Positions 1 to 64,000 of a DNA stretch of 64,000 nt are shown in pieces (position 1 is the stretch's first letter; each line of letters starts with the position of its first letter). Origin of the DNA: Leishmania infantum JPCM5 (lineage: Eukaryota > Euglenozoa > Kinetoplastea > Trypanosomatida > Trypanosomatidae); contig NC_009415.2 of assembly GCF_000002875.2 (NCBI RefSeq), positions 444,001 through 508,000 of the forward strand. The letters are read 5' to 3'. The notes below the pieces were generated by a model that saw only the letters and a list, made by a program, of their open reading frames with translations, did no database searches and was not told the origin of the DNA. The translations under genes were made by a program, and so were the position numbers.

Positions 1-2980
1 GAGGGAACGACATAATGCATCGAGGCAGCTCCTGAGTAAGGCGCACGTGAGCAGGTAAGCTCTATTCCTCGGCGAACAATCACGCCAGTATGTTCAATGG
101 CACTGATGGCCGCTTCAGCGTAGAAGGATCCCCACAGTGAAGAACATGAAGATGAGGAAGCGCTGCAGGCTGCGGCCCTTCTCGCCACTCCCTCTACTCG
201 TAGCTTCTGTGGAACCAGAGGTTATTACGCGTACGCTTGTACTCTATCGCGGTGCAAGATCCATCTGTATCGACGCACATGTCCGTAGTGCCTCTAGACG
301 TGTACGCGCCCTCCCTCCTGTCTGTAGAGTTTTAGAAATGGCGCGAGGCGCGGATATGTGAGCAGCAACGCGCTGACCTCTTGGGCAGCTGAGGCGCAGT
401 ACACACCAATAAAGCGAGCCTCGGGCATGTGCACTTGCTCACGGAAGAGGTGGCGGGTAGACGAGCAGGAGAGAGACGAATCGGTAACCGACAGGTGAGG
501 TCGATAAGGGCCGAGGCGCGCAAGGAACACAGAGGTATCGCATCCTAGGCGCGAATAGACGCGCTGAAGACTGCGCATAGGAAAGGGGGCCATCATTGAT
601 GGGGCACGGCGCGGCTTCAAAAGACCTCGGAAAGCAGCCGCAGGTGCGCAGCGCACGCCAGAAATGCGGTGCCGCAATGGCCAAGCGCATGCGATCGCAA
701 AACGCGGCGTTGAATTAGACACTGATAAGGCGCGTAGGTAGGGCCCCCACAACTACGCGTGTATAGCACAAGAAAGATAATAATAGAAAAAGAAGAAACA
801 TCACGATGACTTTGGTGGTAGAAGGCAGCGTTGGAGAAAGCTACAGAGAAAAGATGATGCGGAGCACGACAGAAGTGGGGAGGGCGCACCAAGTCATGGA
901 GACACACTCCAAAGAAAGGAGAGAGGTTAGCCGAGTGGTGCCCCGACCAATATCCCCTTGCCGATCTCTCTCTTGGTACCGAGGATGACGCTACGTTTCT
1001 GTTTCGCCTTACCTTTCCTCGCTACTGCCTTTTGTTGGTTGTTTGTTTGTTTTTCGCTGCTGCTGTTCCCGTGGCGGACGTCCTGCGGGCCGTGAACTGT
1101 GCCGACACGCTCATACGCGCTTCGGAGAGCGCTGAACCGTGGAGGGGAGCGAGAGAGGCAGAGATCACCGCGGAGAAGGGGCAGGCGTAGCGTCACGCAC
1201 TGAGCAGGAGGGAGTCAAATTCAGCAGAGGCCTCGGAAAAAAGGGGTGTCGACAAATCAGAGGAAAGAATAATGGTGACGAACAGGAAAAAGAGAAGTTC
1301 GGCTCACAGCCACCCACACAAGAAAAGGAAAAGGTGGGTGCACCTCGAGAGCTTCACAGAAGGAAAGAGCAAGTAGGCGCGCATTCCGCACTTGGCCGAT
1401 GCCGCATGCGAAGGGGTGGGTCCGTTACAACGCAGACTGCGCACGCGATACGACTTGGCGCCGTCTGCAACATCGATATGTCCACCACAAACGTCGCCAC
1501 GAAGAATGAATTGTATGTGCACTCGTATCTGTGAAGGGGTTGCAACGCACTCACGCGCCAGCGCCACACGAAAAGCGGAGGATGCCAGCCGAGGCACAGA
1601 CGGAGACGAAGAGAAAGAAAGAGGCTGCAGAGGCACGAAAAATAAAATAAAAGGAAAGGAACGAGTGAGAAAGAGAACACGACGAGAGGAGAACGAAGAG
1701 AGAGTGCGTCAGACAACTGCACGCTTGCACGTACACATCTATGCACACACAGAAATATATGTATGTATACCTGGACATATGTATACCGCGCAGTGGTGGG
1801 GAGGAGGGGGAGGGCCGCACGTGAGCCAGTGTGAGAGAGAGGCATCGAAGACTAGCCATAAAAGCTCATGCTTTTTTTTTGTCTCTCTCTCTCACTGACT
1901 GAAGCTCCCGAACACTCACACTCAAACGCCTGTGAGGAGACAGACACGCAGACCGAAGCAGTTGGCGGGACTTCCGAACCATGGAATCAAAAAACCTCCT
2001 TCGTGAAACAGAGGATATCAAAAAGCCGGCTGAGGAGGTGAGAGGAAAGGAGAGAGAGGGCGAACATGGGCAAGACAACCATGAAGAAAAAAAGAAGCTT
2101 CAAAAGACGGTCCGTCCATAAACGACTGGGCTGACCACCACAGGAGGCAGCACACCAGGCAGATTCGGCTGAGGAGAGGAACACGAAGGTCCTTTTGCGT
2201 GCCATGACACGAAAAAGAAAGGAGAAAGTAGGCGTTCGGGAATCTGTATACGCACAAAACAAAAAAAAGAGAGACGTTTTCGTGCATTCCAGTCAGAGGC
2301 TCGTTCCATGCGGTGCACGTGAAAATGCACCACGTAGTGTGCGTGCACCAAGCTCAGCTCAGTTCCTGCCGCGGAGGGCGACGTGGAACGCAATAAAAAG
2401 AGAGAGAAAGAGAAGGGGGAGGGATTGGTAAGCGCCTCCAGCTTGGACGAGCGAATGACGTACCCACGCACGCAGACCTCTCGCTCCTTCACACAGTCGC
2501 GCACACAGGGGCTCAACGTTTACATCAGAGAGAGACAGAGGCACAAGAGGAGTTTATCAAAGAAGGGGGAGTGAGGCAGATAAACAGATAGCCGCAAAAT
2601 AATAATAAAGAAGAGCGATGGCGAAGTGACTGTGGGGGCTCTGGCGGCGTGGGGAGACTCAAGAGACCTCGAACGGAATGACGGTGTAAGAGAGAAAACA
2701 ATAACACAAAAACAAGGGACATCCGACATGAAGAAAACCTCAAGTATAAAGGGAACAGCAGACACACGTGAGCACAAACACGTGCACACCGACATCAGCA
2801 CAGCCGTTACGGGTGAAGGGTGAGGGATAACGAGCGCGGCGAGAGTGAGGTGCCGGCTGCGTATCGGGGGGGCCCGTCACCGCCGTTGGAATCATGCAGT
2901 CCCCATGGAGAGAAACACCCCGTGTAAGTGCGCTTTTTCGATATGTGCACTCACGCTCTCCAGCAGACCCTGCAGCGTCT
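1..2980. other. Intergenic spacer, no gene supported
   Basis: About 3 kb with no convincing coding region on either strand. The open frames here are short, arginine/serine/leucine-rich translations of purine- or pyrimidine-rich DNA and show no family motif. The right part should be the 3' UTR of the leucine-rich-repeat gene that stops at 2981, followed by the intergenic region leading to a downstream gene off the left edge. Purine-rich tracts on the plus strand (for example 1570-1720 and 2390-2600) read as pyrimidine tracts on the transcribed strand, as expected of trans-splicing signals. I saw no SIDER signature and no RNA gene. Confidence 0.6.
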
Positions 2981-4870
2981 TCACCACATCGCTTCTTGCG
3001 GGCGCGCCTCTGTCGCAAGCACCTGTTCCAGTGGCTGACGCAGCAGCGCCTCCGCCTCCTGGCGCAGAACGCGATGCTGCAGGAGTCGGAGGCTTGACCG
3101 CTGCGTCACTGCCGTGTCAATGTGCATGTCGCCAACGCCGCCGACGGGCCCAGAGAGCATGAGCAAGCGCTGTCGGAGGGGCTCACTCCGGCGGCGGCGC
3201 ACACAATGACCGCCGGTGCTTTCGTTGCGCGTGTCGAGCTCGCGGTTGCAAACACAGATGATGCAGTTCTGATTCGCCGCGCTCAGGTCGATCTCGCGCA
3301 GGGATCTCACCCTCGCCAAAGAGGCAGCCGTGCGGAGGCGGACGCAGTTTCTGAGGTTCACGTACTGCAGCGATACGCTCTCAGATAGCCCCTCGAGGTC
3401 GTCTACGCCGCTGAAGGACGCGTCCACGGAGGTCAGTTTCAGCAACTCGCCTAGCGGACTCAAGCTGTGCAGCTGCTGGCACTCGCGAACGGTAAGGTGA
3501 CGCAGCTCGGGGGCGCACTGCGGCAGCCCAGAGAGCGAGACCAAGCTGCTCTCACCCACGTCCAGCTCCTCGAGTTGAGAGAAGGAGGAGGCGGGCGACG
3601 GCATGGTGATGCTCAGAACGGGATAGAGTACGGTGCCAGCTGGAGGCGTGGAAGCGTCACCTGTCAACGTTAGCTTATTAGCAGCGGAAAGACTCACGTG
3701 CTCGTCAACGATGGCAGGTGCCGCCACTCTGTCCAGAAAAGCCCTTGAGATCTCAGTAGCAGCGACACCGCCAGGGGGTTTGAGCAGCGCGGCAGACGTG
3801 TCCATCGCGTGGAACAGCTCATGGATGGAGTGGCATCCGCGCAGACACAGCCGGCGCAGCTGTAAACATTGTTTCAGGCTTTCCAAATCTCGCACACCGG
3901 AATAGCTGCAGTCGAGGTCGCGTAGGTTGGGAAGCGTTGCCAAGTCCCCCACGTGCAGGACCGCGCCGCACCAGCGCATCGACACGGAGGTCAGGCGCCT
4001 GCATGCCGAGTAGTTCCCACGCGCGTCCAAAACGCGGCAGTCAGACAGACGCAGCTCATTCAGCTCCCGCAGCTGCGACAGCGCTGCCAGAGAGTGCAGA
4101 GAGGCGCAGCGACAGAGGCTGATGCGTTTGAGGCCCGACAGCGGCACTAGCGGCTCGAGACTCGTGAGAGCCCTCACGTTGTGCAGCCGCAGAACAGAAA
4201 CACTCGTCAGTGAGGGCAGCGGAAGGGCCAGAAACTGTGTAAAGGACTCGAGCTTCTCGAGGTGCGTAAGCTGCCCAATGAGCTCTATGGCTGTTTTCGA
4301 CACTTCCTTTCGATTTGGTGTTACGATGAGCGAGCGCAGGCATGAGATGCCGACGTCGGTGCGCTGAAACGGCGGCTGGGTGAGGATACGCAGGATGCTC
4401 TCAAAGCCCGCCGGCGGCGCTTTCGTTGCCGTCGCGGTCGCGGAGGGAGTAGACGGCAAAGGTGGGTGGTAAGACGCCTCCCGCTTCACGTTCACCTCCA
4501 TGGTCATGGGCTTGCCATCCTCGGTGAACGGCCGCGTCAGCCACCACCCCAGCTGCCGCAGATCGGCCTCCAGCTCTTCCTCCGCACCTGACAGGCTGTG
4601 GTACTCATAGTTCGTCGTCCAGTCCCAACACACATAGAGGTCGCTGCGGTGGTGGGCGGATCCCTCTGCTACACGAGTGCCGGCTACTGCTTCGCGAGCG
4701 TAGCGCAGGTAAGGATGTGCGGCGGCGCAGCAGATGGATGGTATATGCGGTGTGTACTGCAGCATATCGGTGACCGCTGCTCTGGACAGCTGCTCTATCG
4801 AGCGCCTCGAGCCTCCCACACCCACTGCAGACGTGGCGGCCGCACTCATGCCTGCACTCCCCTTTGCCAT
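2981..4870 (-). CDS. Leucine-rich-repeat protein (629 aa), function unknown
   Basis: The protein has an N-terminal region of about 150 residues followed by leucine-rich repeats to near the C-terminus. Repeat units such as LRLHNVRALTSLEPL, ISLCRCASLHSLAAL, LRLSDCRVLD, LCLRGCHSIHELF and LTVRECQQLHSL show the LxxLxLxxC pattern of cysteine-type LRRs. A less regular, alanine/proline-rich insert of about 80 residues (nt 3580-3830) splits the array. I saw no catalytic domain, signal peptide or membrane segment; LRRs generally mediate protein binding. The open frame extends upstream to an ATG at 5143, but that extension translates a long pyrimidine tract (4922-5000) that looks like a splice-acceptor signal, so the ATG at 4870 (MAKGSAG) is preferred; an ATG at 4849 is also possible. 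It is the next gene downstream of the b5-like array. The LRR call is firm; the role is not known. Confidence 0.85.
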   Translation of the reverse strand: MAKGSAGMSAAATSAVGVGGSRRSIEQLSRAAVTDMLQYTPHIPSICCAAAHPYLRYAREAVAGTRVAEGSAHHRSDLYVCWDWTTNYEYHSLSGAEEELEADLRQLGWWLTRPFTEDGKPMTMEVNVKREASYHPPLPSTPSATATATKAPPAGFESILRILTQPPFQRTDVGISCLRSLIVTPNRKEVSKTAIELIGQLTHLEKLESFTQFLALPLPSLTSVSVLRLHNVRALTSLEPLVPLSGLKRISLCRCASLHSLAALSQLRELNELRLSDCRVLDARGNYSACRRLTSVSMRWCGAVLHVGDLATLPNLRDLDCSYSGVRDLESLKQCLQLRRLCLRGCHSIHELFHAMDTSAALLKPPGGVAATEISRAFLDRVAAPAIVDEHVSLSAANKLTLTGDASTPPAGTVLYPVLSITMPSPASSFSQLEELDVGESSLVSLSGLPQCAPELRHLTVRECQQLHSLSPLGELLKLTSVDASFSGVDDLEGLSESVSLQYVNLRNCVRLRTAASLARVRSLREIDLSAANQNCIICVCNRELDTRNESTGGHCVRRRRSEPLRQRLLMLSGPVGGVGDMHIDTAVTQRSSLRLLQHRVLRQEAEALLRQPLEQVLATEARPQEAMW

Positions 4871-5995
4871 TGGGGGTTGGGTGCACGTGTGAAGCACGCC
4901 AGTCGTCGCCTTCTCTTTTTCGGCGTCCCAGCGACGGTAGTGGGGAGGGAGGAGGGGGGAAGTGGAAGGAGGAGCGGCGGCAACGAAAAGGAGAAAAGAT
5001 AAAGCCGAGGCAGCTTCACGAGTTTTGGCTCCGCGTAGATGTCTCACGCGTCGTGATGAATGCTCATGGATGGAGGTGCCCACTGAAAAGGAGATACGGC
5101 GGCGGAGGCAAGAAGACATGATAAGCAGCAACAAGACGCACATGGTAAGCCATAGGTGCTCAAGAGGTGCGTGTGCAAGTGATGCGATGGTCGGATTTTG
5201 CCCCTGCTAATACTGTTGTTGTGCTTTTCGTTTCGGTTCGCTCATTGAGTCGCGAGTGCAGCAGAGACAACCGGGAGGGGGAGGGCGTGAGATCTTGGCC
5301 CCTCTCAACGTAGCAAAATGTGCTGGTCGCTCACGCCGCTCGTTGTATTCTGTTTCTGTCTTGCTCCATCACGAAATAGCACACGCTTCAAAGAAGAAGT
5401 GATCACTGCCCACCATCGGATGTGCACACACGCACGGTGGAGCCCTCCCTTCCCCCACCCCACCCGACGCGTACAGAGATCGCACATTGCAGGCGTCCAT
5501 GAAGAGCTGCCTGTCGCTCGCAAGCAGAGGCACACAGGAGAAAACGAAAACGCCAGTGGAGAAGGCAAAACGAGCCGAAACGATACGTAACCCAAGAAGA
5601 GGAGAGGGGGGAGAGCGAACAAAAAAATAAGGGGTGCTGGTTAGTTGATGGGGCAGTTGGATAGAGCAAAGTGGGCTTGGGTGCATGTCGTCTTTTCTTC
5701 CACTCGTCAGCCGCTGGAAATCGGGGGGAGGGAAGCACTTCTCGGACGTATTCGCCGTCGTCAGTTGCTGGATGGATGGATGGGTTGTGTTGCGCTCTAT
5801 CCATCGACCCTGGCCGTTGTGTGGGACGCCTTGCGAATGGGGTGCACAGAAAAGGAGATGGGGGAAGTGCGGAACCAAAACACGTTCTTGGCGCTTGAAG
5901 TAGAGCGCTCCAAGCAACCAAGGCGAGGGTGGTTTCCTGTCGAGCACGAGCAGAGCGAAGCGTCTGAGAACGGGCGCTCTCTTTTTTCTTTTCAT
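4871..5995. other. Intergenic spacer
   Basis: Lies between the LRR gene and the first b5-like gene (3' UTR of the latter plus the LRR 5' region). It holds the pyrimidine tract and candidate acceptor for the LRR gene, and purine-rich plus-strand stretches. No gene or repeat element recognised. Confidence 0.5.
4915..4916 (-). promoter_or_regulatory. Possible spliced-leader acceptor AG for the LRR gene
   Basis: Read on the minus strand, a long pyrimidine tract (5000 down to about 4922) is followed by this first AG. That would give a 5' UTR of about 44 nt before the ATG at 4870. Inferred from the general trypanosomatid pattern, not mapped. Confidence 0.35.
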
Positions 5996-6361
5996 TTACC
6001 GACGACAGAGCACTGCTGCTGTGGCGCTTGCGCCGGCGATCCCGAACACTAACGCGTTCCAGATCATCTGTGCATAGCGGCCATCACCGCCATGTCCATT
6101 CAGTGGTGCCTCCGTGGCAGCAGCAGAAGATGGCATGATCCGTCGCGGACCTGCCGGAGCACCCTCCATCCACTGCTCTAGGAGCTGCACTGCCGTGTCG
6201 GAGTGCCTCGCGTCCACGAACGCCTGCGTGATGTCTTGGTTCACGTACTGCAGAATAAGTTGCTGCCCGCCCGGGTGCACGCGCAGGATGAACTCCACCG
6301 GCACGAGATAGTGGCTGTTCTTGTACGAGACGCGCACGCACGGCTCATCCGTGGGTGGCAT
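5996..6361 (-). CDS. Tail-anchored cytochrome b5-like protein, array member 1 (121 aa)
   Basis: This is a minimal cytochrome b5-like heme-binding domain followed by a short linker and one C-terminal membrane segment. The HPGG motif (His29) and the second axial histidine in ARHS (His53) are 24 residues apart, the classic b5 spacing, so heme binding is likely. Only 28 residues precede the first histidine, so the usual N-terminal strand and first helix are absent; the entry motif is YKNSHYLVPVEF. The linker is alanine/proline-rich. The tail (ALVFGIAGASATAAVLCRR) is hydrophobic and ends in basic residues, as in tail-anchored proteins. The redox partner and membrane are not shown by sequence; b5 proteins usually carry electrons to desaturases, sterol enzymes or P450s. 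It is the last-transcribed of five tandem paralogues on this strand. Confidence 0.88.
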   Translation of the reverse strand: MPPTDEPCVRVSYKNSHYLVPVEFILRVHPGGQQLILQYVNQDITQAFVDARHSDTAVQLLEQWMEGAPAGPRRIMPSSAAATEAPLNGHGGDGRYAQMIWNALVFGIAGASATAAVLCRR

Positions 6362-8930
6362 AGCGACAGCTCGCCGTTAAAGCTGCTGCACAGAAAAGGG
6401 AGACGAGCTTGAGGCAGGGACGGCCGGTGGCACGACTAAATGGGTGCCGTCTTGGCGGCGCAGGAATGCAGTGGGCCTACGTGGCAACGAGTGCACGTGT
6501 CGAGGTTTGCTTCGAACGGTGTAAGAGTACAAAGACGCTTCTTCCTTCGGCTGTCGTCGAAGTGGCCAGCAGCGAGAAGCGAGTATGGAAAGGAGCGATC
6601 AGAGGTTGAAGAAGGGAGCGAGAGAAACAGGCAACCATAAGGAGCTCGCTCAGCACGCGCACGGAGGCGGAAGAGAGAAGAGGAGAGGTGGAGAGCTATG
6701 CAGGCATCATAACGGTATCAACGCAGGTGGGAGGAAGAGAGATGCTTCAAGCATAGGGCGTGGATTCAGTCAAGCCGCACTAAAGCTGCAAGAAACTTTC
6801 CATGAGCGCTCTGCCTCGCTCTTCCCTCGTTCGTTCAGAATCGAAGGCGAGGAAAAGGTGCTCTTCCGTGTCCTTGCTTTCTTCATCGTAGTAGCTTCCT
6901 GCTTTAGCAGGGAGAGGGAGGGCGGCGGAGCGCTTGAGAGGGAGAGCAAGTCGGCGAGAGGAAAGGAATCAATACATGCGTACGCGTATATAACTAAGTA
7001 GCTCTCTTTGCTCTGTTATAGCGCGGGCGTGGGCGACTGTCGGCTCGTACGCGAAAAGATGGCTGTCGTGTGCATGAGAGCGAAGGTGATACGTATCAGG
7101 GTGTGGCTGGCGGTGGGGGCAGTGTTGAAAGCGCCAAAGACGGAGAGAGTGGAAGAGAGGCAAAAGGGAAGGGACGGAGGAGGTGGGGCAAGAGAAAAGC
7201 ACAGAGGCGAGGTGGGAGGGGCCGTTGTGGCCTAATCCGCTCGACTAGAGAAGTCCGACACATCGTCACCCACATAAAGCGAGTAGAACGATGATGAGTG
7301 GTGCTGCTCACGTTGCGGGACGAGTTCATGCACCTGGCCAAGACCCCTTCCACAGCATCGGCTTTATCGCTCCCGCCGGCCGCTGCCTTCGTTACAGCTG
7401 CGGTGGGCATGTTCCTTTTCGTCCGTCGCACTATTAGGCAGGTTATCTTTTTCGAAATAGTCCCGGGGCGCTGACGCAGAGACACTGAGGGGGACAAGCG
7501 ATAAAGGCTTGGTGGAGCGGAGCAGAGCAAGGGCGCTGTGGACGGCCAGTGCATTCACGCCTTCTATTTCTTTCCTTACACGGCAGGGCCACCCACGCCT
7601 CCCTCCCTCGTGCTGCCCTGTCGTGTCTTTCGCTCGCTGCATTTTTTTTGTGCTGTAGATGACTACACAAACCTTCGATGAGGCATGAATGCGTACGAGC
7701 GGGGCGCAGCTCTGTGCCATCGGAAAGAAAACCCGAACAAAAAAGATAAAAACTCACGCACACAGAGAGGGGGGAAACAAGAGCACGCGTCGTACAAATA
7801 TAAAGGAAGAGTTCAACGCTGTCACATGACTGCGCGCATCGTCGCCTGCCCTGCCCCGCTTTTGTACCGCATCACCACGCCACTCCCCCTCCATCCGGAC
7901 GTGCAAGAACTCCAATCGAGTGCCTTGCGAAGCAGGAGCGGAGCAAGGGCATCGACACATCAATGGACGTGACGCAGGAACAAAAAAGACGAGCGCATCA
8001 TCGCAAAACCTGAAAAGGAAGACATGCGAATAGGAAAAGAAAGAAAAGAGGCGCACGCTCGCTGATGACCGCATTTCTCTGTTCCTGCTCCGCACGTGAT
8101 GAAGTACCGCCCAGCCCCCCTCCTTTCTCCGTCTCCCGCCAAATGCAGCGAGAACAAGGAACGAGGCGTCAGCGGACGGGCATCTCGTTCTGTGTCGCTG
8201 CGATCTCCACTGAAAGACCGTCACGCTTCCTTCTCCGCTCGCGGGCGCAGAAAGGACAAGCGGAGAAAGCGCATGTGCCGACGTACAGGGCCACGCCTGC
8301 GCACTTGTGCGAGCGCGTGGCACACCCCATCACAGCGGTGGTGGTAAGGGGGGTCACATGGGAGAGGAAGGAGAAGAGAATCGAAAAGACGGGGAGACAA
8401 AAAAAAGGGCAGGACAAAGAGGGCGGGTCGGCGCCGTGTTGTCTCTGGCGAGGGATCAGAGGAGACGCAGGCGGGGATCAAGAGAAACCTCAACAGGGAA
8501 GGCGGTGAGACGGGCAAGAGAGAGACGGAGAGAACCGACAACCTGTTATATATATATATAAGAGAGGCTTCCCCGTCAACTGTGCCGGCATCACGTCTCA
8601 CGTAGTGTGTGCGTGCCTGCGCGTTGCGTTCGATCTAACTGAAGAGAGAACGCGGACACGGAATCGAGGAGGCAGAAAAAAACGGCAACACGGCGCATAA
8701 CGAAGAAGTGGAGGCAACAAAACATAGTAGTAGAAATATTAGGTTACACATCATACACGCACAGAGACACACACACACAAGGTGGGAAGGGGGCTCTGCC
8801 TTGGTCACGCTCCTTGCGCCGATGCGGAGAAGACATAGCAGTGGGCGTTTCGCAAAAAAAAAACTCTTTGGGGGCTTCTGATGCGCTCGTGTGCATCGAT
8901 CAAAATGAGTGCACACCAAGCTGCCCCTTC
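6362..8930. other. Intergenic spacer between b5-like genes 1 and 2
   Basis: A 2.6 kb spacer, about twice the length of the shorter spacers in the array. A (TA)7 tract lies at 8547-8560. The minus-strand open frames are low complexity and show no histidine pair or HPGG motif, so I see no decayed b5 copy. A short plus-strand frame with a hydrophobic stretch (7328-7474) is discussed under findings. Confidence 0.5.
8547..8560. repeat. (TA)7 microsatellite
   Basis: Uninterrupted TA dinucleotides in the spacer between b5-like genes 1 and 2. Confidence 0.9.
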
Positions 8931-9269
8931 CTACGAGCTCTTGCGAAGTACCACGGCGGCCACAACAGCGGCCACGCTGAAAGCGATCGCTGTGCTGCGC
9001 CAACGCCACTCATCCTCCTCGGCGTGGCGCGCCTCAGCGCGCTTCAGCAGATCGGCTTTCTCTGTCGCGGAAACGTCGGCGCACCACTCCTCCAGCATCT
9101 CCATGGCGTCGTTCGAGTGACCGGCTTCCTCAAAAGCCTCCGTGATGTCCTTGTCTGCCAGCGCCATGAGGACGGCCTTGCCGCCCGGGTGTTCCTTCGT
9201 CACGAAACTCTCGGGGACCATGTAGTTCTTCCCCTTGAAGATGAAGTGCAGTGAGCTGATGGCGGACAT
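8931..9269 (-). CDS. Tail-anchored cytochrome b5-like protein, array member 2 (112 aa)
   Basis: The shortest member of the array. HPGG (His27) and the second heme-ligand histidine in EAGHS (His51) are 24 residues apart. The segment between them (DKDITEAFEEAGHSNDA) closely follows the b5 consensus around the second ligand. The domain begins with the array's shared entry pattern (FKGKNYMVPESFV) and has only 26 residues before the first histidine. After a charged helix it ends in a membrane span (STAIAFSVAAVVAAVVL) and the basic tail RKSS, suggesting a tail anchor. The frame is open further upstream, but through a poly(C)/(CA) tract translated as proline and threonine/histidine; the ATG at 9269 follows a good candidate splice acceptor and aligns with the paralogues' starts. 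Confidence 0.9.
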   Translation of the reverse strand: MSAISSLHFIFKGKNYMVPESFVTKEHPGGKAVLMALADKDITEAFEEAGHSNDAMEMLEEWCADVSATEKADLLKRAEARHAEEDEWRWRSTAIAFSVAAVVAAVVLRKSS

Positions 9270-9307
9270 GCTGATCTGTTCGTGAGGTGGAGCGGTTGGA
9301 AAAGCAA

Positions 9308-9309
9308 CT
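9308..9309 (-). promoter_or_regulatory. Possible spliced-leader acceptor AG for b5-like gene 2
   Basis: On the minus strand a pyrimidine-rich stretch (about 9355 down to 9311) ends in CCCCTAG, giving a 5' UTR of about 38 nt. Inferred, not mapped. Confidence 0.35.
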
Positions 9310-9402
9310 AGGGGTGACGAAGTGCGCGGCAAGAGAAAAAATGGAAAGTAGCAAGTTTGAGCGTTCGGAGGTGGTGTTGTGCGGATGCTGCAGCTGGTGT
9401 AT

Positions 9403-9437
9403 GGTGTGTGTGTGTGTGTGTATGGGGGGGGGGGGGG
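9403..9437. repeat. (GT)n followed by G14 tract
   Basis: A GT dinucleotide run ending near 9422 is followed by 14 consecutive G (9424-9437). On the transcribed strand this reads poly(C) then (CA)n, upstream of b5-like gene 2. Confidence 0.9.
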
Positions 9438-10120
9438 CAACGGAGAAGCAAGCGTCAGAGGTAAGATAAAGTAGAAGAAACACGAAGCGTCTGCTCGTTG
9501 GACACGGGGAAGGGGTAGCAGAGTCAGAGGAGCCGCGGAGGTCGGATCTCGCTGTCGGTGGAGGCGTTCACTGCCGCTTCGCTTTCAGCTCCCGTGTAAG
9601 CACGCAACAGAAGACAGCAGCGCCTGGGAAGAGGACGGAAGAGGGATAGGGAGAGGGGCACGCACGCGAAGCAAGCTAGCGTGAGAGCAGAGTCACCGGG
9701 CCGGGTGAATTCAAACTACCTCGGCTTCGTGGAGGGCCTACAGGAAAGCCAACAACGGCAAAGAAATATACATACCGATGCAAGTGTGGTAACCTCTTTT
9801 TTTACGTCCGCTTCCTGCAAGGCAGCGCCGTGAGCACAAGGTGGGGGAGGGTGGTGGCAAGACAGCAATACGACGAGCCGTGCGGGTGCCGGAAGCACAC
9901 TTATGCGACATGTGTTGACAAGCAAACGCTTAGGGGCTGTGCCGGGGAACGAGAGAAACGCGACGAAGCGGGCGCAAAATCTCGCCCCGGAGTGGACGCC
10001 AAACGGCAATGGGAAAGAGGACCACAGTAGCTGCCATCCCGGATACAGAGGCCCGGGAATGCGATGCGCTCATGTGAATATCGTCCATCAGGGATAGTGT
10101 GCCGCCGAACTCGAGTAGCA

Positions 10121-10609
10121 TCACCTCCTCTTGGGGACTCGAACGTACACAAGCGTAGCAGATGCCATCAAAACAGCCACTGCGGCAGCAGTGGCCGCGA
10201 CAGGCACGAACAGCTTCGACTTCGAGGGCTCGCTAGCGGTTGTTGGTGCGGTAGCCGCTGGTGCCGTCGAGACTGTTGGTGTTGCTATACGCACTGCGGG
10301 GGTAGCTGCAGCCGCTGGTGGTGACGCCTCCGTGGCTGGCCCCGCCGTCTTTGCCCCCTCCTGCGCCGGGGAAGCCACCGCGGTCGGGTCAGGCTGGATG
10401 CCAAGGTCATACTCCTCATCCAACCACTCCTCGAGCATGTCCACGGCATTCAGCGAGTGATCAGCGTCCTCAAATGCGTCCGTCATGTCCTTGTCGACGT
10501 AGGGCATGATTTCATCGCTTCCACCAGGGTGTTCATTGTCGATGTAGTCCTTCGGAATCAAGTAGCTCTTGCCCTTGAAGAAGAAGCGGTAGCGAATATT
10601 CTCTGGCAT
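10121..10609 (-). CDS. Tail-anchored cytochrome b5-like protein with long Ala/Pro linker, array member 3 (162 aa)
   Basis: The b5-like core has HPGG (His27) and the second axial histidine in DADHS (His51), spaced 24 residues apart, with the entry motif FKGKSYLIPKDY and the shared post-histidine pattern DMLEEWL. It differs from its paralogues by a linker of roughly 60 residues (about 70-130) rich in alanine, proline and threonine, which places the heme domain further from the membrane. The C-terminus is a membrane segment (VAATAAAVAVLMASATLVYV) followed by RVPKRR. The start at 10609 (MPENIRY) is an ATG and matches the length of the paralogues' N-termini. Heme binding is likely; the partner enzyme and the organelle are not known. 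Confidence 0.9.
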   Translation of the reverse strand: MPENIRYRFFFKGKSYLIPKDYIDNEHPGGSDEIMPYVDKDMTDAFEDADHSLNAVDMLEEWLDEEYDLGIQPDPTAVASPAQEGAKTAGPATEASPPAAAATPAVRIATPTVSTAPAATAPTTASEPSKSKLFVPVAATAAAVAVLMASATLVYVRVPKRR

Positions 10610-11757
10610 TGCGTTACTGTCTCAGTGGCGGTCACACTAAAGATCGACGTGTGGGCATGTAAAGGCACCGGTGCACGAAACAGTTAGGCGCTGCCGGCCG
10701 GGGATTATGTGCGCACCGACAGATTGCACTGTAGATGTGCGCGTGTGTCTGTCTCTGCGACACGTGTGCCATGGGGTTCGAGTGAGCAGCGACGCATTCG
10801 CAGACAAATCAGCAAGATGTAAGATCAACGGAGGGGGCACGATCCAGGGTTTGCGTGGACAGCGTCAGGTCTGTAAAGAGAGGCGTGATGCAGGGGGCCG
10901 CCACATGCCCGTCTCTGTGTGCGCTCCAGCTGCAAACCGAGGAAGCGCAGTGGCTACGAGACGTGTGCGAGACTAAAGTGCCAGATGGACACACGTGGGG
11001 TTTTGTGGCGCGACTGTGGCCACACACAATGAGAAGCAAATGGGCGCTCTGAGCTCCTGGCAGTGGCGAAGAGGAACGCAGGCAGAGGCGGGTGTCGCCA
11101 CCTCCGGCAGGCCCGTTCTTCCAATGCGAAAAAGGATCAGCAGCCTCTTTTGTTTTGTGTGTGCGTTCTCATTCGTGGGGGGTATTCGCCGGACACGTCC
11201 AGCGAGAAGCCAAACCGAGCGATGAAAGGAGGACGAGAAAAGGCGGAGCGCGACGGAGCCCGCGAGCTAAGAAAACGGAAAGACAGCTCAGTCACTCGAG
11301 TGTACGGGAAGAGTGCTTACGCGCGAGAGGAGAGAGAGAAGGGAGGTGGAGACAGCCAGCAGCGTCTAAAACACATCAATGGCCGCGTGGCTCGCTCCTT
11401 GACTGCATCTGGGTGTATGCAGGCATTCGTGTGCCACGTAGAGCGGCGTCGCAGCCGCTCTCTCCCTCTCGCGTCACAAGATGTGCCCGGTAAAAAAAAA
11501 AACGAAAAAAAAAGAGAAGAGCGCGCAAAGAGGCTCACACGCGCAAGTCTGTGCGCAGGAGAACGATCGTTGATGAAGTAGTTGGCTGGTGAGGTAGAAG
11601 CAACACACTCAGAGAAGGAAATAGTTGTGTATGCGGGCAAAGGAAGAAACGGGCAAGGTGAGTAGTCGATGGCACGGAGACACACCGTCTATAAGGAGCT
11701 GCTGAAAGTAGCCTCCCTGCGGCCCCGTGTGGCAAGGAGCGTACACTACCAATTCTG
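10610..11757. other. Intergenic spacer between b5-like genes 3 and 4
   Basis: About 1.1 kb with short A-rich runs near 11490-11515, which read as T-rich pyrimidine tracts on the transcribed strand. No gene seen. Confidence 0.5.
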
Positions 11758-12150
11758 CTACGCAGACCGCTGTTTACAGCGCATGTACACAGCCACCATC
11801 ACTGCAATCACACTCAGCAAACTTCCGGCCCGCACACACCAGTTCCAAGTGTATTGGTCGGGCCCCTCGCACGCCTTCTCGCACAGCAACTGCAGCTCTT
11901 CTATGGAGATGGACTCATCCAGAAACTTCAGCAGCGTGCGCATCGCCTTTTTCGAGTGACCTGCTTCGTTGTACGCCTGCGTAATGTCACGGTTCGCGTA
12001 CGGCAGCAGCAGCTTCTGCCCGTTGGGGTGACGGCGCACAAACGACATGGGCACGCGGTAGGTGCGGCCCTCATAGATGTGCCAGATGGACTCCCCCGCC
12101 CCGTCCGTCACCGTTCGCGGCGTAACAGTGTGTGTCGCGATGCTCGTCAT
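11758..12150 (-). CDS. Divergent tail-anchored cytochrome b5-like protein, array member 4 (130 aa)
   Basis: Both heme-ligand positions are kept (His41 in RRHPNG, His65 in NEAGHS) with the standard 24-residue spacing, but the first motif reads HPNG instead of HPGG, so the second glycine-pair residue is replaced by asparagine. The core entry motif is YEGRTYRVPMSFV. The N-terminus is about 14 residues longer than in the other members. The tail has a membrane segment (LLSVIAVMVAVYM) and ends RCKQRSA. The open frame continues upstream of the ATG at 12150, but the extra 43 residues have no counterpart in the paralogues. Heme binding is still likely; the substitution may affect heme environment or potential. 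Confidence 0.85.
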   Translation of the reverse strand: MTSIATHTVTPRTVTDGAGESIWHIYEGRTYRVPMSFVRRHPNGQKLLLPYANRDITQAYNEAGHSKKAMRTLLKFLDESISIEELQLLCEKACEGPDQYTWNWCVRAGSLLSVIAVMVAVYMRCKQRSA

Positions 12151-14771
12151 GTTGGGAAGCTCTGATGAAGTCACGGTTCCAGAAGCAAGTAGAAAATGTA
12201 TCGGAGAGCGATACCAAGAGGAAGAGAGACCTTCGCGAAGAGAGCCGAGAAGAGACTCGGCGTCTGTGCTACCTTTCAAGCGAAGGAAGGACGGTCAGCT
12301 ACACAAGAGAAGTCGCTGGCGAGTGTGCGTGTATGAGTATGCGCGTGTGAAGATCCGGACGCGTGCACATTCAGAACACTTAACCGGCGCGTAAGTAGAA
12401 GGATTGCAAGAGCAGAAATGTGGTGCGAGTGTGACGCAGCAGTGGCGCGTTGGAGCGATGAGTAAAGAATAAAGTGACGTAGAGGCGCACGGAATCCGCA
12501 GAAAGAAGAGCGAACGGTATTTCATCACATCAGTGAGACCACCAGCTTGAGAGCGGCGTGCTCAGCTGCGCAGGTCTTTGTCTGCTGCCCATGGAGCTGG
12601 CCACAATGAAGGCTGAAAAAGGAAAGTCAACCGTTATGCACCGCTGCGCGAGAACAACGCGCCTACACCAACGCGCCATCCAGTATGCGCGTTAGGAAGA
12701 CGAGATGCGTGCTTTCAGAGTACGCCGTGCAGAGCGCATTCGAGAAGGAGAAAGAGAGGGAGGCGACGCAAGGCTGCCTCTGCGCCTTTCCCTCGATGGA
12801 TGCTCCGCCGGTGAGCGGTCCTGCCATGGTCCACTCCTTTTCGTTGCTCGCTCACGTTGAGAGCGAAAAAAAGTAGGGTAGCGGCGGCGGCGCACAGAGT
12901 CCATCCCGTCCGTCGTCGCTTCTTTCCGTGTGCAGCGAAGCAGTCGTGCCACAGAGGCAAAACTGCCGCCTGCTCTCAGCCCTCTGTCGCTGTGCGAGTC
13001 TTCCGTGGTCAGAGTAAGCAGGAAGAAGATCCTAGGACAGCGGTGGCCGGTGCACTGGATCTCGCACCGTGTCCCAGCATCTGTCGCACCCTAGTTCTGT
13101 GGAAGTTGCTGCAGATGACATGCAAGGAGACCCTGCCGCGGGTAATAGCGGAGGTGATGGGGAGCATGGTCGACTGAGGAAAGTCACAGATGCAAACGTG
13201 GAGGAAGCAGGGTGTGCACCAAAGCAGATGCGGAGGCCTGCGGGAAGCGCGTGCCCCGGGAAAGGGTGGCCGACGTGGTGGAAGGGGGAGGGGAGTACGG
13301 GTGTTCGGTCGCCCTGCGCGCAAAGTCGCATCGTGAACCCGTGGCCCACACGAAACGGCCAAGGAGAGACGCAAAGGAAGATAGTGAAGAAGTCGGTTGT
13401 CGCGCACGACACGAGCGAAGAGGGGAGGAGCAGCGCACGGGGCGTGGGGAGAAGCCAGTAGAGGCGCAACCGTCCGCTCTGGGGGAGGGGGGGTGAAGCG
13501 GCGAGAGAAGGCGAAAGCCGTTTCCAGCAGCCAAACCCCACACAAAGAGGGAGAGAAGGGTGCACGCACATGTGCAAGAGATCGATATAGCCGGCGGGTG
13601 GCAGTCGGATTCGACGTCGCCAAGGCCGTCGTGCGATGCGCCCTTCTCCATTTTTCATGTACTGCCGTATAGAGACGCGACGTCGTATGTTCGCCGCTTG
13701 CATTTCTTTTTGTTTTTCGGTTGCGCGCGCTGGCATGGAGAAAGACGGCTCACAAAACAAAGAATACACGGCGCATTACAACCGCAGTGGCGCGCGCAGA
13801 CCCCAACACGGTTTCTCCTGGGGGCAGGCTCGTGCGGTTGTTTCGGCAAGGCATCTGGTACGTGTATGGCGTGCCCGCACGCGAGTACGGCACGCCAACT
13901 CCGTACTGGAAAAGATCGTACTAAGCGGTAAGAGTTAGTAGGGAGCGGATACGCAGAAGATAGGTGAGATCATGAAAGCAAAACAATACAAACATATATG
14001 TGTTTTTTTTTTCCAGGACGATGCTCAGGCAGGCATATCCCCGCGTGCGCACACGCAAAGGCATACTCAGCGAGCAAGTGCCCCAACGGTTGGAGGGAGT
14101 AGAACAGTGTGCGACAGAAAGGAGGCGTCAGTGACATCTGAGAGTAACTGCAGCCCAGACTTTAGCTTCGGCATACATCTATGAGGGAGAGTGGCTCTCT
14201 CCCTTTGCGGAAGCACCGCGTCGCGGCAAGAGAAAAGAACTGCCGTGTGTGCTGTACTCGCAGCTAACTGCAGCGGACTCGTACACCTGCTGCGCACAGC
14301 ACAGCCTCTTAAGATGAGCTTGCCGCTCTCCTTGAGAACGGCAACTAGCATGGCCCACGCAGATGAAGAAGCAGCAAGTGACACAGGCAACCGCGATAGC
14401 GGCAGGGCGGAGCAGAGAAGAAACGGAAGAGCGCGACAAGCAGAAAACAGGGGTCCAAAAAGCGGTGTCTTCAACAGGATCACAAACGCGCGCCGGTAAG
14501 CGCAGCAGATGAGGCCGTGGGCGATACCGGAAGCGAAAACGGGATGGCCCAACAAGCACGAACGAAGCGAAAAGAGAATAAGTGGCATGTCGCACATCAC
14601 CCCAGCTTTCCCGTTGTCGCATGTGGCATGAAAGCAGAGAGCACATCGTAGCAGCAGCAACAGCCGAGATGAACGAGTAGAGGACCCGCGTGAGAGTCAG
14701 CGCACCTCGCACATGGTGTCTAACGCCTCTGCTCCACACGCGAACAGCATGCAAAAAAAAAATCCGCCACC
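12151..14771. other. Intergenic spacer between b5-like genes 4 and 5
   Basis: A 2.6 kb spacer, similar in length to the one between genes 1 and 2. Open frames on both strands (for example minus 13009-13623) are proline/arginine/serine-rich without family motifs. No HPGG or paired histidine motif was seen, so there is no evidence of a lost sixth copy. Confidence 0.5.
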
Positions 14772-15176
14772 TCATGCGCGCTGCAGATGACGTCGCAGCG
14801 CGTACGCGGCAACACCCATCGCTGCCAGTGTCGTCATCACCGTGATCAGCGTGGTTCTCTGGCGCCACCGGCGCACCTCTGTGGTGTAACGACGCTCCTC
14901 GTCGTAGCTGTGCGACAGCTTGATCTTGCGTTGATACTCTGCCGGGTTGTAGATGTCCCTGAAGCCCTCCTTAGCCTCGACCTCCTCAAAGGTGTTGAGA
15001 AGTGCGTGCGCGTCGGTAGAGTGGTTCATGTCCTCAAAGGCGCTCGTGATGTCTTGGTTGGCGTACTGCAGGATGTACTCAGCACCGCCAGGGTGTTCGT
15101 TCAGAACAAACGACATTGGCACAACAAGGCTGGTGCCCTTGTAGAAGAGGCGCACATAGGTCTCCTTGTCCGACAT
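14772..15176 (-). CDS. Tail-anchored cytochrome b5-like protein, array member 5 (134 aa)
   Basis: First-transcribed member of the array, directly downstream of the giant gene. HPGG (His28) and the second axial histidine in DMNHS (His52) are 24 residues apart; the motif DITSAFEDMNHSTDA is close to the b5 consensus. The N-terminus is short (27 residues before the first ligand) with the entry motif FYKGTSLVVPMSFV. A charged helix of about 45 residues, rich in glutamate, arginine and tyrosine, leads to a membrane span (TLITVMTTLAAMGVAAYAL) and a strongly basic end (RRHLQRA). A short hydrophobic span with a basic tail is often seen in mitochondrial outer-membrane tail anchors, but this is only suggestive. 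Confidence 0.9.
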   Translation of the reverse strand: MSDKETYVRLFYKGTSLVVPMSFVLNEHPGGAEYILQYANQDITSAFEDMNHSTDAHALLNTFEEVEAKEGFRDIYNPAEYQRKIKLSHSYDEERRYTTEVRRWRQRTTLITVMTTLAAMGVAAYALRRHLQRA

Positions 15177-16507
15177 GAAGGGCAGCTGTGAAAAGTGCGT
15201 GTCAGCGTATACACAACGACTGAGAAGCGAAAGAGAAACCGCCAGTGGAAGGAGAGGAGGGCGGGGCGGAGAGTGTCGGTTGCCTCTTGCTGCAGTTTAC
15301 GATCAGCTGCTGGCAAAAAAAAAGAAAAATCCTTGTCGGGTCTTTTTTGTGTGGCTGCACGGCCCCACGTGACGCGTGGCGGAGAGGCGGAGAGGTGGTG
15401 AGGTGGAGATACTGCAGGGAGGCAAGAGGGGCGGGCAAGCACAACGATGCCTCTCGTGTTTACCCGTGCCATATGCGAATGCGATGCATGGAGAGGGGAG
15501 GCGAGCCATTGTTGTAGAAGAGAAGAGAGCACGCACTCGAGATGGCCGATGCGTGATGTCGCAGGTTCTTTTGCTGCGCGTCTACTGCATCAGAGATCTT
15601 GAATGGCCGACTCACGGAAGCACGGCGGCTGTGGGGCTGAAAAACGGAAAAAGAAATCACCCACTGAAGGCAGCATCGCACCGCAGAAAAGGACTTGCAA
15701 AGGTATACTTGTCCGCCGGCCATCACAGCTGCAGCCTACATGCTGCGACACGTCCATGGCCCTTTTTCTTTCCCGTTTTTCGTCTCCCTTTGTTTCTGCG
15801 CTGTTGTCTTTCTCGGTTCGGTTGTGCGTGTAAGGCACACGTGCACGCCGTTGGCCGTCACTCGCACACAAGCGAGGAAGAGGCGGCAAGTAGACGGAAT
15901 AGGGAGAGGCATAAAGGGGGGGGGCGACCCAAAGCGGAACGAGGCAAAAAGCGAGGTAGACAACCGTCGCCCACAAAACACATGATCGTATTGGGGCCGT
16001 CGCCCTGAAGGCTCCCTCCACGCAGTACAGTACAAGTCAGGCCATTCCCTGATCGGCACAACAGCGGCGCGCCCCATTGGCGGATGCAACAACAAAAGGG
16101 GTGGGGGCATTGCCATAGCCACCTCACCGTCCAGCATGGTCACACAGGCCCAGAGCACATACACAGAGAGAGAAGGGTGAGGCCCCATTTGAGGACAAAA
16201 TCAAAGGGTCGGCGTCTTGGAGTGACGCACCGCAGCATTATGTGCGCTCGTAACGACGACGTGTCAGAGACGGCACGGAGCACAGCAAGAAAAGGTAAGG
16301 TACAGGAAGGCCGCAGCACGCAGAAGCGCATCATCAGCGTACGGGCACGACATCACAGCAGAGCCCCCCCTTCCTCACACACACACACACACAAAAGCAT
16401 CCCCTGCACAGAACAAAGAAACATTTGGGGGAGGGCGGGGCCTCTCCCGCCTCCTTTTTTGTTCTTGTTCTGTTTGTCCGCTTCGTGGCTTCGCCTGCGT
16501 CTTCCCA
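15177..16507. other. Intergenic spacer downstream of the giant gene
   Basis: Holds the 3' region of the giant gene, including a (CA)9 tract at 16376-16393, and the 5' region of b5-like gene 5. No gene seen. Confidence 0.5.
16376..16393. repeat. (CA)9 microsatellite
   Basis: Dinucleotide run about 115 nt beyond the stop of the giant gene; it reads (TG)9 in the transcript. Confidence 0.9.
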
Positions 16508-19500
16508 TCAAAACCGAACGCTGGCGAGATTCGGCCGCGCCTTCTCACACACCTGACAGTAGAACAAAGCATTGGGATTGAACTTGCTGCAGCCGCCATG
16601 CTCCACCGAGCACACCCAGTACCCCTCCGGGCACTCGAAGCCGCCGCCAAACGGAGACCTCTCAGCGCGCCCGCCACCTGACGCCTTCAGTGGACGCGGG
16701 TTTGGCGCCATGCAGATCTCGCACATCGGCTTCGCGCGAGATTCGTTGATAAACGTGCACACCCCACACTGCCATGGCGCGTCCGCACCATCGTCATCGC
16801 CCTCATCCTCCTCCCCAGTCCCGCCGGCCGCGGCATCGACGGCAGCCGCCATCGCCGCATCCTCGGCTACTCTCACAGACTTTGGCTTCGGGGCCATGCA
16901 CATGGAGCACATGTTGCTCGCGATCGGGTTCTGGAATGTGCATGCGTCACACGACCACACAGCGATACTGGCGGGCTGCGCTGCAGCTGCAGCCGGGCGA
17001 GGCGCGTGCGCAGCCTCGACCCGTTCGCGCAGCACCTCTGCGTTCAGGGGCGGTATCACAGCGAACAGCTCCTCGGCCGAGATGTAGTTCGCTGGGTCCG
17101 CCGAGGCGGCGGCTGCAGGTGGCGCGGACGCAGCGGAACAGCCAACTGCGCCGCGCTTCTGCTGCACAAGGAAGAAGAGCGACTGTGCCACCTCCTGCAC
17201 GCTGAGCGTTTTAAAGACAGCCGGAAAGCTCTCTGTCAGCATCTCCGCTACACGCTCTGCCGAAAACGCAGCAGAGGCGCCGCACGCGGAAAGCGCTTGA
17301 GATAGAGCCACAGTGAAGCTCTCAAAGCCCCGCTGCACCGGCTCCGCCTCGCGGCGCACGCGCTCCGACGCTTTCGGACGCGCGGCACGCACCACGACCT
17401 CCGCCATGTCCTCCATCCCCTGCTGCATGCGCTTGCCGACAGCCAGCTGGCGCAGATACGGCTTTTCAGCCTCAGAGACAAAGAGCATCGCGATTGGGGC
17501 ATCCTCCCAGTGGTTGCGACTGCGCCGGCGCACCCGCAGACACTCCGTGAAAAAGTGCAGCCGGTCGGACGGCGACATCGCTTCTAGCACCTCCTCCAAT
17601 ACGGCAAGCTGCTTGGTGGAATAGAACATGTCGCTGTTCAGGAAACGGTAGAGCAGCACCGCTCTGTCTGCCACCGCGTCGCACGTGCTCACATCGTAGC
17701 CGCCGCCACACGAACTGGTCGAGCTCAACTGCATGTGACGCAGTGCCTGTACGCCTTGGCGGTGCACGACCGCCGAAAAGGGCCCGGTGGCATCCATGTA
17801 GGCGCCGCTCGAGGCGAAGCGCAGCGCCAGGCGGAAGTTCCTCTGCACGTAGCGGGAGTGATGAATGAGCCAACGCATGGACTCGCCCTCCGCGAGAGTG
17901 AGGAGGCCGGAGCAGACCATCGTCGCCGCCTCGGACGACGACCCGCCGGTGGCGGCTTGTGGGGGAGACGCCGAAAGAGCGGCAGGGATGGGCACCCACT
18001 CCAGAAAAAGGAAAACGTTCTTCAGCCGCCGTTCTCCCACGCCATGCCAGTCCAGCCTGAAATAGTTGTCGCTCACGAGGTACTGCGATGGCACCTGAAG
18101 CTTCGGCTGGCTGGGCCGAATCTGGAAGGTGTTCATCTGGTAGAAGCAGCAGCCGTGTGTGGGTCGCACCGTGTCTGCCGCGATCGTGCCGCAGGTCCGG
18201 AGCGTGTCCACTGCCCACCCAATCTGGCTCTCGTCGTCGCGCGAAAATGCGGAGATGCGCTGTTCTTCCTGCTCCGCCTCCTGCTCCTGCTCCTGCTCCG
18301 CCTCCTGCTCGTGTACGATCTCCGCGTTTAGGTTCATCGTGTTGTGCACCCCTTCTTGCCCAGCCCCAGTGGCGCCCTTGCCGCTGGCTTCCTTGGCGGA
18401 GGCGCTACTGCCTCCCTCGGCGGCCGCCCGTGAACCCTGAATGCTGCGCCGCATGCGGTCAAGCAACTGCTCCACCAGCCCCTGCGACAAGGCGTCGCCT
18501 TCGATCAGCTCCTGCGAGCGCGCCTGCAGAATCTCCTGCAGGTGCTCGCTGAAGGAGGGAGCCTGGGCAATCTTTCCGGCAACGGGGTATTCGATCACCT
18601 CCCTGAACTCAGCAATAGCAGCGCGGAGAACGTCGACAGAGGGGAGCTTCAGCGCCGCATCGGCGATCGCAGCAGATGCGTCCTCTTCCGAGCTGGCGTG
18701 TTTGCCCGCTTCAGCGGCGCCGGTGCCCGCTGCCGGTCGTGGCAGGTGAAAGCGACGGCAGCGCATCCACCCAGTAAAGAGCTCTGGATGTGCGTTCGCG
18801 TGCCGAGCATCGTGCAAGAGGTGCGCAACCGCCTTCTTGCGCCACACATTCGCCAGCTCCTGCAGGGAGAGCTTGAAGAACTGCAGGCTCTCGACCTTCA
18901 TGGAGTTGAGGAGGAGCCACGCTGGAACGTCCTTGAGCATGTCGCCAGTGCGGTACCGAGACCCCAACGCCTCCTGAATGCGGGAGACCACCTCGGGGAT
19001 CAGATACAAGCACAGCCGCTGCCCTTTGCCGATGCCACGCATGCGATACGCACCCTGCGCATAATCGCGTAAGACGAGATCCTTGCCAAAGGTGATGACG
19101 GCAACTGCTGTGGACGACTGCTTCACATCCGTGCCGGTCGTGTGCACCTGGTCAAAGAAGGTAAAGCGGCGAGCCAGCGGCACACCGCACTGGGAGACCG
19201 GGATGACGAGGCCGTTGTCTCGCTGCAGAATCATCTGCCGATCCCGCCTGTCAAGAAAGACGACGCCATCGAACAGAGCTGCTGGCAGCCGCGCCAGAAG
19301 GTAGCGAGCCACCTCCTCGTTGTCCATGTTCGTGATGAGAGCGCCAGCGTCGATGAGGGCCGAGTACGGCGGCTGCGCTGCGGCTATGCGGTCCAGTAGC
19401 CGGAGCGGAGTCCAGCTGTCCGGTAGCACCTCGGCATGGACCACCTCGGGGTTCGTGAGAACCGACAGCACACGTCCGTCACTGCCAGGTTCGTAGAAGC

Positions 19501-22500
19501 ACTCACCAAGGTCCAGCGGCAGAATGTTGCTCGGTGTCCCACTGAAGCCTATCCTCTTTGTGAATAGCATCGAGGAGCCGAGCTCGTGGCCGCAGGCGCT
19601 GATCTTCAGTCGCTGAAAGTTCATCGTTCGCGGAAAGATAGTAGAGCACAGGTAGTAGTGGATCACCTCCGGCACGCCGTGCAGCAGGTGGTAGAGCGAC
19701 TGCATCTGCGCCTTGTCCGTCACCTGCAGCTGCGACAGCGGCACACCGGCGCGCTCGAATGAGCGAAGTACGTCCTCGTTGTCATCTGCCACGGTCTTCT
19801 CGGTGGCCGCCGCGGCGGCCGCGCGGTCCGAGGAGCTCAGACGCAGCCAGTGCTTGTACAGCTTTGCCGCCGGGCGGTGCTCCTTCGGCCCCGCCTGCCG
19901 CGCAAAGTCGCGTTTCAGCTGCGTCACGAGCTCCTTCACATCCTGCAGGCGTAGTCCCTCGTAGCGAAAGGCAAGGATTGTAAGCCCGATGACCACATCC
20001 GGATGCGCGAACTCAGAGCTGCGGCTCGGCACGTCCTTCGCGACGAAAGGGACGGCCGTCATCTTTCGGCTGTACGGAATCCGCGCTGAATCACCGCTGA
20101 GGGCCAGATCGTTCGGCTGCAACACGCCAAAGCTGACCCGGTCGATCTTGGCGAGCACATGCGGCAGCAAGCGATGAAGCCAGTCGTGTGCGAGGTTCAG
20201 CAGCTGCAGACCGTAGTGAGGCATGTACGCGTTCAACTCGCGAGATACGCAGCTTTCCGCGTCGTCGAGTTTCACCGGGGAGAGCAAGAACGGCTTCGTC
20301 TTCTCGGCAAACGCATCCGAGGACACGTAGGCCCAGTTCTGGCGCTCCTGCTCTGGAAGGTGGTCCATCAGATGCTCGTGCAGCCACAGCTGCAGCCACG
20401 GCACGAGCACCGGCAGCAGCTGCTCGACGTAGTAGTGGCCGGGGTCGAGCAAGACCAAGTGCGGCTCTCGCTGAAGGGCGCGCTGGCGGAAACCGGTGAG
20501 AATGACGCTGCGGATGGCACTCAGAGCGTACCGCCGCTTCTCCTCCTGAACGCCCCTCATCTCCGCCAGCGACGAGCCACCCAAGCGCGCCGAGTTAGCA
20601 GTCTGGCTAGATGAGCCGCACTCCAGCTGCCGCTGCACGTCCTCGCACGCTCTCCCTTGCTGACTCGCAAAGATGCCATCCAAAAGGTGGATAGGCAGCA
20701 GCCAACGAGGGCCGCTCATGTCGATGGGGTGCTTGAGGCCGATCGGGAAGTTTAGCTCCGAGCGCAGGGGGTGCAGGAGTACATCGACCTCGTCCATAAT
20801 CAGCACACCACGCTTCCACAATTCCAGAATCGGCGTGATGGCGTCCGCCAGGGCAGACCGCTCCATCATCTTGCGACGCAATGCCTTTATGTGAGAAGCA
20901 TAGCGGTCATCTGCCGCCTCGTCCAGCTCCATGTCCTCCGTGGGCACGCTCTCCATCATGTGCAGCTGCTCGATCCCCTTCAGGAAGAGCGACTTGACAC
21001 ATTCAGGTGCGGCGATCACCACCGAGCGGTCTTCCTCCGCAGATTTCAGCTTCTGATAGAGCAGCTCCACTCCATCGCTCGTGCCCTCCTCATTGCTACG
21101 GTCGAACTGCACCGTGTAGATGTGCTTCGTCACGACGACGCCGAAGCAGCGGCGCAGAATGCCACGCGTCTGCTCCAGCAGCGCTGTCGGCATCACCTGT
21201 GTGATGAGCTGCTGCCCATCGGCGAGGATGAGGGCCAGCAGCGGTCCCACGACAGTGGTCTTACCTTGGCCCATGATCATCTGCTGCACACGCGACTGAC
21301 CTTCGCGGATGTTGCGCACAAACCACTCCACCATCTCCACCTGGCGGGCACGCAGGAGAATGTTGAAAAGGAACTCGAAGACAAGAAAGCGGGGGTCGAG
21401 GGTTGCTCTGAAAGAGCTGTTGCTTGCTTTGCCTGCCGCTCCCCCGGCACTCGACGACGCCGCCGAGGAGGAAAAGTCAGGATGGATGTGGACGTACGTG
21501 CGACGTGCCGTCAGCGTATCGAGAGCAGCGTTCGCCAGCTGCTGCAGCCGGCTAGTCACGGTCCGGCGAGTGTCCTCTGAAAGAGGGACGCACGTGTCCG
21601 ATGCACCTGTCGCCTCCGCATCACTTGTGCCAGTACTTGCGTTCGTGATGGTTGGCGCTGCTGTCGTGAGCTGCTGGAGCACAGACGGATCGATCTCGAG
21701 CGAGAAGTGCTGCACCAGCTCACGAATGCGTGCCGCGCGGGCCTGCACAGTGCTCTTGCTGCCACAAGCTGTCATCTCCGCGTGAGGAGGCACGACACCG
21801 CGAAGGTGTCCGCACAGCTCCAAGAACAAGAGGAGCTGCTGCACCGCCTGCGCTGCCTGCTCCGCAAAGTACATGCGGTTGCTTAGCAGCATGAGAAGAA
21901 TGAGCTCCGCCTGAATCTGCTGCAGGGATCCGTGAAAGAGGTTCTCGGCCTTGAGGTCGCTCTGGAGGGTAGTGCTCAGCAAGCCGGCACACAGCCACTC
22001 AAGCGGTACGGCAACACGCGAACGTTCCGCTCGCTGCAGGTAGTGCACCAGGCGTCCGCGATCAAGCGACTGTGCGCCAGCAGCAGAGACGCCGTTGTTG
22101 CTGTGAGAGGGCTCCGTAGACGACCTTGGGTGAACATCATTCGCCAAAGACAGCAGCGACGAGCGTAAACGCATGACGCGATCGGCGTCCTGCTCTCCCA
22201 GCGCGCGCAGCTGCCGCACACAGTCGCCCAGCACCGTCACCGCCGTCGCCAGAGACGCTGTCATGACCGCCACATCTGGGGTGGTCAACAGCTCCCGCAC
22301 GATGTCCTTGGAGAGGCACTGGAAGTAGCGGGGCCGCTGAGCCTGCTGCTGGCTGCGGAAGCGCATGGAGTCCTCCTCCAGACGATCCAGCATGTTCTGC
22401 GCCAGCGGGGTGCGAGAGAGAGGATGAGTTCGCAGATCGAAAGGCAGCACAGACACCGACGGGGACACCGGCGGCGCAGCTGGCTCGCCCTCAGCGATAA

Positions 22501-25500
22501 CACTTTGGGCCAGCTGCAGCGAGCTCAGCGGCTCGGTGCAAAGGGCCTGCAGTGAAGAGCGGCGCAGGGCCGCCGCGGCAGAGTCGCCCTCCGCGTTGTC
22601 ATTCTGGAAGTAGTCGACTGAGATGTCCGCCTCATTCAACTCTACCTGATCGCGGCCTGTGTCGCCTGGCACCACGCGGCCACGCAAGTGGTCCCTCATA
22701 AGCACGGTCACCTTCTGGCTCGCCGGTGTGCGCAGCCGACTCATCTGGCGCGCCTCGCGCACTGCCTCGGTAATGTGGTCCGTCTTGAAGTGCTTCTGCG
22801 CCACGCGGTGAATGGCGTTGAAGAGCTCCGGAATGGTGCCGCGCCGCCGGCGCACCGCGGTCTCCTGGTCCCCGATGATCAGCCCATGGGAGTGCTCGCT
22901 TGCTTCGTACTCCTCCGTCAGCGACACGCCGCGGGCGAGGATGTAGCGCTCTGCGTTGTCCGCCGGTGCGGGCCAGTCCGTGTGTGGAAACATCTCCATC
23001 ATCTGCAGTACCGTGCTGCACCAAGACGGTGCCATCTCCGTCTCACTCCCCTGCTGCTCCTCGCGTCCCCAACGAGAGTGCCGCAGCTGGAACCAGCGGG
23101 CGAGCAGCTGCGAAAGGGTGACGCCGACGTGCTCCTCGCCAATCGTCGGCACCACTGTGTTCCGCTTCATGCAGTAGAGAAAGTAAAACCCCTTCTTCGT
23201 GTTTGCACCACCTTCCTCATCCATGAGCAGCTGATCTGTCCACAGAAACTCGACAAGCTTTTCGTCCTTGACCATCTCTGGGCTCTGCAGCTGGTAGCAG
23301 ACGCGCTTTAGCTTCTGTGGTGCGATGCGTTCCCACGGGTACAGCAGCAGCCGCTCCCATGGAAACCGGCAGCGCTCCAGCGCGGGAGTTTGCACAACCA
23401 CCGGCACCGTTGCCGGCCTGCCTGATTGCTTGTGCTCCAGCTTCATCAGCCCGGCATACAGCTCTAGCTGACTGCGCACCATCGGGGTCGCCTGCGCGCA
23501 GCGCTTGAGCAGGTCTAGAACCTCACCGCGCGACAGTCGACAGTCCTCTGCCACGTGGTGCTTCGTCATCAAATAATCCGACAGCTCGGTCGCCAGCGGC
23601 CACTGGTAGGTGTTCAAGCTGTACTGCACCGCGTGAGCCAGCTTCAGCCGAACCGCGCACGCGTCGGGGAAGCGATCCGCCATGGTGCGCTCGAACAGCG
23701 CGAACATAAACCCCTCCTCGGTGGAGAAACTGCTGTCCGTGTAACAGGACTCGAGAGTGCGCATGGCGCCTGCGTAGTGCTGCGTCGCACACTGCATAAC
23801 GGCATAGTAGAGCGACGCCGACAGCGACGGCGGCATCACGAAGCTGCTGCTACTGTGCACGACGTAGACGTAGAAAGGGGACGGTACCGCCTCCCTCCAC
23901 GTGTAGGACGAGCGGTCAAAGAGAAGCATCGGATTGAACGGGTCGTCGCTGATCTTCATGGGCGCAAAGTCGTGGTTCGGGCACAAGAAGGCGACCTCGC
24001 GCGTGCTGTTGCAAAGGAGAAGACACTGCTGAAACGGCGCTTGTAGCGCCCGCAGCTGCCGCCAGCGAGCCGTGTGGAAGTCGTCCCACTCGGCGAGGCG
24101 CCAGCCCGGCTGATCCGCCAGGAACAGTCGAGCGCGACTGCTTGAGCCGTCTGTGCTCGTGTAGAAGCGGACACGCAGCCGCGGCATCTCAATTAGCTCT
24201 ATTTGGACATAAGTTCCTGTGTCGGTCGTGTCCTCCACGCGCAGCGAGTGCGCCGCACCTTCGTCCGCTGAAGCAGCATCGCACTTTGCCTTGCCCGCAG
24301 CTGAGCAGCGACGGCCCCACGCCAGAATATGAGAGCAGTCCTCGATGCGCGTGAGCATCTGCAGCAGATACGAGAGGTTCCGACAATGCAAGAGGTTCAC
24401 CAGCACGTAGTCGCACGTCTCCACTGCCCGCTGTGTCTTCGCTACCATCTGCGCTAGTTGGTGCCTCTTACTGCCACCCTCTTCGCCGCTGGCCTTCGCA
24501 TCCTTCTTCACCATGGCGAGCAGTGCATCTGCGTTTGCAGCGGAGGAGGCCCACGTCAACGCCGACGCAATGTCGCCTCGAGCCTGCCGCAGCAGCTGCA
24601 TGCACACGCCCTTGGGGAGGTGAGAAAGTGCCTCGTGAAGCAGCGCCACATCGGCGTCAGCGATCCGTATTGGGTCACCGCCGCTCTCGTCTTCCTCGTT
24701 TGCGTGAAGAGCGTCAGTCGACAGATCCATCGAGCCGTCGCCGCTCGTGGCGCGCTCCAGCATGAGGCGGTGCGCGGCACCCTGCGCCTCCGCCATGGTC
24801 TTGGTGCGCGCCGCATCCGCTGCCGCGTCAGCCGACGATGCCGCACGCTTCTCCTCAACGATGGCAGAGTGGCCCTTGTCATTGCGGCGCACCACCACAC
24901 ACGCCGACGATGTTGCCGGTGATGAGGCAGCCTCACCAATTGCACCGCTACCACGTCGGCCCAAGTGCAGGTGAACCTCGATGCTGTAGTTGAACCAGTG
25001 GTCCATCACCTCTCCCCGCGCTGGCTTGCGCTTTCCGGCCCCAGACGCGGCGGCGTCCGGCAGGACGGAGGCAGTCTCGTTCTCCTCCGAGAGCGGGTAC
25101 CCGCGCAGCACATCGTCCTCGCCCTGCCACATAAAGAACGACTCCAGCAGCACACTCGGAATCAGCCCCTGCAGCAGCCTTGCCGGAATGTACACCTCAC
25201 GACCACGGATTGCCTCGTTGTAGCGGTGGATTTCCAGCGTGCTTTCGTTGAAGATGCGCCTCTTCAGTTCGCCGGCCTGAAATGCCGTGACCGCCAGCGA
25301 CTCGCGCGTGCGTGTCCCTGTCAGCAGCGCCATACTGTGCAAGCAGTAGTGCTGGTTTGTGCTGTAGACAAGCGAGCGGTACAGCTTGCGGGCGTGCGGC
25401 ACGAGGTTGTATATTTCTATGCGCGGCTGCGGGTAACGGTAGGCTACAGCCTCCTTCCACGTTGCCCGATCGGTGTCGCTTTCGTACTGGGGGGCGTCGT

Positions 25501-28500
25501 TCATGAGGAAGCGCATCTCGTAGTGGTGCAGCGCAGGCACCATCAGGCGCTCCCCCTCCTCCTCGTTGCCGACGTCGCTGGCTGCCACCGTCGACAGCGC
25601 AGGGGCCAGAGGGTAGAACCTCATCCCATTCGGGAACGCGGCTCGCAGAATGTCTCGCAGCATGTTGACAGCCCACCGCTCCTCCTTGTGCGGCCACGGG
25701 TTGTCGTCGTCCACAGCGATGACACGGTCGTAGGTGACGCTCTCGAAAAGCGCGCTCTCGACCGACTCCGCTGGCCAGTTGCCGGCAATTACAAACGGGT
25801 GATGCACACCTTGATCGGACAGGTCCGGCGGTGCCGTCCATTCAATCACGTCGTACGGCGTGCCCACCAGATGCACCCAGTGCCGGTGTTCGTGGCGACT
25901 CACCAGGCCACACTGCAAGGTGTCCTTGCCCAAGATGTTTTCAAAGTCGGTGAAGTGCGACATGCTGTCCGGGACGGGCTTCAGCTCGTCGTTGCGCCAA
26001 AACAACTCGCACGTCTGAGCATGGAAGAAGAGCCCGCTCGACGCCGGCCCTTTGTAGACGCCAGGAGCCGAGATGGACCACAGCGGCGTTTCCTCGCGCT
26101 GCGAGCAGCGCTCGTGAGGGGCGTGGTCCTCGTCATCGTCGTCCATCATAGCATCCAGGTTCACGGCGCTTGCACGGGCTGACACGCTCGTGGAGCGGCT
26201 GCGGCGAAGGCGCCTGCGGTCTTGCAGTGTTCCTGAGGCAGGCGCATCACCTGCAGACTCGGTGTGGTCGCGGAGAACGGACTGAACGATCGACAAGAGC
26301 ACCGCGCCGCGCCGCTGCGGCGTCATCTCGTCCAGAAATGACGTGATCAGATGGTGATCCTCTAGCAGGTCGCAGAAGAGTACATTTTCCGGCACATCGG
26401 CTGGCGGCAGCTTCAGCAGCTTCGACTCGGTCGTGCTGCTCGGGTCGCTGTGTATCAAGTTCGGAACGCGCACCGTGTCGTTGTAGTTGCGGCTGCGAAT
26501 CTGCACAAAGACAGCGCGGCGACGTCCGCCACTCATCATAAGCTGCTTGCCCTGCTCAAGAAGCTCCTTGGAGACGCGCGACGTGTTCAAGCCCTGTGCC
26601 TGCAGGAAGCGCAGCATCTTTTCCTCCGGCGTGAGCAAGCTGTCTCCCTCTTGGGCCGCGAGCTGGCTGCGCTGCATGCCCATGCCAAACCCGTGGCGTG
26701 CTCGCACAAACGCATACGATCGGAGCATGCGAATCAGGTGCGCATGCGGGTCCTCCGCAGGCGCGGCGCTGGTTGCCCCGGACCGAAAACTGCCATGCTG
26801 CCCACCGCCCGCGCCAGAAGACGCCGCCGCCGCCGACGCCGACAGTGAGTCGTACCCCTTCCATAGCGCGCGGTCCACCCGACTCATGTGGGCGTGAATG
26901 ACGCACTGCGTCGGCGTGTCGGTGTTCTCCTCACTCTCCTCCAGCCACGCCCACAACAACGGCTGCACCGTGGCGACAAAGAATTGCAGAAAGTGGCGGT
27001 GATACTCCTCTATGACGCCCAAGGCGCCCTCGCTGCGGCGGCTCTCCGCCGCCTCCTCGCTTTCCTCCGTCTTTGGCGAGGCAGCCGGTGCCGTGCGGGG
27101 GGCCTCCGCCTGCCGCTCCCGCTGTTGGTAGGCGATGAAGCGGCAAAAGGACAGCACATCACACAGCAGCCCGACGACAAAGAGGACGTAGGAGGCATTG
27201 CTGCTGTACACGGAGCTGGGGCCGAGCTCCGTGATGCTCTCCAAGAGGCTCCGCAGCGGACGAAGCACGCTGGTCGGCGCGTGCGTCAGCTCGCTCATAA
27301 GCAGCCCATACGTGGTTCCAAGGCAGTCCTCGTAGTTTTGCTGGCTCAGGTCGCCGCGTAGCCGACGCAGCTCCACCATCTCGCGCTGCTCCTTGCTCAG
27401 CCGCATAGGGACAGAACGGGGATCGGCGTGGCTCAACACGGCCGGAGAGGCGTACGCAGCCGGTTCGAACAGCACCGCACGCAACACCTCTTGCACTTCG
27501 TACACAAACAGGTATGTATGCCGGTCCTGCGAAGCGAAGAAGTCGAGGACGAGCGGGATCCGCACATACGGCGCGGTCAGGCATGACAGCAGCACCTCCG
27601 ACTCTTCCACATTCATCGTGCCGGCAAACGTCGGCAGCACCTTTGCGTGCAGCACGTCGTCCTCGGTGGGGTGGTCCACCTCAATCATTCGTGACACGTC
27701 GATGGGCGAGTGCAGCGCCAGGCCCTCGCCGTACATGACCTCGCGGTCGCCAAAGCCCTTGACGGCGATGTCGGCAATGTCCATGTCACGCCCACGCACC
27801 ATTAGGCACTCCCACCGCGGCGGTGCTGGGCGGGTTCGCCATCCGGCGCTCATCTGCCGCCCTGGTGCGTCCTCCTCGAACGAGATGCGCCACGAGGCGA
27901 GTGCGTCGAGCTCCTTGCGGCGGTGCAGCAACTGTGCGTCGCGCATTTCCATGGTGCCCATAAACTTCGCCAGCAGCGTCATGTCTCGCATCATTCCGAA
28001 TGCCGGATGCTCCTTCGCCAGCGGTGAGCGGTTGCTGCAGAGCCACTCCATCAGCTTCTCCATCTCCGACGAGCCACCGCCAAAGAGACCCCCGGACTGC
28101 TCCAGTGAGTATCCTGCGTTGGCCAGCACTGATTTAAGGAAGTCGACGGTGTGGCTGCCCTTGAAAAGCTCCAGCTTGTCCGGCATCCGCAGGTCGAACA
28201 GCTCATGGCCGGGTCGCATCTTCTGCTGCTCCTCAATGTACCGCAGCATGGCGGAGCGAATTGGGAGCAGGCGCGGTCGAGTCAGCTGCAGTGCCGCTGC
28301 CACGGACGCAAAGGCGATGTTCTGCTTGCCCTGCGTGGTGGAAAGGAAATAGCCGCAGCCGCCACCGGTGTTCAGCAGCATGGAAATCATGCGGCACTTG
28401 TCGCTACCTTTCACCTGCCGCAGAATGGCATCGAAGACGAGCAGCATGTCCATCGAAATGAGACACCGCTCCGCATCGAAGCTGCGCGTCGGCGTCTCGA

Positions 28501-31348
28501 CAGCCTGCCAGGCATTCACCAGCGACAGCATTAGGTAGTACACGCACTCCAACATCGTCAGTTGCGGGTCGGCGGCATGTGGGTGCGGCACCACACCTCC
28601 CTCTCCCACGGGCGACTGCAGCGCTGGTGGAATGATGTCCTCCGTATAGAAGCTAGACACACACCACCGCTCCTCTTGCGGCACGGCATCGATGGTGTAG
28701 CTCGCGGGCAGGGGCACAGGGATCAGCGTGGAGAAGATCCACGTGATGAACTCGATAATCTGCAGCTGTACGGCGACGCGAGAGGCGGTGCCGCTGTTGC
28801 CGGCGCGCCTCCACAGCGTCTCCACGACGCTTCGCACGCGCGGCAGGAGCGCGAACAACTCGGCGTAGTTTGTCGCCTTGGTCAGGCCATGGACGTCAGG
28901 CAAGGACGGAACGGACGACTGGAAAGCTGGGCCGTAGTAAGCGGCGACCGAGACCTTGGGGAGGAGCTCAGCGTTCTGGAAGACACCTTCGCGAGCAACG
29001 TCGATGGGCTCCTGCACCATGGCGTCCACCGTACGCTGCGGGCATGACGATGCTGTGGATGCGCCACCCGTGACGCTTGCGGCGCTCGCTGTCGTGCTGG
29101 TCCGCACCTCGCTGGCTGCCTGAATCAGCTCCTGCACGTCGTCCTGCGGGAGTGCGTCAACCACTGCCTCGACGGCGTGCACGAGCTCCACAACGTGTTG
29201 CACCACGGCATCACTGTCAGCGACCGGAGGCTGACCGCGGTCCAGTCGCTTCTTCGTGTGGTGCGCCAGCTGACTCGCACCAACGCGTAGTAGCTGCACG
29301 TCTGTGGCAGAAAGAGGGACCGCGCCTTTCCATGGACCGTCCGGGAATTGAGCCGCCTCAGGGTCGGACTGAAGCGCTGAGATGCCCTGCCGGTGCAGCA
29401 GCTCTCCGTCTCTCTGAAAGACGAGAAGCTCCGGTACCTTGACCAGCTCCATCGCGTTGAGCACCTCAACGCACGGGTACGTAGCACGCGGAAAGTCGAA
29501 GAGGGCGCAGTGCTCCTCGTAGTCATCCTGCGTCTCGTCGCAGCTGAGGAAGATGACCTCGACGGCGTCGGGGCCGCACTTCTGCTTCATCACTGTCACT
29601 GCCTCCGCCAGCAGCGTCGACGTCTCCTTGCCACTCGGGACCCTCAGGCTCCCGACAAACAACAGCACCATCTTGTCGCGGAAGTCGGTGTCGGGCAAGA
29701 TCTTGTTCTGCTTGTCCTTGATGTACACCCGATTGTCTGTGAGACGCAGCCAAACAGCGCCCAAGGACAGGTTGGCGGCCGTGTCGTTGATGCCGGCGGC
29801 CTTGAGGCGGCCAAGCGCAGCGCGCAGCTGCGCGTCCTTGGTGCTCGGTGCCGGCGATCTGGATGCCGTCGGCGCGGTCTGGACGCTGTCGGCGCATGTC
29901 AGGGAAGTCGAGTCGGTCAGAAAGCGGCGCGAGTAGCGCGAGAGGTCTTCGGCAGCCCGCGCAAAGAACTCGTACTTGAGCACGTACTTGATGCGCTTCT
30001 TCTCAAGAGCCGTCAACGCAGGGTAGTACTGCTCTAGGATATAGCAGAAGGCGGTGATGACGGATTTGATGCCGCTGGAGGAGCTGCAGATGGGGCTCGC
30101 CGCATTACGGTGGATGAACGGTGTGAATGGCGAGTCGGTCGACGACGCAGGCGAGGGCGACATCTGCTGCTCGCTATCCGCTGCGCCGCCTGTCATCTGC
30201 AGAATCATCTCGGTGGTGAAGCGGGTGGTCGTCAGATGCAGGGAGCCGGCTTGGCCACTCCTGTTCGAGTTCACGTCGTCTTCGTGGCGTCGCCCCTCCG
30301 GCAGCTTCTCCACCAGCCACGGCAGCAACACATCGTAGAACACCTCAGCACGGATGAACTCTGACTGGTTCTGCGGGTCGTTGCGCCGCATCCACAGCGA
30401 CAGCAGCAGCAGCCAAAACGTTTTGTCCTGCAGCCGAGTCGATGACACGTCCTGGAACTTGAGAATGGGGCAGCTCAATATCTTCTCCGCCGTCTGCCAG
30501 CGCGGGTGGTAGCCCTGCCCTTCGCTGCCGCGATTGACGACAACAAAGTCAAACACCTCAGCTGCCCTGCGGTGCACGAGAAGAAACATAATGGTGTACG
30601 AATGAGTGCCAATCCAGCCAGATGGGATCATCGTCCACTCCCCGGTCGGCAGGCTTGTGATGCGATGCACGCACCTGTCCACCACCCCCAGAACGGTCGC
30701 CGGCTGCACCGCCTTGCTAGCCTCTACCGTGAAGTCGTAACAGGAGCGGATAGCGCCGTGTGCGCGCTGTATGGCGGTGCGCAGATCGACAGAGATGTCC
30801 TGCAGAAAAGGGTGAGACACTTCGGCGGCACCCCTCTGGCCCAGCGCCTGTAGCAGCTTCGTGCTGGCGGCGGACGGGTTGGGCCTGCTGCCTGCGCCGA
30901 GGGTATTGAGACGGCAGAGAATGACATCCATGCAAAGCAGTGTCAGGAGCGTCGTGCCGCCCTCCAAGGGCTCGCCGCGGCCACCCACATACGGGTCCGC
31001 CAGGAAGCCGCCATACGCGGGCAGGCGCCAAAATCGGTAGGGCAGATTGCGCAGCCGGCGCTCTCGCTCCTCCTCCTTCTTTTTCTCCTCCGCCGACGGC
31101 GCGTTGGCCTTGACCACCTCCGCTGCCGCCGACCCGATGAGCATCAGCTTCGTCTTCTCCTTGATCCCCAGGGCAGACAACAACGTGTCATCCGGCTTCG
31201 CTTGCAGGTTTGGCTTGCCCAGCAGCTTCTGCAGTGGGGGAAGGACATTGGTGGCATCGTAGATGGCTGCCTTGAGGGTTCCAAGCGTCGCATCCTCCGC
31301 TACCTCGATGTCGTGCTTTGCAGAGCCAAACTTCACTTCAATGCGCAT
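16508..31348 (-). CDS. Giant ubiquitin-like/NZF zinc-finger protein with SecA/SF2-like core (4946 aa)
   Basis: A single 14.8 kb exon. Order of parts: a ubiquitin-like domain (residues 1-75, MRIEVKF...); a thioredoxin-fold-like segment (about 550-690) with no CxxC; a UBA-like helix bundle near 2220-2265 (GDIASALTW); an ATPase-like core with MIMGQGKTT (about 3359), LIMDEVDVLL (about 3517), FAHPDVVIGLT (about 3780), GFSGTPSN (about 3934), TTGTDVK (about 4069) and YRMRGIGKGQR (about 4105); an EQ-rich stretch near 4340; and at the C-terminus two RanBP2/NZF fingers (WSCDACTFQN near 4795, WQCGVCTFIN near 4858) and a third cysteine finger (near 4909). The core resembles the DUF3638/DUF3645 giant proteins of fungi and other eukaryotes. 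Both NZF fingers carry the TF pair plus a hydrophobic residue between the last cysteines (CSMC, CEIC), a known ubiquitin-binding signature. A ubiquitin-linked role is inferred; no protease site is evident. The ATG at 31348 fits the ubiquitin-like fold. Confidence 0.9.
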   Translation of the reverse strand: MRIEVKFGSAKHDIEVAEDATLGTLKAAIYDATNVLPPLQKLLGKPNLQAKPDDTLLSALGIKEKTKLMLIGSAAAEVVKANAPSAEEKKKEEERERRLRNLPYRFWRLPAYGGFLADPYVGGRGEPLEGGTTLLTLLCMDVILCRLNTLGAGSRPNPSAASTKLLQALGQRGAAEVSHPFLQDISVDLRTAIQRAHGAIRSCYDFTVEASKAVQPATVLGVVDRCVHRITSLPTGEWTMIPSGWIGTHSYTIMFLLVHRRAAEVFDFVVVNRGSEGQGYHPRWQTAEKILSCPILKFQDVSSTRLQDKTFWLLLLSLWMRRNDPQNQSEFIRAEVFYDVLLPWLVEKLPEGRRHEDDVNSNRSGQAGSLHLTTTRFTTEMILQMTGGAADSEQQMSPSPASSTDSPFTPFIHRNAASPICSSSSGIKSVITAFCYILEQYYPALTALEKKRIKYVLKYEFFARAAEDLSRYSRRFLTDSTSLTCADSVQTAPTASRSPAPSTKDAQLRAALGRLKAAGINDTAANLSLGAVWLRLTDNRVYIKDKQNKILPDTDFRDKMVLLFVGSLRVPSGKETSTLLAEAVTVMKQKCGPDAVEVIFLSCDETQDDYEEHCALFDFPRATYPCVEVLNAMELVKVPELLVFQRDGELLHRQGISALQSDPEAAQFPDGPWKGAVPLSATDVQLLRVGASQLAHHTKKRLDRGQPPVADSDAVVQHVVELVHAVEAVVDALPQDDVQELIQAASEVRTSTTASAASVTGGASTASSCPQRTVDAMVQEPIDVAREGVFQNAELLPKVSVAAYYGPAFQSSVPSLPDVHGLTKATNYAELFALLPRVRSVVETLWRRAGNSGTASRVAVQLQIIEFITWIFSTLIPVPLPASYTIDAVPQEERWCVSSFYTEDIIPPALQSPVGEGGVVPHPHAADPQLTMLECVYYLMLSLVNAWQAVETPTRSFDAERCLISMDMLLVFDAILRQVKGSDKCRMISMLLNTGGGCGYFLSTTQGKQNIAFASVAAALQLTRPRLLPIRSAMLRYIEEQQKMRPGHELFDLRMPDKLELFKGSHTVDFLKSVLANAGYSLEQSGGLFGGGSSEMEKLMEWLCSNRSPLAKEHPAFGMMRDMTLLAKFMGTMEMRDAQLLHRRKELDALASWRISFEEDAPGRQMSAGWRTRPAPPRWECLMVRGRDMDIADIAVKGFGDREVMYGEGLALHSPIDVSRMIEVDHPTEDDVLHAKVLPTFAGTMNVEESEVLLSCLTAPYVRIPLVLDFFASQDRHTYLFVYEVQEVLRAVLFEPAAYASPAVLSHADPRSVPMRLSKEQREMVELRRLRGDLSQQNYEDCLGTTYGLLMSELTHAPTSVLRPLRSLLESITELGPSSVYSSNASYVLFVVGLLCDVLSFCRFIAYQQRERQAEAPRTAPAASPKTEESEEAAESRRSEGALGVIEEYHRHFLQFFVATVQPLLWAWLEESEENTDTPTQCVIHAHMSRVDRALWKGYDSLSASAAAASSGAGGGQHGSFRSGATSAAPAEDPHAHLIRMLRSYAFVRARHGFGMGMQRSQLAAQEGDSLLTPEEKMLRFLQAQGLNTSRVSKELLEQGKQLMMSGGRRRAVFVQIRSRNYNDTVRVPNLIHSDPSSTTESKLLKLPPADVPENVLFCDLLEDHHLITSFLDEMTPQRRGAVLLSIVQSVLRDHTESAGDAPASGTLQDRRRLRRSRSTSVSARASAVNLDAMMDDDDEDHAPHERCSQREETPLWSISAPGVYKGPASSGLFFHAQTCELFWRNDELKPVPDSMSHFTDFENILGKDTLQCGLVSRHEHRHWVHLVGTPYDVIEWTAPPDLSDQGVHHPFVIAGNWPAESVESALFESVTYDRVIAVDDDNPWPHKEERWAVNMLRDILRAAFPNGMRFYPLAPALSTVAASDVGNEEEGERLMVPALHHYEMRFLMNDAPQYESDTDRATWKEAVAYRYPQPRIEIYNLVPHARKLYRSLVYSTNQHYCLHSMALLTGTRTRESLAVTAFQAGELKRRIFNESTLEIHRYNEAIRGREVYIPARLLQGLIPSVLLESFFMWQGEDDVLRGYPLSEENETASVLPDAAASGAGKRKPARGEVMDHWFNYSIEVHLHLGRRGSGAIGEAASSPATSSACVVVRRNDKGHSAIVEEKRAASSADAAADAARTKTMAEAQGAAHRLMLERATSGDGSMDLSTDALHANEEDESGGDPIRIADADVALLHEALSHLPKGVCMQLLRQARGDIASALTWASSAANADALLAMVKKDAKASGEEGGSKRHQLAQMVAKTQRAVETCDYVLVNLLHCRNLSYLLQMLTRIEDCSHILAWGRRCSAAGKAKCDAASADEGAAHSLRVEDTTDTGTYVQIELIEMPRLRVRFYTSTDGSSSRARLFLADQPGWRLAEWDDFHTARWRQLRALQAPFQQCLLLCNSTREVAFLCPNHDFAPMKISDDPFNPMLLFDRSSYTWREAVPSPFYVYVVHSSSSFVMPPSLSASLYYAVMQCATQHYAGAMRTLESCYTDSSFSTEEGFMFALFERTMADRFPDACAVRLKLAHAVQYSLNTYQWPLATELSDYLMTKHHVAEDCRLSRGEVLDLLKRCAQATPMVRSQLELYAGLMKLEHKQSGRPATVPVVVQTPALERCRFPWERLLLYPWERIAPQKLKRVCYQLQSPEMVKDEKLVEFLWTDQLLMDEEGGANTKKGFYFLYCMKRNTVVPTIGEEHVGVTLSQLLARWFQLRHSRWGREEQQGSETEMAPSWCSTVLQMMEMFPHTDWPAPADNAERYILARGVSLTEEYEASEHSHGLIIGDQETAVRRRRGTIPELFNAIHRVAQKHFKTDHITEAVREARQMSRLRTPASQKVTVLMRDHLRGRVVPGDTGRDQVELNEADISVDYFQNDNAEGDSAAAALRRSSLQALCTEPLSSLQLAQSVIAEGEPAAPPVSPSVSVLPFDLRTHPLSRTPLAQNMLDRLEEDSMRFRSQQQAQRPRYFQCLSKDIVRELLTTPDVAVMTASLATAVTVLGDCVRQLRALGEQDADRVMRLRSSLLSLANDVHPRSSTEPSHSNNGVSAAGAQSLDRGRLVHYLQRAERSRVAVPLEWLCAGLLSTTLQSDLKAENLFHGSLQQIQAELILLMLLSNRMYFAEQAAQAVQQLLLFLELCGHLRGVVPPHAEMTACGSKSTVQARAARIRELVQHFSLEIDPSVLQQLTTAAPTITNASTGTSDAEATGASDTCVPLSEDTRRTVTSRLQQLANAALDTLTARRTYVHIHPDFSSSAASSSAGGAAGKASNSSFRATLDPRFLVFEFLFNILLRARQVEMVEWFVRNIREGQSRVQQMIMGQGKTTVVGPLLALILADGQQLITQVMPTALLEQTRGILRRCFGVVVTKHIYTVQFDRSNEEGTSDGVELLYQKLKSAEEDRSVVIAAPECVKSLFLKGIEQLHMMESVPTEDMELDEAADDRYASHIKALRRKMMERSALADAITPILELWKRGVLIMDEVDVLLHPLRSELNFPIGLKHPIDMSGPRWLLPIHLLDGIFASQQGRACEDVQRQLECGSSSQTANSARLGGSSLAEMRGVQEEKRRYALSAIRSVILTGFRQRALQREPHLVLLDPGHYYVEQLLPVLVPWLQLWLHEHLMDHLPEQERQNWAYVSSDAFAEKTKPFLLSPVKLDDAESCVSRELNAYMPHYGLQLLNLAHDWLHRLLPHVLAKIDRVSFGVLQPNDLALSGDSARIPYSRKMTAVPFVAKDVPSRSSEFAHPDVVIGLTILAFRYEGLRLQDVKELVTQLKRDFARQAGPKEHRPAAKLYKHWLRLSSSDRAAAAAATEKTVADDNEDVLRSFERAGVPLSQLQVTDKAQMQSLYHLLHGVPEVIHYYLCSTIFPRTMNFQRLKISACGHELGSSMLFTKRIGFSGTPSNILPLDLGECFYEPGSDGRVLSVLTNPEVVHAEVLPDSWTPLRLLDRIAAAQPPYSALIDAGALITNMDNEEVARYLLARLPAALFDGVVFLDRRDRQMILQRDNGLVIPVSQCGVPLARRFTFFDQVHTTGTDVKQSSTAVAVITFGKDLVLRDYAQGAYRMRGIGKGQRLCLYLIPEVVSRIQEALGSRYRTGDMLKDVPAWLLLNSMKVESLQFFKLSLQELANVWRKKAVAHLLHDARHANAHPELFTGWMRCRRFHLPRPAAGTGAAEAGKHASSEEDASAAIADAALKLPSVDVLRAAIAEFREVIEYPVAGKIAQAPSFSEHLQEILQARSQELIEGDALSQGLVEQLLDRMRRSIQGSRAAAEGGSSASAKEASGKGATGAGQEGVHNTMNLNAEIVHEQEAEQEQEQEAEQEEQRISAFSRDDESQIGWAVDTLRTCGTIAADTVRPTHGCCFYQMNTFQIRPSQPKLQVPSQYLVSDNYFRLDWHGVGERRLKNVFLFLEWVPIPAALSASPPQAATGGSSSEAATMVCSGLLTLAEGESMRWLIHHSRYVQRNFRLALRFASSGAYMDATGPFSAVVHRQGVQALRHMQLSSTSSCGGGYDVSTCDAVADRAVLLYRFLNSDMFYSTKQLAVLEEVLEAMSPSDRLHFFTECLRVRRRSRNHWEDAPIAMLFVSEAEKPYLRQLAVGKRMQQGMEDMAEVVVRAARPKASERVRREAEPVQRGFESFTVALSQALSACGASAAFSAERVAEMLTESFPAVFKTLSVQEVAQSLFFLVQQKRGAVGCSAASAPPAAAASADPANYISAEELFAVIPPLNAEVLRERVEAAHAPRPAAAAAQPASIAVWSCDACTFQNPIASNMCSMCMAPKPKSVRVAEDAAMAAAVDAAAGGTGEEDEGDDDGADAPWQCGVCTFINESRAKPMCEICMAPNPRPLKASGGGRAERSPFGGGFECPEGYWVCSVEHGGCSKFNPNALFYCQVCEKARPNLASVRF

Positions 31349-31388
31349 TTTAAATGCGGAGTGTCAGCAGGCGGGAGGGGGGAGGTGT

Positions 31389-31403
31389 GGGGGGGGGGGG
31401 GGG
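31389..31403. repeat. G15 homopolymer upstream of the giant gene
   Basis: Fifteen consecutive G, reading C15 on the transcribed strand, about 41 nt before the ATG at 31348. No AG lies between the tract and the ATG, so it is probably inside the 5' UTR. Confidence 0.85.
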
Positions 31404-31930
31404 TAGGCATGTACCAGCGGGTAAGAGGCTCGCAGTCTTCCGGTGGAGATTGCTGAGCAGTGAAGGGTGGGTGCACAAGATACATGCAAAAAGAAAGTGA
31501 GAGGGAGTCAAGGATGAAAACGAGAGAGAAAGCCGATGCTGAGAGCACAAACACAGAAACGCAACCACCACTGGCAGCTCTACCTGTGGTGTTCTCTTCC
31601 GGCTCCGGTGCAACGAGACAGACGGCTGCCCCTTCCCCCGCAGATAACAACAACAACAGAAGCGGTGCTTCCGCGAGAGAGCCGCGAGGAAGAAAATGCA
31701 AAGGAAGGAAAGCAAAGAACAGCTCCCCAAGGCGCACAACGCAAGGCGGACAGAATAAAAAAAAAAACAGCAACGAACAACGAAAACGGGGATGACGACG
31801 ATGGAGCACAGCACGGCTGCTGTCCGTAGACAAGAAAAGTCCCTCTCTCACTTTCTCTCGTTCTTGTCTTTTCTGTTCTCTCTTTGTTTCTCCTTTTGAA
31901 GTAATGAGGTGGGCTGGAGAAGATGTATGC

Positions 31931-31953
31931 GTGTGTGTGTGTGTGGGGGGGGG
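31931..31953. repeat. (GT)7 followed by G9
   Basis: The same composite layout as at 9403-9437: a GT run followed by a G run, reading C(n)-(CA)n on the transcribed strand. Confidence 0.85.
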
Positions 31954-33204
31954 TCGGGACGGGGCAAGAAAGGGCAACAAGTCGCAAGGCACTTCGATGC
32001 GTACGCCGATCTCTCCTCCTCCTTCTCTGTGATCGTCTTCGCCTTCACTACTTGATTTTGTTTTTTTTTCGAGTGTGTTTGTACCCTCTTTGAAGGCGCT
32101 TCGTTTCGACCCTCGTAGGAGAGCGTCAGACGTCCGCGCAGACTTCTAGATGAACAAGAATGTTGCTTGTGGGAGGGGGGAGGGGCGTGGCAGCTCGTCG
32201 GCTTCAACAAAGGTATGTCACCATATAGTAGAAGAGGATGCAGAACAACAAGAGTGGCGGAGGCGTGAAGGGGACTTTCAAGGGAATGGTCGAATCAGTG
32301 TGCAGGGATCCAAAAGGGAAAAAAATCCGATTTTTCGGGGGGTGAAACGCGCGACGGACTTTTTCGTTGCTTGCTTCTCTCCTTTGCTCTCCCGGGCACG
32401 CATGTGGATGAAGAGCGAGCAACCAGGGCAAAGAGAAAACGGCAGCACAAAGTACAGGAGAGGAGAGAAGCAAGATAAGAGGTGGTGGGATGAAGTGCGT
32501 GACAAGCCATCCTGGCGAGCCCGAGCCTGAAACACGGAGAACCGCATGGGTAGCACGATGTAGGCATGGCCGAGGCAGGCACAACAAGCAACGATGGCCC
32601 CTTCCACGGCATTGGATGCGATACATGCGCGTCTCACCTGAGCACGGCCGCAAGCGGGCAGGAGCATCTGCGCCGTTGCCTGTATGGCGCCGCTTTCGAG
32701 TTCCCCGAGAGGGATGCATTGACTTCGATACCTTTGAAGGATCTTCTCTGATGGGTTGTCTTTTTCTCTGTGTGGCCTTGAGCACCCCGAGCACGCACAA
32801 CACAACACGCATAAACAAATATATATATGAAACATGTTTTCCGTTTGTTTCTCCCGTTCACGCCTCCTTTCTTACCGCCCACATGAACTAAAAAAAGAAC
32901 CAGCTTTCGGCACTTCCTATATCGCTCTCTAGGTGTGACCAGCGGTGACCATCCTCTCTGTTTTGCCGCGCGGAAAAGAAGTAACGTTTTTAAAAAGCAC
33001 GAGAGATACGCCATCCATTTCGCATTCCTCCCTCTTTATTTGGCTCCGTCTACTTGAAACCCACTGTGCTGCATCGATCGCACTCGTTCATTTCTTTGTT
33101 TCAAGGGAACGAGGTCTCAGTGGAGGCGACGGCACGTTGCCTCTCGATAAGAACAGCAAGACTTTGTTCGTTTTCTTTGCACTGTGTCTTTCTACCCATA
33201 AAAC

Positions 33205-33745
33205 GGGAGTGGACACCCTTTTCAGTGCGTGGTATCTCAGGGTCCAGCGCACCCCCTCTACCCCTCTGCCAAGTGCCGAGCCACCTCTGGTGGTGGCAGG
33301 GCCAGGTGCCTAGGACGCAGGAAAGCCAGGTCGACTCGCCGCTACTGATGCCAGCGGCCAGGCAGTGAATGGGGCTGCGTCGGGTCGACCTGCGACAGTG
33401 GACGCACTCGTGCCATCCATGCGATGGGCAGGGTGTGTCGACGCGGCTCGAGCGTATCCCCACCCCCGGCCCTCACCGACTACTGGTGAGTGGGCCTGGG
33501 CCACCGGGAGGGGGATGCGGCAGGTGACGACGGCCGTGGTATGAGCGGCTGCGAGGCGTGGGGTGGGTAGCGCTTGAGACGGAGGCCGTGCTGAGATGAC
33601 TGAGCCGGCACACTTCTGTCACAAGCATCTGCCGCTGCGCCGCAGCACTTCATGGGACTGTCACTGGGCAATGGTAGAATGGCGTTTGACTCGCTGTGAA
33701 GCAGAATGAGCACAGTGAGTGAAAGCGCAAAGTAAAGCGTCATTA
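33205..33745 (+). mobile_element. SIDER-like degenerate retroposon, copy A
   Basis: The first 366 bp (33205-33570) match the reverse complement of 43430-43795 with one mismatch seen (position within GGCAGTGAATGGGG versus GGCAGTGGATGGGG). After 33570 the two copies diverge but short shared words continue (GGTAGAATGG, GTGAAGC/GTGAAAA) to about 33745. It contains TGCCTAGGACGCAGGAAAG, also present in copy C, which I recall as part of the conserved 5' signature of Leishmania SIDER elements. It codes for nothing. It is opposite in orientation to the surrounding genes, about 2.5 kb beyond the pyrophosphatase stop. Ends are approximate; no clear target duplication was seen. Confidence 0.7.
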
Positions 33746-34955
33746 AACCACAAGCAGACCCTCGCACATGCGGATACAGCCACAGCTCACCTACCTTCGC
33801 ATGCATACGGCTCAGCCCTCGAGATTCAGGACGAGGCGTCCCGCCATCGAGCCGGGCCACGCGCCTAGCAGGCTCCTCTCGCTCTTCCCCCGGATGCGCG
33901 CTGCTCCACCGGCGCCACACGCACCTGCGTGGGCTGCACGCGTCGCACCAGCCGGGGCAGCGCCCATGAGCCCGTTCCACCACGGCACTGCTGCCTGAGG
34001 GAGGGAGGGAGGCGTGCCTGGATGGCCTGCCCGCGTGTGCCGCCACGCCCGCCAGTGTCTCCGGCGCAGCGCCAGCGCAGCCCTCTGTCCGCCCACACCA
34101 ACAGTCCGCAACCAGCACCCAGGGCCAGGCTGCAGGCCGCTTGGCGTCCCCCACAGAGTGGTGTACGGAACCCTGATGCCACGCGCAGAAGTGTGTCCCC
34201 CGTCATCAGGATCACAGGGCGCATAAGGGGGAAGAAACCAAGAAAAAGAAGTTGAGAGGGTGTGCAGCGCCCCTTTTGTGTGTCTCGTTCAGGCTGACAC
34301 CTTATCTGTCTTCGTTTCCTTCGATTTATTTCCGCCACCGCCAGCACAGCCCGTGTTCTCTCACTGCAGCACCTGTCTGCTCAGTCCAAGCGCAGCACGC
34401 GAGTTCAAAGCCGCAGGACACACAGCACGCACATACACGGCGAGAGTTGGCATGAGAATCAAGAGGAACACTCTGGCGAGGCCTGATGTGTCTCGAGCGA
34501 GGAAAACGATGCGTGCCCACACATGGTAAATAAACAAAAAAGGTGCGTGGAGTGTCTTTACATGGCGAAGGCCAATCCTCTTCCACTTGCACGGCAGACA
34601 TTCGCGCACGCAGACCTACGCGCACACAAGCGAATATCAGTTTGTAGGTGAAAGGAGCCTCTCTATCGTGCCACGACGTCGAAGATGGATCTGCCCCACC
34701 CACCCACCCACCCCACTAGCTGCTTTCAGTGCCCTGTTCTTGCGTGTGGTCTCCTCCCTGCTTCACAGTGTGGGTTGTTGTGCCACGTCCCCGTCGCCGG
34801 TCAACTTTTCCGCGCCGTCTTTTGTCACAGGCTGTTACGGGAGAAATGCATGACAACACCGCAGGCAGTTTCCGCTCTCGCTCCGCTGTCGGGCTGACGC
34901 CGGTGGCTTTAAATCGAGGTGGTGCACTCCCACATAAGTGTAGCGGTTTTATTTA

Positions 34956-34985
34956 TTTTTTTTTTTGGGGGGAGGGGGGGGGGGG
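34956..34985. repeat. T11 run followed by G-rich run
   Basis: Eleven T, then G6-A-G12. On the transcribed strand this is poly(C) followed by poly(A), in the pyrophosphatase-giant gene spacer. Confidence 0.8.
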
Positions 34986-36205
34986 AAGAGACCTCCACCA
35001 GCCGGCGATGCCGCGAGAGGACACGGGACGGGTAAGAAAACGCGGCGAAGGGTAGGAGGACCTGCGCACAGCGAAAACAAAGGTGGAGCGCAACGAAGAA
35101 GACGAGAACAGAGAACGCAGCGATACGCACGGAAGACAGGCCACCCCTTCTCCTCCCTCCTCCAAGAAAGAAAAAGGAGAGGGGGGCGCGCAGACACAAA
35201 GACGCGCACAGGCACAGACACCCAGAGGTGCAGATATGGCGAAATGAGGAGAGGCGAAAAAGAAGAAGATACACAAGGAAAACAAAAAAGGGAAAAGGAA
35301 AAACAGGAGAGAAGAAACGGCGCGCGCGTGATGACAGTCGATGCCTGTATATAAAACTGAAGCGTGAGTAGGTTGGGTGTGAGAGCGAGAGTGGGAGAGA
35401 GTGAAAGAGAGAAAGGGCGAAAGAGAAGCAAAGTAGGCCAACGATACAAAAAAAAAGAGGTGGAAGCGACAAGGGGTGGGGGTATGCCATGCCCAGCGAT
35501 TGGATACATGGGCTCCCACCTAACCCGTCGCTTTCCTTCCTCTCCTTCACCCACCCAGCCGACGCACTCGCTCACGAATTACTCCGGTCATTGGCGTCCT
35601 CTTTCGTCCCCTCCCTTCTGCTTCGGCCACAGTCATCTCCGTCTCGACGGAATCGGCTGGGCTGAGAGAAGAGGTGACAAGACAGTAATAGCAACACAGA
35701 AAAAAAACACGAAAAAAGAACGGGCGGAAGAAGGGGTTCGTTCGTGTCGCTGTTCGTGATTTCCTGTGCGTGCGTGTGCGTGTGTCCTTTCCAGCTCGGC
35801 ACGCATATAAAAACAAACGAAAGGAAGAGAAGGGCAGAGTACACGAGAAGAAAAAAGGAGGACAGTCCGGCCTCACGGTGCGAGTGGCGACTAAGATGCG
35901 GCAAAAGGGGGAAAAGGGGGAAAAGGGGGGCACCACTCACATCAACAAACACGCGCAACCCTTTTTTGCTACTCCCCCTCGCATCTTCCGACGATTCGTG
36001 CTTCGACCATAATGTGTGGGCATTCGTGAATGTGGTCATCGGGTGACAACTCTCTCATGGAGAAAAAAAAGACCCGAGTCGTGGTACTAGGAGCAGAATG
36101 GCGGTGTGCACAAATGTAGAGAGAGAGAGACAGCGACACACAAGAGGCTGGCGCCGTGGCATTTCCGTAGGCTGCGAGGCAAGCCTGTCCACAGCACCCT
36201 CAGGC

Positions 36206-38611
36206 CTACTCGATAAGGTTCAGCACAATACCGCCCATCTTCGACTGGAACACCGGTGCAAACACAACGGAAATGATGGCCATGAGCTTGATGAGAATAT
36301 TGAGCGCCGGGCCTGAGGTATCCTTGAGCGGGTCGCCGACGGTGTCACCGATGACGGCGGCGCCGTGCTGCGGGGAGCCTTTGCCCTTGTTTTTGTCACG
36401 CAGGCCACCCTGCTCAATATACTTCTTCGCGTTGTCCCACGCACCGCCGGTGTTGGAGGCCGAGATAGCCATCTGCACGCCTGACACGATCGCGCCGGGC
36501 AGCAGACCGGCCAGAGTGTACTTCCCGAAGAGAATGCCAACCACGATCGGGGACAGCATCACCAGCGCCGCCGGCGGAATCATCTGGTTCAGAGCAGCCT
36601 TAGTGGCAATGGCCACGCAGCTCTCGTAGTCTGGCTCCTTGCGGCCCTCAGCCACTTCAGGGTCCTGGAACTGACGGCGGATTTCGTTCACCATGTCCAT
36701 GGCCGCAACGCCGACAGACTTCATCGTCATTGCGGAGAACCAGTACGGCAGCATGGCGCCGAAGAGCAGACCAGGCATCACGCGCGAGTCGAGGATGTTC
36801 ACCACGGGGATCGCCACACGCGACACGTAGGCGCCGTAGAGTGCCAGCGCGACAAGCGCAGCCGAACCAATGGCGAAGCCCTTGCCGATGGCAGCGGTTG
36901 TGTTGCCAGCCGCATCCAGTGCATCCGTGATCTCGCGAATCTCGTGGCCCATGTGCGACATCTCCGCAATACCGCCGGCGTTATCGGAAATGGGACCGTA
37001 CGCGTCGATCGTCAGGGCGACGGACATGGTCGAGAGAATACCGAGCGCGGCGAGGGCAAAGCCGTACACGCCGCACATGCGGTAGGACACATAGATCGTC
37101 GTGCACATGGCGAGGATTGGGGGCACCACAGAAAGGTAACCGAGTGCCAGGCCGTAGATGATGTTCGTGGCGGCACCTGTCTCGCATGCCTCCGCAATCT
37201 CCTGCACTGGGCGGTAGGCATTGGAGGTGTAGTACTCGGTTGTGTAGCCGATGATAAGGCCAGACCAGAGACCGCACAGGACGCAGATGAGGGCGCCCCA
37301 GCGCGAGCTCTCCATGCCGCCCACGCTGAAGGTCGGCGGCAGCGCCACTTCGGTGAGAAAGATCAGCACAATTGTCGCGCCGATCGTCGACAACAGCAAC
37401 TGACGCTTCAGGGCCGGCTCGATGTCGTGAGAGCGGTGCACGCCGCTATTGGTGGCGCCCATAGTGGCCACTACAATGCACACGATCACACCGACGGCCG
37501 TGATGAGCAGCGGGTACATCATGGATGTGAAAGAGGCTGTCAACTCAGCAGAGCCGGCCGCCACTACGAGCGCAGCGCATGACGCCTCGCCGAAGCTGCC
37601 AAAGAGGTCAGAGCCCATGCCAGCGATGTCACCCACGTTGTCGCCAATGCAGTCGGCAATCACGCCAGGGTTGCGCGGGTCGTCCTCAGGGATATTGTTC
37701 TCCACCTTGCCCACAAGATCAGCTCCAACATCGGCAGCCTTGGTGTAGATGCCGCCACCCACACGACCGAAGCAGGCGATGGCCGACCCGCCAAGGCCAA
37801 ACGCCGCCACGCATTCGTACAGCTCCGGTATCGTCTCGACACCGCTGCCAAAGTACGCCGCCACAACCTTCACGGTGGCGAATAGCGCGAAGAGACCCAT
37901 CGAAGTGAGGCCAAAGCCCATCGTGATACCGCCGCGGAGAGCCGTCTGGAAGCCGAGCCTAAAACCGCTGGCCTGATCGCCGTCATCGCCGCCAGAAGTC
38001 GCCATCACAGCCGTGCGCGCGTTCGTGTACACGGCAATGCGCATGCCGATCCAGCCTGCCCCCACCGACGTGACTGCACCCACCAGGAAAGCAAACAGGG
38101 AGAGGCTAGCGTTCATCCATGGGGACTGCGGCGGCACGTGGCCCTCCTGAGGCGAAGAGAGCGCGATGCCGAGAAGGAAGAAGATCAGCGTGCCGAAGCC
38201 AGACATGAACACGGCCATGTACTTGTACTCGGACATCAAGAACGCTGTGGCGCCTTCGGATATGCGAGTGTAAATTACGTACACGTTGCGCATCACCTCG
38301 TCCGTGAGATGGGCATTGCGCAGGCCCTGATCCTTACCAGGGGTAATCTTGATGAATGACAGGGCGTACCACCAGTACATGGCAAAGGAGAAGCCCACTG
38401 CCGCCGCCAAGACAATCACAACGGAAGCCGTCTCAGCCGACATCAGCGGGCGCGCTAACGGCGCCGCGTTAATGTCCCCTGCATTCTGGGCAACGGCTTT
38501 GTCTACGTTGGTATTTGCCGGCGTCGCAATCGGATTCAGTGGTTCCTTGGCCGCAACTGCGACCGCGAGGAGAGCAACGGCAAGAGGGACAATCAAAATC
38601 CTCCCAGCCAT
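36206..38611 (-). CDS. VP1: Vacuolar-type H+-translocating inorganic pyrophosphatase (801 aa)
   Basis: A membrane enzyme that couples pyrophosphate hydrolysis to proton pumping; in trypanosomatids it acidifies acidocalcisomes. Motifs present: the substrate-binding DVGADLVGKVE and following PEDDPRNPG and DNVGD (from about residue 293), and the C-terminal acidic motif GDTVGDPLKDTSG. GNTTAA (about 568) has alanine at the position that distinguishes K+-dependent type I enzymes from lysine in type II. Multiple membrane spans fill the rest, and the N-terminus (ILIVPLAVALLAVAVAA) looks like a signal peptide, as in other protist type I enzymes. The frame extends 31 residues upstream, but ATG 38611 follows a CTTCTTAG acceptor-like site and gives the expected length of about 800 residues. 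It lies inside the segment bounded by the inverted SIDER-like repeats. Confidence 0.97.
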   Translation of the reverse strand: MAGRILIVPLAVALLAVAVAAKEPLNPIATPANTNVDKAVAQNAGDINAAPLARPLMSAETASVVIVLAAAVGFSFAMYWWYALSFIKITPGKDQGLRNAHLTDEVMRNVYVIYTRISEGATAFLMSEYKYMAVFMSGFGTLIFFLLGIALSSPQEGHVPPQSPWMNASLSLFAFLVGAVTSVGAGWIGMRIAVYTNARTAVMATSGGDDGDQASGFRLGFQTALRGGITMGFGLTSMGLFALFATVKVVAAYFGSGVETIPELYECVAAFGLGGSAIACFGRVGGGIYTKAADVGADLVGKVENNIPEDDPRNPGVIADCIGDNVGDIAGMGSDLFGSFGEASCAALVVAAGSAELTASFTSMMYPLLITAVGVIVCIVVATMGATNSGVHRSHDIEPALKRQLLLSTIGATIVLIFLTEVALPPTFSVGGMESSRWGALICVLCGLWSGLIIGYTTEYYTSNAYRPVQEIAEACETGAATNIIYGLALGYLSVVPPILAMCTTIYVSYRMCGVYGFALAALGILSTMSVALTIDAYGPISDNAGGIAEMSHMGHEIREITDALDAAGNTTAAIGKGFAIGSAALVALALYGAYVSRVAIPVVNILDSRVMPGLLFGAMLPYWFSAMTMKSVGVAAMDMVNEIRRQFQDPEVAEGRKEPDYESCVAIATKAALNQMIPPAALVMLSPIVVGILFGKYTLAGLLPGAIVSGVQMAISASNTGGAWDNAKKYIEQGGLRDKNKGKGSPQHGAAVIGDTVGDPLKDTSGPALNILIKLMAIISVVFAPVFQSKMGGIVLNLIE

Positions 38612-39216
38612 CTTTACGCTCGCTAAGAAGAAAAAGAGCCACAAAAGGGTGTGCAGAGAATTCCTACGTCGTATATAGGGGAGGGGATGCACAAGAAAGA
38701 GCAAAAGAAGAAAGGCGATATCTTACTGGTCGAGAATACTACTGTGTTTGGCTGGGACGTGAGGGAAGAAAAGAAGGCAACAACAGACAGAGAAGTGGTG
38801 TGCATGTGCAAAGAGTCGAAGAAAGGCGGCAGTGCAAGTTCTCTGGTCACGTCAGCCACGAAGACATCCAGCGGTTTCACAGGAGCATACGCAGCGTTTA
38901 TTTGGCGTTGCCAGTGAGACAAGATCGGTTGAAACTTGGTGATAGCGCAAGTGAATAGCGAGATGCGCGTTTTTTTTTCGCTCCTGTTCGCAGGTGCTCA
39001 GTCATACATCGGGGACTTCCACAAAAGACAGCGAAGGAAGCGAACAACAAAGAATGAAAAGAAAGTCTGCCTTTTGCCACGAAACCGAAGCGTACGCTGT
39101 TCGGCATTCTCTTTTTTATGTTTTCGGGCGGAAGCAAAAACGCAAAGCAGCTCTTCTGAGGCGGTAGCCACGTACACCCGACACATACGCAGGCACCCGC
39201 TTGGTTCCTATGGCTG
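38612..39216. other. Short intergenic spacer
   Basis: At 605 nt this is the shortest spacer in the window, between the 898-aa LRR gene and the pyrophosphatase. It contains the pyrophosphatase splice signals and nothing else recognised. Confidence 0.6.
38664..38665 (-). promoter_or_regulatory. Possible spliced-leader acceptor AG for the H+-pyrophosphatase
   Basis: On the minus strand a pyrimidine-rich run (about 38715 down to 38680) precedes GACGTAG, giving a 5' UTR of about 52 nt. A second candidate (CTTCTTAG, AG at 38624-38625) sits only about 12 nt from the ATG. Inferred. Confidence 0.35.
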
Positions 39217-41913
39217 TCAGGAACACCTCTGAATCATTTTTCTTTCAAGAATGCCCTGCAACTGGCGTGAGGCGGATGAAGAGAGAAGGGTTCCTTTGAT
39301 CACTAGTGTCTCCATGCAGCCCAGCGATGACACGAGTTCTTTGAGAACAGGAAACGTAGCGTTTGTAAACGGGTTGTAAGACAAGTCCAGGTGCACTAGG
39401 TTTGTGCCTGCTGGCCCTCGAAGTGCGCCGCACAGGTCGCTGACGTCATCACTCTCCAGGTCGTTGTTGCAGAGGGAGAGAGAAACGAGATGCTCGCCGT
39501 TGTACTGCAGCAGGTCCAGCACCGGCCTCAGACCCTCCACCCCCACGTAGTTGCTGGAGAGATCGAGAGTAGCAAAGTAGTCTGCATCATTGCCGCTGAG
39601 CTCGCACACCACACTGGGGTTCGGACTCACACCATGGCATCGACACGCTTGGCGGTAAACCTCGGCGACAGGGGTTCCAGGTGAAAATTCCTTGGCCAGC
39701 AGCTCTGCCATACTCTTTCGCGACTGCGCCAACACATCCATCACAGAGGAACGTCGCCATGCAGCATCAGTAGAGCTGGTGCTTGTCGTCTGCAATGGGG
39801 CCAAGCTTCCAATGGCTCTTGCATAGCGGCTTATAGAGCCGCAGAAACCTTTGTTGAAGAGGGGTGTTTTATTAGAAATGCTTGCCAGCGCTGACTTTGC
39901 CCTGTACTCTGGTTTGGGGGTAGATGCTACTTCAGTTGGCTGTGCCTGACTGCGCCTTTCCTCTACCGCCTCATACTCGATAGCATTCACCGCTTGGGCA
40001 ATTATTTCTGCTCTCTTGAGTAGCTGCTCTTCGGTATCGGCTAATGTTGCCGCGTCCTTTGCGGTGGCGCCTATTTTGGCGGCAACTTGACACAGCTGCA
40101 CACGGATTTGCTTGAGGGACTCGAACTGCTTGTCTGCCCGCATGGCCGAGTACATTGTCCCCAGCAAAACACCTCTCACGCGAACCGGTAGACACGGTAG
40201 CGTTTCGCGAATCTCAAGCGTCTTTTCCCACAGCTGCTTGCCGTAGCTGGTGCAGGCTTCACGGAAAAGTCGCACATTCCTCGCCTTCAGTATGGGGGAG
40301 CTTTCGACTGAAAGCAGCGGTCGAACCTCTTCCACGAAGAACCGAGTGATCCGGTCGTTGTTGCGCACATCGAGATCTTTGAGAAAGACATTTGGATACG
40401 GCGATTCACACCGAAAGCCGCATTGTGTCATTGCCTGCATGAGCAATGCCTCATCCAGGCCAAGCTTCTCCCTCAGTCGATTCCAAAACAAAACCGTTTC
40501 CCCGGGATCGCTTCTGTAGCACTCCACTTGTTTTTCTCGGATAGCGGGTGATTTCTTTGCTAGTGCAGGAGTATCATCGATGTCTGGGATGATGTCCTCA
40601 GGAGTCTTGACAGCGCCACACCAGCTCTCCCGTTGCCTGCCTTTATTGTTCGGTATCCAGCCCAATACAGCTCGCTGTTCTTCGGCTTGCTGCGCCACAA
40701 GGATTCGAACCCTCTCTTCAACGTCTCCGACGGATGCGGCGACTGCAGCAATGCTGGAGAAGACATCAACTCCTTCCGACATGATAGTCAGCGCGAGAGC
40801 GTCTTCGACCGAAACAGAGCGAGGCGTGTACGGCGACACCTGTGCAGCTTGTGCGATCGTTTTCGCTTCCACGCTGACCGGCAGGGTGGAAGTAGCTTTG
40901 CTTGCACAGCTGGTGACTAATTCATCGCTGGGGAAAGCGGAAGGTTCTGTGATGCTTGGTGCCCCCTGGTTTGTCGTTGTAGCTACTGCTGAAAGCTTCT
41001 CAACATAGGAGGATATCGAGCTGCGAAGAAACGCTAGAGACTCTTCATGCCTGTCATCACTGACATCTAAACTTGCCGCTGCTTGAGGGAATTGCTTCGC
41101 GAAGCGGGCATTAAGTGCCACACTCGAGGCGACGTCACCAAGTCGTGTCAGCAATGCTGAGGCCACATAATCAGAGATCTCGTTGGGGGTTAGATTAGCT
41201 GGCGTGCGGAAGAGCTGCAGCGTGGTGTTCGCCGTGCAAGCGTCAATGTTGGAGGAAATCGCGTGCGACACAATGGTGATGAGTTTTGATTCAATGGAGC
41301 GAGAGAGGTCGCACACAGCAAGTGCGTAAGAGGTCTGTACATCTTCCCAAACGGGCCTTCGAAAACTGTCTATAAGAGTCTTGTGAACGGCGCAAAAAGA
41401 GTTAAAAAAGGCACTGTACGTTGTCATGAAAAGCGTGCGCAGAGCTGTCAGCAGATGATCCACAACTTTCAACCACTCCTGGAACGATGGCTGCGCATGG
41501 CGCGGCTTGGGTTGAAGCAGAGTGACAAGCGTGTCGAGCTGCTGCAAAAACGGGTTTGCTGCCCATTTTTTCACTGTTCGCTGAGTGCGGTACTGCTCAA
41601 GGCGCGGCGCAAACGATCTAGTGTCGATGGCAGCGTCTGTAGGGAGCGCAAGATTATGCGTCTCACAGGGACCGCAGCACCAGTGTCCTGGGAGAAAAAA
41701 GAGGAGAGTTTCACGCAGAAACGCGTTGACCGAAATGAACTGGCCGAGCTGCCCTGCCCAGAGGTTGATGAAGGTCATGCGTATATCTTGAGATGCGGCA
41801 ATGTGGGGAGTTGGCGGCGCTACGTTGTCCTTGTGGTGCTTGGCATGAGTGGGCTGCGGAGCAGCAGCGCCAAAGCTGAGTACTGTCAGCCGCAAAAGCG
41901 TTTCGGCTTCCAT
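39217..41913 (-). CDS. Protein with C-terminal leucine-rich repeats (898 aa), function unknown
   Basis: The first 770 residues are mostly helical with no family recognised. The C-terminal 120 residues form ribonuclease-inhibitor-type repeats: LDLSSNYVGVEGLRPVLDLL, LSLCNNDLESDDVSDLCGAL, LDLSYNPFTNATFPVLKELV. It may bind a protein partner through these; no enzymatic motif was seen. The frame is open 76 residues upstream, but that part is serine/threonine/leucine-rich like an untranslated region; ATG 41913 (MEAETLL) is preferred. Codon choice looks less GC-biased than in the neighbouring genes, with many A/T third positions. The gene lies between the pyrophosphatase and the SIDER/tRNA region. 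Confidence 0.8.
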   Translation of the reverse strand: MEAETLLRLTVLSFGAAAPQPTHAKHHKDNVAPPTPHIAASQDIRMTFINLWAGQLGQFISVNAFLRETLLFFLPGHWCCGPCETHNLALPTDAAIDTRSFAPRLEQYRTQRTVKKWAANPFLQQLDTLVTLLQPKPRHAQPSFQEWLKVVDHLLTALRTLFMTTYSAFFNSFCAVHKTLIDSFRRPVWEDVQTSYALAVCDLSRSIESKLITIVSHAISSNIDACTANTTLQLFRTPANLTPNEISDYVASALLTRLGDVASSVALNARFAKQFPQAAASLDVSDDRHEESLAFLRSSISSYVEKLSAVATTTNQGAPSITEPSAFPSDELVTSCASKATSTLPVSVEAKTIAQAAQVSPYTPRSVSVEDALALTIMSEGVDVFSSIAAVAASVGDVEERVRILVAQQAEEQRAVLGWIPNNKGRQRESWCGAVKTPEDIIPDIDDTPALAKKSPAIREKQVECYRSDPGETVLFWNRLREKLGLDEALLMQAMTQCGFRCESPYPNVFLKDLDVRNNDRITRFFVEEVRPLLSVESSPILKARNVRLFREACTSYGKQLWEKTLEIRETLPCLPVRVRGVLLGTMYSAMRADKQFESLKQIRVQLCQVAAKIGATAKDAATLADTEEQLLKRAEIIAQAVNAIEYEAVEERRSQAQPTEVASTPKPEYRAKSALASISNKTPLFNKGFCGSISRYARAIGSLAPLQTTSTSSTDAAWRRSSVMDVLAQSRKSMAELLAKEFSPGTPVAEVYRQACRCHGVSPNPSVVCELSGNDADYFATLDLSSNYVGVEGLRPVLDLLQYNGEHLVSLSLCNNDLESDDVSDLCGALRGPAGTNLVHLDLSYNPFTNATFPVLKELVSSLGCMETLVIKGTLLSSSASRQLQGILERKMIQRCS

Positions 41914-42250
41914 TCTGATGGGGGGCTGGGTGGATGAGTAGAGAATCACCGTCAAAGAAAGAGTGAGACAGTGGGTGGAGCAACAGGAAGGAAGAGTGGT
42001 GCCAGGGAAGACAAGGCAGCCAGTGTACGAATTAAGAGTTTCTAAGCAGTGTACTAGTGGTGTCCGTTGGAGATGATGCTTGCTGCGCCTTGACAAAGGT
42101 GCTTTGCTTCCGTTCTGAAGTTCACTACTGTTGTCATACACGTCAGGGATGCATGCACCTGAAAAAAAAAAAACATCTTCACGCTGCTTCTTTGTTTCGA
42201 GAACTCTTTAAAGCCCCGGATGACGGGGAAACGCTTCAGCCTGCTGTTCA

Positions 42251-42755
42251 GGGTTCGGTGCCTAGGACGCAGGAAAGTCAGAGCGATTTATCGCTACGGA
42301 TGCCTGCGGTCAGGCCCTGGGTGGTGCTGCGTCAGATCGAGCCGCGACAGTGAACATGCTTGTGCCATCCACTTGGTGGCCAAGGTTTTAGCGTGACTCT
42401 AGCGCGTCTCGCCCTGCCCTCGCGCTGCCTACCTCTGGGGGGGCCTCAGCCACCCCAAGGGACGCGCTGGGTAGGGGCCGATGTGCCGGGGGGGGGGTGT
42501 GGTTGATGCTTGAGGCCGGGGCGATGCTCAGGCGAGTGCATCAGCTCATTCTTCGACGTGTGTCCATTGCTGTTTCGCACCACGTGACGGGACGGCGACG
42601 GGCAGATCAAGAGCCAGGTCTGGCCCCTGTCGTCTGACGGGGGATGGGCGTGAAGGAAAAGGTGTCTCACGGCATGCACGCGAGACGAAAGGGAGTTTGT
42701 TCTCCTCTTTCCTTGCTGCATTGTGCTGAACTGCGAGGGAAAGTGCGACCAGAAT
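42251..42755 (+). mobile_element. Divergent SIDER-like element, copy C
   Basis: Shares GGTGCCTAGGACGCAGGAAAG with copies A and B, then aligns at roughly 75% by eye over the next 130 bp (for example CTTGTGCCATCCA versus CTCGTGCCATCCA). Later short matches (GATGCTTGAGGC versus GCGCTTGAGACGG) suggest a near full-length but old copy. It is oriented towards the tRNA-Gly gene. Boundaries approximate. Confidence 0.55.
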
Positions 42756-42901
42756 GACCAAACGGACGCTCAGGGAACCGCTCGCTGCGAGTAAAACCTG
42801 CGTTGGGGCCCCCCACCCTCCAGAAACGAAGGGCAAGAGACCGAGGCTTCCGCTGGGCGCCTTTTTGATTGTCCGGTTCTGTTTCAGTGGTCAAGGCGAC
42901 G

Positions 42902-42972
42902 GCGCAGTTGGTCTAGTGGTAGAATTCTCGCCTGCCACGCGGGAGGCCCGGGTTCGATTCCCGGACTGCGCA
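42902..42972 (+). tRNA. tRNA-Gly: tRNA-Gly (anticodon GCC)
   Basis: A complete cloverleaf: the 7 bp acceptor stem GCGCAGT/ACTGCGC, the A box TGGTCTAGTGGTA, an anticodon loop containing GCC, and the T arm with GGTTCGATTCC. The discriminator is A. A TTTT run follows within 10 nt and can serve as a Pol III terminator. No intron. It is on the opposite strand to all protein genes and converges on tRNA-Glu. Confidence 0.97.
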
Positions 42973-43019
42973 CCCCTTTTCCTCCCTACGGAGGGAGGGC
43001 CAAAGACGCGCAGAAAAAC

Positions 43020-43091
43020 TTCCGATGCCGGGGATCGAACCCGGGTCTAGCGGGTGAGAGCCGCTTGTTCTATCCACTATACCACATCGGA
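43020..43091 (-). tRNA. tRNA-Glu: tRNA-Glu (anticodon CTC)
   Basis: Read on the minus strand, the acceptor stem TCCGATG/CATCGGA pairs fully, the D arm has TGGTATAGTGGATAGAAC, the anticodon arm is AGCGG-CTCTCAC-CCGCT (anticodon CTC), and the T arm has GGTTCGATCCC. A GTTTTT run just beyond the 3' end is a likely terminator. It converges on tRNA-Gly with 47 nt between the mature ends. Confidence 0.97.
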
Positions 43092-43229
43092 ACTGATGAT
43101 TAAAACGACAGTCGGCTAGATGTGCTCCGCGGCCGCTTGAGCCATGCCCTTTCGCCGTGGCTCGGAGCGGGAGGGGCGTGGACGGCCAGCGGGGCGCGTT
43201 TCACGATGGCCAAAGGACAGGGGCGGGTG

Positions 43230-43795
43230 TGGCAAGTGGGGGCTGATAGAAATTGTCGAAGCATTTTTCACTGCACGGAAGCCCATTCTCTTACATGGAG
43301 CGTGAATTCAAACACCATTCTACCCCCAGCCTGCCGCCGAACCATCGGCGTGGTGCAGTGCAGCGGTAGCCAAACGCCACCGCAATAAGCGAGCTCGCCC
43401 ATCTGAGACCGCGTCCTTCGCGCGAAGCCCTACCCACCCCACGCCTCGCAGCCGCTCATACCACGGCCGTCGTCACCTGCCGCATCCCCCTCCCGGTGGC
43501 CCAGGCCCACTCACCAGTAGTCGGTGAGGGCCGGGGGTGGGGATACGCTCGAGCCGCGTCGACACACCCTGCCCATCGCATGGATGGCACGAGTGCGTCC
43601 ACTGTCGCAGGTCGACCCGACGCAGCCCCATCCACTGCCTGGCCGCTGGCATCAGTAGCGGCGAGTCGACCTGGCTTTCCTGCGTCCTAGGCACCTGGCC
43701 CTGCCACCACCAGAGGTGGCTCGGCACTTGGCAGAGGGGTAGAGGGGGTGCGCTGGACCCTGAGATACCACGCACTGAAAAGGGTGTCCACTCCC
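43230..43795 (-). mobile_element. SIDER-like degenerate retroposon, copy B
   Basis: Positions 43430-43795 are the reverse complement of copy A 33205-33570 with one mismatch seen in 366 bp. From 43430 down to about 43230 only patchy similarity to copy A remains. It has the same orientation as the protein genes and lies about 1.3 kb beyond the stop of the 1292-aa gene, so it may be in that gene's 3' UTR; SIDER2 elements in 3' UTRs are known to lower mRNA stability in Leishmania. The left end is approximate. Confidence 0.7.
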
Positions 43796-45122
43796 CTCGT
43801 AGGGAAACCGAGAAGGTATTGGGAAAGAAGAGCGCGTGAAGTATGACGTTAACGGTCTGAGCCGCTCCTTGTCGGGCCGCGCATCACCCTGTCGCGCAGC
43901 TCAAGTGACCATCAGCATCAGGGCATCTGCTTGGTAGCGGCACTGGTTGCGTCAGTGGTGCGGGTTTTTTGTTTTTTTTTTCGTTCGGATCGAGGCAAAT
44001 GCGTGCAGACAGTCATATGACCCGCCGCAGAAAAAAATCGGGGCAAACGAAATTCGGAAGCACACGAAAAGGAAAGGGACGACGAGGGCGCGCGCAGCGC
44101 TGACACTTTTGAAAACAACAACACTGAAGTATGAATGCTTAACGGGGAAAGCGGGGTTACAAAAAAAAACGAAAAGCCAAAAAGGAAAACAATCAAAAAA
44201 GGCGCTGAGCCTCATGAGGGGGATGCGGATAAAATTTGCCATGGAGCGCAAGCAAGCGCGAGAGATCCATAGTCTGAAACCCGCAGAAGTAGGGGTAAAG
44301 TGCAGAGGAACAATCCCATGTGCGCTACGCGTGGGGCGCACGCAATATGCACCGATTGCGCATATCGGCGACAGCCCTACCTCACCGGCAAAAAAAAGGA
44401 TATGAGAAATGTAGCGCGTTCAGGCATCTGCGCCATGACTAGGGGCGCCGTATCAGACCCCGCGTCCCGGCTACGAAATGGGTGGCGAAGCGGGATAGTG
44501 AATGAAAAGTGGGTTACGGATGAAGAGAACCTGCGTTCCACAGCCACTGGCCATTGCATACCAGGGAGGATGATGTGCAGCCTCAACCCTGCAGTGCACC
44601 TCTGCCCGCACCAGGACGGGCGCGGGGTGCCCTCATCCGTGGCCAAACAGGCCGTCTCCAGTAGACCTGTACAGCACGATGGCGCTGAGACGAGGGAAAT
44701 GAAGGCAAGTATGCAAACATGCCATACGATGGGCATGCATACATTCCGCTGCTCTTCGTCTACGCGTGCTTCCCTCGCGCGAGGTTGCCTCCCTTTCGCA
44801 CTGCTGCGAGAGCACTGCAGAACCCTGTGAACGGGAGAGACTGGCTGGAGAGCTCGCGTACATTCGGTGAAGTACAAAAGAGGAGGCGCGAAAAAAGGGA
44901 TGGCGAAAATGCAATGGAAACGAAAACGCACGAGCGGGGAAAAAACTGTCTTGGAACTGGAATGAGGTGGAGGGGCACATGGCAGAGCGAGAGAAATAAA
45001 TACGCCACGGGCCTCGCGTCTTGCCAACGACGCCGCACGTCATGCATACGCCACAGAAGAAAAAATAATAGAAAACAAGAACACGCACCAACCCCACTAC
45101 TGGGGCATGATGTCAGTAGGGG

Positions 45123-48100
45123 CTAGCGTGTCGCGGTGGCGGTGACGCCGCTGACGGATGAGGTGGGTGCTGGACTGCGACGGACTCCCGCGCCGCCCTT
45201 CTCGAGAGCGCACGCCGAGTCCCTGGCGTTTCCCTCGTCTTCGTCTTCGTCCTCCTCACACTCCTCGTCCTCCACCTCTTCCCAGTACCACTCGTCGCCA
45301 TTCTCATCCGTGTACACCTCTCCGTAGACGCCGTCCTCACTGTCCACGTCGTCCTCGTCGATGCCGGCAGCCCGTGCCCACTCCTCCGCGTTCACACCTG
45401 CCGCCATCGCGGCTGCGCGGGCACGACGCTGCGCGTTTGTGTACCCAAACGTGTTTGCCAGTGGCCGGTGCATCTTGCTCTTATCCGGAGCGAAGCGAAG
45501 GGTTGTCCCAAGGAAGATGCTAACGGGGGCGGAGGGGGTGGAGGCCTTACTCTGCACCCCGGACGCCGAGTTCCGGCTCAGCGCCGTTCTTGAGCCTCGC
45601 ACGTTCGCGTTCAACAGCAGCGAGGAATAACTGGAGTCTATGACAAAGTCGTACTGGTCTAGATTACCGTGCAAGCTGAGACTCTTATTCACGTGCGAGT
45701 CGGGAAGGGTGCTGCTCGGCTCGGACGACGTGAGCTGGGCGGCCGGGTGCGTGTTCTCTGCGATGTAAGGGTCAAAGGTAATGTGCGGTCGCGCGCCACC
45801 GCCGCCGGTCTTCACCGTGGTAGAGAGCTTCAGCATCGAGTACTCGGACTGCGGCTTCTGGTCTAGCGGCAGTAATTTCGTGTCAGCGAGCGAGAACGGA
45901 ATCGCCCAGCTGCCGCGCGGGATGCTGGCTGCCCTCACAACAACGTCCGTGCTGCTCACACTGTCTTCCTTGTCGAGGTAGAACACTATGGAGTTGCTGC
46001 TGCGGGCCCCGCGACGGGCGTCGAAGCCGGCGGGGTGGAAGCCCTCTAGCAGGTTGTCGTACTCCTCCTCGTTATCATCATCACTGTCGTCGTTCCAAGA
46101 GAGGTCGAGCTGTGCGCGCAAAGGCGCCGCGACCGCTGCTGGCTTCGCTGCCGCCGGCGTCGGTGGGGTCTCTCTTAAGGGCTGGGAGGGCTTTGCGGAG
46201 CCGGGGATCGCGGCCAAGTAGTGGTGCCCGTTTTCTCTCGGTGACGGGGGCACAAGCGAGGGTCCTCGGTAGGATGTGCCCTGCTGCTTCGCAGATGCGC
46301 TGGCGGGCTTCAGGATGGTGCGGGACACCTGGTAAAAACCGTCCTCATCCTCGTCCTCGTCGTCATCGACGTACGCGCTGACTACGCGCTGGCGGCTTGC
46401 CGGCCGCACCGTGCGTACGTGTTTCGCTGACGACTTGCTCTGGTTGGGTGTCTCGGCGGACGTGGCCTCATCGTCTGTTCTCGTGTCAGTAGCCTTGGCA
46501 GCAGTTTTCCCAGACGCTGCGCCGAGCAAATCCGTGACGCTCAGCCTCACACATTCCGATACGCTGATGCTGACATCGTTTTGCCCCTTCGCCTTGACGG
46601 CGGCGCTGCCGGCAGTGCCGTTGCGCGACATCTCCGGCTTCTGTGGCTTCTGCTCTTGCTGTGAAGATCGCTGCTGGCCTTGTACCACCTCGTCGACGGA
46701 AGCGGCACTGCCGCTCTCGTCGGCGGGCGTGGGGGTGGCGGTGATGCGCTGCGGCGGCTTTGTGTTGAACTGCAGCGTGGACAGCACGCACGACCCGTAA
46801 AAGTCGAACTCGGCTGCCTCGTCAAGGAGAAGGGACATGCTGGAGGACGTGTTCTTGTGCAGGTCCTGGCTCACTGCGGTGGATGTAGCGACCGGATCCG
46901 GAGAGGAGGACAGCGGCGGCGGCGAGACTTCCGCCAGCCCCGGCTCTGAAGTGTGGTGGTGGTGGAGAGGTGGAGGTGAGGGAATGTGCGGCGCCCGCGG
47001 TCGGGGCTTGATCGTCTCGCAACTGGACGGTCTAGGCGCCTCCGACGACGCGCCTGCCTCCGACAGCAACCTCGCATCGTTGGCCCTCCACTCCGCCGTG
47101 CGCCCGCCGTTGCGGAAGCTGCAATGGGAGCCCGAGTCTGAGGGGCCGTTCGGGGACACGGCACCAGAACAGGTTGCCACTGGGTCCTTCAAAGGCTGCC
47201 CACTCGCATCACCCTTCTTGCCATGTCCAAGCAACGGCGAGGCGTGTTCGGTGCTTCTCGCCAAGGAATGAGCAGTTGACTTTCCATCGTCACTGCCAGA
47301 CGGAGGCAGTCCACTGAGCATTACCATGGGGCTGCTGCTCAGCGACTGCTCGCTTGCCGAACGCACCCCGGGCGCGGCAGAGTGCACGTCCGGCGTATTG
47401 CAGCGCACCTGCAGCAGGCGGCGGCCTTTGCGCACCTGCACCAAATCCCTCAAGTTCGACGGCGGCGGCGTGTGTGCGCGGGTGAGGAAGGACGGCGTGC
47501 GGCGCAGCGCTTCCTGCTGCTCCGTCGACAGAGTTGATGCGTGGCGATTCAGCGGACGCGGCACGTCATCTAAGCTGAGACTGCAGCTACTGACGACCTT
47601 GACCATGGTGCGCGGCGTCGACAAGCGGACGTTCGTGCACTGCGATCGACGCACCGAGGTGGGATTCTCGGAGACCACCACCTCAATCGAGCTCTGTGTA
47701 CTGTGATTGCTGTACATACTACTCGTGCGACGCGTGCTCTTCAGCAAGCTGCCGACAGTTCCGCGGAAGGAACCCAACTTGTCCACGTTCATCGGGGGTG
47801 GGATGGGGACAACGTGGGCGATGGCAGGGATGTTGCTCTGTGGGTTCCGCTGGCTGCCGTCGACGCCGTCGGCGAACCTGGCGACCGGCTCGCGCTCCGT
47901 GTCGTGAGCGCTGCTTCCGGTGCATGAGCCGTTCGATTGGCGCTCCTTGCAGAAGGGGGTGAGCGTCACCCCGCTGGCGCTATTGTTGCTCCTGCCCAGG
48001 CCTGCGGCTGCGTTGCCCTCGATGGGGGCTGCCACGGTGCCGTTGCTCAAGTTGCCGTTCGTTCTCGTGGAGATGGGTCCGCCAGGGAGGTTGTTGGCCC

Positions 48101-49001
48101 CTTCGTATGAATTTTTGTGGCGCTTGAGAGCACGAAAGGAGGAGCCGGGCTGCTTCGGCACTGACTCCATAGCGGTGAAGACGGGGAGGGAGATAGTTCT
48201 CGGCGGCAGACGCTGCGGAGCGGGCGGAACGACTGCTGGGGCGACATGGCGCGACTTCGGCAAAGCAGGCGGCTGCCCCTTTTGAGCACTGGTGGCGGTC
48301 ACACTCGGCGGCGAGGGGACTGCCATTCTGTCGGGGAACCCTATTGGTGGTTTCTTGCCACAATCCTCAGGCAGCGGCGACACGAAGTGGACGGAAGGCT
48401 TCCGCACTGTGCAGACTTTGGAGGGCAACAGCCGCGCCACAGGAGGTTGCCGTATCGGGGAGGTAAGATCCTGCCGTGGAGTAGCTGGTGTGCTGTTTAT
48501 CGTCGCGGACTTCGATGCCGGTGGATCGGTTGCAGCAGACCTTCGAGCTGGCAATGCAGCGGTTGCGCCATGCACCGGAAAGCCGGTGCTGCTACTGGTC
48601 CGCGCGTTTGGAGTGCCCGTTAAGGCACCACTGGCGCGTTGAAGTCGTGGCATCGAAACCTCGCTCGCTTTCTCGCATTCCGAGGCTTGCTGCTGCGCCT
48701 GTTGCTGCTGAGAGCTACTGCTGACGCTGTCGACATGCGATCTGCTATTTGTGGACGGCGACTGAAGACTTGGAAGCGATAACGGGGACGCACGATCCCC
48801 TGTGCTGGTGCGGTTGTTCGCGCAGCCTTGTCGATTTCGCGAGTGGGAACTGGGAGAATGGTGCAGGTTAAGCGTGTCTGCCGTCTCGTCGTCCTGGAAA
48901 AAGGCATTCTTGTGGGAGTTATTTGGGCCCGGGAGCCCCCTCGTCGCCTTCTTGGGTGAGGCAGCATTCTTTTTCTGTTTGGAAAAAGAGAAGAGTTGCA
49001 T
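45123..49001 (-). CDS. Low-complexity hypothetical protein with acidic C-terminal region (1292 aa)
   Basis: No known family recognised. The protein is mostly disordered-looking, rich in serine, proline, threonine and alanine, with a few more ordered stretches in the C-terminal third (for example GSCVLSTLQFNTKP, IVFYLDKEDS, YDFVIDSSYSSLLLNANVRGS, ANTFGYTNAQRRARAAAMA). Near the end comes an acidic block (EVEDEECEEDEDEDEG). I saw no signal peptide, membrane span or catalytic motif. ATG 49001 (MQLFSFSKQ) is the first ATG of the frame. Many serine/threonine-proline pairs suggest phosphorylation and possible scaffold use, but this is inference from composition only. Confidence 0.75.
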   Translation of the reverse strand: MQLFSFSKQKKNAASPKKATRGLPGPNNSHKNAFFQDDETADTLNLHHSPSSHSRNRQGCANNRTSTGDRASPLSLPSLQSPSTNSRSHVDSVSSSSQQQQAQQQASECEKASEVSMPRLQRASGALTGTPNARTSSSTGFPVHGATAALPARRSAATDPPASKSATINSTPATPRQDLTSPIRQPPVARLLPSKVCTVRKPSVHFVSPLPEDCGKKPPIGFPDRMAVPSPPSVTATSAQKGQPPALPKSRHVAPAVVPPAPQRLPPRTISLPVFTAMESVPKQPGSSFRALKRHKNSYEGANNLPGGPISTRTNGNLSNGTVAAPIEGNAAAGLGRSNNSASGVTLTPFCKERQSNGSCTGSSAHDTEREPVARFADGVDGSQRNPQSNIPAIAHVVPIPPPMNVDKLGSFRGTVGSLLKSTRRTSSMYSNHSTQSSIEVVVSENPTSVRRSQCTNVRLSTPRTMVKVVSSCSLSLDDVPRPLNRHASTLSTEQQEALRRTPSFLTRAHTPPPSNLRDLVQVRKGRRLLQVRCNTPDVHSAAPGVRSASEQSLSSSPMVMLSGLPPSGSDDGKSTAHSLARSTEHASPLLGHGKKGDASGQPLKDPVATCSGAVSPNGPSDSGSHCSFRNGGRTAEWRANDARLLSEAGASSEAPRPSSCETIKPRPRAPHIPSPPPLHHHHTSEPGLAEVSPPPLSSSPDPVATSTAVSQDLHKNTSSSMSLLLDEAAEFDFYGSCVLSTLQFNTKPPQRITATPTPADESGSAASVDEVVQGQQRSSQQEQKPQKPEMSRNGTAGSAAVKAKGQNDVSISVSECVRLSVTDLLGAASGKTAAKATDTRTDDEATSAETPNQSKSSAKHVRTVRPASRQRVVSAYVDDDEDEDEDGFYQVSRTILKPASASAKQQGTSYRGPSLVPPSPRENGHHYLAAIPGSAKPSQPLRETPPTPAAAKPAAVAAPLRAQLDLSWNDDSDDDNEEEYDNLLEGFHPAGFDARRGARSSNSIVFYLDKEDSVSSTDVVVRAASIPRGSWAIPFSLADTKLLPLDQKPQSEYSMLKLSTTVKTGGGGARPHITFDPYIAENTHPAAQLTSSEPSSTLPDSHVNKSLSLHGNLDQYDFVIDSSYSSLLLNANVRGSRTALSRNSASGVQSKASTPSAPVSIFLGTTLRFAPDKSKMHRPLANTFGYTNAQRRARAAAMAAGVNAEEWARAAGIDEDDVDSEDGVYGEVYTDENGDEWYWEEVEDEECEEDEDEDEGNARDSACALEKGGAGVRRSPAPTSSVSGVTATATR

Positions 49002-49515
49002 GGCGAAGTGCTGTCAGCGACACGCTTTTTTGGTTCGCGTTTTGGCCCTTGGGCGGTGACCAGAGAAGCCGTAAGACTCGCCAGGTGTGAGGAAGAGGTG
49101 GGGGCTGCGGGGCCCTGTCGCTGTGTGTACGTACCCACGAGGAGGAAAAGGACAGGAAATAATGACGTGGTGTATCGGGCACCTGGGCAGAGTTCCAGTC
49201 CAGCACAAAGGCAGGCGACGAAGATGGGATATGCAGGAGAGGGGCGGCCCAAGAGAGCAGCATCCGACTCACCCGTCCGGTGGGCGAGGCCGTGAAGAAA
49301 ACGATGAGTGAAGAGAGGACGTGCTGGTGCGATCGGTGTGGGTGGGGTGGGTGGAGACAGACAGACGCACGCAAGACAAGAGAGTGAGGAAAGGGATATA
49401 ATGTACACTGGCGAGTCAGATGTGAGAGAGTCACCACAACACCAAAAGGGAAAATGCCCCGCACCCACACGAAAAGGTGCGTCGGTGAACTTCCCAAAGG
49501 GCGGTGATGCACGTC

Positions 49516-49533
49516 GGGGGGGGGGGGGGGGGG
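49516..49533. repeat. G18 homopolymer
   Basis: Eighteen consecutive G (C18 on the transcribed strand), about 515 nt upstream of the ATG of the 1292-aa gene. Confidence 0.85.
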
Positions 49534-50083
49534 CAACAGAGATTGCGTTGAGTCTCCTCCCTCCCCACCTCTGCCTTTCCGAGCCTCTCTGTGAGTAGGG
49601 AGGAAAGGATGCCTGGCGCTACAGAGAAGGGGTGTGGGCGTGCGCACGAGGGAGGGCGCGAAAGAAGGGGGGAAAGGAGCAACGAGGAGGGGGAGGAAGA
49701 AAGCAATGCAGCACGGAGAGACACCAACCGATGCGCTGGAGTACCGTATATGACTCAGGTGGTGTATTGTGCGCAGCTACATCATCGGCGGAGAGAGCGG
49801 GTGAAGCGAGGAGACGAGAACGATGGAAAGAGAGTAGAGGGCCATACGCTGCAGTAGTGACGGTGCTTCATCATCTCCGTCACACAGTGCTAAATACACA
49901 AGGATGCGCTAATAACGAAATCTACAAACGGTAGAGTGAGAGCACTTGCGCTCTTGGTGTCTCTGATGTCTGTCTAGGGGCTGCTACGTTGCATGCTATA
50001 CCGCGTGCAGAGCGATGGATGAGACTAGCAGGCGCCAAGGAGGAGACAAACGGCTGAGCCTTTTCTTCGTCTTTTCCGAGTGC

Positions 50084-50097
50084 ATATATATATATAT
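50084..50097. repeat. (AT)7 microsatellite
   Basis: AT dinucleotide run in the 3' region of the 1090-aa coiled-coil gene. Confidence 0.85.
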
Positions 50098-50468
50098 TTC
50101 TTGCAGAGATCATGGCTCATTGCCCGTCTACAAGCGATGGCGGTTCACCATGCGCATAGAAGGCAAGTGCTTTCTCTTCATACGAAGACACACCCGCGCA
50201 GAGGATCAAGAGCGTCATCTCGACTGTTTTCACGGAGGAGTGCCTACGTCCAGAAAAAAGAAAAGGGTTAAATGGTGCATCAAGTAGCACGGTTGCTTGT
50301 GAGTCACAGCAACGCCACCCGTACGCACAGATACGCCAAGGGCTTTGAGATGCGCTATCTCCAGCCAGCATAGGGCAGCAAGCAATCGTGCCCGTCATTC
50401 AAGCGCGCAATGGCGAGACACGTGAGTCAGCACGCTATCGATAAGCAACAACAGAAGCTGTGGCGCCG

Positions 50469-53400
50469 CTACCCACCCATCCGACGTCTTGCCATGAGGG
50501 CCTCTGCTTCCGAACGACTGCGCTCGAGCAGCGCCGGGATCGCCTCCAGCTCCTTCGTGGACTTCTCGATGACGTCGGCTATGTTCCCCTGCATCCGCGC
50601 AAGCATTTGAATGCGGGCGGCGCGTGCGTCACGGCGGCGTTTGCGCTCTGCTTTTTGCTTCTCGCGCAGCGTCTGCAGCTCCATCACCATTCGCAGCTCC
50701 CCCGACTGACACCGCTCCACCTCTTCACGGAGCCGGTGTACCTCGTGCCGTAGCTCAATCGTGCTCAGCTGCTCCACCGGCCGTGATTGGAGAGCCGAAG
50801 GAGCGCGGCTGTACTGGCTGACAATGGAGCGTTCCGCCGCATTGGCTGCCGCGGCAGAAGTCGCTACACCGCCGCCACCCCCAAAGCTTGGGAAGCCACT
50901 GGTCCCCGGGCTGTGCGGGTACACGTCCGCCGACAGTCGAGACGCGCTGCCGTAGGCAGTGTTCGCGTTGGTGGCAATCGTCATTGCATCCTCGTTCGTC
51001 TGAGACCTCACCTCTGCATCGGCGGCACCTGGCGCTGAGTCGCCGCCAAAGACGTCTTGCACGCTGAGCGTGTGTTGCGCGTGTTGTAACGGCGCGCCCG
51101 TAGATGCTACAGTAGGCTGCAGGGTTTGGGAAAGATTGGAGTTGACTATGGGGGACACGGATGGCAGCGGTGTAGATACGTTCAGTTGCGGCAGCTGCGA
51201 TTGTGAAGGAAAGAGCTGCGTATGAGTGAGGAGGAGACGCTGCTGGGTAAGCAGCTCTTGCTCCTCAGCGCGGGCCTCCGCTGCCTCAAGCCTCTCCCAC
51301 ACTTCTTCGAGTTCGTGCTTCTGCGCCAGTACCATGTGTTCTGCTTCACTTCGCCGGTGCAGGGCGTCGTTGAGCTGTTCCTCCAGGTGGCGTGTCCCTT
51401 GCCGCTGAGTTTCCAGCTCGTCCGAGACGGCGCACAGGCGGGCTTGGAGGTCATCATACATTTCCTGCGTTATCATTGGCGACGACGAAGTTCGGCACGG
51501 CGACACAGCAGCACCTCTCAGTGATCGCTGCCGCGGCGTGTCGCTGGCGGAGTGTGGTGCGGTGTCCATCTCCTCCGTTGACGGCGACTGCAGCGCAGAC
51601 GCGTGCGAGCAGTCGCCATGCGAGATGGCGACGCGGCTACTTTTGGCTGCTCTCGGTGCTATAGAGACGGCTGTTAGTGATGGCGAGCGGCGGCGCCACT
51701 CGCTTGCCTCGATAAGAAGCTCAGAGATGCGCTGGTGTGCTGCCGTCAGCTGATCCTCGAGCTCTTCGACGACGCTGCGGTCGACAGTGTCGCGCGGGGT
51801 CGACGAGCGCCGCGCATACCGGCCAGACGCAGCCTGAGATACTCCGTCGTTTTGTGCGCCGTCGGCCGTAGCACGCCGCGAGACTGCCGCGTACCGAGAG
51901 CTCCGATCGCATCGTTCCTGCAGGAGGCGATCGCGCTCCTCCGTGACGCGACGCAGCTCTGTGCGCTTCGCATCCAGTTCGTCGCGCAGCAGCTGCACTT
52001 CCGCCTCTTTCGGGTTCTGCTGAAGGGCGGCGGAGAGACGGGCTTCGAGGAGTCGCGTTTTTTCTTCCGCATCCTCTGCGCGCTGCCTTGCGGCTGTGAC
52101 TTCAGTGACTGGAACAAGGGCCGCGTTGCTCACACCCGTAGAAGCCGCAGCCGCAGCTCGCGGGCTGAGCTGAGGGCTGTTGGTGGACCGGTGCACACCG
52201 GTGCCGTGGTAGCTGCTGCCACTGTTGTTGTCGCTACCAGACAATGCCTTGCGCGGCTCGGCAAGGTCCAGCGCAGATACTGTACGATCCTGCGGCGTAG
52301 CGGTGGACACCACCGCCGACGGCACGAGCTCCTTCGCCACTGTTGATAGGATCAGACTTGCGGAGCTGGAAAACTCTATTTGTTTGCCACGCGGCTGGTG
52401 TGCGTACACTCCTATCCGCGGCGCCTCGTCCTCTGGCAAGGCGCAGGCCACCCACGATGTGGGCACGGCCAGAGCCGGCACAATAGTCTTTGCTCCCTTT
52501 GGCGAGTCCTGCGCACCGTGAGGAGACGAGATGGCCAGTGCCTCAGCCTCGGCTATAAGGGCATCGACAGCGGCCAGCTCTTCTTCCGCCATCTGCACGT
52601 ACTCCATTTGATCCTTGCGCTCCTTACGCAGAGCCGCCTCTGCCACGGAGTCGAGCTTCTTTGTTGGCTGCGATGCGGCCTCAGGGGCCCGCGCCATCTC
52701 CTTTGACTGCCACGCAGCATCCGGGCTCTGCGATGGTGTTGCCGCGAGCGCTTGCTGCGTCGCCTTCAGCCGCCGTTGAGCCTCTGTCGCCTTGGCGAGC
52801 GCGTCGACCCACCGGTACAGGGCGGCGGCGGTCTTGTGCTCCTTCGCGACAGCCGCCACGGTCGGCCACGCCTTCAGAAAACGCAGTGCCCGCTGCGTAT
52901 CATCGACTGTCACACTCATGGACTTTACGGCAGCCAGACGCTTCGGTAAAGAGACTGCCTGCACTATCGCGTCATCAAACGACGCACAGGTGCGGTCGTG
53001 CAGCGGGGCCACGGCAGTTTCTATGAGACTCACCAACGGCTGCGAAGACGAGCCGCTGTGGCGCCGCTGTAGATCGGCCCATGCGAACGGCTTCACTGTT
53101 CGCAGACCGGCGCGTGCGAGCAGCAGCTCCTTCTCGGCAGCGTCGGCGGCTTTCGCTGCGTCATCGACGGTCTTTCGAGCCGCATCGAGATGCTCCTTTA
53201 GCGGAGACGGTGCCCGCAGTGGGTTAGGTGTGGTTGCTAATGTGGCACTGCTGTTTTTCTCCTGCGTATGCTGACGAATAAGCTCGTCGATTTCTCGTAC
53301 TCGGTCTCTGCTAGATCCGAGGTCTGCTTTCAGGCTGTCTCGATGCTCTTGCATCTCTCGCAGCTCCTCGGCTGTCATCACTGTGCCTACATCGTCCGCG

Positions 53401-53741
53401 TTTAGAGGCAGCGTAGCGCTGCCACTGCTGTTTGCCCACTTGGGTGACGAAATAGATGCAGTGAGAAGACCACTAACGGAGGGGTCAGAAGCGTCGACAA
53501 GGTGCCCAGCAACCAGTCCGCCGCTCTTGCTCGCATCCTGCAGTGTCTGAGGAGCGAGCAGGATGAGCGGGCGGGGCTGTACAAGCACGGCGACGGTGCC
53601 GTCACTTTGGGCGACGGTCGGCGTAGAGGCGACCACGCCGACAAGGCAGCGACTTCTGTCCGCCGAGGTGAAGAAGGCAACAACCCTGTGCGGCTTTATG
53701 GGGGCCTTTGCAGGCGCGTCTGTCGCCGACGGCGAAGACAT
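50469..53741 (-). CDS. Coiled-coil protein with degenerate dynein stalk-like module (1090 aa)
   Basis: Order of parts: a small N-terminal domain (about 15-65); heptad-rich segments (124-160 and 181-215); a globular helical region (216-335); a low-complexity linker; long coiled coil around 540-620 (RLLEARLSAAL...); and a C-terminal coiled coil ending in basic helices (REKQKAERKRRRDARAARIQ). The 181-335 segment parallels the dynein stalk plus microtubule-binding region in layout: CC1-like helix, PLVSLIETAVAPL where dyneins have PPxxVxxVMEA, FDDAIVQAVSLPKRLAAV, then ALYRWVDALAKATE like the dynein CMWVRAM segment before CC2. Similarity is weak and seen by eye. The open frame starts at a TTG (53777); the first ATG is 53741, used here. 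A cytoskeletal role is inferred; the next gene upstream has a clearer copy of the module. Confidence 0.8.
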   Translation of the reverse strand: MSSPSATDAPAKAPIKPHRVVAFFTSADRSRCLVGVVASTPTVAQSDGTVAVLVQPRPLILLAPQTLQDASKSGGLVAGHLVDASDPSVSGLLTASISSPKWANSSGSATLPLNADDVGTVMTAEELREMQEHRDSLKADLGSSRDRVREIDELIRQHTQEKNSSATLATTPNPLRAPSPLKEHLDAARKTVDDAAKAADAAEKELLLARAGLRTVKPFAWADLQRRHSGSSSQPLVSLIETAVAPLHDRTCASFDDAIVQAVSLPKRLAAVKSMSVTVDDTQRALRFLKAWPTVAAVAKEHKTAAALYRWVDALAKATEAQRRLKATQQALAATPSQSPDAAWQSKEMARAPEAASQPTKKLDSVAEAALRKERKDQMEYVQMAEEELAAVDALIAEAEALAISSPHGAQDSPKGAKTIVPALAVPTSWVACALPEDEAPRIGVYAHQPRGKQIEFSSSASLILSTVAKELVPSAVVSTATPQDRTVSALDLAEPRKALSGSDNNSGSSYHGTGVHRSTNSPQLSPRAAAAASTGVSNAALVPVTEVTAARQRAEDAEEKTRLLEARLSAALQQNPKEAEVQLLRDELDAKRTELRRVTEERDRLLQERCDRSSRYAAVSRRATADGAQNDGVSQAASGRYARRSSTPRDTVDRSVVEELEDQLTAAHQRISELLIEASEWRRRSPSLTAVSIAPRAAKSSRVAISHGDCSHASALQSPSTEEMDTAPHSASDTPRQRSLRGAAVSPCRTSSSPMITQEMYDDLQARLCAVSDELETQRQGTRHLEEQLNDALHRRSEAEHMVLAQKHELEEVWERLEAAEARAEEQELLTQQRLLLTHTQLFPSQSQLPQLNVSTPLPSVSPIVNSNLSQTLQPTVASTGAPLQHAQHTLSVQDVFGGDSAPGAADAEVRSQTNEDAMTIATNANTAYGSASRLSADVYPHSPGTSGFPSFGGGGGVATSAAAANAAERSIVSQYSRAPSALQSRPVEQLSTIELRHEVHRLREEVERCQSGELRMVMELQTLREKQKAERKRRRDARAARIQMLARMQGNIADVIEKSTKELEAIPALLERSRSEAEALMARRRMGG

Positions 53742-55676
53742 CCCAGCGATACAGTGCAGAAGGGTATCAAACAACAACTAACGCGGACTTCCGCACCGAC
53801 GTATCACGCCAGCATCGTATATGGAAGAGCGAAGCCAAAAAAAAAAACAGCGAAGTTTGAAGAGGAGGATTGTGGTGGAGGCATGCGTGTCTTCGGCGGT
53901 CACAAAAGACACGGCGCATATGGCTACTTGCCGGCTGAGATGACCCGTTCGGCTTTCCCGACCCAAAAGGACCGATCATGCGTAGAAGAGCGTCATGGGT
54001 GGAAGCAGCACAGCTGTGAGCTGTCCCTCGTCAACAGACTGTCCGCTGTACGTCCCCCTGCCATCGGCATGGTGGCCGGCGGGGTACACCTAAGAGCAGC
54101 CCATCCCTGCCTCAACCCTGAAAGCACACACGCACACGCCCTCGTCGCGTTTTTTTTTGTCTTTCCTCAGACCTTCCATAATGGACTCTTGTATCCATGA
54201 GCGAATGAGAAACACGCAGTAAAAGGGGAAAAAGTGCGATAAGCGCGCATGCACACACACACACAGGAAGACAACAGTCAAAACGACCCAGCGATGTTGG
54301 CGCGTGATGATGACTTCCTCCACTTAGAAAACGAAAAGACAAGCCGCCCACCGACAGACAGACGCGCCAACAGGCAAACATCAGAGCGCAACGAAAGCTT
54401 GAAGAATTGACAAAAAAATCATTAGCGCAGCGCGCCCAATGCAAACAGGGGTTATTGGAAACAGTTGCTACACCTCCATGCCGTTCGTTCGTTCTGAGCG
54501 CCTGTTCTTGTTTGCGTGTGTCTGCTGGCGTGCACACCTCATGTGGCAATCTCCATAGTTGGTCTGCGGTCGCCGTTCACACCTCCCCCCTCCCGTGCCG
54601 TCCCCCACTCTGGCAAGAGAGACAGAGACGAAAAGAAACGCCCGTTAAGCCATCAAGCAGCAGACTTAACCGGAGAGCGGAAGGGACGTGATGGAAATGC
54701 TGGTGTCTGAGCTGCCTTTCGCAGACGCGTCGTGCGGCCAGCATACTCCCTCTCTCACATGGGAGACCTGCGTTCAGATGAGCTTCTATGGCGCGCACGT
54801 AGAGAGGGTGGATGGGGTGGGGGAAGGGGGAACGGCGCAGCGCGCTTCCCATATTCGCCTTCGGCAGTCAGAGAATCCGAGCTTGGCGCCGGCACAACCG
54901 CCGCCGCGATCCAGCACAAACGCGCCAAAGCAGAGAGAAGAAGCACGAGGTGGGGGAGGGGAGGAGGAAGAGGAGGAGTGAAGACGACATACACCAACGG
55001 GGAAGGCACACGTGCTCGCGCTCACGCAAAAAAAAAAAAAACAAAGAAGAGGGAGAGGGAGAGAATCAACAAAGGCGGGCGCGTCAGCGTTCATGCGAAC
55101 TGTTCTGTCAACGCCGTCCTGGTCGCTGGCGCGGCGTATTCTTTTGTCGGTGGGATCCATCGTGCGAGTGGTGCGTGCGTGTGGTGACACAGTCACGTGT
55201 CACCATGTCCATGCATTTAAGGAGTGAAACAAAAACACAACACACAAAATACAAAACAAAAAAAGGGGGAGGGAGGCAAACGCAATCAAAGGATCGGTTT
55301 TTTTTTCAAGTTTGTATCAATAGAAATGACATCTATAGATAGAACATACGTATCACCTGCCGCCGCGATTACCACAGCACCACAACATCCAGCACACATG
55401 CACACGCAGACACGAGAAAACAATGCCGCCATCATTGCCAGCACACGACAAAAAAGGACAAGGGGATGAAGGCAGCGTAAAAAAAAAAAGAGATACAGAG
55501 ACGCAGAAACAGAGAGAGAGCCATGAAGCTGGAACGAAGAGGCAAAACAGACACAAACACAGACACACAGAAAAGGAGCGAGCGAGAAAGGAAAGAAGGA
55601 GACCATATCAAGCGTACTTAGAGGCACGTCAGCCGCTGCCCTGAAGCGAGGAGACAGCGAACAAGACCCCCTCCCC
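53742..55676. other. Intergenic spacer
   Basis: A 1.9 kb spacer between the two coiled-coil genes. It has several A-rich plus-strand runs (53837-53848, 55028-55041, 55480-55490) that read as T-tracts on the transcribed strand, and no convincing coding region. Confidence 0.5.
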
Positions 55677-57560
55677 CTACGTATCCCCTTCAAAGTACTG
55701 CTTCAGCTCCGGGCGTCCGTTGATGGTGGCATGAACTCCATCCAGCACAAAGGTGGCAGTCTCGGACTCGTTGCGCAAGATACGGATCTCCTTTTCTAGC
55801 CTGTCAATAATTTTCGCTAGTTCGCGGTCATCCCTCGCATGGAAGAGAGCCGGCATGCTACCGTTGAGGGCAATGCCGTTCGCCATCACCTCTTTCTCTA
55901 GCTCAACTTCAGCCCGGCCCCCTTGCCTCTTGCCTTTCTTGTCGTTGGGCTTCTTTTTCTCCTTTTCACTGTCGAGTGCGGCTATTAGCTCATTGAGCTC
56001 CTTGCATTGGCCGGCCGGCTCCTTTGGCGGCTCCACCGCGGGAAGTAGCCCCACCTTGTTTGTGCCCGCCAACCTCGCGGCAGCGGCAGCAGCTTCCTTA
56101 GCCTCATCAATCTCGCGGTCCTTTGCAGCAAGCGCAGCGTCTTGCGCTGCCAGAGCTGCCTTGGCATCTGCCAAGTCCTGCAGTGAATCCGCCAGCACGC
56201 CGCGCACATTCTCGAGGTCTTCCTCCAGGTTCTTGATCTTGCCATCTGCTTTTTGCTGCTCCGCGAACAGGGCGGCGCGGTCCCTCAGAGCCTTCTTGAG
56301 CTTCTCGACCTGCTCAGGCGTTAGAGTCACCACCGTCGACGCCGGCTCGTCGTAGTTGACAAGAATGCTGCTGTGCAAAACGATCTTGCTTTCGTCGGTG
56401 AAGACCCACGTGTTGGCCGTACTGTAGACATTCTCGTGCAGCGGCGGTGCACCCGGGCGACCGCGAGGTGTCGCACCGTCGGCACCGTTGTCGGGCTTGC
56501 CGCCCCTCGGGCTCCAGGCGTTCTTGGCTGAACTTCCCCTTGGCGACGGCGCAGGAGAAGCCTTTGCGGTGCCGTTGACGTGCTTGCCGTGGTCAATGTG
56601 CACCGGCGAGTCGCCTAGCTGCCTTTTCAGCCGCGTTTCCTCGGCCTTAAACTTCTCGGCCTCGTCGCGACGCTGACGCAGCGTGTCCTCCATCTTCTCG
56701 ATGTGCTTCCTCTCACGTGCCCGCGCCTGATCGTAGAGGCAGATGTCGACGTTCGCCTCGCTGGTGGCCAACTGTGCCGCGACCCATCGCTGCACAATGC
56801 CCAGCGCGCGACTGCCCTCCATCGAGTCCCTATGAGTGAAGCGAGGGTTCAGCAAGTACTCCTTGCGCAGACGGCGGCGCGTCGCCAGCGAGATACTCTG
56901 CGAGTCGAACTCCTCCAGCCGCTTTAGGAATGTGCGCTGCCGGATCACCTTGAGAATGTAGTTCCAATCCAGGGTCGTCTCGCCCAGCGTGAGCACCATG
57001 GCTTCCGTCACGAGCTTCACGATGTCTGGCGGTTTCACGTAGCTACGAATCTCGCGCCAGTCAGCCTCGTCCATGTTCTTCACTTCCTCCCGCGCCTCCG
57101 CCGCGGCCTCCTGCGCACGCGCTGCGTCTGCCTCATACGCGGCACGACCCTCTTTGTAGTGCGCATGTTTTGCTGTGAGCGTCTTGTTCAAGTCCTCCAT
57201 TTCTTCCTCCGCCTCTTGCCGCATCCTCTGCAGCTCCTTCAGCCGCTTCACTGCTGCTGCGCGGTCGGCTTCCGACACGGGCAGCGCCTCCGGCGGCATC
57301 GCTCCGCCACTGCCGGCCCACAGCATCAGCTGCACGAGACGCGGGCCTGGAATGCCGGCGACAGTGCCAAGGCCCCATTTCCAGCCCTTGGTCTCCTCGC
57401 ACACGTATTCAAACGCAACCAGGTCATTGACGGAGACGCGAACGTGGGCTACGCTGCTGATCTTGGCGAGCACTGAGTGATGCGTATCGGTGGAGGAGGG
57501 CAGCACCTTCGTGGGAGAGCTCGGCTTGCGCGGCGAGAAGCCATTCTTCTTGAAAGGCAT
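55677..57560 (-). CDS. Dynein stalk/microtubule-binding-like coiled-coil protein without motor (627 aa)
   Basis: Residues about 97-316 resemble the dynein heavy-chain stalk: a heptad helix (97-165), then WREIRSYVKPPDIVKLVTEA (168-187; dyneins: PPxxVxxVMEA), FLKRLEEFDSQSI (211-223; FLxxLxxFDKDNI), RRRLRKEYLLNPRFT (228-242), ALGIVQRWVAAQL (252-264; the LCxWVxAM position), and a second heptad helix (272-316). No AAA+ motor or Walker motif is present. An N-terminal domain (30-85) with RVSVNDLVAFEYV and GWKWGLGTVAG comes before it. After it come a low-complexity linker with SP and RG motifs, a segment with NYDEPASTVV, another coiled coil (about 415-510), a lysine-rich patch, and a short conserved-looking end (FVLDGVHATINGRPELKQYF). 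The upstream open frame translates pyrimidine tracts, so ATG 57560 is used. A microtubule or flagellar role is inferred. Confidence 0.85.
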   Translation of the reverse strand: MPFKKNGFSPRKPSSPTKVLPSSTDTHHSVLAKISSVAHVRVSVNDLVAFEYVCEETKGWKWGLGTVAGIPGPRLVQLMLWAGSGGAMPPEALPVSEADRAAAVKRLKELQRMRQEAEEEMEDLNKTLTAKHAHYKEGRAAYEADAARAQEAAAEAREEVKNMDEADWREIRSYVKPPDIVKLVTEAMVLTLGETTLDWNYILKVIRQRTFLKRLEEFDSQSISLATRRRLRKEYLLNPRFTHRDSMEGSRALGIVQRWVAAQLATSEANVDICLYDQARARERKHIEKMEDTLRQRRDEAEKFKAEETRLKRQLGDSPVHIDHGKHVNGTAKASPAPSPRGSSAKNAWSPRGGKPDNGADGATPRGRPGAPPLHENVYSTANTWVFTDESKIVLHSSILVNYDEPASTVVTLTPEQVEKLKKALRDRAALFAEQQKADGKIKNLEEDLENVRGVLADSLQDLADAKAALAAQDAALAAKDREIDEAKEAAAAAARLAGTNKVGLLPAVEPPKEPAGQCKELNELIAALDSEKEKKKPNDKKGKRQGGRAEVELEKEVMANGIALNGSMPALFHARDDRELAKIIDRLEKEIRILRNESETATFVLDGVHATINGRPELKQYFEGDT

Positions 57561-58431
57561 TGTACATGCGGGTATCTGTTCTCTGTCGGTGCACCGTAGG
57601 TAGCGATCGACGGGAGAGGGTGAGTGAGGAGAGAAAACAGAAAAGTGCGACAAAAAAAAAAACAAAGACTCCACGGTGCACGAGAGAGCTCCGAAATAGG
57701 GGGGAGCGTGCGTGCGTCCGTGTGCCAGTGCGTGTATGCCGTAGGGAGGGCGTAGAAGAAAGAAAAACAGCGTCAAAGAAAGGCGGAGGGGGGGAGCAGT
57801 GGCAGCTGATACAGTGCGCGTGTGGCGTGTACACGCGTCTGGGCTGAGGAGTGAGGGGAGGGGGGGGGAAGAACAATGAGCGAGCAAAGAAGCAGAAAAG
57901 GAAGGAAGAAACGCACGTGCTTATGGCACGTCAGGATGGGCAAAGGGAGCTGCGCCTTAGTCGGCCACGACGAGCAGAATGCGGAGAAGAGGAAAAGGAG
58001 GGGTGACACAACAGCAAGCGGAGAAGAGAACGGACGTCAATGCAACAGGAATCACACATACACATAGATAGGTGTCAGGGGGAGAAGGAAAAGTGATGTC
58101 GCTGCGCAAGCATAGACACACAGAGCGCACGGAAGCGGACAGGAACCGCGTGCGCGCGCCAATCAACCATATAGGTGAAACCGAAGAGAGCAGAGAGCGC
58201 AGAGGCAGAGACTTGAACTCAGAAACGAAAAGATGACGTTGTGTCTCGACACAGATCGGCTTCGAGTGCCGTACATGAAAACAACAACAGTACGCGAAAA
58301 GACAGAGAGAACAATACCTCCGACGGTTTCTTGCCTTCGCTTGAGAGCTTGATGCACACGCACGATCTGTCGAAGAACCAAACAGGGAGCGTGCAAACTC
58401 GCGGGCACAGAACAGCGAAGATGCCCCTCTC

Positions 58432-58448
58432 CACACACACACACACAC
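58432..58448. repeat. (CA)n microsatellite
   Basis: CA dinucleotide run of about 17 nt in the spacer downstream of the ABC transporter gene. Confidence 0.85.
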
Positions 58449-59201
58449 GTAATATAACGATGCACAGCCGTAGTTTCGCACTTGGCGACTTCCGTGGTGT
58501 CCTACAACAAACAAAAACTAAGCAAACACAATGTTGATGTGGGGGCTACGGCTTCACGGTACTGAAGCTCTGCGAAAGCGACCATGAAGGGCCTGTGCAG
58601 ACTCGCCTGTATCTGGCAGAGATGAAATAGAGGGAGGGAGGGGAAGGAGAAAAAAAGGGAAGCCGGTGGCGTCGCGGGGAAGCGGTGAAGGACGGTGGTG
58701 GGATACTAGGTCTCCTTCCACGCAGAGCTATGCGCCAGTTTCACGCATCCCGCATCACTCGCCATCGTTATCACAGAAAGGCCAACAAGAAGCGGAATGA
58801 GAAGGAGACGCACGAATTTCGGATGAGGGCATGTCGGCACACATATGAAGAGGCACAGGCATGAAGGCCCACCAGCCGGTCAACGTGTCCGATAACGTCA
58901 GAGTACCCGTCGACAGCTGGATTGGGCCGTGTCCGGTATGCCCCTTGCAGCAGGAGAAAGAGAACGACACGCTATGGCCAGTGTCACCCTCCGTCGTTCC
59001 ACCACGTGGCGCTGAGGCGCTGAGAAACAGAAGCCGTCCATCATCACCAGATAAGTATCTGCGTATGCCAATACGCACTCACGGCATCTGCCTCTTTTCT
59101 TCACATGTAAGGCATCGTGAGCATCGTCATGCACCGCACTCAACCATCGCCGAGGCAGCTCTCGCCGTATTCCCCCACGCCAGCGAAAGTGCTTCACTGC
59201 A

Positions 59202-59221
59202 ACACACACACACACACACAA
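59202..59221. repeat. (AC)10 microsatellite
   Basis: AC dinucleotide run in the 3' region of the ABC transporter gene; it reads (GT)10 in the transcript. Confidence 0.9.
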
Positions 59222-59280
59222 AGTAAAGCGCCACACGTCACCACTCGCTCGCAGGCCCAGCTGGTGCGTCTCCTCATCCG

Positions 59281-62200
59281 CTACTCTGCTAAAGCACTTC
59301 GCATCGCCTCCCTGAAAAGCTGTTCACCATCACGGCCGAGCGACCTCACCAGCGCGCCGAAAGCGGATCCCTGGCGCTCCACCAGCTCGCGCGGCGAGCC
59401 GAACTCGAGAACGCGGCCCTGGTCCATGACGAGGATGACGTCGCAGGCGGCGACGGTGTGCAGGCGGTGCGCGATGGTGACGACGGTGTAGTCGCGAAAG
59501 GTGTGCTGCACCGTGCGCTGGATCTGGCGGTCGAGCGCGGGGTCGACGTTTGCGGTTGCCTCGTCCATGAGCAGGAAGGCGCTGCCGCGCTTGAGCAGCG
59601 CGCGCGCCAGGCACAGCAGCTGGCGCTGGCCCACGCTGTAGTTTGCGCCGCCCTCCTGCACGCGCCCGTCCAGCCCGCCCGCCTCGCCGCGCACGCGCTC
59701 CTCCATCCCCACCTGCCGCAGCGCGCGCCACACCGCCGCGTCGCCGCAGCAGCCAAAGGGGTCCACGTTGCTGCGCACCGTGCCCTCGAACAGCAGCGGG
59801 TCCTGCGGGATCGTCGAGAAGAGCCGGCGCAGCTCGCGCACGCCGTAGTCGCGCGCGTCGCGCCCGCACACGAGCATGCGGCCGCCGCACACCTCCACCA
59901 GCCGCAGGAAGGCCAGCAGCAGCGTCGACTTCCCGCTACCGGTGCGCCCCACAACGCCCACCTTCTGCCCCGGCGCCACCGCGAAGCACACGTCGCGCAG
60001 CACCAGCGGCAGCCCCGGCCGGTACCGCATGTCCACGTGCTCCAGCACAAGCGCTCCGAACTGGGTGTTGCCTGATTGACGGATGAGAAGCGGCGAGCTC
60101 CAGTTATCCAGGCCAGAAGGCTCCTCACTCTCTGCCAAGGTCTCTGCACAACGTCGCTCAGGGCCGTGCGCACCCTCGGTGATGCGCTGAACCTCCGCTG
60201 CGACGGCCTCCTGCAGGTCCTCATGCTCAATGTGGTCTGTCATATAAAAGACGCGTTCAATGCTGTTCATATCTGCCTCCACGGAGGCGAGCACAGTGAC
60301 GATGCCGTCCAGGAGGCTGCTGATCTCGAGGGCCAGGGTGAGACTGAGGGAGAGAAGGCCGATGTGCGACGGCAGAAACGAGAGGTGCATGGCCGCGACG
60401 GCGCCCAGTGCCACGGCGACAGTAATGGACGCGCTCAGCATCTGGATACGCACAGAAAGCCAGAGTTCCGCGCCGAGTTGCAGATACGAGCAGGTGTAGA
60501 CGACATCTGCACATTGAAGAGCCTTCTGGATCACCGCCGGCGCCGCGCCGTACGCTTGCACCGTCCAACGACCGCCAATCGCTTCCTGCAGGACAGAAAG
60601 CATTGGGGAGTTGACTCGATTCACTAGGCGCTTGATCTCGCGGTTGGCGCGTGCGTAGAATTTCAGAAGGTAGTAGTACGCCACCATGCAGGGTATAAGG
60701 ATACCAAGCACGAAAACTTGCGTTGCCACCATCATCGCCACGGTCGAGAAGAACGTGGAGATGGTGGAGAGGAGATAGCTGTAGCTGCCTTGCAGGTCGC
60801 TGTCGATATTGCTCATGTCATTGGTAAAACGGTTGACAATGCGGCCGAGCGGCGTCGTGTCAAAAAACTGCAGCGTGGCGCACGCCACGGAGCGGAGGAG
60901 CTCCTGGTGCACCTCCCGACTGGCTCGCCGCATCATGCTCATGGAAAGCCAGTAGCGGAGTGGCGTTGCCAGCGCGCTGGCAAAGGAAAGGCCGACGTAG
61001 ATGAAACTGTACTGCGTCGCGGATAGCGGAAGCCACTTGGTGGACCACAGCGCCAGCCATATGGAAGTCGACATCATGACCACCTCCGTAGCGAGATAGA
61101 GTGCCATGATACTCACACACGCGCCGACGCCGCCGCACGCCTTCATGTAACGCACGTACACGTCCCACCCCACCCCTCCCCGGAAGCGCTCCTCTTCCGT
61201 CAGCAGCTTTCCTTTGTTTTCTATGGCGCGCCCCTCCACCTCTGAGACAGCTGTCAACGTAGTGTCCGCTGCCGGAGGCTCTTCCTCCATCAAATCACTC
61301 AACTTCTTCTCTGCTGTGATGTTCGCCACGGGTGCTTCCTTCTCTGCAGCCCCCTCAGTGTCATCACTGGATGCGGCGCCGCGTTGGCTCACTTGCCGCG
61401 CTAGGTGATCCTTGTAGTAGGCCTCACCACTCCCTTGGAACGCGACGCGGCCCTCCTCCAGCAGCACAACCAGGTCCGCGTAGGCGGCGGCGCTGACCTG
61501 GTGAGTGGCCAGCACGCGCGTCTTGCCGGCCAGCGCGCCGCACACGCACTCGCGCATCACGCGCTCGCCCACCTGCGCGTCCAGTGCCGACAGCGGGTCG
61601 TCCAGCAAGTACACGTCGCGGTCCGCGTACACGGCGCGCGCTAGACTCACGCGCGCCTTCTGCCCGCCGCTCAGGTTGATGCCGTTCTCGCCGATCTCCG
61701 TCTCCGCGCCGTCCGCCAGCAGCGCCAGGTCCGAGGCCAGCTGGCTGCTGCGCACCGCGCGCTCGAAGGCCGCCGCGTCCGGCGCGCCGAAGAAGATGAC
61801 GTTGTCGCGCAGCGTTGCGTTCATGGTCCACGGCTGCTGCGGCACGTAGGCCACGCTGCGCGAGCACGCCACGCGGCCGCGCGTCACCGCCAGCGCGCCG
61901 ATCAGTGCGTCCAGCAGCGTGGACTTGCCGCTGCCCGTCGGTCCCAGCACCACCGTCAGCCGCCCGCGCGGCACGCGCAGGTCCACATCCGCCAGCAGCG
62001 TCTTTGTCTTTAGAACGTAGATGGAGTCCTCGTTGAAGGTTATTTCAGCGGTGCTTTTCTGGGCAGACGACGACAAGGGCTCTGAGGAAGCGGCAGCGTC
62101 TCCGTGGCCTGTATGACTGCCCTTAGCGTTCAAGGGTTCCGTCACTGGACCTGCTGGAGCTGGCGCTGCAGATGAGGATGAGGGCTGGCGATCTGGCAGG

Positions 62201-64000
62201 AAAGCTTCTGCTTCGGGTAGCGGTGCGCGATCGGCAGCGCCGTCTCCGGCGCTATTTGCCTCCAGTGCGCCATCCGTTTTCTTAAGCTCTTGAGCGACAT
62301 ATGTGCTGAGGTCTGCGTGCACAAACTCGGCTGCAACGTCATGAATTAGAATGAATGACGGTGTCTGCTGCTGGGCGTCGCCGGCACCTGCTGCCCGGGA
62401 GACGTCCGTGGGCATCGCACGACTCGCTGCGAGGGGAATGTCTTCGACGGCCGGCACCAGCTCATCGTCGGCGTCGAAGAACATATTCAAGCGCCGGAGC
62501 GAGACGAATAGCTTCGTCATGAGCTGCAGTGCAAACGGTAACATGGAGACGAGGCCCATAAGCAGGTTGAACAGCGCAATGGCTGGGAAAACAATAGTGG
62601 GCGTTAGGGTGTGGCCGGTCACGCTGAACGTGAAGAAGACGCTGGCAATGACGAAGCCCGGCGTCGCGTTGAACTGGAAGAAGACCATCATGATGGCCTG
62701 CTGCAACTTCTTGAGGTGCGAGAGCTCCACGCTGCGCAGCTTCTCGATGCGGCGGATGAAAAACGGTTCCCACGACATAAACTTGGCGACACGGATGCCG
62801 GAGAAAAACTCAGTCGTAGCCTTGACGCGGTGATCCGTTGCCTGGGCTTTGCGGCGGTAGCTTGAGCTCATCTTTCGCACCATGTAGGCTTGCAGGGGCA
62901 TGAATACAAGTGCCACCACTCCGCCGACGCACACACTCGCACCCAGCAACACATAGAGCTGGTAGAAGACTATGGCCAGCATGAACGGGGTGGAGGCCAG
63001 CGTCCAAAACATCATAATGAACCGACCCATCACCTCCACATCAGTACTCATCAAATTTGTCAGCCGCCCCGCGTTGAAAGCGGGATGGTGAGTCGCCTTT
63101 GGGGACATGGTGAAGACCTTCTCAAACAGAGCGGCCGAAAGGGCGTTGCGCACCTGCAGAGAGCTACGACGGCGCACGTGGTACTGCTTGTTGCCAGCAA
63201 GCGTCTCTCCAACCATGGTGACGAACATGAGCGCCGCAAGCCATACTCCGCGCTGCCAGCCGATGCCGGGTGAGCCTGCACTGCTGACACGATGCACCCA
63301 CGCAAAGAAAAAATCTAATGAAGAAACGGGGGAAGTAATGGTGGCTGTGAGCCCGGCCTCGCTCCGACCTTTGCGCTCGCCTACGCCACCGAGGTACGCC
63401 ACAAACCACTTCAACAAGAGAGGAGTCATCAGCTGGCATCCGTTTCGGATGATGCCGAGAACAACAACGTGCATTATGCTTTGGCGGAAGAGCGTCCACA
63501 CTGCCCACCACACCTGAATGGGGTGGGGACACTGCTGCGCGGACTCCGGTAGCTCCTTTAGCAACGCTCGCGTGGATGAGACCTGGCTTGCGTCATCCCG
63601 CAATCCCAGGCGAAACACAACGTCCTCGACTCGCTCGCACGTCAGCACCGTGTCGTCTTCCACGGGGTCGAACAGGTGCTCGCCATCCACCTCGCCGCGG
63701 TGATACGCGCCGGGACCCTGCTCCGGGACAGGGGCGCTGCATCCGCGGCACAGCAGCCACCCCATGCAGCGCCGAACGCAGCAGCCACGGCGCCGCGACG
63801 GGGCCACGCGCCACTCCACGCCCGCGTACAGCCGCCCCGGCGTGCCGTACTGCTGCACCGCGCCCACCCAGCGCAGCACGCCGTCGCTGGCGTCGTCCCA
63901 GCGCACGCCGACGCGCGCGCCGACGTAGCCGTCCCACGCATGGCGGCGCGCTCGCTGGCGCTGCAGCTCCGCCGACAGCGCGACGCCAGCGTTGTAGGCG
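59281..64000 (-). CDS. ABC transporter, ABCC (MRP-like) subfamily, 5' end cut by window edge
   Basis: A full-size exporter with two membrane domains and two nucleotide-binding domains. NBD1 has GPTGSGKST (nt 61914-61947), LSGGQKARVSLA (61645-61683) and LLDDPLSALD; the aspartate after Walker B is typical of ABCC NBD1. NBD2 has GRTGSGKST (59923-59950), YSVGQRQLL (59614-59650), LLMDEAT and an H-loop histidine (TIAHRLH). The first signature residue in NBD2 is Y rather than the usual L. ABCC pumps export thiol conjugates and drugs; in Leishmania, chromosome 31 ABCC genes include the pentamidine-resistance type, but I cannot tell which paralogue this is. The reading frame stays open to position 64000 and there is no in-frame ATG near the N-terminus (63906 is GTG), so the gene continues beyond the window. 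The linker after NBD1 is low complexity. Confidence 0.95.
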   Translation of the reverse strand, partial: AYNAGVALSAELQRQRARRHAWDGYVGARVGVRWDDASDGVLRWVGAVQQYGTPGRLYAGVEWRVAPSRRRGCCVRRCMGWLLCRGCSAPVPEQGPGAYHRGEVDGEHLFDPVEDDTVLTCERVEDVVFRLGLRDDASQVSSTRALLKELPESAQQCPHPIQVWWAVWTLFRQSIMHVVVLGIIRNGCQLMTPLLLKWFVAYLGGVGERKGRSEAGLTATITSPVSSLDFFFAWVHRVSSAGSPGIGWQRGVWLAALMFVTMVGETLAGNKQYHVRRRSSLQVRNALSAALFEKVFTMSPKATHHPAFNAGRLTNLMSTDVEVMGRFIMMFWTLASTPFMLAIVFYQLYVLLGASVCVGGVVALVFMPLQAYMVRKMSSSYRRKAQATDHRVKATTEFFSGIRVAKFMSWEPFFIRRIEKLRSVELSHLKKLQQAIMMVFFQFNATPGFVIASVFFTFSVTGHTLTPTIVFPAIALFNLLMGLVSMLPFALQLMTKLFVSLRRLNMFFDADDELVPAVEDIPLAASRAMPTDVSRAAGAGDAQQQTPSFILIHDVAAEFVHADLSTYVAQELKKTDGALEANSAGDGAADRAPLPEAEAFLPDRQPSSSSAAPAPAGPVTEPLNAKGSHTGHGDAAASSEPLSSSAQKSTAEITFNEDSIYVLKTKTLLADVDLRVPRGRLTVVLGPTGSGKSTLLDALIGALAVTRGRVACSRSVAYVPQQPWTMNATLRDNVIFFGAPDAAAFERAVRSSQLASDLALLADGAETEIGENGINLSGGQKARVSLARAVYADRDVYLLDDPLSALDAQVGERVMRECVCGALAGKTRVLATHQVSAAAYADLVVLLEEGRVAFQGSGEAYYKDHLARQVSQRGAASSDDTEGAAEKEAPVANITAEKKLSDLMEEEPPAADTTLTAVSEVEGRAIENKGKLLTEEERFRGGVGWDVYVRYMKACGGVGACVSIMALYLATEVVMMSTSIWLALWSTKWLPLSATQYSFIYVGLSFASALATPLRYWLSMSMMRRASREVHQELLRSVACATLQFFDTTPLGRIVNRFTNDMSNIDSDLQGSYSYLLSTISTFFSTVAMMVATQVFVLGILIPCMVAYYYLLKFYARANREIKRLVNRVNSPMLSVLQEAIGGRWTVQAYGAAPAVIQKALQCADVVYTCSYLQLGAELWLSVRIQMLSASITVAVALGAVAAMHLSFLPSHIGLLSLSLTLALEISSLLDGIVTVLASVEADMNSIERVFYMTDHIEHEDLQEAVAAEVQRITEGAHGPERRCAETLAESEEPSGLDNWSSPLLIRQSGNTQFGALVLEHVDMRYRPGLPLVLRDVCFAVAPGQKVGVVGRTGSGKSTLLLAFLRLVEVCGGRMLVCGRDARDYGVRELRRLFSTIPQDPLLFEGTVRSNVDPFGCCGDAAVWRALRQVGMEERVRGEAGGLDGRVQEGGANYSVGQRQLLCLARALLKRGSAFLLMDEATANVDPALDRQIQRTVQHTFRDYTVVTIAHRLHTVAACDVILVMDQGRVLEFGSPRELVERQGSAFGALVRSLGRDGEQLFREAMRSALAE

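Follow-up and report, generated by a model that had tools for sequence, protein, structure and literature searches.

The DNA analysed here, a window of 64,000 nucleotides from Leishmania infantum JPCM5 (contig NC_009415.2), contains one open frame of 4,946 codons beginning with an ATG (16508–31348, minus strand), and the question raised by this locus is what a protein of such length, in which motor-like motifs stand beside ubiquitin-linked domains, might do. The host assembly amounts to 32.07 Mb in 75 contigs, and a Leishmania donovani protein (P0002) is 100% identical to the product across the region searched. Membership of the DUF3638/DUF3645 family, which the first-pass annotation had proposed, was borne out by Pfam. 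DUF3638 (PF12340, 104.7 bits against a cut-off of 31, E 5.9e-30) covers residues 3313–3558 (20675–21412), which correspond to the first lobe from motif I to motif II of the motor described below, and DUF3645 (PF12359, 55.3 bits against a cut-off of 25, E 4.1e-15) covers residues 3759–3790 (19979–20074) around a PSRSSEFAHPD signature; these and all other features of the protein lie on the minus strand. Elsewhere in the window, an H+-pyrophosphatase (PF03030, E 3.6e-238; 36206–38704, minus strand), an ABC transporter in which membrane and ATPase stretches each occur twice (59281–63906, minus strand) and a tRNA-Gly(gcc) on the plus strand adjoining a tRNA-Glu(ctc) on the minus strand (42902–43092) were detected. 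A 736-aa frame (55677–57887, minus strand) gave a weak match to the dynein microtubule-binding stalk (25.1 bits against a cut-off of 24), which is perhaps only a coiled coil.

The first-pass annotation had read five strings in the motor core (residues 3300–4190, 18779–21451) as parallels of SecA and SF2 motifs, and a pattern search of the frame located each of them once and in the order proposed. These are motif I or Walker A, GQGKTT (residues 3360–3365, 21254–21271), motif II or Walker B, MDEVD (residues 3518–3522, 20783–20797), motif III, SGTP (residues 3936–3939, 19532–19543), motif V, TTGTDVK (residues 4070–4076, 19121–19141), and motif VI, YRMRGIGKGQR (residues 4101–4111, 19016–19048), so that SF2 motifs I, II, III, V and VI are ordered and conserved in this protein. 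Conservation was assessed in 120 homologues among the matches listed, from 172 found in all. Within this sample K3363, D3519, E3520, D3522, S3936, G3937 and T3938 were identical in 120/120, T3364, G4072 and D4074 in 119/120, and Q4098, R4102 and R4104 in 118/120, while at the median column of residues 3315–4186 the Leishmania residue was kept in 39% of the listed homologues; the motifs are therefore not due to chance. As patterns, Walker A was present in 119 of the 120, DE-x-D in all 120, GFSGTP in 117, HTTG-x-D in 118, R-x-RGI in 107 and SEFAHPD in 115. The near-invariance of the catalytic residues among the listed homologues argues, at the level of sequence, for a working ATPase throughout the DUF3638/DUF3645 family. 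A conserved R-Q-V was also found about 24 residues upstream of Walker A, where the Q motif of SF2 proteins was sought. C-terminal to the motor lies an acidic/glutamine stretch (E-Q-E-A-E-Q-E-Q-E..., residues about 4346–4363, 18260–18313) that is conserved in distant homologues.

To place these motifs in a fold, as the first-pass annotation had proposed, residues 3300–4190 (891 residues) were modelled with AF2 and the model was compared by VIA and Foldseek. The predicted core shows two RecA-like lobes, with motifs I, II and III at strand ends of the first lobe and motifs V and VI mostly in loops of the second according to the secondary structure of the model. Given the structural matches and this topology, the motifs would share a common cleft, and the model gives strong support to an SF2 fold with two lobes. 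Between motifs II and III lies an insert of about 400 residues (19559–20749) which is predicted to be mostly helical with a strand at each end, and lobe 2 is followed by a 50-residue helix (residues 4137–4186, 18791–18940) in a position that may correspond to that of the SecA scaffold helix. The spacing from motif II to motif III is 417 residues here, with a median of 359 (314–568) in 117 of the 120 listed homologues, compared with 182 in Escherichia coli SecA and a median of 177 (164–238) in 26 of 29 SecA sequences.

The proposed parallel to SecA stood in part. After realignment SecA was the best match in the PDB, and the two RecA lobes agree with the comparison; however, its lead over DEAD-box proteins was only about 1.3 Z units. 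Close behind SecA by VIA were DEAD-box, RIG-I, INO80 and Mfd, and SWR1, DNMT5, DinG and MDA5/RIG-I ranked high by Foldseek. The first 16 SecA rows of the VIA comparison aligned 376–520 residues, with 324–340 for DEAD-box and RIG-I. These 16 SecA matches ended at position 883–891 of the model and included the long helix, into which RIG-I matches also reached (873–881), with ends at 848–852 for DEAD-box, and matches to Bacillus subtilis SecA stopped near SecA residue 620. Of the structural analogues of the core SecA ranks first, with others close to it. XPD/DinG proteins were also considered, because they too carry a helical (Arch) domain inserted after motif II and before motif III, and their motif III likewise reads SGT. 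DinG took Foldseek rank 3 (TM 0.26/0.27) and was absent among the 50 matches listed by VIA; it is possible that XPD/DinG are nearer kin of the core than SecA.

The other part of the parallel, a relation to SecA detectable in sequence profiles, was not found. Searched at E <= 1, neither Pfam nor NCBIfam gave a SecA family, TIGR00963 included. A profile search of the PDB with the core returned nine matches up to E 10, none of them SecA or SF2 and all of them low-complexity or chance matches (Huntingtin and others). An hhalign comparison of the core with E. coli SecA alone gave a single chance match of 23 columns, and a global profile run against an alignment of 29 SecA sequences matched nothing useful. 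For this alignment, nine of 37 fetched loci were left out as they had no frame bearing both motifs, and three of its rows (L006, L008 and L009) share a contig and appear to be fragments of a single frame. Taken by lobe, lobe 1 was in register with the SecA profile only at Walker A (E 0.0036) and Walker B (E 0.018), neither of which was significant, and lobe 2 gave nothing useful; with the core taken whole, the matches fell out of register next to Walker A. Homology to SecA by sequence was accordingly rejected, with the profiles aligning only locally and non-significantly at Walker A and B. As neither a profile relation nor a SecA family match was obtained, the core is termed SecA-like in architecture and not a SecA.

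Around the motor, the protein carries several ubiquitin-related domains. The N-terminal ubiquitin-like domain of the first-pass annotation (residues 3–72, 31133–31342) scored below the cut-off of PF00240 (20.4 against 25.4 bits, E 4.4e-4), but the solved ubiquitin-like domain of UBLCP1 matched it (E 2.1e-4) and, because PF00240 is listed for the homologue P0021, the domain is still likely to be present on sequence grounds. Both C-terminal NZF fingers proposed earlier were recovered by Pfam, on which the NZF assignment in this family relies, as two stretches of the RanBP-type finger family PF00641, which scored above its cut-off (residues 4798–4822, 16883–16957, and residues 4859–4884, 16697–16774). 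Both fit W-x-C-x2-C-T-F...C-x-hydrophobic-C and read CTF...C-x-[M/I]-C, the TF/hydrophobic signature of ubiquitin-binding NZF fingers. Three elements were absent from the first-pass annotation, namely a third, C-terminal zinc-finger-like pattern W-x-C-x6-C...C-x2-C (residues 4911–4939, 16532–16618; present in 65 of the 120 listed homologues), a thioredoxin-like domain (residues 559–649, 29402–29674; PF13905, E 3.8e-11) and a putative UBA/CUE-like three-helix domain (residues about 2220–2294, 24467–24691), the last being degenerate in the Leishmania protein. Thioredoxin and ubiquitin kinds are the commonest accessory domains in the 120 listed homologues. It should be noted that the thioredoxin-like domain reads SLRVPS where W-C-x-x-C is expected, so that its active-site cysteines are missing. 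Among the matches listed, 74 homologues bear this domain, and 19 of them, including P0021 and P0026, have [WYF]C[GPAS]P[CS] at some point in the protein; the looser [WYF]CxxC matches 70 of the 74 and also catches the C-terminal zinc finger.

The middle regions of the protein are well conserved. Residues 1780–2795 were modelled from 20 sequences (pLDDT 73.8, pTM 0.68), and this model had no Foldseek match at E <= 0.001 and a reasonable VIA match for its UBA/CUE part only; a homologue search with a piece of the middle returned two proteins. Outside the motor, no block of 100 residues is better conserved than residues 1201–1300 (27449–27748), with the reading EDDVLH...LPTF...ESE.LLS.LT.PY.RIPL.L.FFA..DR, to which no Pfam family was assigned.

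Homologues named among the matches listed come from trypanosomatids, Bodo, oomycetes, dinoflagellates, a choanoflagellate, Thecamonas, Pelomyxa, a thraustochytrid and chlorarachniophytes. A fold search of predicted viral structures with the core gave ten matches at E <= 0.001, nine of which span most of the core (840–964 columns, gaps included). The Harvfovirus match among them has E 1.9e-31 and a TM of 0.60 by query length, and the others come from Hyperionvirus, Fadolivirus, Hokovirus (four entries), Yasminevirus and a Megaviridae sample. A DUF3638 or ubiquitinyl hydrolase name is attached to seven of these nine, and the tenth match is an SNF2 ATPase. Two sequence-pattern scans of viral contigs yielded no confirmed relatives, but since their patterns were drawn from the homologues of this analysis they are uninformative on absence from viruses. 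A scan of prokaryote contigs matched two MAG contigs, the longer of which (9,947 bases) is nearly all one frame (P0111, 3,315 aa), and a family search was positive in one of the two genomes with such contigs and in none of 14 control genomes. A 900-aa protein named 'archaeon' (P0212) was also among the matches listed. A prokaryotic origin was rejected, these contigs and this protein probably being eukaryotic contamination of metagenome bins.

In the text available from published work, DUF3638 appears in a table (PMC6237848), is marked within a large microsporidian gene family (PMC5423893) and is present in nine copies among expanded Hypomyces genes (PMC6627653), and a precise mechanism is termed undefined (PMC12615304). 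SecA-like domains beyond the ordinary secretion ATPase are described in passages of PMC8195603 and PMC3482391 that do not mention the DUF3638/DUF3645 family. In the literature that was searched, with only a minority of subscription papers and no bioRxiv preprints in its scope, DUF3638 occurs in four papers, DUF3645 in one and DUF6606 in none, and neither a functional study of DUF3638/DUF3645 nor a link to SecA was seen.

From the observed motifs, conservation, predicted fold and domain content, we infer ATP hydrolysis, ubiquitin binding, a protein substrate and pulling, with translocase action and ubiquitin guidance read from the domain content alone. The core may then be an SF2 ATPase with intact catalytic residues and a SecA-like plan that carries out ATP-driven, ubiquitin-guided pulling of proteins, a proposal given about an even chance of being correct and the likeliest of those considered. 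As its lobes open and close with ATP, the core would pull, unfold or extract protein clients, and clients tagged with ubiquitin would be recruited by the C-terminal zinc fingers together with the UBA/CUE-like domain. The ubiquitin-like domain at the N-terminus would dock the protein to the ubiquitin or proteasome machinery, and the conserved helical insert may contact the client in place of the preprotein-binding domain of SecA.

It is also conceivable, though rather unlikely, that the protein is an SF2 translocase or helicase acting on RNA or DNA, with the ubiquitin domains serving to regulate or recruit it. Nucleic acid is the substrate of most SF2 proteins, the RanBP-type fingers of some proteins bind RNA, and the Q-x3-R-x-R spacing of motif VI is reminiscent of RIG-I-like helicases; the matches that follow SecA closely by VIA and those that rank high in Foldseek point the same way. 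The core is, however, a neutral protein segment, and in the 120 listed homologues no nucleic-acid-binding accessory domain was noticed beyond the RanBP-type fingers, the commonest accessory domains being those of thioredoxin and ubiquitin kinds. An unlikely reading, and more so than the last, is that of an ATP-dependent switch or giant ubiquitin-signalling scaffold which changes conformation without processive pulling. Many SF2 proteins act as switches, the whole protein is about 5.5 times the length of the motor, and within its well-conserved middle only the UBA/CUE-like unit was assigned in the folded residues 1780–2795. Against this, motifs V and VI, through which SF2 motors turn hydrolysis into movement, come close to Walker A and B in their conservation.

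Two further readings are far less probable. The name 'ubiquitinyl hydrolase 1', carried by many database entries, would make the protein a deubiquitinase, but no peptidase family was matched in Pfam at E <= 1 and the label is for this reason considered unsupported. The sole OTU-named match (OTU1_UBXL, E 0.025) falls over the ubiquitin-like region and is to a non-catalytic domain, and the most conserved part of the whole protein is the motor; a deubiquitinase is very improbable, even though the regions of unassigned fold could hide a catalytic peptidase domain. Slightly more improbable again is a true descendant of SecA driving export through a Sec-type channel. The best structural matches are to SecA, but the Pfam and NCBIfam searches and the by-lobe profiles described above speak against descent, and the ubiquitin modules would point to the cytosol or nucleus.

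A broader version of the proposed ubiquitin-guided pulling, offered tentatively and itself doubtful, is that of a single-chain motor using a SecA mechanism in the eukaryotic cytosol or nucleus, which would form a class of unfoldase apart from AAA+ p97 and the proteasome, ancient in protists and also present in klosneuvirus-type giant viruses. Many protists and some giant viruses carry the family, and its very large, motor-bearing, ubiquitin-linked proteins are recorded either as a domain of unknown function or as a peptidase, a name unsupported here. Should the proposal hold, ubiquitin-dependent protein remodelling would have a non-AAA+ motor, and a mechanism like that of SecA would be at work beyond secretion.

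Among known systems, other proteins with PF12340 and PF12359 belong to the same family and are homologues of similar size and motor with no essential difference, known from kinetoplastids, oomycetes, choanoflagellates, dinoflagellates and other groups. In common with SecA the core has DEVD, a G-T-D motif V and, in its predicted fold, two RecA lobes, an insertion separating motif II from motif III and a long helix following lobe 2, whereas the Leishmania protein has a larger, mostly helical insert and a different motif VI, is eukaryotic, carries ubiquitin modules and has no SecA Pfam domains. DEAD-box, RIG-I-like, SNF2 and XPD/DinG helicases have the two-lobe fold and motif order in common with the core, although DEAD-box and RIG-I align fewer residues to it than SecA does. 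For p97/Cdc48-Npl4 and the 26S proteasome the likeness is a functional analogy only, in the proposed task of ubiquitin-guided pulling; Npl4 also has an NZF, but its NZFs match weakly here (E 0.11 and above). The unfoldases of p97/Cdc48 and the 26S proteasome are AAA+ hexamers, in contrast to which the Leishmania protein would be a single-chain SF2 motor.
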